The notes beneath the pieces are model-generated. The model did no database searches and was not told the DNA's origin. It saw only the letters and a program-made list of their open reading frames with translations. A DNA stretch of 64,000 bases from Desulfuromonadales bacterium (GTDB taxonomy: Bacteria > Desulfobacterota > Desulfuromonadia > Desulfuromonadales > JAHYIW01): the NCBI GenBank assembly GCA_029210745.1, contig JARGFI010000001.1, positions 1 to 64,000 on the forward strand, in the 5' to 3' direction. Below, in pieces: positions 1 to 64,000 of this stretch. Numbering within the stretch: the first letter of the stretch is position 1; the number at the start of each line of letters is the position of its first letter. The translations under genes and the position numbers were made by a program.

Positions 1-277
1 CCACTTTGATACCGCATCGGGGGCAGTCAACACGCCGCATGGCATACAGAAAGAATACGGCAATGCCCCACAACGGCACAAACTCAAAGCGCCTGACCAC
101 CAAGGTGTCATAGCCAGGGCCGGGGTTTCCGCAAACCGAACAAAGAGGGCGACTCCCCTTACGAGGTCGGATTTCGATTTCAAGGAGCAATCGCGCGGCC
201 TTCTCAACCAGATGGATGGAGCCGAACACAAAACCATGGTGAAATTGAACCCGATTCAGTATAGACTTGAGCAGCAT
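1..277 (-). CDS. ISL3-family transposase, N-terminal part (truncated by window edge)
   Basis: Reverse-strand translation from ATG at 277: MLLKSILNRVQFHHGFVFGSIHLVEKAARLLLEIEIRPRKGSRPLCSVCGNPGPGYDTLVVRRFEFVPLWGIAVFFLYAMRRVDCPRCGIKV..., with the CxxC...CPRCG zinc-finger arrangement of ISL3 transposases. Not in the ORF track because it runs off the window. Confidence 0.8.
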   Translation of the reverse strand, partial: MLLKSILNRVQFHHGFVFGSIHLVEKAARLLLEIEIRPRKGSRPLCSVCGNPGPGYDTLVVRRFEFVPLWGIAVFFLYAMRRVDCPRCGIKV

Positions 278-422
278 CCCGTTTTCCTTTCCAGCACTGG
301 ATTTTTTGGTCGAAACCCATACTGCCCGATTTGAGGACGGGATGCTCTTATTTTTTCACTAACCGGGTAGCTGCTCAGGCCTCTATGTCCTGAAATCTAC
401 CCACAGATTCTGCGGAAGAACC
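1..422 (-). mobile_element. Partial ISL3-like insertion sequence; putative terminal inverted repeat near 397-422
   Basis: Transposase start at 277; reverse complement of the outer end reads GGTTCTTCCGCAGAATCTGTGGGTAGA, resembling ISL3-family termini (from memory). The other end lies outside the window. Confidence 0.55.
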
Positions 423-545
423 GCATTTGCTGTACCACTTTTAAAGTTGTTATAAATTAACCGGTTATGCAAACGGCTCCGGTCAGGTACGTCAGAATAT
501 CGACACCACGCGTCGCATGGCAGATAATTTTGACGCGCGAGCCGT

Positions 546-1163
546 TCAGGGGATTGGTGTCTGTGGTAAGGAGTGACCATTGATTTCCAGAAACTGTGCC
601 GTCAATCGATAGGTAATCCCCCACAGAACCTTGTGCTTTGGACCAAGGATGTCAAGCGCCGGACGCTCGAAACGGGCACCGCGAAAATGAACGGTGGTCA
701 TGCGTCGCCGGGCAGGATCAAGAAGGTCTCGGCACGAAATCCAGAAGGCCTGGTGAACCTCGGCGTTCAGTTGCAGTGACGCGCTCAACGGCAGGGGGAG
801 GAGATAAACGAAACAGCAGACGATAATCGACAGGTGTGCTCCGGCAAGGTCATCAAGTCTGCCAAGAAAGGTCGCATTGCGCAGATCCAGCCCGGTCTCT
901 TCCAGTGTTTCGCGCTCAGCGGCAAAGCGCGCATGATCATCATCAACTTCAATATGTCCACCGGGAAAAGCGATGTCGCCCGACCAGGGGTCCGCGTCGC
1001 AGTGCGAACGCAGGATATAGAAGATTTCCGGTCCGTCGGGCGTTTCTCGCAGAATACAGGCGACTGCCGCATGGCGGTAGCCGGGGTAATCCTCCATCCG
1101 GGTAACACGGGGACGGTGCCTGCGCAAGGAATTTTCAAGCTTACTGAGGTTGATCATCGACAA
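546..1163 (-). CDS. NUDIX hydrolase (CoA pyrophosphatase-like)
   Basis: GDIAFPGGHIEVDDDHARFAAERETLEETGL NUDIX-box-like motif. Confidence 0.85.
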   Translation of the reverse strand: MSMINLSKLENSLRRHRPRVTRMEDYPGYRHAAVACILRETPDGPEIFYILRSHCDADPWSGDIAFPGGHIEVDDDHARFAAERETLEETGLDLRNATFLGRLDDLAGAHLSIIVCCFVYLLPLPLSASLQLNAEVHQAFWISCRDLLDPARRRMTTVHFRGARFERPALDILGPKHKVLWGITYRLTAQFLEINGHSLPQTPIP

Positions 1164-1204
1164 TGACCGAAATTAATCCGTTTGTTTGGCTGCCAGAAAG
1201 AGAG

Positions 1205-1804
1205 TCAATATCCCGGTGGGGTGCGCCACCAGAAAGGTGAATAGGGATAGTAAAGATCCGGATCATAGGGGTTGTGCCGCAGATAGTCGCGACGGTCAAA
1301 GGGTACCGGCGCAAGAAATCCGCTATTTGGTGGCAGGGCGTACCGATAGGGGGTTTCCCAAAGATAAATATTGTCAATCGACAGCACCGGGTAGGTGTAG
1401 TCGATCTCCCCGAGGGGTTTGGTTTTGCGTCCCTGTACAGTTGCTACCAGGGTTACAAAGCGCCCCGGAGCGAAGAGTGCCGGATCAAGAAAACGGTCGG
1501 TTCGCGACAGAAATCGTCCGCTGTTCGCGTCGGTATAGACCGGCTCACCGGTGAAATCGAGCCCGTAGCTGAAGATCTCAAGGGTGGTGCCTTCGCGTGC
1601 CAGTTCAATATCGACCACCAGTCCACCCAGGAGCAGGGTTTGTCCGAGATACTGATCGGGATTATTTTTGATGGCAGTGAAATCCAGATTCCGGTGCGCT
1701 TTGGCTCGCGCCGCCGAGGGGATAACGTGGGTGCAACCGGGCATTAACAGAATCGCAAGCATCAGGCAGATAACGAAGAGCTGGGGCCGGATTGAGCTAC
1801 GCAT
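1205..1804 (-). CDS. Slp family outer-membrane lipoprotein
   Basis: Lipobox LLMPGC; DPDQYLG..LLLGG and RFVTLVATVQG patterns typical of Slp. The ORF extends to 1867; the start at 1804 gives a better signal peptide. Confidence 0.75.
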   Translation of the reverse strand: MRSSIRPQLFVICLMLAILLMPGCTHVIPSAARAKAHRNLDFTAIKNNPDQYLGQTLLLGGLVVDIELAREGTTLEIFSYGLDFTGEPVYTDANSGRFLSRTDRFLDPALFAPGRFVTLVATVQGRKTKPLGEIDYTYPVLSIDNIYLWETPYRYALPPNSGFLAPVPFDRRDYLRHNPYDPDLYYPYSPFWWRTPPGY

Positions 1805-1983
1805 AGGAACCTCCCGCAGAGCGCTGGTAGTGTGGAACCGTACTGTCCTCGACATGAAAGATAACATGCTGAAATTTCAGATGATTATATCCCATATGGA
1901 GCGATATTCAAGTTTAAAATAGGTTGACCGTAGATCGTTCCCTCTGCTATCTTTCCGGGCACCTTTCAACCCCAAGGTGACCA

Positions 1984-2439
1984 ATGACAAAAATTGACTT
2001 CATCAAACTGAAAAAACCTGAGAAGGCCATCCATCTGTGTCGGCTGGCGACGGAATTCCTGTCTGCCGGGCACCGGGTACGGGTGATGGTTCAGGATGAA
2101 AATCAGGCCGTGACCCTCGATCGTTTCATGTGGACCTGGAAGAAAGACACGTTCCTCCCCCACGCTTACGACAACGGTTCAGTGGAGTGCCTTGACGAAC
2201 CGGTGGTGATTGTGTGCAGTGAACGCAATCCGAACGGCGCACGCATCCTGGTCATGGGTTCTCCCTGTTCCGTCGACTTTTTGCGCCAGTTTCATCAGGC
2301 GATCGATTTTGCCGAACTCTATGACGACGCGCTGGCACAGGCGGCACGCGACCGCTACGCCCGTTACCGGGAGGTGGGGTTCGTCACCGGAATGCGCAGC
2401 GTAGCTGACGGTGCCAACCCGAAAGCGGACAGGCAATAA
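1984..2439 (+). CDS. holC: DNA polymerase III chi subunit
   Basis: 151 aa; IDFIKLKKPEKAIHLCRLATEFLSAGHRVRVMVQDENQAVTLDRFMWTWKKDTFLPH is HolC-like. Confidence 0.8.
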   Translation: MTKIDFIKLKKPEKAIHLCRLATEFLSAGHRVRVMVQDENQAVTLDRFMWTWKKDTFLPHAYDNGSVECLDEPVVIVCSERNPNGARILVMGSPCSVDFLRQFHQAIDFAELYDDALAQAARDRYARYREVGFVTGMRSVADGANPKADRQ

Positions 2440-2440
2440 T

Positions 2441-3217
2441 ATGAAACAATACTTTCCCCGCATCAAGGTTGTCCTCGTCGGCGCGCAGGGGCCGCTCAAT
2501 ATCGGCTCGGTGTGTCGCGCGATGGGCAATTTCGGTTTCAGTGAACTGCGCCTGGTCGCACCGGAGACCGATCATCTTGCCAACGATGCGCGACAGATGG
2601 CGGTCAAGGCGAAAGATATCCTTGAAGGGGCCCGCATCTATCCTGATCTGGCTGCGGCGCTGGCCGACTGTTCCTTTGCCATCGGCACCACCCGGCGCTT
2701 TGGCAAATACCGCGAAGATCTCTACGCTCCCGACGCTGCCGCCGAGGCGCTGGTCGCCCGCCCCGCCGAGGAAACGCTCGCCCTCGTTTTCGGGCGCGAG
2801 GACCACGGTCTCTTTACCGGGGAACTCGACCTCTGCCAGCGCACCTTGACGATTCCCACCAATGATGACATGCCCTCGATGAATCTGGCCCAGGCGGTGT
2901 CGCTCTGTCTCTATGAAGTGACCAGGGCCGCCCGCAGAGCGTCAACCACGATCGATGATGAAACGAACGGCAAGAAGCTGGCGAGCAATGAGACGCTGGA
3001 AAGTATGTTCTTTCACATGCGCCGCTCCCTCGTCGAGGCCGGCTATCTCGACCCGGTCAACCCCGACCATATCCTGCGCGGCTTTCGGCGCATCTTTGGC
3101 CGGGCCGGGTTGAACGATCGCGAAGTACGCATCCTCCACGGGCTCTGGAGTCGCATCGACTGGCTCGAAGGGGAACGGCGCAAACTGACGGAACGACTGA
3201 GGAACAATGATGAATGA
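2441..3217 (+). CDS. trmJ: tRNA/rRNA methyltransferase, TrmJ-like (SPOUT)
   Basis: VVLVGAQGPLNIGSVCRAMGNFGFSELRLV...LVFGREDHGLF...IPTNDDMPSMNLAQAVSLCLYE. Confidence 0.85.
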   Translation: MKQYFPRIKVVLVGAQGPLNIGSVCRAMGNFGFSELRLVAPETDHLANDARQMAVKAKDILEGARIYPDLAAALADCSFAIGTTRRFGKYREDLYAPDAAAEALVARPAEETLALVFGREDHGLFTGELDLCQRTLTIPTNDDMPSMNLAQAVSLCLYEVTRAARRASTTIDDETNGKKLASNETLESMFFHMRRSLVEAGYLDPVNPDHILRGFRRIFGRAGLNDREVRILHGLWSRIDWLEGERRKLTERLRNNDE

Positions 3218-3605
3218 GACGCCGGTGTTCCGGACGATAGCGCTCAACGGCGGCCTGACGTTGCAGGTGGTCGATCATTCGAACCGTTATTTCGGCGATT
3301 ATCACCGCATCAAGCTGGTCATCAGCTGCGAGCTTCCGTTGACCGCTGCGAGCATCCCCGAAGCGTGGCGCGAGCGTGCTGCCGAAGTACGTGAACGGCT
3401 CGGCGAGTCACTTCATTTTGAGCGCTCGATGGAACGCATGGGGGTGGCCGGGGACGCTGTCGCCGCCGTCAAGGAGGAGATGCTCGCGAGCTTTCTGACC
3501 TCCACCGGGCATTATCTTGCCCGCCCGGCGTTTGTTGCCCGTCTGGTTGCAGATAAGCTGGGCAAGAAAGATACATCGCAGCGGCGTTTTACGTTGATTA
3601 AGTAG
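3207..3605 (+). CDS. Conserved hypothetical protein
   Basis: 132 aa ORF overlapping the trmJ end by a few bases, same strand. Confidence 0.6.
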   Translation: MMNETPVFRTIALNGGLTLQVVDHSNRYFGDYHRIKLVISCELPLTAASIPEAWRERAAEVRERLGESLHFERSMERMGVAGDAVAAVKEEMLASFLTSTGHYLARPAFVARLVADKLGKKDTSQRRFTLIK

Positions 3606-3619
3606 AAAATAATTTCACC

Positions 3620-3797
3620 ACGAAGGGCACGAAGAGGGTCAAGGGCTTTGGGGCTTTGGTTTAAATCAAAAAGCAAGTCTTTGACACTGACCTTTAAGTG
3701 TTTTCTTCGTGATCTTCGTGTTCTCCAGTGAGCGCAGCGAACGGGTGGTAAGAAAGATCTTAATGTTTAGCGCAGTGAACAGGTGGTAAAAAGAGAT
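3620..3797. repeat. Intergenic repeats: imperfect inverted repeat (CACGAAGGGCACGAAGA / TCTTCGTGATCTTCGTG) plus a direct repeat (3731-3758 and 3769-3797)
   Basis: AGCGCAGCGAACGGGTGGTAAGAAAGAT versus AGCGCAGTGAACAGGTGGTAAAAAGAGAT read directly from sequence. Confidence 0.7.
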
Positions 3798-5089
3798 TGA
3801 TGATCGAGCTGACCATTGACCGCCTCACCAACGGCGGGCGCGGCTGCGGCAGATATGACGGCAAGACCGTCTTCGTGCCGTTGACGGCGCCGGGGGATAC
3901 GGTGCGCTGCCGGATCGTCACGGCGAAGAAGCGTTACGCCGAGGCCGAGCTGGTCGAGGTATTGTCGACCGCTGCCGACCGGATTGCGCCGGTCTGCGCA
4001 TATTTCGGCGACTGTGGCGGTTGCCAGTGGCAGTTTCTGCCCTATGCCGCCCAGCTCGACGCCAAGGTACAGATTTTCACCGAGCTGCTCACCCGTCAGG
4101 CAGGCATCGCTGATGTCTCGTTGTGCGCCCCGCTCAGCGCCCCTGATCCCTGGCACTATCGCGGTCGCGCCCAATTCAAGTGTCATGCAACCGCCGCCGG
4201 TCTGGCTATCGGTTTCTACCGTCGCAACAGTCATCACGTGGTCGCCATCGACACCTGCCCGATCCTCGCTGACCGTCTCAATCAGGCGCTGGCTTTGCTG
4301 CGGCAGCACCTGCCGTCCGCACCTGCTGCGCGCCAGATCTCTCAGATCGATGTCCAGGTCGGCGCCGATGGCCGTCTGCGCGTAACGCTGATCTTTCAGG
4401 GGGAAGCGCCTGATCGGCTGCTCTCCTTTCTGACGCCGCTCTTTGCCGCCGAGAAGATCGCGCTGGCGATTCAGTACGGGCACAAAACGGCTTTGAAGGT
4501 GGCGGCGGATGAGGACGATCTCTTTATCACGGTTGCTGAACCGCCCCTGGAACTGCGCTATCGGACCGGTGGCTTTGTGCAGGTCAATCAGGCGCAGAAC
4601 CGGCAGTTGGTGGTACAGATGCTGCGCGACGCGGGCGATCTGCGCGGTCGGCGGGTGCTTGATCTCTACTGCGGGATCGGCAACTTTTCGCTGCCGCTGG
4701 CCCGGCGGGCCGGGCAGGTGGTGGGGGTGGAGGAGTATGGACCGGCGATTGCTGATGCGCAACGTAATGCCGCTCAGGCTCGGCTAAACAATTGTTCTTT
4801 TCATGCGCGGGATGCCGTTGGAGCTGCAATAGCCCTGTGGGGGGACGGTTTCGATCTGGTGCTGCTCGATCCGCCGCGCTCCGGCGCGGCCGAGGTGGTG
4901 CCGGAGCTAGTGCGTCTGCGACCGTCGCGCATCATTTATGTGTCGTGCGATCCGGCGACGTTGGCGCGCGATCTGAAGGTGCTGATCAAGGGCGGTTACC
5001 GGCTGGTTGCAACGCGGGTCGTCGATATGTTTCCGCAGACGTTTCATATCGAGTCGATTTCAGTGCTGGAACGGGTCGCCGACCGATGA
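3797..5089 (+). CDS. Class I SAM-dependent RNA methyltransferase (RumA/RlmD-like, TRAM domain)
   Basis: N-terminal TRAM-like region, FeS cysteines CAYFGDCGGCQWQ, VLDLYCGIGNFSLPLA, LLDPPRSGA, YVSCDPATLARD. Confidence 0.88.
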   Translation: MMIELTIDRLTNGGRGCGRYDGKTVFVPLTAPGDTVRCRIVTAKKRYAEAELVEVLSTAADRIAPVCAYFGDCGGCQWQFLPYAAQLDAKVQIFTELLTRQAGIADVSLCAPLSAPDPWHYRGRAQFKCHATAAGLAIGFYRRNSHHVVAIDTCPILADRLNQALALLRQHLPSAPAARQISQIDVQVGADGRLRVTLIFQGEAPDRLLSFLTPLFAAEKIALAIQYGHKTALKVAADEDDLFITVAEPPLELRYRTGGFVQVNQAQNRQLVVQMLRDAGDLRGRRVLDLYCGIGNFSLPLARRAGQVVGVEEYGPAIADAQRNAAQARLNNCSFHARDAVGAAIALWGDGFDLVLLDPPRSGAAEVVPELVRLRPSRIIYVSCDPATLARDLKVLIKGGYRLVATRVVDMFPQTFHIESISVLERVADR

Positions 5090-5145
5090 ATAAATCGCGC
5101 TCGCACGGGGGGCGCTATTGTGGTCATGACGAAAGGACGCAATCG

Positions 5146-6531
5146 ATGAGCAACACGCAAACGCGCGGCCAGTGGGCGTCGCGCCTGGGTTTTATCCTCG
5201 CCGCCGCCGGCAGTGCTATTGGTCTCGGCAATATCTGGAAATTCCCCTATATCACCGGTCAGAACGGCGGCGGTGCCTTCGTTCTGGTTTATCTGCTGTG
5301 CATCGCCCTGATCGGCCTGCCGATCATGATTTCAGAGCTGATGCTCGGTCGTCACACGCGTAAAGATGCGGTCGGGGCCTTCATCTCCCTGGAGGGGAAA
5401 GGGACGCCCTGGCAACTGGCGGGGTGGGTCAGTGTGGCGGCCGCGTTCATCATCCTCTCATATTACTCGGTCGTTGCCGGCTGGACCCTCGACTACGTCT
5501 GGCGCGCCCTCCAGGGCGCCTTTGTCGGCCAATCCGCCGCCGCGATCGAACAACAGTTCGACGGCCTGATCGGGGACGGCGCGCGCCAGATCATCTGCCA
5601 CCTGGGGTTTATCGCCCTCAGTCTCGCGATCGTTATCGGTGGGGTGCACAAAGGAATTGAACGCTGGAGCAAAATTCTCATGCCGGTCCTCTTTGCTCTG
5701 CTCCTCCTCCTTTTTGTCAACGGCCTGCTCAGCGCCGGAGCTGCCGAGGGGCTGCGCTTCATGTTCTATCCCGATTTCAGTAAGCTGACCCCCGCCTCGG
5801 TGCTGGAGGCGATGGGGCATTCCTTTTACACCCTGTCGCTGGGGATGGCGATCATCATCACCTACGGTTCTTATCTCGATAACGATGCCAACCTGGTCGG
5901 GGCCGGCGTGCGAGTCGCCCTGCTCGACACCGCTATTGCCCTGATGGCCGGGCTGGCGATCTTTCCGATCGTCTTCGCGGTCGGCATGGAACCCTCCGCC
6001 GGACCGGGACTGGTTTTCAAAACCATCCCGATCGTCTTTGCGCAGCTCCCCGGCGGGTACCTCCTGGCGATCCTCTTTTTTCTGCTCATCGCCTTCGCCG
6101 CCCTGACCAGCACCATTTCGCTGCTCGAAGCCCAGGTCGCCTACCTGATCGATGAACGGGGCTGGGGACGGAAAAAAGCGACCACCTTTCTGGCGCTCCT
6201 CTGTTTTGTCGTCGGCATTCCGTCGGCCCTGTCGTACAACGTTCTGGGCAGCTGGACCCTCCTCGGGGAGCGGACTTTTTTTGACAGTATCGACCTGATC
6301 GCCTCCAACTATCTGCTGCCGTTTTCCGGCCTGCTGATCGCCCTTTATGTCGGCTGGTTCTGGAAAGGAGAGGCCGAAAAAGAGGAACTGCGGGCGGGCA
6401 ACGCGCCCTGGGTCTACCCGGTCTGGCATTTCATGATCCGCTACGTTTCCCCGCTGGCGGTGGCGATGGTCCTCTACGCCAAGATCAAGGAATCGGGGTT
6501 GTTCACCTATCTGGCCACCCTGTTCAGTTAA
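5146..6531 (+). CDS. Sodium-dependent transporter (neurotransmitter:sodium symporter family)
   Basis: RGQWASRLGFILAAAGSAIGLGNIWKFPYITGQNGGGAF. The ORF call from 4792 includes a spurious N-terminal extension. Confidence 0.9.
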   Translation: MSNTQTRGQWASRLGFILAAAGSAIGLGNIWKFPYITGQNGGGAFVLVYLLCIALIGLPIMISELMLGRHTRKDAVGAFISLEGKGTPWQLAGWVSVAAAFIILSYYSVVAGWTLDYVWRALQGAFVGQSAAAIEQQFDGLIGDGARQIICHLGFIALSLAIVIGGVHKGIERWSKILMPVLFALLLLLFVNGLLSAGAAEGLRFMFYPDFSKLTPASVLEAMGHSFYTLSLGMAIIITYGSYLDNDANLVGAGVRVALLDTAIALMAGLAIFPIVFAVGMEPSAGPGLVFKTIPIVFAQLPGGYLLAILFFLLIAFAALTSTISLLEAQVAYLIDERGWGRKKATTFLALLCFVVGIPSALSYNVLGSWTLLGERTFFDSIDLIASNYLLPFSGLLIALYVGWFWKGEAEKEELRAGNAPWVYPVWHFMIRYVSPLAVAMVLYAKIKESGLFTYLATLFS

Positions 6532-6587
6532 CGCGCCTTTCCCGATCAAGGCGCGGCATACCGCCGTCATTCAGAAAGGACGCAGCG

Positions 6588-6998
6588 ATGAAATTGCTGA
6601 TGATCTACACCACGCGTTTTGCCTATCATCCCGCCCATAAAACCCTTGCGGAGGAACCCGAATGCACCCAGCCGGGGGAGGTTCATGACGCACTGATCGG
6701 ACTGATCCACGCCGAGGCGCAAGACACCGCAGATGCAGCGAAGGTCGAGAAAAAACTGGTCAAGAATCTCAAGTGGGGTGCGCGTAAAAACGACACCACT
6801 ACCATCGTGCTGCACAGCTTCTCTCACCTGGCCGAAACCAAAGCCGACGCGGCCTTCACCAAAGAGCTCCTCAATCAGGCCGCGACCCGTCTGAAGAGTG
6901 CCGACTATCAGGTGCAGCAGACCCCGTTCGGCTACTTTCTCGACCTTGATCTACAGGCTCCGGGGGTATCCGCCGCGCGGATTTTTGCTTCTTTCTGA
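6588..6998 (+). CDS. Stand-alone archaeal-type threonyl-tRNA synthetase editing domain protein (tRNA-Thr_ED-like)
   Basis: 136 aa; MKLLMIYTTRFAYHPAHKTL...NTTTIVLHSFSHLAETKA...LKSADYQVQQTPFGYFLDLDLQAPG resembles the archaeal ThrRS N-terminal editing domain. Confidence 0.7.
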   Translation: MKLLMIYTTRFAYHPAHKTLAEEPECTQPGEVHDALIGLIHAEAQDTADAAKVEKKLVKNLKWGARKNDTTTIVLHSFSHLAETKADAAFTKELLNQAATRLKSADYQVQQTPFGYFLDLDLQAPGVSAARIFASF

Positions 6999-7114
6999 AC
7001 CAGGGCCGCGTTTCTTGCTCGATGTGACGGCCAGATCGTTTGAATCTTTTTGTTTGTTGGCCGGGGGTGTGCTACTTAAGGACTCACGTTTTTTTTATGT
7101 GAGGGGGTGTGAAA

Positions 7115-7438
7115 ATGACTTTGAGAACTTTTTGAAGACCGGTCAACTGAGTGAACACAGCGCCCACGCTGATGAGGTTCAACGTTGCTCGAAGCGGCCA
7201 GGCGCAATATCACTGATGCGAAAGTTGCGGCAATAAGTCTGGAGACTCGTTTTGACGTCGCCTATAAACGCGCATGGTGGTTCTGGACGCCCTGAGGCGC
7301 AAGCGAAACGTTGCCGATTATCTTGGCGGCTACGTCGATCAAACTGCTCTCGACAGTTGTATTGATGAAGCTGAATTATTGTTGAACGATGTCGAAGTCT
7401 GGATCGCCGAGCATCGAAAAGAACTCCTATCCTCGTGA
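7115..7438 (+). pseudogene. Degraded HEPN-domain-like small protein
   Basis: Protein pieces in different frames: ENFLKTGQLSEHSAHADEVQR / LLEAARRNITDAKVAAISLETRFDVAYK / MVVLDALRRKRNVADYLGGYVDQTALDSCIDEAELLLNDVEVWIAEHRKELLSS. Colinear with a known small HEPN-like family but with frameshifts and an apparent internal deletion. Confidence 0.7.
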
Positions 7439-8695
7439 ATGATAAGAAAGTCTATGCGTTTCATCCATACCTCCGATATTCATCTCGGCAAAACCTACCG
7501 CAACTCCCAAGGTGAAGCCGAACGCTACAATGACTTCTTCACCTGCCTGGACGGGATCGTCGCCGACGCCGTCAAAGAACAGGTCGATGCGGTGCTGATC
7601 GGCGGCGACCTGTTTCACGTCGGTCAGATTCTGCCGAAAACCTTCGCCAAAACCATCGCAGCACTGCAACCGCTCAAGGACGCCGCTATCCCCTGTATCG
7701 CCATTGAAGGCAACCACGACTGGATTCACCGCCGCGACAGCATCTCGTGGATGGAGGCGCTGTCGCAGATGGGCTACATCAAACTGTTGCGCCCGTCCCG
7801 CACCGAGGATGGCGGCTACCGCTTCGATAGATTTGATGAAGAGACCGGCAGGGGCGGACATATCGAGATCGGCGGTGTCAATATCTACGGTCTCGGTTAT
7901 ATCGGCGCGCAGGCGGGGAGCCATGTCGCGCGCATCTGTGACGCGGTGACGAGCGAACGTAACCTGTTACTGTTTCATGTCGGTATCTGGACCTTTTCGC
8001 CGGTGGAGATCGGCAATATGCAGCCGGATGAGTCGCACCCCCTGGCGGAAACGTTCAACTATGTGGCTCTCGGCCACGGACATAAGCCGTATATCGTCGC
8101 TACGCCGGAAGGCAACCCCTACGCCTATAATCCCGGTGCGCCGGAACGGGTCAATTTCGGCGAACAGAAGTATGCCAAAGGCTACTACCTGGTGACCGTC
8201 ACGGACGCTGATTTCTCCGCCGAGTTCAAACCGACAACACCCCGGCCGATGGTTGTTGCGACTGTCAATCTGGAAGGGGCGGGCAACGTCGAGGAGGCGC
8301 TGGAGCGGTTCACCGCCAAGGTCAGGGAAAATCTGCCGGAAGGAGACGCCCGGCGGCCGCTGCTGGAACTGAAGCTGGTCGGCAAGGTGGCTTTTCATCC
8401 CTTTGAACTGGGGCGAGAGCGCTTGCGGATCGCTATCCATGAAATCTCCGATCCACTGCATGTCGAGATCAAAAATCATCTGTCGATGGTCAGTCATTCC
8501 GGTGCGGGGGATATCTCCAGGAAGAGCCTGGAAGAAATCGAAAATGAAGTCCTGCACGATCTGATCAAGACCGGCAGCGACTATCAGGGGCGTGAGGAAG
8601 AGCTGATTCGACTTTCCATCGCCCTGAAAAACGCTGTCCAAAAGGGCGTCGATGGCGACGAGCTGCTCGCCATTCTTGATGCGCGGAGGGATTGA
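7439..8695 (+). CDS. Metallophosphoesterase, Mre11/SbcD-like nuclease
   Basis: MRFIHTSDIHLGKTYRN, IGGDLFH, EGNHDWIH, LGHGHKP phosphoesterase motifs; ATGA overlap with an SMC-like gene. Confidence 0.85.
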   Translation: MIRKSMRFIHTSDIHLGKTYRNSQGEAERYNDFFTCLDGIVADAVKEQVDAVLIGGDLFHVGQILPKTFAKTIAALQPLKDAAIPCIAIEGNHDWIHRRDSISWMEALSQMGYIKLLRPSRTEDGGYRFDRFDEETGRGGHIEIGGVNIYGLGYIGAQAGSHVARICDAVTSERNLLLFHVGIWTFSPVEIGNMQPDESHPLAETFNYVALGHGHKPYIVATPEGNPYAYNPGAPERVNFGEQKYAKGYYLVTVTDADFSAEFKPTTPRPMVVATVNLEGAGNVEEALERFTAKVRENLPEGDARRPLLELKLVGKVAFHPFELGRERLRIAIHEISDPLHVEIKNHLSMVSHSGAGDISRKSLEEIENEVLHDLIKTGSDYQGREEELIRLSIALKNAVQKGVDGDELLAILDARRD

Positions 8696-11142
8696 TGCAG
8701 ATCCTCTCCATCACACTCAAGAACATCAAATCCCATCGTGATACAGAACTGACCTTTTCGCCGGGCATCAATGTCCTCTCCGGACCGAACGGAGCTGGCA
8801 AAAGCACCATCTTTGAAGCCATCGGCTACGCCCTGTTTGGCGTTGATGCGCAGAACTTTGTCGGTAACGTTGAGCGCTTCATCTCCATCGGTGCCAAAAG
8901 GGGCGAGATCGTTGTCGTCTTCCTGGTGGCCGAGGATGAGCACTACCGGGTCAGCCGCACCGTCGGGACGCCATCGAAATGGTTGCTCGCCAGGGAGGTC
9001 GGTGGCGAATTCGAAGTTGAAGAGCATAAGGACAGCAAGGAAACCGAGGCACGGCTGAAGGAGCTGCTCGGGCTGAACTCGGGACGTTCTCTGGCGGAAC
9101 AGTTTGAACTGGTCATCGGCCCGTTCCAGCATGAGTTTCTTGGTCCCTTTGTCATCAAGCAGCCGACCAGGCGACGTGACAAGTTTGACGAGATGCTTGG
9201 TATTGATACCTGGCGCAAGACGTTTAACGAGACCAAGGAGTTGGCCAGCGCCATCAAAGCGAAGATCGATATTCTTGAAAGCGCGATCGTCCCGCTGCGG
9301 GAACAGGTCGCCGAGCTTCCGCTGAAAAAAGACAAGCATAAGACGGCACAGGCCGATCTTGAACAGGCTGAGAGCAAGTTGGCTGCCCAACAGCAGCAGC
9401 TCAACGACTTGAGAACACTGCTGCTCGCCGTCGACAAACGTGAAAAAGACCTCAAGGCGCTGGAACAGGAGATCGAGACATTCAGGGAGCGGCTTCGTAA
9501 TGGCAGCGAAATGATCGGCAAGCAGAAGCTGCTGGTCGACGAGGCAGAAAAGGCCCACAAAATCATTGAAGCAGCTACGCCTGGAAAAAAGGCGTATGAA
9601 CAGGCCGAACTCCGCCTGAGCGAATTGCGCGAGCAGGTCAAAGTTCAGCGTCAGTTTGAGCAAGAGGCCGCTGAGCTCAAAAATCGGGTCGGGAAACTCG
9701 AAGAACGCTTCAAGGTCGAGACCCGATCGATTGAGAAAATCCGCGCGGAGCTCATTTTGGAAGAAAAAGCTCTGGATGAAGGGCATACCACTTTAGCGCT
9801 GGATAATGAACAAAAGGTCCTGGCTGATCGCCTGCCGGACATCCGCAAAAAACTTGAAGGAATACGCACGCAGCTTGGCCAGCTCGAAGGGCGTCGGGCG
9901 GGGTTGGCGGAGGGGAGTGAAAAGCTTGGCGAGGGGGCCTGTCCGTTTTTTCAGGAGCCTTGCCTTAATATCGCCGAAAGACCACCGGGCGATGTTTTTT
10001 TGACCAAATTTGCTGAACTGGATCAGGAGCGTCTACGTTTTCAGGGCGTAGTTGAGAAGCTCGAACAGGAAGAGAGCGCTGCAAGCAAGGCCAGCGATCA
10101 GGTCAAGGAGGTCACCGTCAAGCGCGCGGGACTGGAAGCACAGTTGGCAAGCCTGGCTGACCGCCGCAAGACGAACGAGAATAGCGCCGAAAAATTGGCT
10201 GAGCTGCACAAGGAACAAGAGATACTCAGGCTTGAACTGGCTGAAAAACAGAAGGTGCTGGAAAGTTACAGCCGCTTGCAATCCAACATCGAAATGGCTG
10301 AGCAGGAGAAGCAACAGCACCAGAGTGCTCGTGATCGTTTCGTTGCCAATCAGCAGCAGGCGACCGAATTGGATCAGCGTCGGGCTGACCTGGAAAAATT
10401 TACGAAGCACCTCAAACAGTTGCAGGACGATTTGGTTGTCAGGGAGGAAGCTGTTAGTCATGCGGCGAAGGCGTATGACGCTGCTGAACATGAGCAACTG
10501 CGCCAGCGGAAGGATGCTCTCTGGGGGGAGGTCAGCGCGCTCGGCCAGAAGGCCAAAAGTTTGGCCGACGATGTTTCCCGATTGTCTGCCGAGGTCGATA
10601 AGCTCAAACAGCTGGAAAAAAGTATTGCCGCCAAAAAAGAGCTGATCAAGTCATATAAGGAAAAGGAGGAGTTGGTCAAGTTCCTGCGCAACCGGGTCTT
10701 TCGCAACGTCTCGACCTACCTCTCCGAGCGTTTCCGTGAAGAGATCAGCCAACGCGCCAACCGCATCTATCGAATCATTGCCGAGGTCGACGAGGAACTG
10801 GCTTGGGGGGAGAACTACCGGATCATCTTAAGCGACATGGTCGACGGCGAGCTGCGCGAACGCTATGACGATCAACTCTCCGGCGGGCAGACGATGAGCG
10901 CGGTGGTTGCTCTGCGGCTGGCGATGTTGCAGACGATCGGTGCCCGGATCGCCTTTTTCGACGAACCGACCTCGAACCTTGATGCCGCGCGGCGTGAGAA
11001 CCTGGCTCAGGCATTTCGAGCGATCGATGTCGGTCAGGAAGAGGTCACCGAACATTGGTACGATCAACTCTTTTTAATCAGTCATGATGTGGCGTTTACC
11101 GAGGTCACGGATCAGATCATCCAGATTGGTGAGCAGTATTGA
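8692..11142 (+). CDS. Rad50/SbcC-like SMC-family ATPase
   Basis: Walker A GPNGAGKST, long coiled coil, LSGGQTMSAVVALRLAM signature, FFDEPTSNLDAARR Walker B; follows the Mre11-like gene. Confidence 0.88.
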   Translation: MMQILSITLKNIKSHRDTELTFSPGINVLSGPNGAGKSTIFEAIGYALFGVDAQNFVGNVERFISIGAKRGEIVVVFLVAEDEHYRVSRTVGTPSKWLLAREVGGEFEVEEHKDSKETEARLKELLGLNSGRSLAEQFELVIGPFQHEFLGPFVIKQPTRRRDKFDEMLGIDTWRKTFNETKELASAIKAKIDILESAIVPLREQVAELPLKKDKHKTAQADLEQAESKLAAQQQQLNDLRTLLLAVDKREKDLKALEQEIETFRERLRNGSEMIGKQKLLVDEAEKAHKIIEAATPGKKAYEQAELRLSELREQVKVQRQFEQEAAELKNRVGKLEERFKVETRSIEKIRAELILEEKALDEGHTTLALDNEQKVLADRLPDIRKKLEGIRTQLGQLEGRRAGLAEGSEKLGEGACPFFQEPCLNIAERPPGDVFLTKFAELDQERLRFQGVVEKLEQEESAASKASDQVKEVTVKRAGLEAQLASLADRRKTNENSAEKLAELHKEQEILRLELAEKQKVLESYSRLQSNIEMAEQEKQQHQSARDRFVANQQQATELDQRRADLEKFTKHLKQLQDDLVVREEAVSHAAKAYDAAEHEQLRQRKDALWGEVSALGQKAKSLADDVSRLSAEVDKLKQLEKSIAAKKELIKSYKEKEELVKFLRNRVFRNVSTYLSERFREEISQRANRIYRIIAEVDEELAWGENYRIILSDMVDGELRERYDDQLSGGQTMSAVVALRLAMLQTIGARIAFFDEPTSNLDAARRENLAQAFRAIDVGQEEVTEHWYDQLFLISHDVAFTEVTDQIIQIGEQY

Positions 11143-11268
11143 ATTGTCTGTTGATGTAGCCGGAAAACTTGCAACTCATCTTCATCAGAGTAAAAGGTGG
11201 CAGCAGATTTAAAAACCGGTTAGAATAATCGCTGTCTGAACATAAACCCTTAAAAATCAAATGAGTAT

Positions 11269-12498
11269 ATGTGCGCATTCGCTAACCTATTTCTGACTTT
11301 GTTCCTCTTTGACGGTGTCGTATCGCTGCTCGATGAGCTGATCATCCTGCTCTTCAGCACGTCGCTGCTGACCCTGCTACGCCAACCGCTGGCATTGCTG
11401 GTTACCGTGTTGGTTATCCCGCTGTTTATTGGTCTGGCAATCAATCAGCGTCTGCCAAAGAGGATTTTTTTACCGCAAATTGCCTTTATCATCTGGTCCT
11501 TTGCCAGTCTCTGGCCGCTTCCGGCAATCATCGGCTCTCAGCCAACCGCGTTGCTGGCAGCAGCAGCGCAGGTGCTGCTCGGGATGTTGCCGTTGGTCAT
11601 GGTGCGCCGACGGTTGCGGCGTCGCTGGGAACTGCGCCGGGAGCTGTTTGCGCGCCCCACCTTTAATCGCCGTTATTTCATCAAGTTTACCGCGACCAGC
11701 CTGATCTCGGTGCCGTTTGTGCTGTTGCTGACCGGATGGTTGATGGCCTGTTATCTGGTTTATCACCAGTCAGGCGGTTTTGTGCGGCTGGCCACTGATG
11801 GTCTGTATATGGTTGAGCGAGACTATGTCCGTGAGGGGAAAACGATTCGGCTGAGCAGTATGATTCACGTTGGTGATCGGGCTTTTTACGATGAGATGGC
11901 AAGAGCAAAAGGTGCCGGACGCACGGTCATCCTGGTCGAAGGGGTAACGGATCGCGATGGACGCCTGGTTCATGCCTTCAACTATATGGGGCTGGCGGGA
12001 GTGCTTGGGCTGAGTTCGCAGGAAAGTATGGCCATGGATGGCCGCTTGCTCACTGCCGGTGAATTTGATACTCCTGAGTTTGTCGCGGCGGGGCAGAATC
12101 GTCCGGATATTATTATTGCCGACCTTGATATCAGCGATTTTAATGTTGTGACCATCAATTTTTTCAATACGCTGGGGATTCATCTGCGTGACGGTGAGTC
12201 GTTTATCGACGGTTTTAAATCGTTTTTACTCTGGTCTAATGAAAATATGACCCCTGCAATGAATGCGACGATCACTGCGGATATCATTGATAAACGCAAC
12301 GCTGCGGTCGATGCCTGGCTGTCGAAAGTACTCGGTTACTATGACACGGTATTGATTCCGTGGGGCGCACTGCATATGGCGGGGATCGAGCAGGCTGTCA
12401 TCAGGCGCGGATTTCAGCCGATCACCAGTGAGGAACGACTCAGTATCGATTTTAGCACATTGCCATACAGAGCATTTTTCGATGCATTACAACAGTGA
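11269..12498 (+). CDS. TraB/TIKI-like family protein with N-terminal membrane segments
   Basis: IRLSSMIHVGDRAFYDEM...VILVEGVTD...IIIADLDISDF...VLIPWGALHMAGIEQAVIRRGF resembles the TraB/PrgY/TIKI fold. Confidence 0.55.
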   Translation: MCAFANLFLTLFLFDGVVSLLDELIILLFSTSLLTLLRQPLALLVTVLVIPLFIGLAINQRLPKRIFLPQIAFIIWSFASLWPLPAIIGSQPTALLAAAAQVLLGMLPLVMVRRRLRRRWELRRELFARPTFNRRYFIKFTATSLISVPFVLLLTGWLMACYLVYHQSGGFVRLATDGLYMVERDYVREGKTIRLSSMIHVGDRAFYDEMARAKGAGRTVILVEGVTDRDGRLVHAFNYMGLAGVLGLSSQESMAMDGRLLTAGEFDTPEFVAAGQNRPDIIIADLDISDFNVVTINFFNTLGIHLRDGESFIDGFKSFLLWSNENMTPAMNATITADIIDKRNAAVDAWLSKVLGYYDTVLIPWGALHMAGIEQAVIRRGFQPITSEERLSIDFSTLPYRAFFDALQQ

Positions 12499-12550
12499 TT
12501 TTCCGCTAATCTTCCAAATGGCTTGATGGTCAACGGTGCCGCTTTTCGCG

Positions 12551-14137
12551 TTACCGATATTGACCTTCCAGGATGGCGCAAAGTGCCTGTCCGACCAGTT
12601 TCTCGTTATCATCATTCGTTTCAATTTCTACCGGGTTTTCTGCCGGGCTTATTGGCTCAAAATGTTCACGTTGTTGCCGGTAGAGTTCCGGGCGACCATC
12701 GGAGATGTCGGTTCCCGCGCGATGCCGTGCAGCAAGGCGTTGCAACGCCACTTTCGAACGACAATGCAGGTGCAACAAATGACATGGCAACCGATGACGT
12801 CGGGCTTCGTCCCGGAATGCGTCGCGCTCGGCCCGGCGCGAAAATGACGCATCAACAATGACTGTTTGCCCCTTTGCCAAAGCGGTACCTGCCAGTTCAC
12901 GCATGTGTCGGTAGGTCAGTTCACTGATTGAATCTGAATAGATACCGGCACCGAAAGCGGATTTATTTGTATCACGAGAATTGACGACCAGCCCTTTGCG
13001 AATCTGGTCAGAGCGGAGCAACAGCGCTCTTGATGAGCGGGTCAGTGACCGGGCAAGGGTGCTCTTGCCAACGCCCATCAGGCCGCTGACCAGCACCAGA
13101 GACGGCTGACACATATCCCCCAGAGCAAGATTAAAGTAACGTCGCGCGCGTTGACTGGCGCGGTTGCGGACAGCGTCCGGGACATCACGGTCCGCGCTCA
13201 GAAACGATTCGACCTTGCCGCGCACCCAGGCGCGATAGACCCGATAGAAGCGCAGCAGCTCAGCGGTGAGCTCCATGGTGACCTTGTGTTGATAGGCTGC
13301 AAGCAGCGCGTTGGCCAGATCGGCCCGGTCGCGGTACTCCAGATCCATGATTAAAAAGGCCAGTTCATCGGCAATGTCAATCTGTCGGAAGCGCAGGTTG
13401 AACTCAATGCAGTCGTAGATTTGAATCGGATCGGTCAGACAGATATGCTCCGCATGAAGGTCGCCGTGCAGCTCGCGAATGAAGCCGGATTGCTCACGCT
13501 GTCGTAAAACTCGGCGGTGATGGCGATAGAAATTTGCCAGCCAGAAGCGCAGACACCTGATGCCGCAGGCGGGCAATGTGGTCCCCAGGTATGGCCGGGT
13601 CTGGGTGATATTCTCACGCCAGTTACCCCTCATCGTGCTGCAAAAAACCGGTGCTGGCGGATGGACCGGTGGTGCGGCTTGATGAAAGTCGACCAGCTGC
13701 CCTGCCAGGCGCACCATCTCCGCTGCGAGGTGCGGTGCATCGTTCTCAATCAGATCATCGAGCATCCGTTCACGGGGGAGACGTTTCATCATTACCGCAT
13801 ACTCAACGACCTCTCCGGCACCGTTGATCGTGTAGTGTCCGTCAGCGCAGTTAATGGTCACGACAGTCAGATAGGTGTCAGGCGCGTAACGGCTGTTGAG
13901 CCGCAGCTCTTCCTTGCAATAATGATGGCGCTGATCGAGGGTCGTGAAATCCAGAAAGCCGAGATCAAGCGATTTTTTGAGCTTGTAAACGTACTGGTCA
14001 GTCAGATAGAGCCGTGAAATATGTGTTTCCTGAAACTCGACATGCGTGGTGGGGTGAGGGTAGGTGCGCGGTGTCAGTAACGCCTGGTGAAGTGCTGTCG
14101 TGGTCATCGGCGGCTCCGTTGCTCTGCTGTTCTCCAA
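12551..14137 (-). CDS. Bifunctional aminoglycoside-phosphotransferase-like / AAA_33 nucleotide kinase-like protein
   Basis: N-terminal APH-like HGDLHAEHICLTD plus C-terminal P-loop LVSGLMGVGKSTLARSL. Confidence 0.8.
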   Translation of the reverse strand: MENSRATEPPMTTTALHQALLTPRTYPHPTTHVEFQETHISRLYLTDQYVYKLKKSLDLGFLDFTTLDQRHHYCKEELRLNSRYAPDTYLTVVTINCADGHYTINGAGEVVEYAVMMKRLPRERMLDDLIENDAPHLAAEMVRLAGQLVDFHQAAPPVHPPAPVFCSTMRGNWRENITQTRPYLGTTLPACGIRCLRFWLANFYRHHRRVLRQREQSGFIRELHGDLHAEHICLTDPIQIYDCIEFNLRFRQIDIADELAFLIMDLEYRDRADLANALLAAYQHKVTMELTAELLRFYRVYRAWVRGKVESFLSADRDVPDAVRNRASQRARRYFNLALGDMCQPSLVLVSGLMGVGKSTLARSLTRSSRALLLRSDQIRKGLVVNSRDTNKSAFGAGIYSDSISELTYRHMRELAGTALAKGQTVIVDASFSRRAERDAFRDEARRHRLPCHLLHLHCRSKVALQRLAARHRAGTDISDGRPELYRQQREHFEPISPAENPVEIETNDDNEKLVGQALCAILEGQYR

Positions 14138-14270
14138 CCTTTAACAGACGTTTTGCTGCTGTCAAACCGAAGCTGTTTTTCATCTTTGGCTGGCAGGCAG
14201 AAAAGTTGATTGATTTTTGCTGCTGAACCTGTAGTCTTGGAGAAATTATGATTAGCGAAAGGCCTTTGTA

Positions 14271-16049
14271 ATGCGAAAATTGAGGAAAATAGTGTTGCTT
14301 TGTTTAGCTGCTTTAAGTGCGGTGGTGTTCGGAAGTCTCCTGCTTGTTTATCTGTTGATTACTCCCGAGCGGGTTCGCGAGACGCTTGTACCGCTGGCGG
14401 AGAATGAGCTTGGACGTGAGGTCAGCCTCGGTGAGATCGATATCAGCCTCTGGTCGGGAATCCGTCTGCGTGAGCTGAAAGTGGCTGAAGCGGACGGTAA
14501 AAACACATTTCTCTCGATTGATGAGCTGGTTTTACGTTACCGCTTCTGGCCCCTGTTGCGGTTACGGGTCGTGGTCGATGAAGCACGTTTATCCGGTGCG
14601 CGTGTGTCGCTGATCAAGCTGCCTGATGGGGCGTTCAACTTTTCAAGTTTGGTAAAATCGTCTGCTGAAGGCACCGCGCCAAAAGAGGAAAAGCTGCCGG
14701 GGCAGGGCACTGATTCGAGCGACAACTCGTTTGATTTGCAGATTGCAACGATTGCTCTGAACAACTGCGCACTCAACTACGAAGATCGTTCCACGGGGGT
14801 TGCTCAGGCACCGTTGAAAGTTGATCAATTTAATTTACTGATTCATGATTTTTCCTTGACGGAAGCATTCAATTTCAAAGCAGATACGAAGGTCAATGGT
14901 GAATCTGTCGCCGTCCAGGGGGAGATGTCGTTGAAGAAGCCTGGCATCAGTATGTCATCGTTATTGCAGGTTCGTGACCAGCAAGTTGATTTAACGCTGA
15001 AGATTCACGATCTACAGTCGCAACCGTTGCAGGTTGATTGGCAGGCATCCGCCGCAACGCTTGATCTTGACCGTTTATTGCAATCTGCAGCCACCACCTC
15101 AAACGAAACACCATCGCAACGCGCTACTGCAACGGCAGTCCCGGCCGCTGAAGAGATTGGACCGTTTGATCTGCCGCTGCGGATGCAGGGTAAAGTCAAA
15201 ATCAGCAAAATCCAGCGACAGCAAATAGTGATGACCGATTTTGTCAGCAAAGTGAATTTGATTAACAATGTTTTTACCCTTGAAACGTTGACTGCACGAG
15301 TTGCAGAAGGAGGTGTGTCTGCTCAAGCGTCGATTGATCTTGGGCGCAAGGGGCTGGCATACACGCCCTCATTCACTGTTGACAAGGTCCAGGCGGCGTC
15401 TTTTGTCACCATGTTTTATCCCGCTTTGACCGGCATGGTGAATGGTTCGCTATCGCTTTCAGCGCAGCTCTTTGCGACCGGAACGCAACTTGATACGATG
15501 AAAAAGACCCTTTCAGGGGACGGCAAGTTTGCCTTGAACGATGGTCAATTAACCGGGACGGCACTGATTAACGGATTGGCCGAAATGATTGGTGAAGAGC
15601 GACTCAAAACGCTGGAGTGCGATGATTTCTCCGGCAATTTCAAGATTGATAACGGCAAAGTGAACATTACCAGCAGTTACCGTGGCAGTGACCTGGAAAT
15701 GACTCCGCTCGGCTCGATCGGACTCGATGAAAGCATCGCCCTTCGTCTCGATACAAGGGTGTCTCCAGCGGTGATGAGCAAGATTGGAAGGAAGAATACC
15801 CTCGGGCGGCTGTTGAGCGATGATCGCGGATGGGGGATCGTCCCCTTGCGAATCAGCGGGACGTTGACCGACCCCAGGTTTAAACTCGACTCAAAAGGAG
15901 CGCGTGAGCAGCTCAAACGTCAGGCGACCGAAAAAATCCTTGAAAAACTTGACGAAAAGCTGGATAAAAAACTTGGTGGGGATGGGGGGCAGGGGAGTGC
16001 CTCTCGTACCCGGATTAAAAACACTTTGAAAGATTTATTTGGCAATTAA
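14271..16049 (+). CDS. AsmA family protein
   Basis: N-terminal TM, ENELGREVSLGEIDISLWSGIRLRELKV; C-terminal AsmA-like repeat LSGDGKFALNDGQLTGTALINGLAEMIG. Confidence 0.75.
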   Translation: MRKLRKIVLLCLAALSAVVFGSLLLVYLLITPERVRETLVPLAENELGREVSLGEIDISLWSGIRLRELKVAEADGKNTFLSIDELVLRYRFWPLLRLRVVVDEARLSGARVSLIKLPDGAFNFSSLVKSSAEGTAPKEEKLPGQGTDSSDNSFDLQIATIALNNCALNYEDRSTGVAQAPLKVDQFNLLIHDFSLTEAFNFKADTKVNGESVAVQGEMSLKKPGISMSSLLQVRDQQVDLTLKIHDLQSQPLQVDWQASAATLDLDRLLQSAATTSNETPSQRATATAVPAAEEIGPFDLPLRMQGKVKISKIQRQQIVMTDFVSKVNLINNVFTLETLTARVAEGGVSAQASIDLGRKGLAYTPSFTVDKVQAASFVTMFYPALTGMVNGSLSLSAQLFATGTQLDTMKKTLSGDGKFALNDGQLTGTALINGLAEMIGEERLKTLECDDFSGNFKIDNGKVNITSSYRGSDLEMTPLGSIGLDESIALRLDTRVSPAVMSKIGRKNTLGRLLSDDRGWGIVPLRISGTLTDPRFKLDSKGAREQLKRQATEKILEKLDEKLDKKLGGDGGQGSASRTRIKNTLKDLFGN

Positions 16050-16091
16050 CTGATGCACTCATGTGCAATCAACGATACGGGAGTCTTGTAT

Positions 16092-16586
16092 ATGTCGGGA
16101 ATTGATCAGTTCAGCGGCTATGAAGTTATTCGCGCCGCAATGGAAGTTGAAAAAAAGGGACGCGATTTTTACCGTGCGATGGTTCAGCGTGCGGGCGATA
16201 CGGTGGCAAAAAATGTTTTTATCCAACTGGCCGATGATGAAATTCAGCACCTCAAGACGCTGAACACGCTGCTGGAAAAATATCAGGACAGCTCTTTTTG
16301 GGAGCAGGAGCCCGAGTTTGTTCCGTATCTGCGTTTGTTTAATGAGGAGGCCACCTTTCCCTCCGTTGACGCACTTGATGAGGCATTGCAAGGGGAACAT
16401 CCCGACCTTGCGGCTATCGACCTGGCTGTAGCGGCGGAAAGAAAGTTTGCCAATTTCTTTACCCGCGTCACCGCGATTGCCAAAACGGCGGAAGGGACCA
16501 AGGCGTTCAAGTGGCTGGCAGAGGAAGAAGAGCGGCATGCGCAGCTGTTGCTGGGACGTCGTTCCTTTCTGCTTCGGGCCTCCTGA
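16092..16586 (+). CDS. Ferritin-like/rubrerythrin-family protein
   Basis: EKKGRDFYRAM...DDEIQHLKTL...AEEEERHAQLL diiron-type ExxH motifs. Confidence 0.75.
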   Translation: MSGIDQFSGYEVIRAAMEVEKKGRDFYRAMVQRAGDTVAKNVFIQLADDEIQHLKTLNTLLEKYQDSSFWEQEPEFVPYLRLFNEEATFPSVDALDEALQGEHPDLAAIDLAVAAERKFANFFTRVTAIAKTAEGTKAFKWLAEEEERHAQLLLGRRSFLLRAS

Positions 16587-16680
16587 TCCTTCGTTAACCT
16601 CGATAAGAGAGATTTTTTGACGTGCAATCTGTCTGCTTTGTGATTAAAATGACATAAACGTCTCGTCGTCGAGGTGGCTT

Positions 16681-17055
16681 ATGTTCGGAATTGAAACCGT
16701 GTTAAATGTCCCGTTTATGATGGGAGTGTTCGCGTTTTTCGTTGTCTGCGTGTCGTTACTCAGGCTATTGAATGATCAGGAATTTTATCGACTCACCTCC
16801 ATGAAACGCTGCTGGGGGCGCAAGCCTGGCATCGTTCTTCATTTTATGACGAATGTGTGCCTGCCCCTGATCTGCGGCGTGGTGTTTTTGACTCAAGGTA
16901 TTGTTGCTTTTGCAGAATACCGGAATGCCCCCCGTTCATCGTTCAGCCGTTCAGTCGAATCTTTCGTTACCATTGAAAGTCAGCGGATCATCATCGCCGC
17001 TGCGGTCATGTCTGTCGATTTTCTTCTCGTGAATGAGTATCACATCGCACCTTGA
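16681..17055 (+). CDS. Small membrane protein, unknown function
   Basis: 124 aa ORF with hydrophobic segments; no recognised family. Confidence 0.45.
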   Translation: MFGIETVLNVPFMMGVFAFFVVCVSLLRLLNDQEFYRLTSMKRCWGRKPGIVLHFMTNVCLPLICGVVFLTQGIVAFAEYRNAPRSSFSRSVESFVTIESQRIIIAAAVMSVDFLLVNEYHIAP

Positions 17056-17128
17056 CAAAATATCTTTGCATTACTATCTTCACGCTGAAATGTTGAAAAT
17101 CATTATTGCTTGAAGGAGAAAATGCAAA

Positions 17129-18967
17129 ATGGCAAAGACCAAAGATCGGGAAACCGGCCGGATTTCCATCCACACTGAAAATATCTTCCCAATTATCAAA
17201 AAGTGGCTCTATAGCGAGAAGGAAATTTTTCTTCGCGAACTCGTGTCCAACGCGGTTGATGCAATCAAAAAGTTGTCTCATATCAACCTGGTTGACGGGT
17301 TGCAGCTCTCTGAAAACTATGCCATCGATATTACCCTCGATAAAGACGCCGGAACGCTGACCATCAGCGATAACGGGGTGGGCATGAATGCCGATGAAAT
17401 CCGCCGTTATATCAACCAGATTGCCTTTTCTTCTGTTGAAGAATATGTCGAAAAATACAGCAAACTTGCCGAGGATAACCAGATTATCGGTCACTTTGGA
17501 CTCGGGTTTTATTCGGCGTTTATGGTTGCTAAAAAAGTAGAGATCCGCTCCCTTTCCTATTTACCTGAATCAGTCGGCGCATATTGGTCGTGTGACGGCT
17601 CGACAAAATATCAGTTGTCCAAAATTGACAAGGCTGAACGCGGCACTGAAATTGTATTATTTCTTGAAGATGACGAAAAAGATTTTCTTGAACCGGTCAA
17701 GGTGCGCGAGGTGCTGGAGCGATATTGCAAATTTCTTCCGGTGCCGATTCGTCTTGCGGGGGAACAGATCAACGACTGTACCCCGCTCTGGAACCAGCCT
17801 TCTACCGAGATTGACGCCGCGACCTACAAAGAATTCTATCGGAAACTTTATCCGTTTTGCGAAGACCCGCTTTTCTGGATTCACTTTAATGTTGACTTCC
17901 CCTTTAACCTGAAGGGGATCCTCTATTTCCCGCGGCTCAATAACGAGTTTGACGTCAGTCGCAGTCATATCAAGCTTTACTGCAACCAGGTCTTCGTTTC
18001 CGACAGCTGCGCGGAGTTGATCCCTGAATTTCTCACCCCGCTTCAGGGGTGTATCGATGCCCCCGATCTGCCGTTGAATGTTTCGCGGAGTTATCTGCAG
18101 AATGATCCTCAGGTGCGTAAAATCCGGGAGGTGATCACCAGCCGCGTCGCGACAAAAATCGTTGAACTGGCCAAGAGCGAGATGTCCGTTTTCGGACCGA
18201 TCTGGGATGACATCCACCCCTTTGTCAAGTTCGGCATGATGCGCGATGACAAGTTCAGCGACAAGGTGAAGGATCATATCGTTTACCGCACGACCGCAAC
18301 AGAGCGCTATACGACACTCCCAGCCTATCTCGAACGAGCGGCGGAATCGCACCAGGACAAGGTTTATTACGCCACCGATGAGACCGCGCAGGCGTCGTAC
18401 TTGCGCTTGTTTTCCGGTCAGGGGATTGAGGTGTTGTTACTCGACGCGATGATCGACAATCATTTTATCCAGTTTCTCGAAATGAAAAACAGCGGGGTGA
18501 GCTTTCTGCGGGTCGATTCCGAGTTGGCGGAAACGCTGGTCGGAAAACAGCCCGCAGACGACATCGCAACGTCCCCGTCCGGTGCAACGCGTTCCGAGCA
18601 GGCCTTGAAGGTTTTTCGCGACTGTCTTCCGACCGATCTGGACATCAAGGGGGAAACCCTGAACGACGCGTCGATTCCGGCTCTGTTGATGCAGTCGGAG
18701 CAGAAGCGCAGATTGAGTGAAATGACGCGGATGATGGGGAACAAGGAGGGACTTCCTGCTGAACATCAATTGCTGGTCAATCACGCCAACCCGATCGTGC
18801 GTAAAATTGCAGAATTGAATGAAAGCGGGCGCAGGTCCGATGCTGAAATGTTGGTTGCACATGTGTATGATCTCGCCCAGCTGGCCGCCGGGGGGTTCGA
18901 TAAGGAGCGCATGGAACAGTTTCTGGTGAGAAGCTACCACCTTCTGGAATTGGTTAATCCTGAATGA
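17129..18967 (+). CDS. htpG: Molecular chaperone HtpG (Hsp90)
   Basis: IKKWLYSEKEIFLRELVSNAVDAIKK, ISDNGVGM, IGHFGLGFYSAFMVA. Confidence 0.93.
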   Translation: MAKTKDRETGRISIHTENIFPIIKKWLYSEKEIFLRELVSNAVDAIKKLSHINLVDGLQLSENYAIDITLDKDAGTLTISDNGVGMNADEIRRYINQIAFSSVEEYVEKYSKLAEDNQIIGHFGLGFYSAFMVAKKVEIRSLSYLPESVGAYWSCDGSTKYQLSKIDKAERGTEIVLFLEDDEKDFLEPVKVREVLERYCKFLPVPIRLAGEQINDCTPLWNQPSTEIDAATYKEFYRKLYPFCEDPLFWIHFNVDFPFNLKGILYFPRLNNEFDVSRSHIKLYCNQVFVSDSCAELIPEFLTPLQGCIDAPDLPLNVSRSYLQNDPQVRKIREVITSRVATKIVELAKSEMSVFGPIWDDIHPFVKFGMMRDDKFSDKVKDHIVYRTTATERYTTLPAYLERAAESHQDKVYYATDETAQASYLRLFSGQGIEVLLLDAMIDNHFIQFLEMKNSGVSFLRVDSELAETLVGKQPADDIATSPSGATRSEQALKVFRDCLPTDLDIKGETLNDASIPALLMQSEQKRRLSEMTRMMGNKEGLPAEHQLLVNHANPIVRKIAELNESGRRSDAEMLVAHVYDLAQLAAGGFDKERMEQFLVRSYHLLELVNPE

Positions 18968-19116
18968 AATAGCCATTTTACCCTTTGAATCTTTCTTCTC
19001 CGACCTGTTTGTACTTGACGGGCCCCTCTTCCACGAGTAGTTTGGGGGTGTTAAGGTATCGTTATTATTGAACTGTTAAATGGTGCCGGGAGATATACTC
19101 CGGAGAGGTTGTCTGT

Positions 19117-21114
19117 GTGATGGTTATGACAAATCGTCAGGTTGGAAGTCGCTGTCGTCTTTATTCGCTCTTTGGCCTTTTTCTCGGGGTTCTCGCACCC
19201 ATCGGCTGGGAATTTTTACGGTTGATCGTTTTCTGGGATGACAATCTGTCGATCATCGACCAGGTGACGGGAGATGTCTTTGCCAGCGTTGAGTCACAAT
19301 GGCGCTATGCCTACATGGGGGGAGGGACGGCCCTGGTTCTTGCGTTTCTTGGTTATCAAATCGGTCGCCGGACGGAAGATATTCATACACGCGCGGAGGC
19401 TCTCGACAAACTGAATAAAACCATTGATGAACAGAAAAATATTTACGAAAAACGCTTTACCGATCTGAACGCCGGAATAAAAAATTTTCACACCATCAGC
19501 AGCCAGATTCAGAAAACCCTGGATCGCGATGTTGTCCTGAATCTTACTGTCGACGGTTTGCACAATGTTCTTGGCTACGACCGCGTCAATTTGTTTTTGG
19601 TTGATCGTGAGAACAACTGTTTGCGGGCGGTGGCGATGCGCGGTGAGACGGTTCACAATATCGGCAACATTACTTTGCCGCTCGACCAACGCGCCGGTTC
19701 TTTTTACAAAGTCATCAAAGATGGGGAAATCCTGCTGGTTGAAGATATCAGTGAACTTTCTCAGGAATATCATCTCCAGCCTCCCTGTAGCGCCATCAAG
19801 CAGCTACGTTCCAAATCATTTATTATCTGCCCGATTATCGTACGTGGCGAAGTGGTTGGTCTCTACGGAGTTGATAATTGTTCCAGTGGTAAACCACTCA
19901 ATGACAGCGATGCCGATACGGTGAAGTTGTTTGCCGATCAGGTCGCGACGACCCTGACCAAGATCCGGATGATTGACGTGATTGAAACGTTGACCGGTGA
20001 ACTGGAACACACCTTCAACGAACTGCTCAAGTTTCGCGAGGAACACCGGCGGCTTGATCTCGCACTTAATCAGGCGACGACCTCGACAGGTGAGGCGATC
20101 AGCGAGATATCAGATGCCGCCGGGGTTGTGCACGAAGCGGTTGATGCGACCCGTTCTACAGCCAGTGAAATGTCAGCAACGATTGAGGAAGTTTCGGAAA
20201 ACCTGGGACGACTGACCGATTGTGTTGATAAATCAATCTCCGCGATGACTGAAATCTCCGCGACAATCAAGTCGGTGGAAGAGAACAGCTCCCGCTCTCA
20301 CGACATGTCTCAAACCGTCATGGAACGTGCTGAGGTTGGCGCCCGCGCGGTCACTGATACCCTGACGGGATTACAGGGGATTTCTTCAGCCGTTGAGAGT
20401 GCGGTCGCCACGATTGAACGGCTGCTTGACAAGGGGGATGAAATTGGCAACATTACGACAGTTATTAACGAGATAACGCAAAAAACCAATCTGTTGGCAT
20501 TAAACGCGGCTATTATCGCTGCGCAGGCCGGTGAACATGGACGTTCTTTTGCGGTTGTTGCCGATGAAGTGGGGAATCTTTCGCAGGAAGCGGCGGATTC
20601 AACCGGAGCGATTGAGCAGATCATCTCTGAAATCCAGATGCTGACCCAGGAAACGGTGTACAACATTTCGCAGACCCGCACCCTGGTTAACGAAGGGGTC
20701 AAGCTTGGGCACGGAATGGAGGAATCGCTCAGGGATATTCTTGACAGTGCCTTTCAAGCGATGAATATGTCGTCAGAAATGAGTGTGGCAACACAGGAAG
20801 TTTCGCGCAGTGCTGACTCGGTTTCGCACTCGATCACCGAGCTGGGAGATATGGCCTCACGCATTTCAACGGCTTCACGCGAGCAAACTCTGGCGACCCA
20901 TAATATTGCTGAAGCGATCGAAGAAATCAAGCGGCTGACTGACGACATGGTTGAGGCAACCGAAACCCAAAAAAGTAATACGCGCGACATTGAATCGGCG
21001 GTCGGTTCTGTCAGTTCAATGGCAACCCGAATCTTCTCCGAGATAGAAAATCGACAAAAAGGCAGTCATAAGATTATCGAAAGTCTGGAGGCTCTGAAAG
21101 GGGTAACAGATTAA
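19117..21114 (+). CDS. Methyl-accepting chemotaxis protein with GAF domain
   Basis: Two N-terminal TM segments, GAF-like region, ITQKTNLLALNAAIIAAQAGEHGRSFAVVADEVGNLSQ hairpin. Confidence 0.9.
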   Translation: MMVMTNRQVGSRCRLYSLFGLFLGVLAPIGWEFLRLIVFWDDNLSIIDQVTGDVFASVESQWRYAYMGGGTALVLAFLGYQIGRRTEDIHTRAEALDKLNKTIDEQKNIYEKRFTDLNAGIKNFHTISSQIQKTLDRDVVLNLTVDGLHNVLGYDRVNLFLVDRENNCLRAVAMRGETVHNIGNITLPLDQRAGSFYKVIKDGEILLVEDISELSQEYHLQPPCSAIKQLRSKSFIICPIIVRGEVVGLYGVDNCSSGKPLNDSDADTVKLFADQVATTLTKIRMIDVIETLTGELEHTFNELLKFREEHRRLDLALNQATTSTGEAISEISDAAGVVHEAVDATRSTASEMSATIEEVSENLGRLTDCVDKSISAMTEISATIKSVEENSSRSHDMSQTVMERAEVGARAVTDTLTGLQGISSAVESAVATIERLLDKGDEIGNITTVINEITQKTNLLALNAAIIAAQAGEHGRSFAVVADEVGNLSQEAADSTGAIEQIISEIQMLTQETVYNISQTRTLVNEGVKLGHGMEESLRDILDSAFQAMNMSSEMSVATQEVSRSADSVSHSITELGDMASRISTASREQTLATHNIAEAIEEIKRLTDDMVEATETQKSNTRDIESAVGSVSSMATRIFSEIENRQKGSHKIIESLEALKGVTD

Positions 21115-21148
21115 TTTACAGCTTATTTTTCTTTGCTGTCGGAACCAG

Positions 21149-21186
21149 AACGGGGACGTAACCGAATAAACGGCTACGTCCCTGTT
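21149..21186. terminator. Imperfect inverted repeat between convergent genes (candidate bidirectional terminator)
   Basis: AACGGGGACGTAACCG-AATAAA-CGGCTACGTCCCTGTT between MCP (+) and nrdJ (-). Confidence 0.55.
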
Positions 21187-21198
21187 AATATTACAGGT

Positions 21199-23418
21199 CT
21201 AGGCACACTCTGAATAGCCGCATGAATGGCACACGCAACAACCGCCTTCGTGCTCAACCGGACCGCCACACTCAGGACAAGCGCCGCCGTTTTGCGTATG
21301 CTCCCCGACCATCTCTTCGCGCTCCGCCATGTGCAGCTGAATCGCCTTGGCAACAGCATCCGCACAAGATGTCACACGATTTGCACCAAAACCAGCCGGT
21401 TTGTGGCATGTGATGCCGATCATCTGTTTGACTGCTTGCCGCGCCTGAACGCCTGAACGCCAGGCCAGGGAGACGAGCCGACCGATTGCTTCACACTGAG
21501 AAGCCGCACAACCACCCGCCTTGCCCATGGTGGTGAAAAGTTCAAAAACACCGCTCTTGTCCTCATTGACAGTAATATAGAGCGGACCACAACCGGTTTC
21601 CATCTGATAGGTGGCACCTTTAAGTGCGCGCGGTCGCTCACGTTTGCGCCCTGCTTTTCCGGTTTCCATCGGAACATTGTCTTCCGGTCGGGCCTCACTT
21701 GTTCCACCAACCGACAGAACCTGCATATCACGCGATCCGTCACGATAGATTGTGACCCCCTTGCAGCCACTCTGATAGGCCAGGCGATAAACCTTGGCAA
21801 CATCGTCACGCGTCGCATTCTTGCAGAAGTTGACTGTTTTGCTGACGGCATTGTCCGTGTGATTTTGAAAAGCTGCCTGCATGCGGATATGGTCTTCCGG
21901 AGAAATATCATGTGCGGTGACGAACAGGGTGCGCACATCCTCCGGAATTTCCTCAATATCCTGAACGGTGCCATGCTCGGCGATTTTCTTCATCAATTCA
22001 GGGCTGTAAAAACCGCGTTCACGAGCAATTTCTTCAAAGATCGGGTGAACTTCAACAAGGATGTCATTATCGAGGACCTGACGGACATAGGACACCGCAA
22101 AGAGCGGCTCAATGCCGCTGGATGCATTGCAAATGATTGAAATCGTCCCGGTCGGGGCGATTGTGGTGGTCGTTGCATTGCGTATTTTTTTTGCCTTTGG
22201 CCGGTCAAAAACGCTCCCCTTGAAGTTCGGGAAAGCACCGCGTTCCACCGCCAACTGCTGCGAAGCGGCATGCGAAACGTCGTTGATGAATTGCATGACC
22301 TTCATGCCAAGTTTTAGCGCTTCATCACTGTTGTAAGGAAATCCCAGCAAAACCAGCATGTCGGCCCAACCCATGACGCCCAGGCCGATTTTGCGGTTGG
22401 CCCGGGTCATCTCACCAATTCGCGCCAGCGGGTAATTGTTGACCTCAATTACATTGTCGAGGAAGCGCACCGCGTGTTTGATAACGTGATCAAGCCTGTC
22501 CCAATCAACCTCACCGTTGTTGACCAGTTTCGACAGATTGATCGAACCAAGATTGCACGATTCATAGCCGAGCAGCGGTTGCTCGCCACACGGATTGGTC
22601 GCTTCAATCTCTCCAATATGCGGGGTAGGATTGTCGCGATTAAGGCGATCGAGAAAAATAATTCCCGGTTCACCGTTGCTCCAGGCCATATCCACAATGT
22701 GATCGAATACCTTGCGCGCAGATTTGGTCCCGAGAACTTCACCGTCACGCGGGTTGACAATTTCATACTCCGTATCGTTTTCAACCGCCTCCATGAACGC
22801 TTCGGTCATGCCGACGGAAATATTGAAATTATTCAGTTTGGTTTGATCCCGCTTGCACATAATGAAATCCATTATGTCGGGATGGTCAACGCGAAGAATA
22901 CCCATGTTGGCGCCGCGCCGGGTGCCGCCCTGTTTGATTGTTTCGGTCGCGGCGTCAAACACCTGCATAAAAGAGAGCGGACCACTTGAAACCCCTTTGG
23001 TCGAAAGGACCACATCGTTTGAAGGGCGGATGCGCGAGAAGGAAAACCCGGTGCCACCACCACTTTTATGAATCAGGGCGGTCTGTTTAATCGCTTCGAA
23101 AATTTCCTCCATCGAGTCACCCACCGGGAGCACGAAACAGGCGGACAGTTGACCGAGCTCACGCCCTGCGTTCATCAGCGTTGGCGAATTCGGCATGAAT
23201 TCCAAAGCGGTGATCATCCGATAGAACTCATCAGCCAGCTCTTTGGGGGCAACTTTTGAACCAATTTTTTCTTCAGCACTGGCAATAAAGTCAGCGACGC
23301 GGCGGAACATATCTTCCGGTTTTTCAAGAATGGTTCCGTCTTTATCACGCTTCAGGTAGCGGCGGTTCAATACGGTAACGGCATTTTTCGACAATTGCGG
23401 CGAGGCTTTTCTGGACAT
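21199..23418 (-). CDS. nrdJ: Adenosylcobalamin-dependent ribonucleoside-diphosphate reductase
   Basis: PNSPTLMNAGRELGQLSACFVLPVGDS, GVSSGPLSFMQVFDAATETIKQGGTRRGANMG, NPCGEQPLLGYESCNLGSINLSKLV; C-terminal zinc ribbon CPECGGPVEHEGGCCVCHSCGYSECA. Confidence 0.93.
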   Translation of the reverse strand: MSRKASPQLSKNAVTVLNRRYLKRDKDGTILEKPEDMFRRVADFIASAEEKIGSKVAPKELADEFYRMITALEFMPNSPTLMNAGRELGQLSACFVLPVGDSMEEIFEAIKQTALIHKSGGGTGFSFSRIRPSNDVVLSTKGVSSGPLSFMQVFDAATETIKQGGTRRGANMGILRVDHPDIMDFIMCKRDQTKLNNFNISVGMTEAFMEAVENDTEYEIVNPRDGEVLGTKSARKVFDHIVDMAWSNGEPGIIFLDRLNRDNPTPHIGEIEATNPCGEQPLLGYESCNLGSINLSKLVNNGEVDWDRLDHVIKHAVRFLDNVIEVNNYPLARIGEMTRANRKIGLGVMGWADMLVLLGFPYNSDEALKLGMKVMQFINDVSHAASQQLAVERGAFPNFKGSVFDRPKAKKIRNATTTTIAPTGTISIICNASSGIEPLFAVSYVRQVLDNDILVEVHPIFEEIARERGFYSPELMKKIAEHGTVQDIEEIPEDVRTLFVTAHDISPEDHIRMQAAFQNHTDNAVSKTVNFCKNATRDDVAKVYRLAYQSGCKGVTIYRDGSRDMQVLSVGGTSEARPEDNVPMETGKAGRKRERPRALKGATYQMETGCGPLYITVNEDKSGVFELFTTMGKAGGCAASQCEAIGRLVSLAWRSGVQARQAVKQMIGITCHKPAGFGANRVTSCADAVAKAIQLHMAEREEMVGEHTQNGGACPECGGPVEHEGGCCVCHSCGYSECA

Positions 23419-23673
23419 GTGGTGACCCTTTAAATGAAATGTTGCGTAAAGAAGGGAGTGACAACTACATACAGTATGAGGTTGAATTTAAACCACAACA
23501 TCTGGCTAATGTCAAAGGGTATTTTTTGAATATTTTCAGCGCAAATCATAACCGTCCGGAAGTGCAGGATTTTTTTCAGTCGCTGATATGTCACTGGCGC
23601 AAAAATCTGAAAAAGGGGGGCGAAAAGTTAATGCGCTTTACAATATGAATAGATTAGGCTAAATTTACGTGAT

Positions 23674-24756
23674 ATGAATCAAAAACCGGTCCTGGATGAA
23701 AAGTCTATGTCATCGCAACTGCAAAGTCACCATGAGCTGGAAGAAGAGCTGAAGAATATCAAGAGTATTCTGAGTGTCGCCCAGGTCGTTGTGTCGTCAC
23801 TTGACCTGGACGAGGTGCTGCAGAATATCCTTTTCAGCGCGATGAGTCTGATCGATGTTCCGGCCGGCAGTATTGCCCTGTATGATCGGGTTCGTAATGA
23901 GGTTGACATCCAGGTCCACTTCGGGTTCTCCGACAAATTTATTTCGAAATCGTATTGGCGAGTCAAGCCAGGCGGGCTGACCCATACGATTCTCAATGAG
24001 GGCAAAATCTTTGTCATTAATGACACGCATGATGCGCCCTATTTCAACAACCCTCTGGCCCTGAATGAGGGGATTCGTTCGCTGATTGCCATCCCTTTGA
24101 AGATCCAGGATTCAATCATCGGTATCCTGTATCTGGATGATTTTGTTCCCCGCAAGTTTGCTGAAAGTAAATTGCACCTGCTGTCTATTGTGACTTCGTT
24201 TGCAACGATGAGTATCGATAATGCCCGGATGCACGAACAGATGCGCTTGCAGGCCAGTACGGACGGTCTGACCGGGCTATATAACCATCGCCAGTTTGTC
24301 GAACTCTTTGATCGCGAAATGTCCCGCGCAAAACGCTTTCGCGTGCCTCTGTCGCTGCTGATGATTGATGTCGATCGATTTAAACTTTTCAATGACAAAT
24401 ATGGTCATCCGGTGGGCGATGAAGTATTGATACAGGTTGCGCGGCTGATCCGTGATACGGTACGTGAAGTTGATTTGTCTTTCCGCTACGGTGGAGAAGA
24501 GTTTATTGCCCTGCTCCCCGAAACCGATCTGGCCTCGGCCCGTCCGGTCGCTGAAAGAATTCGTCGCATTATCGAAGAAAATGCCGTTGCTTCAATCAGT
24601 GTTGTCCCCAACATGCCGGTAACCGTCAGTATTGGCGTTGCCAGCTACCCTCGCAACGGGACAAGTTGTGAAACGCTGCTGAAAGCCGTTGATGACCTGA
24701 TGTACCAGGCAAAAAGTCAGGGCCGTAATCTGGTCGTTCATCCCCCCAAGAAATAA
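23674..24756 (+). CDS. GAF-GGDEF diguanylate cyclase
   Basis: GAF region then STDGLTGLYNHRQF ... RYGGEEFIALLP. Confidence 0.9.
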   Translation: MNQKPVLDEKSMSSQLQSHHELEEELKNIKSILSVAQVVVSSLDLDEVLQNILFSAMSLIDVPAGSIALYDRVRNEVDIQVHFGFSDKFISKSYWRVKPGGLTHTILNEGKIFVINDTHDAPYFNNPLALNEGIRSLIAIPLKIQDSIIGILYLDDFVPRKFAESKLHLLSIVTSFATMSIDNARMHEQMRLQASTDGLTGLYNHRQFVELFDREMSRAKRFRVPLSLLMIDVDRFKLFNDKYGHPVGDEVLIQVARLIRDTVREVDLSFRYGGEEFIALLPETDLASARPVAERIRRIIEENAVASISVVPNMPVTVSIGVASYPRNGTSCETLLKAVDDLMYQAKSQGRNLVVHPPKK

Positions 24757-24764
24757 AAATATCC

Positions 24765-26129
24765 ATGTCTCAAGAAAAAATTCTGATTGTTGACGACGAA
24801 GAACGCATGTGTCGCCTGCTGCGCCGGGTTCTCGAAAAAGAGGGCTACCTCTGTCATACGGCAACCTCTGGTGGCGATGCTCTGGTTCGACTGGAACGCG
24901 ACGATTATGATCTGGTGATCACTGATATTCAGATGCCGGGGATGGACGGTCTGGAGTTGATCCGGGAGGTGCGCGATTACAACCCTGCGCTGCCGATTGT
25001 GGTGATCACCGCATACGGAACGGTTGAAAGCGCGGTTCAGGCACTGCGTGCCGGTGCCTACGATTATATCACCAAGCCATTTGAAAATGACGATATCCGT
25101 CACGCAGCCGCGCGTGCGCTGGAACGGGTGCGACTGCTGGCTGAAAATCGTTATCTGCACGAAGAGCTGGAGGGACGCTACCGCTACTCCGGAATCATCG
25201 GTACCTCACCCCTTATGCGCGCTGTTTTCGAAATGGCGTCATCGGTTGCGGCATCGAATGCCAACGTTCTGATTACCGGAGAAAGTGGCACCGGAAAGGA
25301 ACTGGTCGCCCGCTCCGTCCATTTCAACTCCCCGCGCCATGAACGTCCCTTTATTGTTTTAAACTGCGCCGCACTGCCGGAGAATTTACTTGAGAGTGAG
25401 TTGTTCGGCCATGAAAAAGGGGCTTTTACCGGGGCATTAAATGCTAAAAAGGGACGTTTCGAACTGGCTGATGAGGGGACGCTTTTTATTGACGAAGTCG
25501 GGGAGATGAGTCTTGCGGCACAAGTCAAACTGTTACGGGTGATTCAGGAGCAAGAGTTTGAACGGGTTGGCGGTTCCCGTGTCATAGCGTGCAATGTTCG
25601 CATTGTTGCCGCGACCAATAAAGATCTGGATACTGAAGTCAGGGCCGGCCGGTTTCGTGAAGACCTTTATTACCGGTTGAACGTGGTCAATATTCATCTG
25701 CCGTCATTGCGTGAGCGCCGCGAGGACATTGAACCGTTGGCGAAACATTTTCTCGACAAATTCAACCGTGAAATGGGCAAGAAGATTGAATCGATTGCCC
25801 CGCGGGCACTCAGTTGCCTGCTTGCCTATGAATGGCCGGGAAATGTTCGAGAACTGCAGAACGCTTTGGAGCGGGCCGTGGTCCTTGCCAAGGGAAATAT
25901 TATCACTCCGCGCGATCTGCCGGGAGGCGTTCAGTCTGAAAGTCAGATATGTCTGGAAGTACCCGAACATGGGTCGAATTTGACGGATATTCTAGAAGAT
26001 CTTGAGCGGCAACTGATTATCCAGACGTTGCGCCGCGAAGATGGTTCTCAAACCCGAACGGCTGATGCCCTGGGTATCAAGCGCACCACCTTACGTTACA
26101 AAATGGAAAAATACGGCATGCTCGACTGA
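24765..26129 (+). CDS. Sigma-54-dependent response regulator (NtrC family)
   Basis: Receiver ILIVDDEERMCRLL, AAA+ ITGESGTGKELVARSVH, GAFTGA loop, C-terminal Fis-type HTH. Confidence 0.93.
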   Translation: MSQEKILIVDDEERMCRLLRRVLEKEGYLCHTATSGGDALVRLERDDYDLVITDIQMPGMDGLELIREVRDYNPALPIVVITAYGTVESAVQALRAGAYDYITKPFENDDIRHAAARALERVRLLAENRYLHEELEGRYRYSGIIGTSPLMRAVFEMASSVAASNANVLITGESGTGKELVARSVHFNSPRHERPFIVLNCAALPENLLESELFGHEKGAFTGALNAKKGRFELADEGTLFIDEVGEMSLAAQVKLLRVIQEQEFERVGGSRVIACNVRIVAATNKDLDTEVRAGRFREDLYYRLNVVNIHLPSLRERREDIEPLAKHFLDKFNREMGKKIESIAPRALSCLLAYEWPGNVRELQNALERAVVLAKGNIITPRDLPGGVQSESQICLEVPEHGSNLTDILEDLERQLIIQTLRREDGSQTRTADALGIKRTTLRYKMEKYGMLD

Positions 26130-26229
26130 CACCCTCCCGCCCTGTCTCGGCCTCTTGGCAGATTCCTGTCATTCAAATCGATTTTTTTATAATTTATCCC
26201 TGGTGCTTGCGAACTGTTCAGCTTTTTAT

Positions 26230-26367
26230 GTAGGAGCGGCTTTAGCCGCGAACAATCGCGCCTGAAGGCGACTCCTACAGCGTCATTCCGGCATGATTTT
26301 AGCCGGAATCCAGATTTTTCAGGGTTGAAAGTCTGGATCCCCGACAGGATCCTTCGGGGATGACGAC
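26230..26367. repeat. Two adjacent palindromic REP-like intergenic elements
   Basis: GTAGGAGCGGCTTTAGCCGCGAACAATCGCGCCTGAAGGCGACTCCTAC (26230-26278) and GTCATTCCGGCATGATTTTAGCCGGAATCCAG...TCTGGATCCCCGACAGGATCCTTCGGGGATGAC. Confidence 0.8.
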
Positions 26368-26457
26368 CCTTGGACGGGTAGGTGAATAGTTACGTGCTTG
26401 CTTGCGTCGATCATGTCCTGATGGGTTGTTCTGCCGAAATAACCCATGGTATAAAAA

Positions 26458-27567
26458 TTGCTCAGAATTAATTGTTCATATTTTCTATCTGCTCATGTCT
26501 CATTCTGGTTCATAGAATGCCGCGTGATTGACAAGGTCGTGAGAGTGATACTGCGATTTCTATCTATATTTGTTGTCGGGTTGATTGTTTTTTCAGGAGG
26601 TTGTCGTGAATTAACGTCTGACCGACTTTATGCACTTTATCTTGACCGTGATCCGGTAGTGGCGGACTGGGAGAGGGCTTTGCCGCGGACGGTTTATGTC
26701 AAGGGGGGGCAGCTGAATAAAGTGGAGAAAATTGGCGACATCGATCAGGATACGGTGCATACCTCTACTGCCTCGTGTCATCACGGCGCGGCTCTTCCGG
26801 ACCCGGTCGCCGTTGATCTGCGGGCATTTTATACTGACAATGACCTTTTTTTGCGGCTGAGCTGGAAAGATGCCACGCGCGATGAGGCTATTCGTGAGTG
26901 GTCTTTTGATGGACAAAAGTGGCATAGCAGTAATGCCGCAGAAGACGGTTTCGGCATTCTCTGGGATACCGTCGGATTAAACGATTTCAGCTGTTCCTAC
27001 GCCTGTCATATCGATGATTTCGGGGTCCAGGGCTCAAATTTTCATGCGCGCAACAAGATGAAGCTGGTCTCCGGAGATAGCCGACGTTTCGACCTCTGGA
27101 ACTGGAAAGCCCGGCGGACCGGCCATTTCGGTTTTGCCGATGATCGGATGATTGATGCGAACGGAATTCATCCAGATGCTTCAGGCGATATTTTTACCCC
27201 GAATTCTCACTCTGCGGCGCGTGCTGACGACACCGCCTTCGTTCCCGGAGACCGTCCGCTTTACGATGCCGAAGGACTGCCGATTGATCAGCAGTTTCAT
27301 GTCGCGGGAAGTCGTGCGCCGGGCTATTTGACCAGTCGACCAAGATCGGGAAGGGCTGATGTCGCTGCCTTTCAAGATTATGCCGACGGCCGCTGGACCG
27401 TTATTTTACGACGCAAACTGCAAACTGATGACGTGGATGATGTGATCTTCACTTCTGACAACGGGAGAGGGGTTGCATTTGGTTTGTCACTGATGGACAA
27501 TACCCTGTTTGAACACTATGCTTCGACAACCGCTGAACGTCTGGTGCTGTTGCCAAAAAAGCGCTGA
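26458..27567 (+). CDS. Lipoprotein/periplasmic haem-binding protein, ethylbenzene-dehydrogenase gamma-like (EB_dh / cytochrome c-552-type domain)
   Basis: DPVAVDLRAFYTDNDLFLRLSWKDATRDE...DGFGILWDTVGLNDFSCSYACHIDDFG...DLWNWKARRTG. Lipobox VFSGGC; GTG start at 26524 is possible. Confidence 0.7.
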   Translation: MLRINCSYFLSAHVSFWFIECRVIDKVVRVILRFLSIFVVGLIVFSGGCRELTSDRLYALYLDRDPVVADWERALPRTVYVKGGQLNKVEKIGDIDQDTVHTSTASCHHGAALPDPVAVDLRAFYTDNDLFLRLSWKDATRDEAIREWSFDGQKWHSSNAAEDGFGILWDTVGLNDFSCSYACHIDDFGVQGSNFHARNKMKLVSGDSRRFDLWNWKARRTGHFGFADDRMIDANGIHPDASGDIFTPNSHSAARADDTAFVPGDRPLYDAEGLPIDQQFHVAGSRAPGYLTSRPRSGRADVAAFQDYADGRWTVILRRKLQTDDVDDVIFTSDNGRGVAFGLSLMDNTLFEHYASTTAERLVLLPKKR

Positions 27568-27570
27568 TTT

Positions 27571-28335
27571 ATGGAGAAAAAGATGATTCGCTACCTGTTT
27601 GCCTCGCTGCTGGTCAGTCTCCTGACTCTTTCTGGATGTCAGAACGACGGAGGTTCTCAACCATCCCCCGCGACGACGTCCGCACTTCGTTCGGTGAGCG
27701 GAACAGTCGTTGCCCCGGTGGAAGGCACGACCATTTACGTTTACAAAAAAGGGATGGATCTGTATGGCCCGGCGTTTACTCTTTCCGAAGCAACTGGTGC
27801 AGACGGCAGTTTTGACCTTAAACTTCCCGCCGGTGATTACATCCTGGTGGCTCGAAAACGCCAGACGGGGGATGCCACGGGACCGGTTCTGGCGGGGGAC
27901 AACAAGAGTGAATTTATTAACTTGTCGGTTTCCAAAGATGTGACCCGATTGTCCATCCTTGCTCCTCTCAAGGTTGGTGATACCCGTCGCCTGACCGAGG
28001 ATACCCTGGTAACCAGGACCGGTATTTCCGGAACAATCTTCAATAGTGACAGGTTGCCAGTGGAGGCGGCCCGGGTCCATGTTTATGACCACGTCCAGAT
28101 GTCGGAGCGCCCTAAATTCGTTTCTGAAAAGACCGGACCGGACGGGCGTTATCTGATCTATCTTCCGGAGGGGGGAACCTATTATCTGGCGGCGCGCGAC
28201 AAGTTTGGTGGCCCGCCAAAACTCGGTGATCTTTATGGTCGTTACGATCAGGGAACGATCGAGCCTTCGGCAGTCATTGTCAAGGATGAAGAGTTATTGC
28301 AAAACGTCGATATTACTGTTCATAAGGTCTGGTAA
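27571..28335 (+). CDS. Lipoprotein with carboxypeptidase-regulatory-like (Ig-type) repeats
   Basis: Lipobox LTLSGC; GTVVAPVEGTTIYVYKKG...GSFDLKLPAGDYILVARKRQTGD...GRYLIYLPEGGTYYLAARDK. Confidence 0.6.
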   Translation: MEKKMIRYLFASLLVSLLTLSGCQNDGGSQPSPATTSALRSVSGTVVAPVEGTTIYVYKKGMDLYGPAFTLSEATGADGSFDLKLPAGDYILVARKRQTGDATGPVLAGDNKSEFINLSVSKDVTRLSILAPLKVGDTRRLTEDTLVTRTGISGTIFNSDRLPVEAARVHVYDHVQMSERPKFVSEKTGPDGRYLIYLPEGGTYYLAARDKFGGPPKLGDLYGRYDQGTIEPSAVIVKDEELLQNVDITVHKVW

Positions 28336-29234
28336 TGACACGGTATACGTTGTTATTCGTCATCATGTTCATCTTAAATGCTTGTGAACAACAGGAGCCG
28401 CTTGACCTTGCCGCCCTCGAAGGACGGGCGCGCAGTGGCGACCAGCAAGCGACTGAACAGCTGGTTACTCTCTTGGGACACACGGAGAACAACCTGAACA
28501 TGCAGGCTTACAAAATACTCCTCGATCTGGGGAAAAAGGCTGCGCCTGCGTTGATCAAAGAGATTGATTCCGACAGCAGTGAGCGTCGCGAACACGTCAT
28601 TGCCGCTCTCGGCACACTCCAGGTGCGTGCTGCGGTTCCGGAAATCAGCGCAGTATTGGCAAACACAAAATCAGGTCGCCGTTACATTGCCGCCTGGGCG
28701 CTCGGTGAAATTGCCGATCCTGCCGGGATTCCGGCATTGATTGCCGCGCTCGACGACCCTGATCACCAGGTGCGGCGCTACGCAACGCGTTCACTGATCA
28801 AGCTGAATCGCGCGGCTGTGCCCCCTCTGCTCGACGTATTGTCTGCCGGATCGGTGCGTGCCGTGGCCGGTGCCATTCGCGCATTGGGGGATATCGGCGA
28901 TCAACGCGCACTCGATGCGCTTTTGCAGCAGCTTTCCGGAGAACATCGCAGCGAGGCGATACTGGCTTTGGGGAAATTGAAGGATCGGCGTGCCGCCGCG
29001 GCGATGATCTCTGCGCTGGACGATCCCGACTGGCGTATTCGCATGAATGCGGCCATGGCTCTGGGACCGCTTGGCGGACCGGCGGCAGTCGAATCGTTGC
29101 GTAAAACCCTGGAGGATGAGGTTCGTGTCGTGCGCGAATGGTCCGCACGTTCACTCGAAATGATCACCGGCGAACATGTCCTTTATCGCAACAATGCCGG
29201 TGACTATGTCCCCCCTTACAATATCTATCACTGA
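28335..29234 (+). CDS. HEAT-repeat lipoprotein
   Basis: Lipobox LNAC; repeated units such as IPALIAALDDPDHQVRRYATRSLIKL and AAAMISALDDPDWRIRMNAAMALGPLG. Confidence 0.75.
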   Translation: MTRYTLLFVIMFILNACEQQEPLDLAALEGRARSGDQQATEQLVTLLGHTENNLNMQAYKILLDLGKKAAPALIKEIDSDSSERREHVIAALGTLQVRAAVPEISAVLANTKSGRRYIAAWALGEIADPAGIPALIAALDDPDHQVRRYATRSLIKLNRAAVPPLLDVLSAGSVRAVAGAIRALGDIGDQRALDALLQQLSGEHRSEAILALGKLKDRRAAAAMISALDDPDWRIRMNAAMALGPLGGPAAVESLRKTLEDEVRVVREWSARSLEMITGEHVLYRNNAGDYVPPYNIYH

Positions 29235-29249
29235 CATGGGTGATGTTCG

Positions 29250-30743
29250 ATGAACAATCTTCTGGATGTGAAATTTGTCGGCCAGATCCTGCGCTCGCGC
29301 TGGAGCTGGCGGCTGCTGCGGCTGTCGCTGTTGTTGCTGTTGCTGTTGATTGCCGCCGCCGGGTGGCATCATCATACGATCCCCGGCCTGGAGGTCAAGG
29401 ACCCGTTGATGTATACCAATCTGGCGACTTACGGTTTTTGGGTCGTATGGATGATGGGGGTTGTTTTTATTGCACTTTTTTTCGGGCGTGCCTGGTGTTC
29501 GGTCTGTCCGCTTGGCTGGCTGAACGGTCTGGTTGCCCGCTCTGGCTTCAAGCTGACGCTGCCGCGCTGGATCAACAATTATGTGTCGGTGACAATCGTT
29601 CTGGTGCTGTTGCAGCTCATCGTCTACCTTTTCGCCATTCATCGTTATCCCGATTTTACTGCCTGGCTGATCGGCTTGATGCTGCTGTTGACCGTTTTTT
29701 CCGGAGCTTTTTTTCGGGGGCGGGCGTTCTGCAAGCTGCTTTGTCCCGCTGGCGCAGTCTTCGGGCTCTACGCGCGGATTGCACCATTCAGCCTGCGGGT
29801 CAAGGACGAACCTACCTGTGCCGGCTGTGATACGCGTGCCTGCGTGTCCGGTGGGCGTTTCTGGAAAAAAATTTCCCTCGGACGGGCGGTCGGTTACTGG
29901 CACGCCGAACGTGATGCATGTCCGGTCGATTTGTTTCCTGCCGAGCTGCGCGATGATTCCGGCTGCACCCTGTGTCTGGGCTGTCTGCAGAACTGTGATC
30001 GTGACAATATGCGGCTGGGGTTCAGGCCATGGCTGGCAGAATTAGGCAAAGACCGTCTGGCCCTGACCGAAGGACTTTTTTTGCTGGTTTTGCTCGGTAT
30101 GTTGACGGCCAATTTCAGCAAAGTCAATGTTGATCTGCGCGAGTTGATTTTCTGGTTGCCGGAACAGGTCGCGCAACTGCTCGGTTGGCAGGCGGGGGGG
30201 TACAATCTCCTCGCGGTCCTTTGGATAACTCTCGGCTTGCCGCTGTTATTAACGGTTCCCGGTTGGCTGGTGATGCGCCTTGCCGAGACAAACTTTTCAC
30301 CGGTTCCCCGGCCTGACCCTCCGACGGGGCAACAGCTTGATGTCACTGCGGGCTGGTGGCAATCGTTTCGCCGTCTGGCATTACCCTATATCCCGCTGTT
30401 ATTGGCCGCTCACGCTATTCTGGCTTTGGTTAAGTTGAATGCCAAGGGGGGGTATCTACCGCTGGTTCTCGGTGATCCCTCCGGTGTCAAAAGCTATCTG
30501 GCGATCAACATCATGACGACGGTCACTCCTCCCGGAGTCGTGGTGTCACTCGATCTGCTTAAATGGGTCGTATTGCTCTTACTCATTGCGGGCTATGCTG
30601 TCTCTTTAATTGCCGCGCAAAGAGTTGCTCTCGACCGGACCGGGGCAATCCGCTGGGGATATTTTTTTGGTGCGGCAACGGGGGTAACGCTGGTCGCCGC
30701 GCTCTATCTTGCGACCATTATCGTCTGGCTCTTTATTCGTTGA
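29250..30743 (+). CDS. Polytopic membrane 4Fe-4S protein, NapH/NosR-like
   Basis: GRAWCSVCPLGW, GRAFCKLLCPAGAVFG, CAGCDTRACVSG, CTLCLGCLQNCDRDN, with multiple TM segments. Confidence 0.78.
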   Translation: MNNLLDVKFVGQILRSRWSWRLLRLSLLLLLLLIAAAGWHHHTIPGLEVKDPLMYTNLATYGFWVVWMMGVVFIALFFGRAWCSVCPLGWLNGLVARSGFKLTLPRWINNYVSVTIVLVLLQLIVYLFAIHRYPDFTAWLIGLMLLLTVFSGAFFRGRAFCKLLCPAGAVFGLYARIAPFSLRVKDEPTCAGCDTRACVSGGRFWKKISLGRAVGYWHAERDACPVDLFPAELRDDSGCTLCLGCLQNCDRDNMRLGFRPWLAELGKDRLALTEGLFLLVLLGMLTANFSKVNVDLRELIFWLPEQVAQLLGWQAGGYNLLAVLWITLGLPLLLTVPGWLVMRLAETNFSPVPRPDPPTGQQLDVTAGWWQSFRRLALPYIPLLLAAHAILALVKLNAKGGYLPLVLGDPSGVKSYLAINIMTTVTPPGVVVSLDLLKWVVLLLLIAGYAVSLIAAQRVALDRTGAIRWGYFFGAATGVTLVAALYLATIIVWLFIR

Positions 30744-30744
30744 T

Positions 30745-31209
30745 ATGAAGACACTGCTTATATTGATCTCCCTCATCTGTGCTCTGACCGCACCGACCGA
30801 TGCCTGCTTCGGGCCCAAACTGTATCTGGGGGTTCCCTCCGGTCCGGCGGGAGAGCTGCAACACGCACTGATATCAATCTATCTCAAGGAAAAGACCGGC
30901 ACAGAGGTTGACGCGGTGATTATCGATCAGGATCCGCGCGTATTGATCGGCAATGAGCAGATTGATTTTGCTTTTGTCACTCCGCGAGAAAACGAGACAG
31001 CGCTGTTGGTTCTCTCTGCCGACGCGGTTCTTCTGGCGGGCAAACGCATCTTGGCAACGCTTCAGTTCACCACCACAATTCCGGCGCTGGCCAAACTGGG
31101 GCAACAGTTACAACCGCAGCACTATGCGCAGCTCCTTGAGCAGGTCAGGCAGGGAGCCGCTCCACTGGCGCTGGTACGGCAGTTCTATTTCGACCAGGGG
31201 TGGATTTGA
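30745..31209 (+). CDS. Small secreted protein resembling one lobe of a periplasmic binding protein
   Basis: Signal peptide, GPKLYLGVPSGPAGELQHALISIYLKEKTGTEVDAVIID...; 154 aa. Confidence 0.45.
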   Translation: MKTLLILISLICALTAPTDACFGPKLYLGVPSGPAGELQHALISIYLKEKTGTEVDAVIIDQDPRVLIGNEQIDFAFVTPRENETALLVLSADAVLLAGKRILATLQFTTTIPALAKLGQQLQPQHYAQLLEQVRQGAAPLALVRQFYFDQGWI

Positions 31210-31213
31210 TCCC

Positions 31214-32032
31214 ATGCTTCGTCTTCTGGCCATACTGCTTTTTATAATTTCTCTGGCGGGATGCACCCCCCGTTTGCGACCTTTTGCCGACGTGCCGGAT
31301 ATGCAGACGTTGCCACGATATTCAGGCACCCTGACCGGCATAACCGAGTGGCGTGATGAGCTGTTGATAGATGGCGACGTGCGCATTCCGACCGGCAGTC
31401 AGCTGATTATTCATCCGGGAACCAGAATCTACATCCGTGCCGCGCAGGGGACAAAGATCGACCCGGAGTTTCTCTCATCCGCGACGGAGCTGCTCATCCA
31501 GGGGGAATTGAGAATATCCGGCTCAATGGCACAGCCGGTGGTATTTACTCCGTTTGAAGTGCCCGATGGAACCGATTACGGCTGGGCCGGGATCGAACTG
31601 CTCGGTGCGACGCGATCGCAGATTGTCGGTACCGAGCTCCGCAATGCCGAAACCGGAATTCTCTGCGTCAATTCTTCCCCGCTGATTAAGGATAACCATC
31701 TAAGTGGTTGTCGCTACGGCATTATTGCTCAGCTCGGGAGTGCACCGGTGATCCGCGATAATCTTATTGAAAGCGGGGAAGGGGGGATTTTTTGCTGGCG
31801 TTCCAGTGCGCCTGTCCTGGCTGGCAATCGCATCACCGGCCAGCAGGAAGAGGGTATTCATATCGACGCCGACAGTATGCCAACCTTGCATGCAAACATC
31901 ATCAGCAATAACGACATCGGGATATATCTTGGTTCCCGCAATGTTCCGTACCCGCATATCCAGTTCAATGCCAACCGGGTCGATGTCCACCTGTCGCGTG
32001 CATTGACAGATGCAGTAACGGTCGATCGATGA
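31214..32032 (+). CDS. Right-handed beta-helix (NosD-like) lipoprotein
   Basis: Lipobox SLAGC; repeats LIKDNHLSGCRYGIIAQLGSAPVIRDNLIESGEGGIFCWRSSAPVLAGNRITG. Confidence 0.7.
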   Translation: MLRLLAILLFIISLAGCTPRLRPFADVPDMQTLPRYSGTLTGITEWRDELLIDGDVRIPTGSQLIIHPGTRIYIRAAQGTKIDPEFLSSATELLIQGELRISGSMAQPVVFTPFEVPDGTDYGWAGIELLGATRSQIVGTELRNAETGILCVNSSPLIKDNHLSGCRYGIIAQLGSAPVIRDNLIESGEGGIFCWRSSAPVLAGNRITGQQEEGIHIDADSMPTLHANIISNNDIGIYLGSRNVPYPHIQFNANRVDVHLSRALTDAVTVDR

Positions 32033-33123
32033 AACTATTGCTCTTGGTTGTTTATCTGTGTTTGATCCCTCTGCCGATTCTGGCGCAGGATGGTTCGTTG
32101 TCCTATCGGGGTGAGAATACCCTCTACCGTGACACTGTCTGGCAGGGAGAGGTCACGATTGACGGAATCCTGACGGTTGCACCTGGCATCACGCTGGAAA
32201 TTCGCCCTGGAACCGTCGTTTCTTTCACTTTTTCTGACAGTAACCATGATCGTATCGGCGAACATGAACTGTTTATTCAGGGAACGTTGCGGGCGATGGG
32301 AACCGCCGCCGCCCCTGTTGTGTTCACTTCGGCCCAGGCACAACCTCATCCCGGTGACTGGGGGGCGATCAACATGATGGCGACCGAAACCGAAAGTTTG
32401 TTCGAACATTGCAAGATCGAATATGCCTACCGCGGTTTTCATGCCCACTTTTCACGGGCGCGATTACGTGATACTGAATTGAGCAACAATCTTCGCGCCG
32501 GACAATTCCAGGAATCAACGGTGGCGATTGAACGCTGTAAAATCCTTGATAACTTTAACGGAATTCAGTTTCGCGACTCGACGGTAAGGATTGCTGACAG
32601 CGTTATTAACGGCAATCTCTGGGGGGCCCGCTGCGTCTACAGCACGGTAACAATGGAAGATTGCCTGATTGAAAATAACCTGATCAATGGCTTGAACTTT
32701 CGCGGGTCCGAGGTGTCGTTACGCCGCAATCTGGTTCGCAATAACCGCAAGGGGATCTATCTTCAGGCATCCCGGGCCGTTGTGGTTCACAACCGGATTG
32801 AGGGAAACAGTGAACATGGCATTCTTCTTGAAAAAACAAGCGGAGTGGTCAACGCCAATCTCATCACCGGTCAGGGGCGAGCGGGGGTCAAGGTGGTCAA
32901 TTCCACAGCGGTACTGTCCGAAAATGCAATGATCTCCAACGGCGAATATGCGCTGATAAATGAAGGCTCCGACAGTTTCAGTGCTCAACACAACTGGTGG
33001 GGTAACGTTGAACCAGCCTCCATTGAATTGCTGATTCGGGACCGTAACGATCGTCCGGCGGTTGGTAGCGTGGATGTTTCACTGCCATTGAACATTCATC
33101 CTGAAATCACTTTTGAAAGGTAA
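32029..33123 (+). CDS. Right-handed beta-helix (NosD-like) periplasmic protein
   Basis: Signal peptide; repeats IADSVINGNLWGARCVYSTVTMEDCLIENNLINGLNFRGSEVSLRRNLVRNNRKGIYLQASRAVVVHNRIEGN. Confidence 0.72.
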   Translation: MKLLLLVVYLCLIPLPILAQDGSLSYRGENTLYRDTVWQGEVTIDGILTVAPGITLEIRPGTVVSFTFSDSNHDRIGEHELFIQGTLRAMGTAAAPVVFTSAQAQPHPGDWGAINMMATETESLFEHCKIEYAYRGFHAHFSRARLRDTELSNNLRAGQFQESTVAIERCKILDNFNGIQFRDSTVRIADSVINGNLWGARCVYSTVTMEDCLIENNLINGLNFRGSEVSLRRNLVRNNRKGIYLQASRAVVVHNRIEGNSEHGILLEKTSGVVNANLITGQGRAGVKVVNSTAVLSENAMISNGEYALINEGSDSFSAQHNWWGNVEPASIELLIRDRNDRPAVGSVDVSLPLNIHPEITFER

Positions 33124-33126
33124 ATT

Positions 33127-34035
33127 GTGTCATTGTTGCGCTATCTATTGATCGCCGGATTACTGGTCGTCATCTCTTTGCCTTTGTCTGGCTGCGAGCA
33201 GGCGGGCGAACGTCAAAAAATGAAGATTGGTTACATGAACTGCAACAGCGAGGCAGAGACCCGCGCCCGTTTTCTCCCGCTGACAGCTTACTTGAGTCAT
33301 TACACCGGAATCGATTTTGAGGCGGTACCGGTTGATACCCACGAATTTGCAGAACGTTATGCGCAAGGCGAATTTGCTTTAACCCATTCGAATTCACTCC
33401 TTTACGTTCAACTTAAATTCGATCATGAGCTGCAACTTCTGGCGGCTGAAAAACGGGGGAACTTCGGTTCGCGCAGTGCCGGAACAATTATTGCCCGCAA
33501 AGGCAGCGGCATTGAAAAATTGACTGACCTTAAAGGCAAGCGCATGGTCTTCGGTCCGATGATGGCACCGACCGGATATCTGGCTCAATACGACCTGATG
33601 TTGCGCAGCGGGATCGATCCGGAGCGTGACCTGGCCTATTACGCAATCCCTTCCGGGTCGTTTAAACACGAAAAACTGGTTTATGGTGTCTATTTTGGTG
33701 CGTTTGATGTTGCCGCCGCTCCTTTGCTCGACCTGGAAGTGATGACTCGCGAAGGTAAAATTACCGCCGATGATTTTGTGATTTTGGGACAAAGTCCACT
33801 GGTACCGTATTGCACCTTCGGTGCAGCGGCCAAACTCGTCCCCGCAGTGGTTGAAAAAGTGCGCCGGGCCTTACTCGAACTGACCCCGGAGACAACTGTT
33901 GATATTGCCGGGGAGCGCGTCAAAGTTTTGAAATCCGCCTGGATCGATGGTTTTGAAGCTTTGCGCGACGCCGACTACGATGTCGTCCGTGACATGGCCA
34001 GGCGGGTTAACATGCCCCCCTATCAGGAGTATTAA
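33127..34035 (+). CDS. PhnD-like phosphate/phosphite/phosphonate-type substrate-binding lipoprotein
   Basis: Lipobox LSGC; KIGYMNCNSEAETRARFLPLTAYLSHYTGIDFEAVPVDTHEF...GTIIARKGSGIEKLTDLKGKRMVFG; PhnD fold pattern. Confidence 0.78.
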   Translation: MSLLRYLLIAGLLVVISLPLSGCEQAGERQKMKIGYMNCNSEAETRARFLPLTAYLSHYTGIDFEAVPVDTHEFAERYAQGEFALTHSNSLLYVQLKFDHELQLLAAEKRGNFGSRSAGTIIARKGSGIEKLTDLKGKRMVFGPMMAPTGYLAQYDLMLRSGIDPERDLAYYAIPSGSFKHEKLVYGVYFGAFDVAAAPLLDLEVMTREGKITADDFVILGQSPLVPYCTFGAAAKLVPAVVEKVRRALLELTPETTVDIAGERVKVLKSAWIDGFEALRDADYDVVRDMARRVNMPPYQEY

Positions 34036-34038
34036 GCA

Positions 34039-34578
34039 GTGTTTGTTGATCGTTATGATCGTCTCTTATGGGCCGTGTTTATTTTGCTCTTGATCGCCAT
34101 AGCGACAACGACTGCATATTCCCTGCAAGGAAGCGCTTATGTGACGCAACATAATGATCGCAATCTCGCACGCAAAATGATCGAGCGGGCACGCCTTGAC
34201 TATCTTGCAGACCTTTACGCGCCGGTGACCGCAGCACTGGAGTCTGGTGATTATTCGCATGCTCTGTTGGCGTTGGGGGAGGTTCAACGCTCCTTCCCGG
34301 ACGAAGCGTATGGTCAGGTGCTTAAGGGCGTGATACTCAGCAAGATGGGAGCCATCGATGCCGCGCTGGAAAGTCTGGCCGCCGGGATAAAGCGGGATGG
34401 CAATTATATTGATCGCAACGGTTCGCTTTCTTATCGCGAAACGGTAGCAGCGCTGGTCGTAAATCAATTACCCCTCTACGCCGCGCGAGTGGCAAACGAT
34501 GCCGGGGATACGATCGCTTTAACGTCCAAACGTCATCTGCATTATCTGCAAAGTCGTTTGGCGGGCGGATGTGAATAA
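34039..34578 (+). CDS. Membrane-anchored hypothetical protein with TPR-like segment
   Basis: N-terminal TM; YSHALLALGEVQRSFPDEAYGQVLKGVILSKMGAIDAALESLAAGI. Confidence 0.45.
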   Translation: MFVDRYDRLLWAVFILLLIAIATTTAYSLQGSAYVTQHNDRNLARKMIERARLDYLADLYAPVTAALESGDYSHALLALGEVQRSFPDEAYGQVLKGVILSKMGAIDAALESLAAGIKRDGNYIDRNGSLSYRETVAALVVNQLPLYAARVANDAGDTIALTSKRHLHYLQSRLAGGCE

Positions 34579-34581
34579 TCG

Positions 34582-35646
34582 ATGAACTGGCGCGATCGAC
34601 ATTTATGGCTGGTCATTCTGGCCGGTGGTGTTTTCGGTGTACTCGGCGTCATGCTGTCCGTATGGGGCAACCCGGCCAATTCCGGAATCTGTGTTTCCTG
34701 TTTTCTTGAAAACAGTGTCGGTGCGCTCGGTTTTCATGATAATGACCGGATGCAGTATCTGCGGCCGGAGCTGCCGGGATTTGTGCTCGGTGCAACCGTG
34801 AGTGCGTTAATCGGTCGGGAGTTCGTCGCGCGTGGCGGTGGGGCACCGTTACCACGCATCGTAGCCGGAATTCTGCTGATGATCGGCTGCGCGATCTTTA
34901 TCGGTTGTCCGATAAAACTTTTTTTGCGACTCTCCGCCGGTGATTTAACCGCGCTGGCCGGGGTTGCCGGTCTAATATGCGGTGTCTGGATCGGTTTGCA
35001 GGGGCTTGGTCATGGCGTTTCTTTCGGTCAGCCACTGAAAGAGCGGGGAACCGGCTGGATCACACCACTGTTTTTTTTGGCACTTTTGGCCGCATTTTTT
35101 GTGCGTCCCGGATTTTTGCTCTTTTCCGAGCGCGGCAGTGCGTCATTACATGCTCCCTGGTTTCTTTCCCTGGGGGCAGGTCTGGTTCTCGGCGGGCTTG
35201 CCCAACGAACCCGCTTCTGTATTACCGGGGGGATTCGGGACGGGCTGATTTTGGGGCGGCGGGCACCGTTGTTGTGGGGCGGAATAGCCTTTATCATCAG
35301 CGCATTTTTGTTCAGTATCCTTGTCGGTCGCTTCAACGTTGGCTGGCTCGGTCAACCGGGCGCGCACCTCGAAACGGTCTGGAATTTTACCGGGATGCTG
35401 CTGGTGGGAATTGTCTCGGCGCTGATCGGTGGTTGTCCGCTGCGTCAGCTGATCAAATCGGGGGAAGGGGACACTGATGCGGGGCTGGTGGTTATTGGTA
35501 TGCTGATCGGTGCGGCATTGGTGCAAGCCTGGGGAATTACGGCAACAGCCGCAGGGGTTCCGAGTGACGGAAAAATTGCAGTACTTACCGGTCTGGCACT
35601 GACGGTTTTATCGATGCTGCTGTTTCGTGAACGTGAGACAGAATAG
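34582..35646 (+). CDS. YedE-type putative selenium/sulfur transporter
   Basis: GVFGVLGVMLSVWGNPANSGICVSCFLENSVGALGFHDNDRMQYLRPELPGFVLGATVSALIGREFVARGG...FIGCPIKLFLRLSAGDLTALAGVAGLICG matches seleno-YedE proteins as I know them. Confidence 0.78.
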   Translation: MNWRDRHLWLVILAGGVFGVLGVMLSVWGNPANSGICVSCFLENSVGALGFHDNDRMQYLRPELPGFVLGATVSALIGREFVARGGGAPLPRIVAGILLMIGCAIFIGCPIKLFLRLSAGDLTALAGVAGLICGVWIGLQGLGHGVSFGQPLKERGTGWITPLFFLALLAAFFVRPGFLLFSERGSASLHAPWFLSLGAGLVLGGLAQRTRFCITGGIRDGLILGRRAPLLWGGIAFIISAFLFSILVGRFNVGWLGQPGAHLETVWNFTGMLLVGIVSALIGGCPLRQLIKSGEGDTDAGLVVIGMLIGAALVQAWGITATAAGVPSDGKIAVLTGLALTVLSMLLFRERETE

Positions 35647-35653
35647 GAACGAC

Positions 35654-35980
35654 ATGGATTATTTTACGCAACGACCACTGAGAAACAGCGATATCGTCTG
35701 GCGCCGGGAACAACGCAAGGAGGAACGGGTGTTGCGGGCCCTGGAGGAAGGTGAGGCGGTGGATGAGCAAGGCACCGTTCTGCTCGTGGTGTCCGGGACC
35801 ATGCATCAGTTGAATCTTGTCGGCGGGATGATCTGGTGTTTATGTGACGGGACCCGCACGGTTGACGAGATCACCGCACAACTTGCCGACGAATTTTCCG
35901 TTTCCCGTGACGAACTGGAGAGTGATGTCCGTGAATTTTTTGATGAATTACAGCAACGAGGATGGCTGAGTTATGTTTGA
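35654..35980 (+). CDS. PqqD-like peptide-chaperone (RRE) protein, GeoRSP-type
   Basis: MHQLNLVGGMIWCLCDGTRTVDEITAQLADEFSVSRDELESDVREFFDELQQRGWL PqqD pattern; overlaps the radical SAM gene by 8 nt. Confidence 0.8.
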   Translation: MDYFTQRPLRNSDIVWRREQRKEERVLRALEEGEAVDEQGTVLLVVSGTMHQLNLVGGMIWCLCDGTRTVDEITAQLADEFSVSRDELESDVREFFDELQQRGWLSYV

Positions 35981-36977
35981 CAACTTTACCGATCTGTTTT
36001 CCGCGCCACTGACAATCAACTGGACGTTATCGTTTCGCTGTAATTTCAGTTGCAGCCATTGCTATAGCCGTGATGAACAGGTTGCAGAACTGGAAACCGC
36101 TGATGTTAAAAAGATCATTGATATTCTCGTTGCTAAAAAGATTCCGTTTATCAACTTTGGTGGCGGGGAACCACTGATTCGCGAGGATCTGTTTGTGATT
36201 GCCGCCTATGCGACAGCCCAAGGGCTCAATGTTTCGATGAATTCAAACGGATCTTTGCTCGACGAATCAGCCGCGACACGGCTGCTCAAGAGCGGATTCA
36301 AAAGTGTGGGGATCAGTATCGACAGTGCTGATCCCGCCTTGCATGATGATTTCAGGAATATGCCCGGCTCATTCGAAAAAGCCGTTGCTGCCTTGAGGGT
36401 ATTGCAGAACGTCGGGTTGAAACGGACCATGAGTTCGGTTATCTCACGAATCAATTTTCAACACTTCCACGAACTGCTCGATCTGGCACGTCGCTACGAG
36501 GTGGCGCAGGTTTACCTGCATAACTTCAAGTGCAGCGGTCGTGGCTTTAAAAATCGGGAGGACCTTGATCTGACCCCCGCTGAGTGGAAAACATTCTATG
36601 TCGAGGCGTTGCGTGTCAAGCAACAAACGCATGATCTGGCGATTTCTTTCGACGATCCGGTCATCTCTTCCCTGCCGGGGTATGACACCGATCCACTGGT
36701 CAACGGAAGCAGCTGCGGAAAACTCTCATTGAATTTACGACCGAATGGTGATTTGACCCCCTGCGGATTTATTCCGCTCACTGTCGGCAATATTTTGCAC
36801 GACGATTTTGATGAAATATGGTACAATTCCCCTGTACTTAACCAGATGAGAAATAAACGCGCCGGAGGTAAATGTCTCGATTGTGGCTCTTATGAAGCCT
36901 GTCAGGGGGGGTGTACGGCGCGATCTTATGCGGTAACCGGGGATTTCAATCAACCCGATCCCCATTGCTGGAAATAA
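35973..36977 (+). CDS. Radical SAM/SPASM peptide maturase, GeoRSP-type
   Basis: CNFSCSHCYS (CxxxCxxC), FGGGEPLI, C-terminal SPASM cysteines CLDCGSYEACQGGCTARS. Confidence 0.85.
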   Translation: MFDNFTDLFSAPLTINWTLSFRCNFSCSHCYSRDEQVAELETADVKKIIDILVAKKIPFINFGGGEPLIREDLFVIAAYATAQGLNVSMNSNGSLLDESAATRLLKSGFKSVGISIDSADPALHDDFRNMPGSFEKAVAALRVLQNVGLKRTMSSVISRINFQHFHELLDLARRYEVAQVYLHNFKCSGRGFKNREDLDLTPAEWKTFYVEALRVKQQTHDLAISFDDPVISSLPGYDTDPLVNGSSCGKLSLNLRPNGDLTPCGFIPLTVGNILHDDFDEIWYNSPVLNQMRNKRAGGKCLDCGSYEACQGGCTARSYAVTGDFNQPDPHCWK

Positions 36978-37015
36978 TACATGACCTGTCAATCAACAAC
37001 CAAGGAGGTTAAAAC

Positions 37016-37072
37016 ATGAAAAAGTATCTGAAACCCCGTATTGTCGGTTCCTCGAATGTTCATCCCTGCTGA
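37016..37072 (+). CDS. Candidate 18-residue RiPP precursor peptide MKKYLKPRIVGSSNVHPC
   Basis: Not in the supplied ORF track (too short). AAGGAGGT Shine-Dalgarno just upstream of ATG; sits between radical SAM and SPASM genes; terminator immediately after the stop codon. Confidence 0.7.
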   Translation: MKKYLKPRIVGSSNVHPC

Positions 37073-37081
37073 ACCGATCAG

Positions 37082-37106
37082 GGGGGCAGTCTTCTGCCCC
37101 CTTTTT
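37082..37106 (+). terminator. Rho-independent terminator after the short peptide ORF
   Basis: GGGGGCAG-TCTT-CTGCCCCC-TTTTT. Confidence 0.85.
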
Positions 37107-37119
37107 CTTTAGACTCTTT

Positions 37120-38061
37120 ATGCCTCTCGATCTTCTTGACACCCCGATCCGCGCTACCTGGACACTGAGTTCAGACGCCAGCCCCCCCGCTGACGAAGTT
37201 GTCTCTACCATCACGCAGCAACTGATCGCCGCCGGTGTCTTTTATTTACTGCTTCAGCCCCCCTCCCTCAAACATCCTGCCTGTCGAGCGGTTTTGCATG
37301 ACCTGGCCGCGGGCGGGTGCCAGACGGAAATTATCTGCTGTGGGAACGAAGATGAATTGCTGGTTCTTGAAGAGCGCCCATTGCAACATGTCGGACTGTG
37401 GCTTGATGTCACCCGGTTTCTTGCCGATGAAATTGACATTGACCCACTGAAATGTGTTGTACAACGCTTGCGACAATCGGGATTAAACCCGGGGTTATTA
37501 TGTCCTCCGGTACGTCAACATCTGCTGAAAATCCCGCAACTTATCAATCTTTGTGAGATGCTTGAGATAGCGCGATTTAAGTTGCCAAATATAGGTATCG
37601 ATGTTACTTATCAAAGCTCAGATCGCGTTCAGCTGCCACGCTCCGAAGACCTCGCCGCGTTAAAAAAAATGCTCAAAAATACCTGGCAGGCTCCTCCACA
37701 ACTGCGGCTGGAAATACATGATCTGTTTCTCTGGGAGTTACTGGTTCCTGATGCTGCTCAGGGACGCGAGGAGTACGGTGGCTGCCAGGCAGCGAACAGT
37801 CTGGTCCACATCACCTCGCAAGGCGATGTCTACCCCTGTATCTCCTGGCCGGAAAAGCTCGGCTCCTTGTTGACTGAAGATCTTGGCGATATCTGGGAGT
37901 CGGAACAAAGATTACGTATTCGCAGAGAAATCGCGCACGTTCCGTCAGGGTGTAATGGTTGTTTGATTGTCGATGACTGCCATGGTGGCTGCCGTGGTCT
38001 GTCGAGAATATTCAATAAAGAACTGAGACAGCGCGATTTGCTCTGTTCCGGGAAACGTTGA
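37120..38061 (+). CDS. SPASM-domain protein lacking radical-SAM CxxxCxxC (GeoRSP-type second protein)
   Basis: C-terminal CISWPEKLGSLLTEDLGDIW...CNGCLIVDDCHGGCRG; N-terminal half resembles a TIM-barrel without CxxxCxxC. Confidence 0.75.
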   Translation: MPLDLLDTPIRATWTLSSDASPPADEVVSTITQQLIAAGVFYLLLQPPSLKHPACRAVLHDLAAGGCQTEIICCGNEDELLVLEERPLQHVGLWLDVTRFLADEIDIDPLKCVVQRLRQSGLNPGLLCPPVRQHLLKIPQLINLCEMLEIARFKLPNIGIDVTYQSSDRVQLPRSEDLAALKKMLKNTWQAPPQLRLEIHDLFLWELLVPDAAQGREEYGGCQAANSLVHITSQGDVYPCISWPEKLGSLLTEDLGDIWESEQRLRIRREIAHVPSGCNGCLIVDDCHGGCRGLSRIFNKELRQRDLLCSGKR

Positions 38062-38077
38062 TTTCAACACATAGCTT

Positions 38078-39223
38078 ATGTCAATTTATCTCGACAATTC
38101 AGCGACTTCGCACCCAAAACCTGAGACTGTTTACAGGGCGGTGGATCATGCTCTGAGAGAAATCGGAGCCAACCCCGGTCGAGGTGGGCATCGTCTCGCC
38201 CTGGCCGCGGCGCGACTTGTTTATAATGTTCGTGAATCTGTCGCCAGTTTTTTTGCCGTTGCCGACCCTTCACGGATCATCTTTACTGCGAATGCGACCG
38301 AGGCGATCAATCTCGCGCTCTTTGGTTTGCTCGTGCCCGGTGATCGGGTGGTTACGACCACCATGGAACACAACGCCATGGTGCGTCCGCTGGCGCAACT
38401 GGAGATGCGTGGCATTGAAGTCGTCAAGGTGCAGGCCGATCAGCAAGGGTATGTCGATCCAGACGCTATCTTTGCCGCCTGTGCAAAGCCGACCCGGTTG
38501 GTAGCGCTCAGTCACTGCTCCAACGTCAGTGGCACCGTTCAGTCGATCGAAAAGATCGGTCCCTGGTGCCGGGAAAACGGGGTGACTTTTCTGGTTGATG
38601 CAGCGCAAAGCGCGGGTTTGATCGCGATTGATGTCGAGCAGATGGCGATTGACTTGTTGGCGGTTCCTGGCCATAAATCTTTGCTGGGACCACCAGGAAC
38701 CGGTTTTCTCTATATTCACCCCGATCTGCAACTTCAACCGCTGTTGTTCGGTGGTACCGGCAGCAACTCGACCAGCAAATTTCCCGCAGACACGCTGCCG
38801 GAACGGTTTGAAGTCGGAACGATGAACGTTGCGGGGATCGCCGGACTGGGTGCGGCGATTGAATTTTTGCAGCAGGAAACGCTGCAAAAAATCTTTGCAC
38901 ATGAAGATGCATTGATGACATCACTGCGGGGCACGCTGTCGGCCATTGACCGAGTCTCCCTTTATGCACCGCTATCTGCCCGGCACGTCGGACCATTGTC
39001 TTTCAATATCGACGGTCTCGATCCGGCGGAAGTCGGTTTTTTACTTGAGAAAGATCATGAAATTTGTGTGCGGGTCGGGTTGCACTGCGCCCCTGAAGCA
39101 CATCGTTCGCTTGGTACCTTCCCCCAGGGTACGGTACGCGTCAGCCCAGGCTATTTCACGACCCGAAACGAGATCGATATTCTGATCGAGGCGATAAAGT
39201 CTCTCGCCGGAAACAAACAATAA
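38078..39223 (+). CDS. Cysteine desulfurase family protein (class V aminotransferase)
   Basis: IYLDNSATSHPKPETVYRAV...TANATEAINLALFGL...VDAAQSAGLIAIDVEQMAIDLLAVPGHKSLLGPPGTGFLYI; C-terminal CVRVGLHCAPEAH. Confidence 0.88.
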   Translation: MSIYLDNSATSHPKPETVYRAVDHALREIGANPGRGGHRLALAAARLVYNVRESVASFFAVADPSRIIFTANATEAINLALFGLLVPGDRVVTTTMEHNAMVRPLAQLEMRGIEVVKVQADQQGYVDPDAIFAACAKPTRLVALSHCSNVSGTVQSIEKIGPWCRENGVTFLVDAAQSAGLIAIDVEQMAIDLLAVPGHKSLLGPPGTGFLYIHPDLQLQPLLFGGTGSNSTSKFPADTLPERFEVGTMNVAGIAGLGAAIEFLQQETLQKIFAHEDALMTSLRGTLSAIDRVSLYAPLSARHVGPLSFNIDGLDPAEVGFLLEKDHEICVRVGLHCAPEAHRSLGTFPQGTVRVSPGYFTTRNEIDILIEAIKSLAGNKQ

Positions 39224-39233
39224 TGGAGAAGTT

Positions 39234-39509
39234 ATGATGAGAAAACTTGTCTGGTTGTTTATTGTCATCACGCTGTTCGCCTGTTCATTAAAACCCTTGA
39301 GGGTGGTAACACGAGCAGACCTCAGTAAGCACCGCCTTTTTCAGCGTTATGTCATTGAAGAGTCCCCCGAACAAGTCCTGGATGCATTGAATACGTATGG
39401 CGAGGCGGTTCTGACGACCAGAATGAATATCCCGAACCGTAATCTCCCGGTGCATGTCAAGATACTGGCCACCAGTGACGGCCTTGAAGTTATGGAATAT
39501 GATCGTTGA
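39234..39509 (+). CDS. Small lipoprotein, unknown function
   Basis: Lipobox TLFAC; 91 aa. Confidence 0.5.
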   Translation: MMRKLVWLFIVITLFACSLKPLRVVTRADLSKHRLFQRYVIEESPEQVLDALNTYGEAVLTTRMNIPNRNLPVHVKILATSDGLEVMEYDR

Positions 39510-39516
39510 GGACAAA

Positions 39517-40839
39517 ATGAAAAATAATAAAACCTACCTGTTGGACACCAATGTTTTGCTTCACGATCCGCGGGCAATCTTTCGCTTTGAAGACAACGAT
39601 CTGATTATCCCGATTACGGTGATTGAAGAGATTGACCGTTTCAAAAAAGACCTTAATGAGGTTGGTCGCAATGCGCGCCACTTTTCGCGCCTCCTTGATG
39701 GATTAAGGAGTTGCGGCCCTCTGGTTGAGGGGGTGACGCTGGAAAGCGGGGGGACACTGAAAGTTGTCCTTTACCGCGAGGATTTCATGACCTGCCTGCC
39801 TTATCAGATGCAGGATGATCATGGTGACAACCGTATTCTGGCTATCGCTGTCGCGCTGCGTGATCAAAGTAGCGGTCCGTTTATATTGGTGACCAAAGAC
39901 ACCAATTTGCGCATCAAGGCTGATGCTGTCGGTTTGCTCGCAGAAGACTATTCTTCCGACAAAGTCTCGATTGAAGAACTTTATTCGGGGGTCACCGAGC
40001 TGTTGACTGATCAGGCTGCGGTCGACCTTTTTTACTCACAAGGGTATATCGACACCGAAGAGTCTTTCCTGCCACACCAATGTATCACCCTGATCGACGC
40101 TGCGAATCCTTCCCATACCGCGATCGGTCGTTATCAGGAAAGTATGCGGCGGATCGTCGCGCTGATAAAAATGCCGAAAGACGGGGTGTGGGGGATTACC
40201 GCGCGCAACCGGGAACAACAATTTGCGCTCGATTTGCTGTTGAACGAGGATGTCCAGCTGGTGACGCTGGTCGGCAAGGCCGGGACGGGGAAAACGTTAC
40301 TCGCCATCGCCGCCGGTTTGCAGAAGGTTGCCGACGACCGGCGTTTCAATCGATTACTGGTTTCCAGGCCGATCTTTCCGTTGGGACGCGATCTCGGTTT
40401 CTTGCCCGGAGATGTCGAACAAAAACTGGCGCCGTGGATGCAGCCGATCTTTGATAACGTTGAATTACTCCTGGGATCAGTTGAAGAGGACGGGCGGCGC
40501 AAGCGGGGTTATCGTGAACTGGTCGATATGGGGATTCTTGAAATAGAACCGTTGACCTATATTCGCGGCCGGTCGATTCCAAATCAGTACATGATCGTTG
40601 ACGAAGCACAGAATCTGACCCCCCATGAGATCAAAACGATCGTTACCCGGGCAGGGGAGGGCACCAAGATCGTCTTAACGGGGGATCCCTATCAGATCGA
40701 TAACCCGTATGTCGATGCATCGAGTAACGGTCTTGCCTACGTCGTTGAAAAATTCAAGAATGAGTCAATTTCCGGGCATGTGACGCTGGAAAAAGGTGAG
40801 CGCTCAAAACTTGCCGAAACCGCCGCAAATATCCTTTAA
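39517..40839 (+). CDS. PIN-PhoH family ATPase
   Basis: PIN domain KTYLLDTNVLLHDPRAIFRFEDNDLIIPITVIEEIDRFK; PhoH P-loop LVGKAGTGKTLLAIAAGLQ; IVDEAQNLTPHEIKTIVTRAGEGTKIVLTGD. Confidence 0.92.
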   Translation: MKNNKTYLLDTNVLLHDPRAIFRFEDNDLIIPITVIEEIDRFKKDLNEVGRNARHFSRLLDGLRSCGPLVEGVTLESGGTLKVVLYREDFMTCLPYQMQDDHGDNRILAIAVALRDQSSGPFILVTKDTNLRIKADAVGLLAEDYSSDKVSIEELYSGVTELLTDQAAVDLFYSQGYIDTEESFLPHQCITLIDAANPSHTAIGRYQESMRRIVALIKMPKDGVWGITARNREQQFALDLLLNEDVQLVTLVGKAGTGKTLLAIAAGLQKVADDRRFNRLLVSRPIFPLGRDLGFLPGDVEQKLAPWMQPIFDNVELLLGSVEEDGRRKRGYRELVDMGILEIEPLTYIRGRSIPNQYMIVDEAQNLTPHEIKTIVTRAGEGTKIVLTGDPYQIDNPYVDASSNGLAYVVEKFKNESISGHVTLEKGERSKLAETAANIL

Positions 40840-40850
40840 ATGAACTTATC

Positions 40851-41864
40851 ATGCTGACTCTTGCCCTGGAAAGCTCGTGCGATGAAACCGCTGCCGCGAT
40901 CGTGAAAGACGGTCGCGAAGTTATGGCGAACATCGTTGCCTCGCAAATTGACATCCACTCCCGTTTCGGCGGCGTTGTTCCGGAGTTGGCGGCACGTAAA
41001 CATGTCGAAGCGATCAATGTGGTTGTCGCCGAAGCTCTGGCGACGGCGAATACTCCTTTGAGTGAGATTGAGGGGATCGTGGTGACGCGCGGCCCAGGGT
41101 TGATCGGGGCTTTGCTGGTTGGACTTTCATTCGCCAAAGCGTTGGCCATTGGCCGTCAGCTTCCGTTGGTCGGTGTTCATCACATAGAGGGGCACATTCT
41201 GGCGCCGTTGCTCGAAAGACGGGTCGAATTCCCTTTTCTGGCGCTTGCTGTTTCCGGGGGGCACACCCACCTTTACCGCGTTGACGGCATCGGTCATTAC
41301 CAGATTCTTGGCCGTACTCTGGACGATGCAGCGGGAGAGGCTTTTGATAAAATCGCCAAGCTTCTCGGGCTGGGGTATCCTGGGGGCGTCCTGATCGATC
41401 AGCTGGCAGCGCAAGGCAACCCGGCAGCAATCGATTTTCCACGACCGATACTCCATCGGGATAATCTCGATTTCAGCTTCAGTGGCATGAAGACTGCGGT
41501 CAGGAATTATGTCGAGAAACAAGGCATGCCTGCCACCGATGACCAACTGGCCGATCTTGCTGCCAGTTTTCAGGCTGCGGTGGTTGAAGTACTCTGTCAC
41601 AAATCCCGGCGTGCCTTGCATAAAACCGGTCTGCAGCGCATGGTTGTTGCCGGCGGAGTCGCGTGTAACAGTGGTCTGCGCGACGGGATGCGACAGTTAG
41701 CCGCCGAGCTTCAGGTGGAGATTATTTTTCCCGCGCCGCAGTTTTGCGGTGACAATGCCGCCATGCTGGCTGTCGCCGGCGATTATTATCTGGAAAACGG
41801 TCAGCACAGCCCGCTGGAAATTAACGCGGTCGCCAACTGGCCGCTCGATCGTTTAAATCTCTGA
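40851..41864 (+). CDS. tsaD: tRNA N6-adenosine threonylcarbamoyltransferase
   Basis: LALESSCDETAAAIV, HHIEGHILAPLLE, VSGGHTHLYRV, VVAGGVACNSGLR. Confidence 0.94.
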   Translation: MLTLALESSCDETAAAIVKDGREVMANIVASQIDIHSRFGGVVPELAARKHVEAINVVVAEALATANTPLSEIEGIVVTRGPGLIGALLVGLSFAKALAIGRQLPLVGVHHIEGHILAPLLERRVEFPFLALAVSGGHTHLYRVDGIGHYQILGRTLDDAAGEAFDKIAKLLGLGYPGGVLIDQLAAQGNPAAIDFPRPILHRDNLDFSFSGMKTAVRNYVEKQGMPATDDQLADLAASFQAAVVEVLCHKSRRALHKTGLQRMVVAGGVACNSGLRDGMRQLAAELQVEIIFPAPQFCGDNAAMLAVAGDYYLENGQHSPLEINAVANWPLDRLNL

Positions 41865-41879
41865 TCGGAATCGTCTGTT

Positions 41880-42362
41880 ATGTGGCGTCGGTGGGCAATT
41901 ATTCGCCAGTTCAAACTGAATCTGTTGCGATTTATACGGTTGCACGGTACGCCGAATGATATCGCTCGCGGGTTTGCGCTCGGCATCTTCATCGGCATGA
42001 CCCCCACCTTTGGTTTGCAGATGCTGATTGCGATTTTTTTTGCCATGCTGCTCCGTGAAAACAAACTTGCCGCGGTTCTCGGCGTCTGGATCACCAATCC
42101 GTTGACCGCGCCTTTTATTTATGCCGCTGAATATGAAACCGGGCGTGTTTTACTTGGTTTGAATCGTGTCGGAATGCCGCAGGAATTATCGTATCACACC
42201 CTGTGTCAGATGGGTTCTGATGTGATTCTTGCTCTTGCTCTTGGTAGTTTGCTCTTTGCCAGCCTTTCTTATGTGATCACCTATGCCTTGACCCTGCGGC
42301 TTTTGCCGTTACTTAAACAGGCCCGTATTCCCCGTTGGCCCCGTCCCCGGCGGCATTTCTGA
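41880..42362 (+). CDS. DUF2062 domain membrane protein
   Basis: GTPNDIARGFALGIFIGMTPTFGLQMLIAIFFAMLLRENKLAAVLGVWITNPLTAPFIY. Confidence 0.85.
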   Translation: MWRRWAIIRQFKLNLLRFIRLHGTPNDIARGFALGIFIGMTPTFGLQMLIAIFFAMLLRENKLAAVLGVWITNPLTAPFIYAAEYETGRVLLGLNRVGMPQELSYHTLCQMGSDVILALALGSLLFASLSYVITYALTLRLLPLLKQARIPRWPRPRRHF

Positions 42363-42367
42363 AGCTG

Positions 42368-43159
42368 ATGTCCGATTACCGGCATAAAAAACGTTTTGGA
42401 CAGAATTTTTTGCGCGACCAGAATATTGTGCGCAAAATAGTAACCGCAGCGTTCCTGACAGATGCGGATCGAGCACTGGAAATCGGTCCCGGTCTGGGCG
42501 CGTTGACCGATGAGTTGCTGCACGCTGCCGGGCAGGTCGAGGTCATGGAGGTTGATCGCGACCTGATTGCCCGTCTCAAAGAACGACATGATCCACGGTT
42601 GCTTGTTCATGAAGGGGACGCTCTGTCACTTCAGTGGGATCAATTGCTGCGTAACCCGCCCTACGTGCTGGTTGCCAATCTGCCCTATAATATCTCAACC
42701 CCGATTCTTTTCAAAATTATCGAGCATCGTGATGTCTTCAAGCGTCTGGTGCTCATGTTTCAGAAGGAGGTTGGCGACCGTATCCGGGCGAGTCCCGGAA
42801 CCAAGAATTACAGTGTGTTGTCGATCTTCAGTCAACTGCATTTTTCGATTGAGCAGGTTTGTTCCGTTGCGCCCACGGCGTTTATCCCGCCACCTAAAGT
42901 TCAGTCAGTCGTTCTGGCTTTTACTCCTCTAGCAAAACCGAGAGCTCATTTGACCAATGCGGATCTGTTTCGTAAAGTAGTAAGGGCCGCGTTTAACCAG
43001 CGGCGCAAAACGCTGCGCAATGCTCTGCGTCTGCTCGATATCGACGGGGCTCTGCTCGACAGTGCCTTGATGGAAGTCGCTATCGATCCGCAGCGCAGGG
43101 GAGAAACCCTCACCCTCGAAGAGTTTGCTGCCTTGAGTAATGCGATTGCAGCACAGTGA
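42368..43159 (+). CDS. rsmA: 16S rRNA dimethyladenosine transferase
   Basis: KKRFGQNFLRDQNIVRKIV, LEIGPGLGALTDELL, VANLPYNISTPILFKII. Confidence 0.94.
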   Translation: MSDYRHKKRFGQNFLRDQNIVRKIVTAAFLTDADRALEIGPGLGALTDELLHAAGQVEVMEVDRDLIARLKERHDPRLLVHEGDALSLQWDQLLRNPPYVLVANLPYNISTPILFKIIEHRDVFKRLVLMFQKEVGDRIRASPGTKNYSVLSIFSQLHFSIEQVCSVAPTAFIPPPKVQSVVLAFTPLAKPRAHLTNADLFRKVVRAAFNQRRKTLRNALRLLDIDGALLDSALMEVAIDPQRRGETLTLEEFAALSNAIAAQ

Positions 43160-43171
43160 AAAGGCATCCAA

Positions 43172-44044
43172 ATGAAGACAATCATTTCAGTTAACGGAAA
43201 ACCGATTCTGGAGCGTGATTATTCCAATGCGCTTAACGGATTCGCCCTGAATGAGCAGGGTAAAAAGTTCTCTGAGCTTCAGCCGCTGGACCAGGAAAAT
43301 CTTCAGCAACGGGTTCAGGAGAAGCTCATTGCGCGAGAGCTGCTTTTTGAAGAAGCGATGGCGCGCGGTATCGTGCCGACCAACGAAGAAACTGACGTCG
43401 AGATTGACAAGATTGTCAGCACATTTCCTTCGCCCGATGCGTTTGCCAGCTTTCTCGCCGATTCAGGGATCGCGCCGATGGAATATTTTCGCATGACCCG
43501 GCAGGATCTGGCGGTTCATCAGTTGTATGATAGACTGCGCAACGAACTGCCCGAAGCGACTCCCGAGGACATCGCCGCGTTTTATCAGAAGCACCGTGAT
43601 GCGCTGCAAACATTCCCCAGGGTGCATGTTCGTCACATTTTGATTCGCATCGAGGACGATAATCGCGCCGCCGCGCACGCTAAAATTGAAGCGCTCAGAC
43701 TAAAGGCGCAAACCGATGATTTTGCCGAGCTGGCGGCGCTGCATTCGCACTGCCCAAGCACCGTCAATGGGGGCAGCCTCGGTTTTATTTCAGGTCCCGA
43801 TGTTGATCCGGATTTCGCCACTGTCGCCTTTACTCTGGAGCCTGGAGTGGTCAGTGATATCGTCGCGACTGCGTTCGGACTCCATTTGCTTAAGGTTGAA
43901 GAGCGTCAGGAGCCACGACCATTGACCCTTGATGAAGCCACACCGAAAATTTGCCGTATGATGACCGAGCTGGCGTTAGCGCAGCGTTTGTACCTGTTAA
44001 TCGCAGCGCTTAAAGGGCAGGCCAAAATCGAAATACACAAATAA
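43172..44044 (+). CDS. Peptidylprolyl isomerase (parvulin/SurA-like)
   Basis: SurA_N-like region then VHVRHILIRIEDD...HSHCPSTVNGGSLGFISGPDVDPDFATVAFTLEPGVVSDIVATAFGLHLLKVEER. Confidence 0.88.
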   Translation: MKTIISVNGKPILERDYSNALNGFALNEQGKKFSELQPLDQENLQQRVQEKLIARELLFEEAMARGIVPTNEETDVEIDKIVSTFPSPDAFASFLADSGIAPMEYFRMTRQDLAVHQLYDRLRNELPEATPEDIAAFYQKHRDALQTFPRVHVRHILIRIEDDNRAAAHAKIEALRLKAQTDDFAELAALHSHCPSTVNGGSLGFISGPDVDPDFATVAFTLEPGVVSDIVATAFGLHLLKVEERQEPRPLTLDEATPKICRMMTELALAQRLYLLIAALKGQAKIEIHK

Positions 44045-44060
44045 ATCAACCGGTTGAAGG

Positions 44061-47000
44061 GTGAAACGTATGTCGACTTCGAATATTTTTATTGCACACG
44101 ACAATGACCGCCATTCCCCTGAAATTGATCGCATTACCAGGGAAGTAGAAGCTTTTCCGGGAACCGGGTTCAGCGATTTACAGCAGGCATTGTTTCATCA
44201 TCTCATCGCGTTTACTCCAGCCGCGTATTTCCAGCGGCTGGATCCCTCCCTGCTCGCAAAAATCTTTTCACGTATTGATCGGTTTTTTTCTGCGCGGGAG
44301 CAGCATGTCCACGTCTGCATCATTCCCGGAGCCTGCACCACGCGCTATCCTCTGCTGATGGTTAACGCTGCCGATGCCCCGTATCTGCTTGATTCCAGCC
44401 AGATGTTGCTGAATCGTGAGGGGCTCCCGTTTCGTGTTGTCTGTCATCCGATTATGACCGTAACCCGGGCGCATGGTCAGGTCACCCGTTTGTCTTCGCA
44501 AGGTGAAGCCGGGCCCCAGGAGTCCCTGCAGTTGATCGAACTCCTCTGCCATGACGATTTGATTTCGCGTGAACTGACCCTGCGACTTGAACGGGTTATT
44601 GAGCAAACCCTTGACGTGGCTCGCAACCGGCAGTTACATTATCAATTGCTGAAAAAACTGGCTACGCAGCTGCCAACCAGGGAAAGCAAAGAGTTGCTGA
44701 AATGGATGTGTGCAGATAATTTTGTACCGTTGCAATACCGTTCTTTGCTGGTTGCTGCTGATAATGCCGAATTTATTGCGGAAGACATGGCGGTCGGGCG
44801 AGGTCCCGAGCTTTGGCCCGCTCCTGCACTGGAGGCACAGGACAGGATGGCAATGATGACCTCGTTTCTGCGCCGCGACCGTCATCTGGTGATCGAAGAG
44901 CTTGAGCTTCAAAGCCCGGTTTGCCGCCCGGAACCACTCATCTATCTGGGCTTGCGTGTGGCTGATGATGCCGGTGTTCATGAACACATATTTTGCGGAT
45001 TCTTTACCGCACAATCGTTTGATGATCAGATCGACAGCGTACCTTTTCTCAAGCAGCGCATTGGCGCGGCGTTGGATACCCTCAAACTTGCCGTCGGTTC
45101 TTACGATTATCGCAAGTCGATCGACATCCTGAACGACTTTCCCAAGGCCGAGCTTTTTCAGTTAAGTGATGAGGATCTGCTTACCCTGATCAAATCGTTT
45201 GTCTATCTTTATCGTTATCGTTCCGTAAAAATTATTGTCACGCGCAGTCTGGCGGTCAGCGGGCTGTCGTTTCTGGTCATGTTGCCGCGCGAATTTTACT
45301 CCGAGCAGAATCGTTTGAAAATCGAGGGATTTCTGCGCCGCACGTTAAAAGCTGAGCGCATTCGCTCGCGCATGCCGCAACCGACGGCGGACTATCTGTC
45401 ATTTCAGGTTCACGCTTACGTCCCTGAAGTTCCTCAGCAGCTGGATATTCACCGCATCGAATATGCCTTAACCCATCTCACCCGCCCCTGGTCGCTCAAA
45501 CTGCAAATGCTGTTGCAGCGCCATTACGGCGAGGACCAGGGACACCTGATAAATTCCCGTTACGTCGGGGCTTTCTGTACTGAATACCGGCAGACCATTC
45601 ATCCACGTTTCGCGGTGCGTGATATTGTCCAGCTTGAACGCGTGGCAGCAGATCGGCAGGATCGTTTCGATCTCTGGGGACCATTTCTCGCCGCTGAGTC
45701 GTACTTTCGACTCCAGTTTTACAGTGTGTCCGAGCACGACCTGAATACCCTCTTTCCGCTTCTGGAAAATCTCGGAATCAGTGTTATCGACGAGGTTGAC
45801 TTCGAAGTTTCCCGCCCGGAGCAAAAACTGTATATCAAAAGCTTCAAACTCCGTGAAGCATCCTCTGGCGGGGCGATCGGACCGGTCCGCAAAAGATTGC
45901 TTGAAATCCTTCACGCCCTGCGTGCAGGTGCGGTAGAGAATGACTATCTCAATCGACTCCTGCTCCCCACCGGACTGGACTGGCGTGCGATCGATGTTTT
46001 TCGCGGTTATCGCAATTATTACTTCCAGCTGGGGAACCCGTTCACCAAAAAACGGGTGGCGTTTTCACTGATCAGGAATCCCCAGGTGGCGAAGCTGCTC
46101 TTTGCATACTTTGCCGCCAGGTTCAAGGATGAACCGCGCTGGTCCGATCCGGCAGTGCGCGAGGAAGAAGCGCTCATGCCGCTGCGGCTGGAACTGCTGT
46201 CTGCCCTGAATGCTGTTGCCGATGTCAACGAAGATACGATTTTGCGCACACTGTTCAACTTGATCGATTCGACCGTCAGAACAAATTATTTCAACCGGAT
46301 CGACAGTGATGATTATTTCTTTGCTTTCAAAATCAGTGCTATCGGCATTATCGAAATGCCTGCACCGCGACCACTTTACGAAATTTATGTTCATTCCGCT
46401 TCAATGGAGGGGATCCACCTGCGCGGCGGACGTGTTGCCCGGGGAGGGATTCGCTGGTCTGACCGCCCCGATGATTTTCGCACAGAAATCCTTGGTTTGA
46501 TGAAAACCCAGATGACCAAAAATGCGTTGATCGTTCCGGTTGGATCGAAAGGCGGGTTTGTGGTCAAGGAAGAATGGTCGGATCGCGAGAGTGGCGCGCG
46601 ACTCTCCAGAGCCGCATATCAGCGGCTTATGCGCGGACTCCTTGACCTGACCGACAATCGGGTCGGAAAGGAGATTGTCCGCCCGGCAGGGATCGTCGCC
46701 TATGATGATACCGATCCCTATCTGGTGGTCGCGGCCGACAAGGGAACCGCCCATCTTTCCGACACCGCCAACGCTATTTCCGCAGCATACGGTTTCTGGC
46801 TTGATGATGCCTTCGCCAGCGGCGGTTCCAACGGTTACGATCACAAGGAGCTGGCGATCACGGCGCGTGGCGCATGGGAATGTGTCAAAACCCACTTTCG
46901 CGAGATCGGGATCAATCCTGAAGTTGACCCGATCAGTGTTGTCGGTATCGGTGATATGAGTGGTGATGTCTTTGGTAACGGCATGTTGCTCTCAAAAACC

Positions 47001-48806
47001 ATTCAACTACGGGCGGCGTTCGATCATCGGCATATATTTCTCGATCCGAACCCCGATCCTGCCAGCAGTTGGCGTGAGCGACAGCGACTCTTTCGGTTGC
47101 CGCGTTCCAGCTGGGAAGATTATTCCGCGGCCCTGATTTCTAAAGGTGGCGGGGTTTACCCCCGCCACGCCAAAGATATCCCCCTCTCTGCCGAGGTGCG
47201 ACACTGGTTGAATATTCGTCACGAATCGCTTGATGCCGACAGCCTGATCAGCAAGCTGCTCAGCGCAGAGGTCGATTTGCTCTGGAACGGCGGGATCGGA
47301 ACCTATGTCAAGGCAAGCGATGAAACGAATGACCTGGTTGGTGACCGCACCAACGATAATGTGCGCATCAATGCCTCCGAATTGCAGGCGAAAGTCATCG
47401 GCGAGGGGGGGAATCTGGGCATGACCCAGCGTGCGCGGGTTGAATATGCCCGTCACGGCGGAAGGATTAATACCGATGCTATCGACAATTCAGCCGGTGT
47501 TGATTGTTCCGACCATGAAGTCAATCTGAAGATTCTGATGCTGCAACCGACCGTGCATGCGCAGTTGGCCGACAGTGCCGAGCGTAACCGGGTGCTGGCC
47601 GACGTGACAGATATCGTTTGCGCCATGGTTTTGCGTAACAATTATCGTCAGAGCCTGGCGCTTTCGCTCGAACTGAAGCGATGCAGTGCCTATCCGGAGC
47701 GACATCTTGCCCTGGCCGAACGTCTGGACCGGGCCGGGGTGATGGATCGCAAGGGAGAGTCAATTCCGCCCGCCAAAGTGATCATGGCCCGTGACCGGCG
47801 GCGTTTCGAACGACCGGAACTCGCAATTCTGATGGCCTATGCAAAAATGCACCTTTTTCATACCCTGATCGACTCCGGCGTCCTTGATCAACCGGTGTAT
47901 CGACCGATCCTCGACAGTTACTTTCCGGCACCGATTCAGCAACGCTTTGCCAGCGAGTTTCCGCACCATCCCCTGTGTTGTGAGATTGTTGCCACCGTGT
48001 TGACAAATAATATAATCGATCAGGCCGGAAGTTCGATCATTTTTGATCTGATGCGTGAAACCGATGCCAGTGCATTCGATGTTGCCGAGCGTTATCTGCT
48101 TTTTGATGCAGTGATTAATGGAGATGAATTACGCGCCGCGATCTACGCCGGTGATTACCGGATGCCGGCGGAGCGTCAGCACGAAGTTCTGCTGCGTCTG
48201 GAACAACTCCTTTATGAACTCTGTCGCCGTACCCTGAATAACGGGGCGGTCTTGAATTATTCGACCGCTGAAATCGAACGGCAGAGCGCATTGCTGGCTG
48301 AATATGCCAAAAGTCTCGGTGGGGTCATCGCTGCGGATGATTGGGAAAATTACCGCGCCGAAGCTGAACGCCTGTGTGCTGAAGGTTTTTCTGATGAACA
48401 GGCCCGGGTGCTGGCGTGTCTGCCGCTGTTCGTTGATTTTATTGATGTTGCTGAGCTGGCAACGGCAGTTTCCTGTGATTTTTATACAGCGGCCAATATG
48501 GTCAATGAAATTACTCGGCGCTTTGCCCTTACCGAGATCGTGGCCCTGATCGCAAACCGCAAAGCTGATCGCTGGGAACAGCGGGCAGCAGAGTTGTTGA
48601 CGGATGATTTTCGTGCAACCCTCTATCAGTTATCGCGTCAGGTGATTACCAAAAACAACGGAAACCTGGATGCCTACTGCGCGCTCCGCCGCCGCAGCGA
48701 ACGCCACTATCTGCGCCTGCTGAAGGATGTGCGCACCGCACCGGCAGCAAATTTGCATCCTTTCACGGTTCTTCTGGCCGCTTTTCGATCGATTGTGATC
48801 GAATAA
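44061..48806 (+). CDS. Large NAD-dependent glutamate dehydrogenase (about 180 kDa class)
   Basis: 1581 aa; [58 protein letters not shown]...[27 protein letters not shown]. Confidence 0.92.
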   Translation: [1581 protein letters not shown]

Positions 48807-48917
48807 ACAGTACCCTGGCAGATGGCAAAAAAGTCTGGACAGTTTTCTGGTGGATGATATAGCTTTAGCGTTGCCGTTCACTGACAGTCATGACATTAAA
48901 TTCAACAGGTTGAGATT

Positions 48918-49715
48918 ATGAAGCCAAAGACGATTCTTGATTTACAGCGAATGAAAAGTGCCGGTGAAAAAATCACCGTCTTGACCGCCTACGATTATCC
49001 CTTCGCGCGGCTGCTCGACCAGGCCGGGATCGATGTTCTGCTGGTCGGCGATTCGCTCGGTTCGGTGGTGGCCGGGTACGATAATACCCTGCCGGTGACA
49101 ATGGAGGAGATGATCTATCACACCCGCGCGGTGGTGCGCGGTACGACCAATGCCCTGGTCGTCGCTGATATGCCGTTCATGTCCTATCAAGTTGACTGTG
49201 CCGCTGCCCGGCGCAATGCCGGACGGCTGATCAAGGAGGGTGGGGCCCAGGCGGTCAAGCTTGAAGGGGGGGCCACTATCGCCGCGACGATCGCCGCGCT
49301 GACCGCCATCGATATTCCGGTTGTCGGGCATATCGGTCTGACGCCGCAATCGATCCATCGCATGGGCGGCTATCGGGTGCAGGGGCGTGAAGATGTCCAG
49401 GCCGCACAGTTGCGCGCCGACGCCCGCGCGGTTGAGGACGCTGGCGCTTGTGCCATTGTCCTGGAAGGGATCCCGGCGGCGCTGGCTGCCGAAATCACCG
49501 CCGAATTGACGATTCCGACGATCGGCATCGGTGCTGGTGTCGCGTGCGACGGTCAGGTGCTGGTGATTCACGATATCCTCGGTCTGTGTGAAAAATACTC
49601 CCCGAAATTTGTCAAGCGCTACGCCGATGTTGCCGCCGTGATCAGTGAGAGCGCCCAGGCATATATCAACGATGTCAAACAGGGGACTTTCCCTGACGAC
49701 GAACACAGTTTTTAA
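48918..49715 (+). CDS. panB: 3-methyl-2-oxobutanoate hydroxymethyltransferase
   Basis: [52 protein letters not shown]. Confidence 0.95.
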
Positions 49716-49718
49716 ATC

Positions 49719-50594
49719 ATGACGACACCATCTCTTGAAACAATCGCGGACGCTGCTGCAATGCAGCAACGGTGCCTGGCCGCCCGGCGTGCCGGACAGA
49801 CCATTGCCTTTGTCCCGACCATGGGCTATCTCCACGAAGGGCATCTCAGCCTGCTGCGCTCCGGGCGAGAGCGCGGTGAGTTGCTGATCCTCTCGATCTT
49901 TGTCAACCCCACCCAGTTCGGACCGAATGAGGACTTGGCGAGCTATCCGCGCGATCTTGAACGGGATCTTGCCGTGGCCGCTGAAGCGGGAGTCGATCTG
50001 GTCTTTTTGCCGACTCCGGAGATAATGTATCCGCCACATTACGCCACCTATGTCACTGTCGAGGGGGTGACCGAGGGGCTGTGCGGGGCGAACCGTCCGG
50101 GGCATTTTCGCGGGGTCACAACGGTTGTGTGTAAACTCTTTAATATTGTTCAGCCGGATGTCGCCCTGTTCGGGCAGAAGGACTTTCAGCAACTGGCGGT
50201 GATCCGGCGCATGACCAGCGATCTGAATCTGCCGGTGGAGATTGTCGGGCTGCCGATCATTCGCGAGGCGGATGGTCTGGCGATGAGTTCGCGCAACGTC
50301 TACCTGTCTGCCCGTGAGCGGCAGCAGGCGCTGGCATTGAGCGATGCCCTGCACCTTGCCTCAACCGCAGTGCAACAGGGGGAAATGAACGTGCAGGCGC
50401 TGCTTGCTCTGGCAACCAGACGGATTGAGCAGGAACCGCTTGCGGTGATCGATTATATTGAAATCCGTGATGCGCTCACCCTGCAACCGCTTCAAAAAAT
50501 CGATCAAGCCGGTGCCGAGGCGGTGCTGCTGCTGGCGGTCAAATTCGGGAAAACACGGTTGCTTGACAATCACTATCTGACGCAACCGTTCTAG
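49719..50594 (+). CDS. panC: Pantothenate synthetase
   Basis: VPTMGYLHEGHLSLLR, FVNPTQFGPNEDLASYPRDLERD, FGQKDFQQLAVIRRM. Confidence 0.95.
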   Translation: MTTPSLETIADAAAMQQRCLAARRAGQTIAFVPTMGYLHEGHLSLLRSGRERGELLILSIFVNPTQFGPNEDLASYPRDLERDLAVAAEAGVDLVFLPTPEIMYPPHYATYVTVEGVTEGLCGANRPGHFRGVTTVVCKLFNIVQPDVALFGQKDFQQLAVIRRMTSDLNLPVEIVGLPIIREADGLAMSSRNVYLSARERQQALALSDALHLASTAVQQGEMNVQALLALATRRIEQEPLAVIDYIEIRDALTLQPLQKIDQAGAEAVLLLAVKFGKTRLLDNHYLTQPF

Positions 50595-50611
50595 GCGGGG
50601 AGGGGACCGCC

Positions 50612-51892
50612 ATGGAACACCTCTATCAAGCGCGGATCGTTTACAGCCCTGGCGTTGCACCGATCAATGATGGGGCGCTGGTGTCACATGATGGCCGCCT
50701 GGTCGCCGTCGGGGCCCGTTCCGCCTTGCGCAAGGATTATCCCGCAGCGCGGATCACCGACTTTGGCGACGCCATCATCCTCCCGCCACTGGTTAATGCC
50801 CATACCCACCTCGAACTGACACTTTTCCCTGAATGGGTGCGTCTGTTTAATGAAAAAGGCACCTCACCGACTTTTGTTGACTGGATGTTGCGCATGGTGC
50901 GCGTCAAGCGCCAGATTGCACATGAGGCGTTCGCGCCAGCGGTAGCAACCGGCCTGCGCGCGTCGCTGCAATCGGGCGTTGGTGCCATCGGTGACATCTT
51001 GTCGTCCTTTTGGGCTCGCTCAGCCTATCTTGACACCCCCATGCTGGGGCGCGTCTTTTTTGAAATCCTCGGTCGCGATCCGGCGCGTAACCATCAGCTA
51101 TTGTCCTCCGTAACAGCGCTCCTTGATGCGCACTATGGGGCGTTATTGCCAGCCTTATCCCCTCACGCCCCCTATACGATCAGCGCTGAATTTCTTGCCA
51201 ACGTGATGACGTTGGCGACCGAGAAAAAGTTACCCCTGGCGATCCATCTTGCGGAGTCGAGCGCTGAGGTCGAATTTTTGCAGACGGCAACCGGGCCGCT
51301 GATCGATAAATTTTATCCCTTTGTCGGCTGGCGCGATACCATGCCAATCGCCACCGGAAAAACACCGTTGACCTGGCTGACATCATGTGGTCAACTCTCC
51401 TCCCGGACGTTGCTGATTCATGCCGTGCAGGTTACGGCGGCGGATATCCAGGCCATCGCCGCCGCCCGCGCCAGCGTGGTTCTTTGCCCCCGCTCGAATC
51501 ATCGGCTGCACGTCGGTAAAGCGCCAGCGGGCGCCATGCACCGGGCCGGGATCAGACTGGCGCTCGGCACGGACAGTCTGGCCAGTAACGACAGTCTTTC
51601 GATCTGGGATGAACTCGCTTTTGCGCGCACCTGGTTCAACGGCGAACTCGATCCCCCCGCGCTGCTCGCCATGGCCACCATCAATGGTGCGATGGCCCTC
51701 GGCCTGGATGGCGAACTGGGGCGGCTGGCAGCAGGGTGGGGCAGTCACTTTCAGGTCTTGCGTCCGGCGGCGTTACCCCGCTTGTCCGAAGTGGAAGATT
51801 TTTTAACCGCGCCGGGGCGTGACGCTGAAGTCAAGGCGCTTTATCTGCACGGGTGTAATCAACTTACAGAACAAGGTAGTATTTCACGATGA
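50612..51892 (+). CDS. Amidohydrolase-family deaminase (possibly aminofutalosine/SAH deaminase-like)
   Basis: PPLVNAHTHLELT, LSPHAPYTIS, IHLAESSAEVEFL, LGTDSLASNDSLS metal-binding motifs. Confidence 0.75.
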   Translation: MEHLYQARIVYSPGVAPINDGALVSHDGRLVAVGARSALRKDYPAARITDFGDAIILPPLVNAHTHLELTLFPEWVRLFNEKGTSPTFVDWMLRMVRVKRQIAHEAFAPAVATGLRASLQSGVGAIGDILSSFWARSAYLDTPMLGRVFFEILGRDPARNHQLLSSVTALLDAHYGALLPALSPHAPYTISAEFLANVMTLATEKKLPLAIHLAESSAEVEFLQTATGPLIDKFYPFVGWRDTMPIATGKTPLTWLTSCGQLSSRTLLIHAVQVTAADIQAIAAARASVVLCPRSNHRLHVGKAPAGAMHRAGIRLALGTDSLASNDSLSIWDELAFARTWFNGELDPPALLAMATINGAMALGLDGELGRLAAGWGSHFQVLRPAALPRLSEVEDFLTAPGRDAEVKALYLHGCNQLTEQGSISR

Positions 51893-52335
51893 TGGAAGAA
51901 TACGGCACGGTCGTCGAACTCAAAGATGCCGGGGTGGCCACGATTCTTTGTTGCCGCAGCAGCATGTGTGAACATTGCGCCGCGGCGGAAGCCTGTCACT
52001 CTGGCAACGATAAACAAACCATGCTCGTCGATGCCATTAACCCCCTCGGTGCCACCGTCGGTCAACGGGTCAGGCTCGCGGTCGATACCAGCAGTTTTCT
52101 GCGCTCGTCATTTATCCTTTATATTGTCCCGCTGATCGCCCTGGTGATCGGTGCGGCGAGTGGAGAGATGCTCGGTCGTTTGTTGCACCTGAACGCCGAT
52201 CCGAATCTGCTCGCCGCTCTGTTCGGTACGGTTTTTCTGGTCGGGTCGCTGCTTTTTATCAAGTTTGCCGGAAAAATCTTGTCGAACGAGCGTTACATGC
52301 CACGCATCACTGCGATCATTGAGGAAGAAAATTAG
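51889..52335 (+). CDS. RseC/SoxR-reducing family protein
   Basis: CCRSSMCEHCAAAEACHSG cysteine cluster followed by two TM segments. Confidence 0.85.
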   Translation: MMEEYGTVVELKDAGVATILCCRSSMCEHCAAAEACHSGNDKQTMLVDAINPLGATVGQRVRLAVDTSSFLRSSFILYIVPLIALVIGAASGEMLGRLLHLNADPNLLAALFGTVFLVGSLLFIKFAGKILSNERYMPRITAIIEEEN

Positions 52336-52338
52336 TTT

Positions 52339-52797
52339 ATGGGGATCAAGATTATTGCCAACAATAAAAAAGCCTACCACGACTACTTCATCGAAGATAC
52401 CTGGGAGGCGGGGCTGGTGCTGACCGGGACGGAGATCAAATCGATCCGCGACGGCAAAGTCAGTCTCAAGGAATCGTTCTGTCGCATCCGCAACGGTGAG
52501 GCTTTTATCGACAATATGAATATCAGCGTCTACGAACAGGGAAATCGTTTCAACCACGACCCGACCCGTTCACGTAAACTGCTGCTGCATCGCCTCGAAA
52601 TCGAAAAAATATCGAAGCGGGTGGAAGAGCGCGGTTATACCCTGATTGCCACCAAACTTTATCTCAAGGGTGGCCGTGCCAAGGTTGAAGTTGGCGTCGG
52701 CAAGGGGAAACATCTTTATGACAAACGCGAAACGCTTAAGCGTCAACAGGCGAATCGCGAGTCAGAGCGGGCGATTCGCGAACATCGTGATGGTTGA
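52339..52797 (+). CDS. smpB: SsrA-binding protein SmpB
   Basis: [43 protein letters not shown]; adjacent to tmRNA. Confidence 0.95.
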
Positions 52798-52915
52798 AGT
52801 AAATTCTCGATTATTGCGCTAAATACTCGGAATTCAGTTATTTTGTTTATTTTCTTTGGCGTTTGTGCCATACTTCATCTGTATCGAAAAATTAAAGCAA
52901 GTTCTTTGAGAATAT

Positions 52916-53267
52916 GGGGGTGACCTGGTTTCGACGGGGATTGGAAGCGCAAGTGGCATGCCGGAGTGGGCTGGCTCCGTAACTAAGCCCATCATGTATA
53001 AACGCCGATACTGACGTTCAATACGCACTGGCAGCTTAATTGCTGTCACGTTTTTTGTTCCATCGCTCATGTGGAGCTTGAAACGTTAATTTAGTGAGCT
53101 AGTCTCGATATCTGTTCGCGGTGGCGAGGCGAAACCTTAGCGAAATCGCCCGAAGGGAATCCTGTTCGTGGGAGTTCTCAGGGTTAAATTTAAAACACGG
53201 ACTACGCATGTAGAAGCTTGATGTGAAAAATTTTCGGACGCGGGTTCGATTCCCGCCACCTCCACCA
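52916..53267 (+). ncRNA. ssrA: tmRNA (SsrA); predicted tag ADTDVQYALAA encoded at 53004-53039
   Basis: GGGGGTGACCTGGTTTCGACGGGGATT 5' end; ...GGACGCGGGTTCGATTCCCGCCACCTCCACCA 3' end pairing GGGGGUG/CACCUCC; tag ORF GCC GAT ACT GAC GTT CAA TAC GCA CTG GCA GCT TAA. Confidence 0.95.
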
Positions 53268-53271
53268 TTTA

Positions 53272-53327
53272 AAAAAGACAGACCCGTCCACTAACCGCGT
53301 CCGGTTGGTGGACGGGTCTGTCTTTTT
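53272..53327 (+). terminator. Strong hairpin terminator of tmRNA (20-bp perfect stem)
   Basis: AAAAAGACAGACCCGTCCAC ... GTGGACGGGTCTGTCTTTTT. Confidence 0.92.
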
Positions 53328-53336
53328 CTGTGTATT

Positions 53337-53765
53337 GTCAGCGACTTACGTCGCTATTAGAGTGTCGGCGCTATCGCCATAATCACTCCCTTTTCGGGAC
53401 TACGGCTTGCGAAGCAAACGGAGCGCGAGCCTTTAGGCGAGTCCCGCAGGGATGCCACCGCGTTAGCGGGGCACAAATCCGTCATACCTCGCTTCTCTTT
53501 CGCCTCAAAATTCTCCGCATTCTTACCCCCATTCTCCGGACCTCGTCCGGTGTCCTGCATTTTTTTCTGCAACAGCTGTTCGGCGGCATCAAAGGCAAAC
53601 TGGTTGATACTTTTCATGATTTAAGTCAAACAGGTCGTTGATGTCCATGGTTGGTTGCTCCTCGTTGTGGGTTCTGCCCTTACTTACCGGAGAGACGGAG
53701 ACAAAAACGCAAGACAGCAGATTTGGACGTCCGTCAGGACGCCCGAAGGGTGAGCGCCAGGGATG
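53337..53765. repeat. Cluster of short stem-loops between tmRNA and the defence island
   Basis: AGCGACTTACGTCGCT, GGCGCTATCGCC, GCTTGCGAAGC, GCCTTTAGGC, CCGCGTTAGCGG, CCGGACCTCGTCCGG, GTCCGTCAGGAC read directly. Confidence 0.5.
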
Positions 53766-53976
53766 GTGCGAATCAAAGTGTCGGGCGTCGGCTGAATTTT
53801 TTTCGTGCTGGTTTTCTGGGGCTTGCTTACCGGATGGTCGCGGGATGTGTCGGTGAAAATCGGAAAAAATCCCGCAACTGACCCAGGTTTCCCGTTTTCT
53901 TCTTGTCTTTATGGGTGGCCAGGGTTATCTTTCTTTATCAATTTTTCACTACGAATCTCTTCCGAACGGTGAGGTC

Positions 53977-54189
53977 ATGGATAAAATCGACAAATGGCTG
54001 ACCATTGATGAACTGGCGGCTTACATCAAGATGAGCCGGACCAAGCTCTACGGCATGGCCCAGCGCGGCGAAATCCCCGCCTCCAAGATCGGCACCCAAT
54101 GGCGTTTCGACCGGGAGGAGATCGATCAGTGGATGAAGGCGCACGCGACCGGAAATGTCGGGGCCGACAATAAGGACAAGAAGCAATGA
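53977..54189 (+). CDS. Excisionase/MerR-type helix-turn-helix DNA-binding protein
   Basis: DKWLTIDELAAYIKMSRTKLYGMAQRGEIPASKIGTQWRFDREEIDQWMKAH; the ORF opens at 53911 but ATG 53977 is preferred. Confidence 0.85.
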   Translation: MDKIDKWLTIDELAAYIKMSRTKLYGMAQRGEIPASKIGTQWRFDREEIDQWMKAHATGNVGADNKDKKQ

Positions 54190-54263
54190 ACGGTGAAACC
54201 CGCAGCCAACTGGCCCACTTTATCCGCTCCATCCGCGACCGGCTCCGGGAGGTCATGGCATGA
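54186..54263 (+). pseudogene. Truncated type I R-M methylase (hsdM) N-terminal stub
   Basis: MNGETRSQLAHFIRSIRDRLREVMA*, resembling the start of HsdM proteins (MN..TR.QLA.FIWSIADLLRG); ATGA overlaps at both ends. Confidence 0.55.
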
Positions 54264-55276
54264 GCACGCCGGACCGGGGAGAGCTGATCGTTTACCGTAC
54301 CGAGGATGGCCAGGCGGAAGTCCAGCTGCAAACCCTGGACGGCTCCGTCTGGCTGAATCAGGGCGAGATGGCCGAGCTGTTCGATACCACGAAGCAGAAC
54401 GTCAGCCTGCACATCAAGAACATCCTCAAGGAAGGGGAGCTGCCGGAGGATTCAGTTGTCAAGGAATACTTGACAACTGCCGAGGACGGAAAGCGTTACC
54501 AGACCAAGCATTACAATCTGCACATGATCCTGGCGGTGGGCTACCGGGTACGGTCACCGCGCGGCACCCAGTTTCGCCAGTGGGCTACCGCCCATCTGGC
54601 CGAATATCTGGTCAAGGGCTTCGTCATGGACGACGAGCGGCTCAAGAATCCCGGCGGCTGGGACTACTTCGACGAGCTGCTGGCCCGCATCCGCGAAATC
54701 CGCGCCTCCGAGAAGCGTTTCTACCAGAAGGTGCGCGACCTTTTTGCCCTCAGTTCTGATTACCGTTCCGACGACCGCGCTGCCCAGCTCTTTTTTGCCG
54801 AAACCCAGAACAAGCTGCTCTTCGCCGTCACCGGCCAGACCGCCGCCGAGATCGTCGTCTCCCGTGCCGACCCGGGCGCCCCCAACATGGCGCTTACCAA
54901 CTGGAGCGGCTCGCGGGTACGCAAGCACGACGTGATCGTGGCCAAGAACTACCTCTCCGCCGACGAGGTGGACACCCTCAACCGGCTGGTGGTCATCTTC
55001 CTGGAGCAGGCCGAATTGCGGGTGAAGGAGCGCAAGCAACTCACCCTCGACTACTGGCGGCAGAATGTGGACCGCCTTCTGGACTTCAACGAAAAGGCCG
55101 TGCTCACCCATGTCGGCAGTGTCTCGCGCGAGGCCATGGAGCGCATCGCCCGCGAACGCTTTGACGCCTTCGACGAAAACCGCCGCAGCGCCGAGGCTAG
55201 GCAGGCCGATGCCGAGGAGATCGAGGAGCTTGCGCGGATCGAAAAGCAGCTTGAACACAAAAAGGGGGAGCAATGA
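54260..55276 (+). CDS. RhuM family protein
   Basis: GELIVYRTEDGQAEVQLQTLDGSVWLNQGEMAELFDTTKQNVSLHIKNILKEGEL...YNLHMILAVGYRVRSPRGTQFRQWA. Confidence 0.9.
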   Translation: MSTPDRGELIVYRTEDGQAEVQLQTLDGSVWLNQGEMAELFDTTKQNVSLHIKNILKEGELPEDSVVKEYLTTAEDGKRYQTKHYNLHMILAVGYRVRSPRGTQFRQWATAHLAEYLVKGFVMDDERLKNPGGWDYFDELLARIREIRASEKRFYQKVRDLFALSSDYRSDDRAAQLFFAETQNKLLFAVTGQTAAEIVVSRADPGAPNMALTNWSGSRVRKHDVIVAKNYLSADEVDTLNRLVVIFLEQAELRVKERKQLTLDYWRQNVDRLLDFNEKAVLTHVGSVSREAMERIARERFDAFDENRRSAEARQADAEEIEELARIEKQLEHKKGEQ

Positions 55277-55374
55277 ACTGCAAGCCTTACCCGGAATATG
55301 AAGAGATCGATCAGTGGATGAACAAAAAAACGAACGCATCGAGCAATCGAAAAACGGGGGATCAACATGCCTGA
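55273..55374 (+). pseudogene. hsdS N-terminal stub fused in frame to the 3' end of a second HTH gene
   Basis: MNCKPYPEYEEIDQWMNKKTNASSNRKTGDQHA*: MNCKPYPEY resembles HsdS starts; EEIDQWM matches the tail of the upstream HTH protein (REEIDQWMKAH). Confidence 0.55.
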
Positions 55375-56905
55375 AGCTTTATCGAAAGAATCGCTAAATC
55401 TTCTATCTCGGGCGGATGCTTCGAGGAAAATTGCAAACGGCAAGCTCAAGGTGGAAACCAAAAGCGCTTTTGGCCAATACATGACCCCGGCCACGGTTGC
55501 TTCATTTATGGCTTCGTTGTTTCCCACCCCATCAAATCAGAGTATCCGGCTATTGGACCCCGGAGCAGGTGTTGGCAGTCTCACATCCGCTTTTGTCGAA
55601 CATCTCTGCAAAGGTAAAACCGGCTATCGCTTTGATTTGGACGCCTACGAAATAGACCCGGTCATGCGTTCATATCTGGAGAAGAATCTTAACTTGTGCG
55701 AAGCAACAGCAGCAGAAAATGGTGGTTCGGTAGCATGGAGTGTTTATGCTGACGACTTCATTTCTGAAGCATCAAGAAAGACGTCCTCGCTCAACAGCCT
55801 GTGGCCTGAAAAGGTTGATAGGTACACGCACTGCATTATGAATCCACCATATAAAAAGATTTCCAGTGCGTCACGCCACCGGACCTGTCTTCGCACCGCC
55901 GGAATTGAAACGGTTAATCTGTATTCTGCTTTCGTTGCCCTGTCCTTGCTGTTAATGGAAAAAGGCGGATATCTGGTTGCAATCATTCCGAGGAGTTTTT
56001 GCAATGGTCCGTACTATCGTCCTTTCCGTGAGTTCATGCTGAAACATGCCGCTGTACGCCGCATTCATCTGTTCGGTTCCAGGAACAAGGCGTTTAAGGA
56101 AGACAAGGTTCTTCAGGAAAATATCATCCTAGCGCTTGAAAAAGGCGGATTGCAGAACGGCGTCACTGTCTCGACTTCTACCGACGATACATTCTCCGAC
56201 ACAACCATTTCTGATTATCAATTCAAGGAAATTGTCCGCGAGGATGACAAAGAACTTTTTATTCATATTCCGGCGACACCGGAAGCTGATTTCCTCGACG
56301 ACGCGAAAGCATTTAATCACTCGCTTTCACAACTTGGGATACAGGTTTCAACCGGCCCGGTCGTGGATTTTCGCATGAAGGATCAATTGAAAGTCATGCC
56401 TGAAGCGGGAACAGTGCCGTTGTTGTACCCATGTCATTTCAAGGGGCAGTCCATGCAATGGCCGATAGAAGGAGGGAAAAAGCCAAACGCGATTTTGTGT
56501 AACGAGGAAACGCAAAAATGGCTTTATCCGAATGGCTTTTATACCGTGGTGCGCCGTTTTTCATCAAAAGAAGAGCGGCGGAGGATTGTGGCGAGCGTCG
56601 TTGACCCTGCTGTGTTTGGTGAAACGGAGAAGCTTGGCTTGGAAAATCATCTCAATGTTTTCCATAGCAATAAAGAGCCGCTAACGGAGACTCTTGCGAG
56701 AGGGCTTGCCGTCTTTCTCAATTCGACGGCTGTTGATGACAACTTTCGGCGGTTTAGCGGTCACACACAAGTAAATGCAACTGATCTTAAACTTATGAAG
56801 TACCCGAGCCGCAAGGCCCTCATTGAACTCGGAAAATGGGCAATCAAGCAAGGGGATTTAAACCAGGAAATGATCGACGAAGAAATGGAGAGAATCGCAG
56901 AATGA
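55367..56905 (+). CDS. N6-adenine DNA methyltransferase of a BsuBI/PstI-type R-M system
   Basis: FGQYMTPATVASFMASLF, LLDPGAGVGSLTSAFVEH, CIMNPPYKKIS (NPPY); 4-bp overlap with the endonuclease gene. Confidence 0.85.
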   Translation: MPEALSKESLNLLSRADASRKIANGKLKVETKSAFGQYMTPATVASFMASLFPTPSNQSIRLLDPGAGVGSLTSAFVEHLCKGKTGYRFDLDAYEIDPVMRSYLEKNLNLCEATAAENGGSVAWSVYADDFISEASRKTSSLNSLWPEKVDRYTHCIMNPPYKKISSASRHRTCLRTAGIETVNLYSAFVALSLLLMEKGGYLVAIIPRSFCNGPYYRPFREFMLKHAAVRRIHLFGSRNKAFKEDKVLQENIILALEKGGLQNGVTVSTSTDDTFSDTTISDYQFKEIVREDDKELFIHIPATPEADFLDDAKAFNHSLSQLGIQVSTGPVVDFRMKDQLKVMPEAGTVPLLYPCHFKGQSMQWPIEGGKKPNAILCNEETQKWLYPNGFYTVVRRFSSKEERRRIVASVVDPAVFGETEKLGLENHLNVFHSNKEPLTETLARGLAVFLNSTAVDDNFRRFSGHTQVNATDLKLMKYPSRKALIELGKWAIKQGDLNQEMIDEEMERIAE

Positions 56906-57858
56906 GCCAGGATAAAAACCATAAGCAAATCAGTGATGCGATCAATATCCTGGCAGCTCTTGGAATGCCGAGGGCGCAGCAAAACGAGCGTTCCGCGCTC
57001 TGTCTTCTTGCATTGCTGAATCTCACGCCTAGCAAGAAGTGGAAGAAGTCTGAAAAGCCGCTGATGGGGATAACGCCCATCATGGACTGGGCGCGTGAGC
57101 ACTATCAAAAGGACTACGCCCCAAATACTCGGGAAACCGTCAGGCGGCAAACCATGCATCAGTTCGTGGATGCAGGAATCGCACTCTACAATTCCGACAA
57201 ACCCGCCCGGCCAGTGAACAGCCCCAAGGCTGTTTACCAGATTGAAGATACCGTTCTGGAGTTACTGCGTTCCTTTGGCACTTCGGCATGGCATGACAAC
57301 CTGACTTCCTACCTTGCCGACAAAGAGACCCTTGCGGCGCGTTACGCGATGGAACGGGAACAGAATCGGGTTCCCGTAAAAATCGCCAAGGGCAAGGAGA
57401 TCACCCTGAGTCCCGGTGAGCATAGCGAACTGATACGAGACATCATTGAGGAGTTCGGACCTCGATTCGTTCCCGGCGGTGTGCTGATCTATGCTGGCGA
57501 TACCGGTGACAAATGGGGATATTTTGATGCGCCGTTGCTTTCCGATCTCGGCGTCAGTGTCGATTCTCACGGGAAGATGCCTGATGTAGTTCTGTTCTGT
57601 CCGAAAAGAAACTGGCTGTTACTCGTTGAATCCGTTACCAGCCACGGACCTGTGGACGGCAAAAGGCATGCGGAGCTGTCACAGCTTTTCGCAAATTCCA
57701 AAGCGGGACTTGTCTACGTCACCGCATTTCCGAACCGTTCCCTTATGGGTCGGTATCTTGGAGAAATCGCATGGGAAACGGAAGTATGGGTAGCTGATGC
57801 TCCATCCCATTTGATTCATTTCAATGGAGAAAGGTTCCTCGGGCCATATGCAGATTGA
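56902..57858 (+). CDS. BsuBI/PstI family type II restriction endonuclease
   Basis: RAQQNERSALCLLALLNLTPSKKW...YAPNTRETVRRQTMHQFVDAGIALYNSDKPARPVNSPKAVYQI...GDTGDKWGYFD...DVVLFCPKRNWLLLVESVTSHGPVDGKRHAEL. Confidence 0.88.
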   Translation: MSQDKNHKQISDAINILAALGMPRAQQNERSALCLLALLNLTPSKKWKKSEKPLMGITPIMDWAREHYQKDYAPNTRETVRRQTMHQFVDAGIALYNSDKPARPVNSPKAVYQIEDTVLELLRSFGTSAWHDNLTSYLADKETLAARYAMEREQNRVPVKIAKGKEITLSPGEHSELIRDIIEEFGPRFVPGGVLIYAGDTGDKWGYFDAPLLSDLGVSVDSHGKMPDVVLFCPKRNWLLLVESVTSHGPVDGKRHAELSQLFANSKAGLVYVTAFPNRSLMGRYLGEIAWETEVWVADAPSHLIHFNGERFLGPYAD

Positions 57859-57915
57859 AATGAACTCAACACGCCACGGTCAATTCAGAAAAGCTCGAAT
57901 CAGGGAAGGTTGGGC

Positions 57916-58932
57916 ATGAGCGCAGAAGCCACATACAACCCGCCCTACACCATCACTCCCGAGATCCTGAACCGGGTCGCCGCGATCAGCTTTGGCCTAG
58001 GGCGGTTAACCGTGCTCACCGACCAGGCGAGAGCCTTGCGGCTGCGGCGCATCAACCGCATCCGCACCATCCACGGCTCACTGGCCATCGAAGGCAACAC
58101 CCTGAGCGAAGCGCAGATCACCGCGATTCTGGAGGGCAAGCGGGTCATCGCCCCGCCCCGCGAGGTGCAGGAGGTGAAAAACGCCCTGGCCGCCTACAAC
58201 CTTTTCGACACCTGGAAGCCCGGTGTGGAAAAGGACTTGCTGGAGGCGCACAAGATTCTAATGTCCGGCCTGATCGACGAGTCGGGACTGTATCGGCATG
58301 GCGGCGTTGGCGTGATGGCAGGGCAGCAGGTGATCCACACGGCCCCGCCCGCCGACCGGGTGCCGCAACTGATGGCCGATCTGTTCGGCTGGCTGGCCGC
58401 CACTGATGCCCATCCGCTCATCGCCAGTTCGGTCTTTCACTACGAGTTCGAATTCATCCACCCCTTTGCCGATGGCAACGGCCGCATGGGACGGCTGTGG
58501 CAGAGTCTGATTCTGGCCCGCTGGAATCCCCTGTTCGCCGACATCCCGGTGGAAAGCCTGATCTTCGAGCACCAGGCCGAGTACTACCAGGCTATTCAGG
58601 AAAGCACCCAAAAGACCGACTCCGCGCCCTTCATCGCCTTCATGCTGCGGATGATTCTGGATACGGCGACCAGCTCGACCCCGGAAGTTACACAGGAAGT
58701 CACCCCGGAAGTTCGACTGCTTTCAGTTCTTGCCGGAGAAATGACCCGGCAACAGCTCAAAGAGGCGCTTGGACTGAAAGATGATGAGCATTTCCGCAAG
58801 GCCTACCTGCTCCCGGCTCTGGAGGCCGGTCTGATTGCAATGACTATCCCCGATAAGCCGCGCAGCAGCAAACAGAAATACCGGTTCACCGGCAAGGGTC
58901 TTCAGATGATGGCCCGGCACGGCAGTGGATAA
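57916..58932 (+). CDS. Fic family protein (class II, N-terminal inhibitory motif)
   Basis: Fic motif HPFADGNGRMGR; inhibitory-type SLAIEGN; C-terminal winged-helix-like region. Confidence 0.92.
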   Translation: MSAEATYNPPYTITPEILNRVAAISFGLGRLTVLTDQARALRLRRINRIRTIHGSLAIEGNTLSEAQITAILEGKRVIAPPREVQEVKNALAAYNLFDTWKPGVEKDLLEAHKILMSGLIDESGLYRHGGVGVMAGQQVIHTAPPADRVPQLMADLFGWLAATDAHPLIASSVFHYEFEFIHPFADGNGRMGRLWQSLILARWNPLFADIPVESLIFEHQAEYYQAIQESTQKTDSAPFIAFMLRMILDTATSSTPEVTQEVTPEVRLLSVLAGEMTRQQLKEALGLKDDEHFRKAYLLPALEAGLIAMTIPDKPRSSKQKYRFTGKGLQMMARHGSG

Positions 58933-58947
58933 CCCCCAGGGGAAGAT

Positions 58948-60396
58948 ATGGCACTGGACTACGCAACATTAGATCTACTCCGCCAGAACCACCCGGCCTG
59001 GCGCCTGCTGCGCGCCCAGCATGCGCCGCTGGTGGCCGGTTTTCTGCACCGGGTGTTCATCGTGCCCAATGTCCGCGATCTGTCGCAGGCAGACCTGGTC
59101 GAGGCGTTGGAAGATGAGCTCTTTGTTTTGCGCGAGCAACTCGGGGGCGGGGCTTTTCCCGGCTCCGCGCAAACATACCTCAACGACTGGGCCGACAACG
59201 ACAAGGGGTGGCTGCGCAAATTCTATCCGACCGGCACCGATGAACCGCACTTTGATCTGACTCCGGCGACGGAAAAGGTTTTGGCCTGGCTGGAAGGACT
59301 GACCGAACGCGCTTTTGTCGGCACCGAGTCGCGGCTTCTGACCCTGTTTGACCTGCTGCGGCAGATGAGTGAGGGGAGCCAGACCGACCCTGAAGTGCGG
59401 ATTAACGAGTTGCAAAAACGGCGCGGCGAGATTGATAATGAAATCGCCCGCATTCTTGGCGGCGATATCCCACTCATGGACGATACGGCGCTCAAAGACC
59501 GTTTTCAGCAGTTTTTACAGCTGGCGCGGGAACTATTGACCGATTTTCGCGAGGTGGAGCAGAATTTTCGCACCCTCGATCGCCGGGTGCGCGAGCGCAT
59601 CGCCCTCTGGGAAGGGGCCAAGGGCACCCTGCTCGAACAGATTCTGGGGGAACGCGACGCCATCGCCGATTCCGACCAAGGGAAAAGCTTTCGCGCCTTC
59701 TGGGATTTTCTGATGTCGCAAACCCGCCAGGAAGAGTTGAGCGGCTTGCTGCAACAGGTGCTGGCCTTGCCGCCGATTGTCGCGCTGCGTCCCGATGCCC
59801 GTCTGCAGCGGGTTCACTACGACTGGCTGGAGGCGGGCGAATATACCCAGCGCACCGTGGCGCGTCTCTCCGAGCAGTTGCGCCGCTTTCTCGATGATCA
59901 GGCTTGGCTGGAGAATCGCCGCATCATGGATATTCTCCACCAGATCGAGGCCCACGCCCTGGCGCTGCGCGAAGACCTGCCCGCCGGCGAGTTCATGCCA
60001 CTGGCCGAAGTATCCGCGAGTATCGATCTGCCGCTGGAACGACCGCTTTATCGCCCCGCGCTCAAACCTTTGATTGCCGAGCTGGCCCTGGACGATGGGG
60101 AGGTTGAAATCGACACCGCCGCGCTGTATACGCAGGTGGTGGTTGACAAGGCGGAGCTGGCGCGCAACATCCGTCAGGCCTTACAGGGGCGCAATCAGGT
60201 AAGTCTGGGCGAAGTGGTGGCCAAACATCCTTTGCGGCATGGTCTGGCCGAACTGGTAACCTATCTGCACCTGGCCGGGGAGTGGTCGCAAAAGGCGGTC
60301 GATGAACAGCAGCAGGAACAGGTGAGCTGGCAGACGGATACCGGGGCGACCCGCCGGGCCAGCATGCCGCGGATTATTTTATTGAGGAACGGATAA
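58948..60396 (+). CDS. jetA: DUF3375 protein, Wadjet JetA
   Basis: MALDYATLDLLRQNHPAWRLLRAQHAPLVAGFLHRVFI...; first of a DUF3375-DUF4194-SMC cassette. Confidence 0.88.
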   Translation: MALDYATLDLLRQNHPAWRLLRAQHAPLVAGFLHRVFIVPNVRDLSQADLVEALEDELFVLREQLGGGAFPGSAQTYLNDWADNDKGWLRKFYPTGTDEPHFDLTPATEKVLAWLEGLTERAFVGTESRLLTLFDLLRQMSEGSQTDPEVRINELQKRRGEIDNEIARILGGDIPLMDDTALKDRFQQFLQLARELLTDFREVEQNFRTLDRRVRERIALWEGAKGTLLEQILGERDAIADSDQGKSFRAFWDFLMSQTRQEELSGLLQQVLALPPIVALRPDARLQRVHYDWLEAGEYTQRTVARLSEQLRRFLDDQAWLENRRIMDILHQIEAHALALREDLPAGEFMPLAEVSASIDLPLERPLYRPALKPLIAELALDDGEVEIDTAALYTQVVVDKAELARNIRQALQGRNQVSLGEVVAKHPLRHGLAELVTYLHLAGEWSQKAVDEQQQEQVSWQTDTGATRRASMPRIILLRNG

Positions 60397-61028
60397 TGGA
60401 GCATACCGATAACCTGGGTCGCCGGTCGCTTGACCCGCAGCACGAAATCTCAGCGGTGGTCGTGCCGTTGCTGAAGGGCGTGATTTACCAGGAGGAACAC
60501 CCGGGGCTGTGGAATGCTCTGCTGAATATGCAGGCTGACGTGCGCGACTACGTCGCCGTGCTCGGGTTGGAACTGCTGCTTGACGAGGCGGAAGGCTACG
60601 CCTTTTTGCGCTCTCGGCCTGAAACCGGGGAGGAGGGGGGCAACGCCGTCCCCCGGCTGGTGGCAAGGCGGCAGCTGTCCTATCCGGTCAGTTTGCTGTT
60701 GGCGTTGTTGCGTAAAAAACTCGCTGAAAGCGATGCCGGAGGCGGTGAGACGCGACTGATTCTTTCACGGGATGAAGTGGTGGAGCTGATTCGGATTTTT
60801 CTGCCGGCTGGCAGTAACGAGGTCAAATTGATCGATCAGGTTGATGCCACGCTGAGTAAAATTGCTGAGCTGGGATTTGTCCGCCGCCTGCGCGGCCAGG
60901 GGCAGATGATTGAAGTCCGGCGGATTCTCAAGGCCTTTGTCGATGCGCAATGGCTGGCCGACTTTGATCAGCGCCTGGCCGAATACCGGCAGCCGTTTGC
61001 GCAGCCGCAGGAGGACGTCGATGTCTGA
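60396..61028 (+). CDS. jetB: DUF4194 protein, Wadjet JetB
   Basis: [56 protein letters not shown] coupling to jetA and overlap with jetC. Confidence 0.88.
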
Positions 61029-64000
61029 GACCCTTGAACTGGAGTTTATGGCCGACGATAATCTGGCCGGCTTCCGTCTGCAAAGACTGGAGGTTTTCAA
61101 CTGGGGGACCTTCGACGGCCGGGTCTGGACGTTGCGGCTGGAGGGTAAAAACGGCCTGCTCACCGGCGATATCGGTTCCGGTAAATCGACGCTGGTCGAT
61201 GCCGTGACCACCCTGCTGGTACCGAGCCAGCGTATCGCCTACAACAAGGCCGCAGGCGCCGACAGCCGGGAACGTTCGTTGCGCTCCTACGTGCTCGGTT
61301 ATTTTAAATCCGAACGCCAGGAAACCCTGGGCAACGCCAAGCCGGTCGCCTTGCGCGATCCCAACAGCTATTCGGTGGTTCTCGGGGTCTTTTACAATGC
61401 CGGTTACCACAAAACGGTGACCCTGGCCCAGGTGTTCTGGATGAAGGACACCGCCGGTCAGCCGGCGCGCCTGTATGCCGCCTGCGAAGGCGAGCTGTCC
61501 ATCAGCGCCGACTTCGCAGGTTTCGGCACTGAGATCAGTGGTCTGCGCAAACGTCTGCGGGGGGCCGGGGTCGAGTTGTTTGACAGTTTTCCACCTTACG
61601 GAGCCTGGTTTCGCCGGCGCTTCGGGATCGACAACGAGCAGGCGCTCGACCTGTTTCATCAGACCGTCTCTCTGAAATCGGTGGGGAATCTCACCGATTT
61701 CGTGCGCAGCCACATGCTTGAACCTTTCGATGTCGCGCCGCGAATCGCCGCCCTGATCCAGCATTTTGAAAATCTCAACCGGGCCCACGAAGCCGTTCTC
61801 AAGGCCAAACGTCAGGTGGAGATGCTGGAACCCCTGGCGGCCGACTGCGATCGGCACCGGGATCTGCTGCAAACGACGGAAAACCTGCGGGACTGCCGCG
61901 ACACCCTGCGTCCCTGGTTTGCCGGTCTCAAGGCGGAATTGCTGGCGAAGCGGCTCGCTGCTCTGCATGAGGAATTGCAGCGCCATCAGGCGGTGGTCGA
62001 ACGGCTGGAAGAGCAGCGCCGGACCCAGCTGGGGCGTGAACGTGAGTTGCGGCGTAATATTGCCGAAAACGGCGGTGATCGGATTGAGAGCATCGGCGAG
62101 GAGATTCGCCAGCTGCAGGATGAACTCGGCCGGCGCAGACAAAAAGCCGCCCACTATGCTGAGCTGGTGCGACTCATTGGCGCTCACCCCGCGACCACCC
62201 AGGTGGATTTCCTGCGCCAGCGTGCTGAATGCGCGACCTTACGCGCAGCCACCGCTGCTGCGGAAGATCGGGTGCAGAACGAGCTGAATGAGGCGGGGGT
62301 CTTTTTTGCCCAGGCGCGGCGTGAGCACCAACAGCTGACCGCCGAGATCAGGGGGCTGAAAGCCCGCCGCAGCAATATTGACGAAAAACAGATCGCCATG
62401 CGGCGCAGTCTCTGTCAGGCGCTGAATCTGGCGGAAGATGAGATGCCGTTCGCCGGTGAATTGCTTCAGGTCCGCGAAGACGAACGCGACTGGGAAGGCG
62501 CTATTGAACGCCTGTTGCACAACTTCGGGCTCTCGCTGCTGGTGCCGGATCAGGCCTACGCCAGGGTCGCTGAATGGGTCGATAGCACCCATTTGAAAGG
62601 GCGACTGGTCTATTTCCGGGTTCGACCGCAGGGGCGAAAGGAGCGTGCAACCGGACGTCCTGATTCGCTGGCGCGCAAACTGGCGATCAAGGCGGATTCT
62701 GCCTATTTTGACTGGCTGGAACAGGAAGTCGGCCAGCGTTTCGACCTGGCCTGTTGTAGCAGTCAGGAAGAATTCCGGCGGGAAAAGAAAGCCATCACCC
62801 TGGCGGGGCAGATCAAGGCGCCCGGTGAGCGCCACGAAAAAGACGACCGCCATCGCCTCGACGATCGCAGCCGCTATGTTCTCGGCTGGAGCAATGCCGC
62901 CAAGATCCAGGCTCTGGAAGAGAAAGCGCAAGGACAGGAGACGCAGCTGGCTGAATTTGCCGGTCGCATCGGCCAGCTGCAGCAGGAACAGAAAAACCTC
63001 AAAGAGCGCCAGGACACCCTTGCAAAGCTGGAGGTCTTTGCGGATTACCGCGATCTCGACTGGCAACCATTGGTGGTGACCATCGGCCGGCTGGAAGCGG
63101 AAAAGCACAATCTTGAGGCCGCTTCCGATCTGTTGCAAACCCTGGCCGGGCAACTCGGCGCGCTGGAATCCGAACTGCGCGAAACCGAACAGCAACTTGA
63201 CGAACGCAAGGACAAGCGCTCGAAAACCGAACAGAAAATCAGCGCCGCGCAGGAGTTGCAGCAGCAGGCTGGCGCGCTGCTGGCGGACGTCGGCGCGGAA
63301 GCGGTCCAGCGCTTTGCCCTGCTGGAAGCGCTGCGCGAGGAGGCGCTCGGCGGCCATGTGCTGACGGTTGAGTCCTGCGACAACCGCGAGCGGGATATGC
63401 GTGACTGGCTGCAGACGAAAATCGACGCCGAGGACCGCAAGCTCAGCCGCCTGAGTGAAAAGATCATTAAGGCCATGGCCGAATATCGGGAAACCTGGAA
63501 GCTGGAAACCCGCGATGTCGATGCCAGTCTTGCGGCCGCTGACGAATATCGCGGCATGCTCGATCAGCTGCGGGCCGACGATCTGCCGCGTTTTGAGGCG
63601 CGTTTCAAGGAGCTGCTCAACGTCAATGCCATTAACGAAATTGCCAACTTCAACTCCCAGCTGCATCGCGAACGCGAAACGATTAAAGAACGGATCGCGC
63701 ATATCAACGAATCGCTCACCCAGATCGACTACAATCCCGGGCGTTACATCAGCCTCGAAACCCAAGCGACCCTCGATGCCGATATCCGTGACTTTCAAGC
63801 CGATCTCCGCGCCTGTACCGACAGCACCACCACCGGCTCGGGCGACGCGCAATATTCTGAGGTTAAATTCCTGCAGGTGCGGCGGATCATTGAGCGTTTT
63901 CGTGGTCGCGAGGAATCCGCCGATCTGGATCGGCGCTGGACGGCCAAGGTCACCGATGTGCGCAACTGGTTCATGTTTGCCGCCAGCGAACGCTGGCGCG
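61021..64000 (+). CDS. jetC: Wadjet JetC SMC-like ATPase (truncated at window end)
   Basis: [79 protein letters not shown]...; Walker [10 protein letters not shown] then long coiled coil. Absent from the ORF track because no stop codon lies within the window. Confidence 0.88.

Follow-up and report, generated by a model that had tools for sequence, protein, structure and literature searches.

The peptide gene and the locus around it

The window, i.e. the whole 64,000-nucleotide stretch of DNA analysed here, carries on its forward strand a very short open reading frame that encodes the 18-residue peptide MKKYLKPRIVGSSNVHPC (37016-37072, +; ATG at 37016, TGA at 37070-37072). Its codons are ATG AAA AAG TAT CTG AAA CCC CGT ATT GTC GGT TCC TCG AAT GTT CAT CCC TGC TGA, and we presume MKKYLKPRIV to be the leader and GSSNVHPC the core. 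The ORF lies 38 nt downstream of a GeoRSP radical SAM/SPASM maturase gene (35973-36977, +) and upstream of a gene for a second SPASM protein (37120-38061, +). A Shine-Dalgarno sequence, AAGGAGGT, is located at 37002-37009 (+) with a spacing of 6 nt to the ATG, and AGGAG-type ribosome sites of this kind precede nearly all copies of the peptide gene. Between the peptide stop and the SPASM gene there is a GC-rich hairpin with a T-run (37080-37107, +); the 10-bp hairpin spans 37080-37103, has a folding energy of -21.6 kcal/mol (z = -4.4 versus shuffles) and begins 7 nt past the stop. We infer that it is likely to be a terminator, perhaps a partial one, that would raise the level of the peptide over that of the downstream enzymes. 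Terminator-like sites are found within 80 nt of 18/31 cassette copies and 48/76 remote copies of the gene, as opposed to 15/150 control genes. A first-pass annotation of the window had described the ORF, its ideal Shine-Dalgarno sequence, the hairpin with T-run and the placement between a radical SAM/SPASM gene and a second SPASM gene; all of these held, with the hairpin spacing, given there as 9 nt, corrected.

The radical SAM enzyme passes the equivalog cut-off of its family (TIGR04303, 432.1 bits, cut-off 400). According to the alignment it retains CxxxCxxC and the full set of SPASM cysteines; its nearest solved structure is PqqE (6c8v) and its next-best family scores are to the heme-modifying AhbD/NirJ and the mycofactocin (MftC) maturases. 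The preceding gene (35654-35980, +) encodes a PqqD-family peptide chaperone that is predicted to bind the leader in trans. TIGR04302 is its best family, and with 95.1 bits it is a near miss on the cut-off of 100 (Pfam PqqD, 69 bits). In the synthesis of PQQ, PqqD is the separate leader-binding partner that PqqE requires (PMC8326336). The best family of the second SPASM protein is TIGR04304, yet its score, 108.6 bits, is far under the cut-off of 300; CxxxCxxC is absent while the SPASM cysteines are retained. As the radical-SAM cysteines are missing and the best fold matches of the AF2 model (pLDDT 84) are PqqE and SuiB, this protein is likely, as predicted by the model, to be a degenerate radical-SAM barrel that serves as a non-catalytic partner subunit. 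We refer to the PqqD and SPASM proteins as a divergent GeoRSP-like branch because their scores are under the cut-offs while synteny and fold agree. The GeoRSP arrangement proposed in the first-pass annotation is refined accordingly.

The cassette is preceded by a YedE-type permease gene (34582-35646, +; TIGR04112, 386 bits), and the SPASM gene is followed by genes for a cysteine-desulfurase family protein (38078-39223, +; TIGR01977, 436 bits, above 377), the position of which is conserved in Desulfuromonadales GeoRSP loci, and a small lipoprotein-like protein that is conserved in the cassette (39234-39509, +). Synteny and score both place the permease in a separate, GeoRSP-specific subtype, as the full-length YedE genes of GeoRSP loci score approximately 340-418 bits versus 475-491 bits in GeoRSP-negative genomes. 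Further upstream is an extracytoplasmic block (29250-34578, +) of a Fer4_5 membrane ferredoxin, a small substrate-binding protein, two NosD-like beta-helix proteins, a PhnD-like binding protein and a TPR protein. The operon probably starts near 26458 with an ethylbenzene-dehydrogenase-type heme b lipoprotein, followed by a carboxypeptidase-regulatory-like lipoprotein and a HEAT-repeat lipoprotein (26458-29234, +). A sigma-54-like -24/-12 site, TGGTATAAAAATTGCT, is found at 26447-26462 (+), but a consensus match alone is weak evidence. The gene of a sigma-54-dependent response regulator (24765-26129), itself preceded by a GAF-GGDEF gene (23674-24756), stands before this site.

In Desulfuromonadales the gene order is small binding protein, two NosD-like proteins, PhnD-like binding protein, TPR protein, YedE, PqqD, radical SAM enzyme, peptide, SPASM protein, cysteine desulfurase and small lipoprotein. 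This synteny is fixed over 38 loci, and its core is retained in Geobacter and Nitrospirota, the loci of which add, in varying combinations, ResB-like, ArsP-type permease, cupin, FmdE, NikR, CbiM or NicO genes.

A conserved peptide family that co-occurs with the GeoRSP enzyme

Members of the family were sought with a DNA pattern for the C-terminus of the peptide, and the reversed motif was used as control. In the genomes examined, 174 distinct copies encoding 93 distinct peptides of 17-20 aa (17, 18 or 20 residues) were recovered, and the reversed motif had no match. The family consensus is MKK(xx)YxKPxVVG[ST]xxVHPC. All recovered peptides end in His-Pro-Cys-stop, with the His and Cys invariant across the copies. 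Note that K-P and H-P-C were set by the first motif. The Tyr (92 of the 93 distinct peptides) and the Ser/Thr at -7 were not imposed by the motif at such strength, the constraint on the Val/Ile at -10 was only loose, and the cassette copies that were picked purely as ORFs lying between the radical SAM and SPASM genes have the HPC end in all cases. The pN/pS ratio is 0.15 among cassette copies and 0.14 among remote copies (range given, 0.14-0.25), i.e. the family is under strong purifying selection. The first Ser of the core is encoded by TCN in 31/31 cassette copies and by AGY in 76/76 remote copies; these codon families are more than one step apart, therefore two old gene lineages encode the same residue. 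Thr is found at this position in copies from Nitrospirota and Deferrisomatales.

The genome of the window contains two further copies, MKKYLKPKVVGSSNVHPC, on other contigs. Both are 89%-identical paralogs with a CxxCH cytochrome gene upstream and a terminator-like hairpin of their own downstream. Another protein match in the same genome, at C96 (41% identity, E approximately 1), has no start or RBS context and was judged to be a chance match. No Pfam or NCBIfam family matched the peptide when it was scanned against these libraries, and the find is wider than first described.

The peptide and the GeoRSP radical SAM enzyme co-occur across Desulfuromonadia and Nitrospirota. A first set of relatives had the peptide in 38/38 GeoRSP-positive genomes (35 with a full GeoRSP radical SAM gene and 3 with a fragment) and in 1/60 negatives. 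In these relatives the gap between the radical SAM and SPASM genes holds the peptide; where, in a few loci, this space is lacking, the peptide is encoded elsewhere in the genome. The first-pass annotation had named a lack of amino-acid conservation beside homologous cassettes as an outcome that would refute it; this test was run and failed to refute. Within the order of the window, 57 of 136 genomes contain the tight motif, and since two paralogs are present in the own genome and no reversed match was found, the ORF is far above chance. The order is split almost perfectly by the enzyme: the tight motif is present in 53/53 genomes with the GeoRSP radical SAM gene versus 4/83 without it, the latter four all being fragmentary MAGs. 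Class-wide (277 genomes), the peptide gene was found in 86/88 genomes with the GeoRSP enzyme, and the tight motif in 4/189 negatives, every one a fragmentary MAG. For the part of the class outside the order of the window a looser motif was used (Y-x-x-P-x-[VI]-x5-[VI]-H-P-C-stop), which detected the peptide in 25/27 remaining positives versus 1/33 negatives, with no match to the reversed pattern. The motifs used found no peptide in two GeoRSP-positive genomes, G209 and G253.

The distribution is patchy within genera, e.g. G022 has both enzyme and peptide while its congeners G002 and G034 have neither. Scanned in one genome per species, the motif is also present in at least Nitrospirota and other groups. 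When 27 further genomes, mostly outside the order of the window, were picked by the peptide alone, the radical SAM gene was found in 24 of them (it passes the cut-off in 21, narrowly misses it in 2 and is a split gene in 1). A match in Phycisphaerae (L214/G152) was not accepted as a true member. It is probably a contaminant contig of a MAG, because its HD-peptide-BaxI unit is Desulfuromonadales-like and there is no GeoRSP radical SAM gene in that genome.

Remote copies beside multiheme cytochromes

The genomes contain one cassette copy and several remote copies without a nearby maturase, the latter preferentially downstream of multiheme cytochrome genes. The remote set consists of 72 fetched regions with 81 copies, one region being a GeoRSP-negative control without a copy. 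In these 72 regions no PqqD, radical SAM or SPASM relatives of the window's system were found beside the remote copies, therefore the maturase must act in trans. From co-occurrence and gene layout we infer that one maturase locus serves several scattered precursor genes.

For 39/81 remote copies the immediately preceding gene contains 5 or more CxxCH heme motifs (up to 87), as opposed to 4/329 genes taken from random regions of five such genomes. The Fisher p value of 2.6e-27 overstates independence, since copies and genomes are related by descent. For five more remote copies the upstream gene is a contig-edge fragment with CxxCH. The domains of the upstream cytochromes are of the Cytochrome_C7, MtrC/MtrF-like and Geobacter CxxxxCH/CxxCH types. 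Other partners are FG-GAP/UnbV-type proteins (upstream of at least 11 copies), an HD-domain gene upstream combined with a BaxI-like gene downstream (4 copies), and rhodanese. In many genomes the remote copy begins 10-90 nt past the cytochrome or FG-GAP gene. One Nitrospirota genome (L191, L302) has its maturase block bordered on either side, within a single contig, by a unit of multiheme cytochrome and peptide. The description of the peptide as a gene of the cassette is hereby refined: the cassette copy is one of several per genome, and the others accompany multiheme cytochromes and further proteins, most of which are extracytoplasmic.

There are a few further observations on these regions. 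In L120 a 2089-aa cytochrome (1835-8104), which bears 87 CxxCH motifs and has an F5/8 type C domain at its C-terminus, is directly upstream of a peptide copy. In L126 and L127 a protein of 616-623 aa is downstream of the peptide copy; the one in L126, which was scanned, has both a NosD-like beta-helix and a PQQ-type beta-propeller. Three regions of one family (L104, L106 and L108) have an FG-GAP-peptide unit near a 55-56% relative of the window's Fer4_5 membrane ferredoxin, and the cassettes of the same genomes (L042, L055 and L056) are without a peptide copy. Peptide copies of one Geobacter and one Nitrospirota genome (L219, L228) adjoin genes that appear, on a reading of the sequence only, to encode B12-binding-type radical SAM proteins. 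A sigma-54 site was rejected as the shared promoter of the remote copies, as it was found in only 4/15 first-in-operon copies, all of one genus, and in the window. A block, TGGTTTGTTTTTTGCA / GCCGTGAAAAGAAGTA / CGTTTTATCACCG, occurs about 150 nt upstream of first-in-operon peptide copies of one genus (L160, L162, L165 and L166) and suggests a common promoter or operator.

Proposed function, rival readings and known systems

We consider it very likely that the GeoRSP radical-SAM RiPP system has the 18-mer as its precursor peptide. This is inferred from sequence alone, without expression, translation or mass data; the gene meets what is expected of a RiPP precursor, i.e. it is a short ORF beside a maturase, conserved at the amino-acid level and co-occurring with the maturase. 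The RiPP-precursor reading of the first-pass annotation is supported by conservation and co-occurrence, while high expression, translation and modification are inferred only. The division into a short leader and a core ending in Cys, which it proposed, is likewise presumed. One point against the precursor reading is that 17-20 aa would imply an unusually short leader.

According to the mechanism we propose, the peptide would be made in excess, given the strong RBS and the hairpin between it and the downstream enzymes. The PqqD-like protein would bind the KxY-x-KP leader and pass the peptide to the radical SAM/SPASM enzyme, which the SAM-less SPASM partner would assist; the conserved N-terminal Y-x-KP is compatible with a leader role, but there are no binding data. 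The enzyme would then modify the invariant SxxVHPC end, most likely through its Cys or through His-Pro-Cys as a unit (a thioether or other cross-link), and the product, either a cofactor (redox or metal-binding) or a maturation factor, may serve the extracytoplasmic electron-transfer modules whose operons bear the remote copies. Leader removal is unexplained because no peptidase for it was identified among the cassette genes; a housekeeping protease is not excluded. Our confidence differs between the parts of this scheme, the chemistry and product of which are inferred. We regard the reading as a whole (a GeoRSP precursor, modified in its C-terminal core, with a function in extracytoplasmic electron transfer) as likely, and infer that the modification probably falls in the C-terminal VHPC region. 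That any specific modification chemistry we could name is correct is unlikely, and the action of the product in extracytoplasmic electron transfer is an inference that we hold with slightly more doubt than belief. The role may not be tied to cytochromes alone, because the partners include FG-GAP proteins, the HD-domain/BaxI pair and rhodanese. A bolder reading, which is possible, is that the peptide gives rise to a new cofactor, PQQ- or mycofactocin-like in kind, of metal-respiring bacteria of several phyla. One trans-acting GeoRSP set would then serve several precursor genes, each of them sharing an operon with a giant multiheme cytochrome or with another extracytoplasmic electron-transfer module.

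The main rival, on account of the transport genes, is that the product handles metals or chalcogens (as a metallophore, a metal-site or a sulfur/selenium carrier), with its free C-terminal His-Pro-Cys binding the metal that the locus transports. This is possible: the locus has a YedE-type permease, a cysteine desulfurase, NosD-like beta-helix proteins and two binding proteins, Geobacter and Nitrospirota loci add NikR, CbiM, NicO, a cupin and an ArsP-type permease, and the terminal His and Cys never vary. However, the Ni/Co genes are present in some loci only, the YedE/desulfurase pair varies between branches, and a cytochrome precedes the remote copies much more often than it does background genes, which a metallophore alone would not predict. 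It is somewhat less probable that the peptide, activated by the radical-SAM step, helps particular exported proteins, namely giant multiheme cytochromes and FG-GAP proteins, to mature or dock, with its own copy in each operon. The short distance of remote copies from these genes, the ResB-like protein of Geobacter and Nitrospirota loci and the scores of the radical SAM enzyme to AhbD/NirJ and mycofactocin maturases would fit, but there is no cytochrome beside the cassette copy in the window, the HD-domain and BaxI partners are not exported, and the near-identical core in all copies disfavours partner-specific docking.

A regulatory leader or signalling peptide could be suspected from the very short ORF and the terminator-like, attenuator-like hairpin directly after it, but we think this very unlikely: the amino acids are conserved across Ser codon families and phyla, many copies have no downstream gene to attenuate, and the co-occurrence with the radical SAM gene is near-perfect. 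Finally, the TGA could be read as selenocysteine and the hairpin as a SECIS element, so that a longer peptide with Cys-Sec would be made beside a selenium transporter; in its favour, a YedE-type permease adjoins and the hairpin in the window is right past TGC TGA. The hairpin carries a terminator T-run, however, and over the 174 copies TAA (68) and TAG (10) replace TGA (96) at the same codon position, therefore this reading is ruled out to all intents and purposes.

Returning to the precursor reading, the general features of the system can be compared with those of known ones. With GeoRSP (TIGR04302 PqqD, TIGR04303 radical SAM, TIGR04304 SPASM) the window shares the three-protein cassette, the gene order and a radical SAM enzyme over the cut-off; the NCBIfam models found cover the three enzymes only, none matches the peptide, and the window's PqqD and SPASM proteins are under the curated cut-offs. 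The PQQ system (PqqA/PqqD/PqqE) is similar in as much as it has a tiny precursor, a separate PqqD partner and, in PqqE, the closest solved radical SAM relative (PMC8326336). The differences are that the PqqA core is Glu/Tyr as opposed to SxxVHPC, that the window's system has many scattered precursor genes and an extra SAM-less SPASM partner, and that no PqqB/C/F was seen in the locus. Mycofactocin (MftA/MftB/MftC), the product of which is a redox cofactor (PMC8326336), also derives from the C-terminal core of a short peptide by means of an RRE-type partner and a radical SAM/SPASM enzyme, and the MftC family is among the best secondary matches of our enzyme. On the other hand, the window's core is without the Val-Tyr end, no glycosylation or peptidase genes were seen, and the precursors are scattered near cytochromes. 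The sactipeptide and ranthipeptide maturases (SkfB, CteB) are likewise radical SAM enzymes with a SPASM or twitch domain that act on Cys-containing peptides, and SkfB is among the structure matches; here, in contrast, the peptide has a single, C-terminal Cys, PqqD is separate, and no export or toxin genes were seen.

The GeoRSP enzymes were thus already known from library models, but no model or paper that we found names their substrate. The precursor family, the layout of one maturase with many precursors and the linkage to cytochromes appear to be new, as they are in no library or open-access paper found. Our search of the open-access literature on GeoRSP and the peptide gave nothing relevant, and subscription papers were mostly outside its scope, so an earlier description is not fully excluded. 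If our inference is right, as is very likely, the substrate family of GeoRSP has been identified; it can be searched for with a one-line motif, and the enzymes become directly testable. The protein parts list of extracellular electron transfer had been taken to consist mainly of cytochromes and porins. The dispersed precursors beside giant cytochromes of electroactive bacteria suggest that this process may have an unrecognised peptide component.
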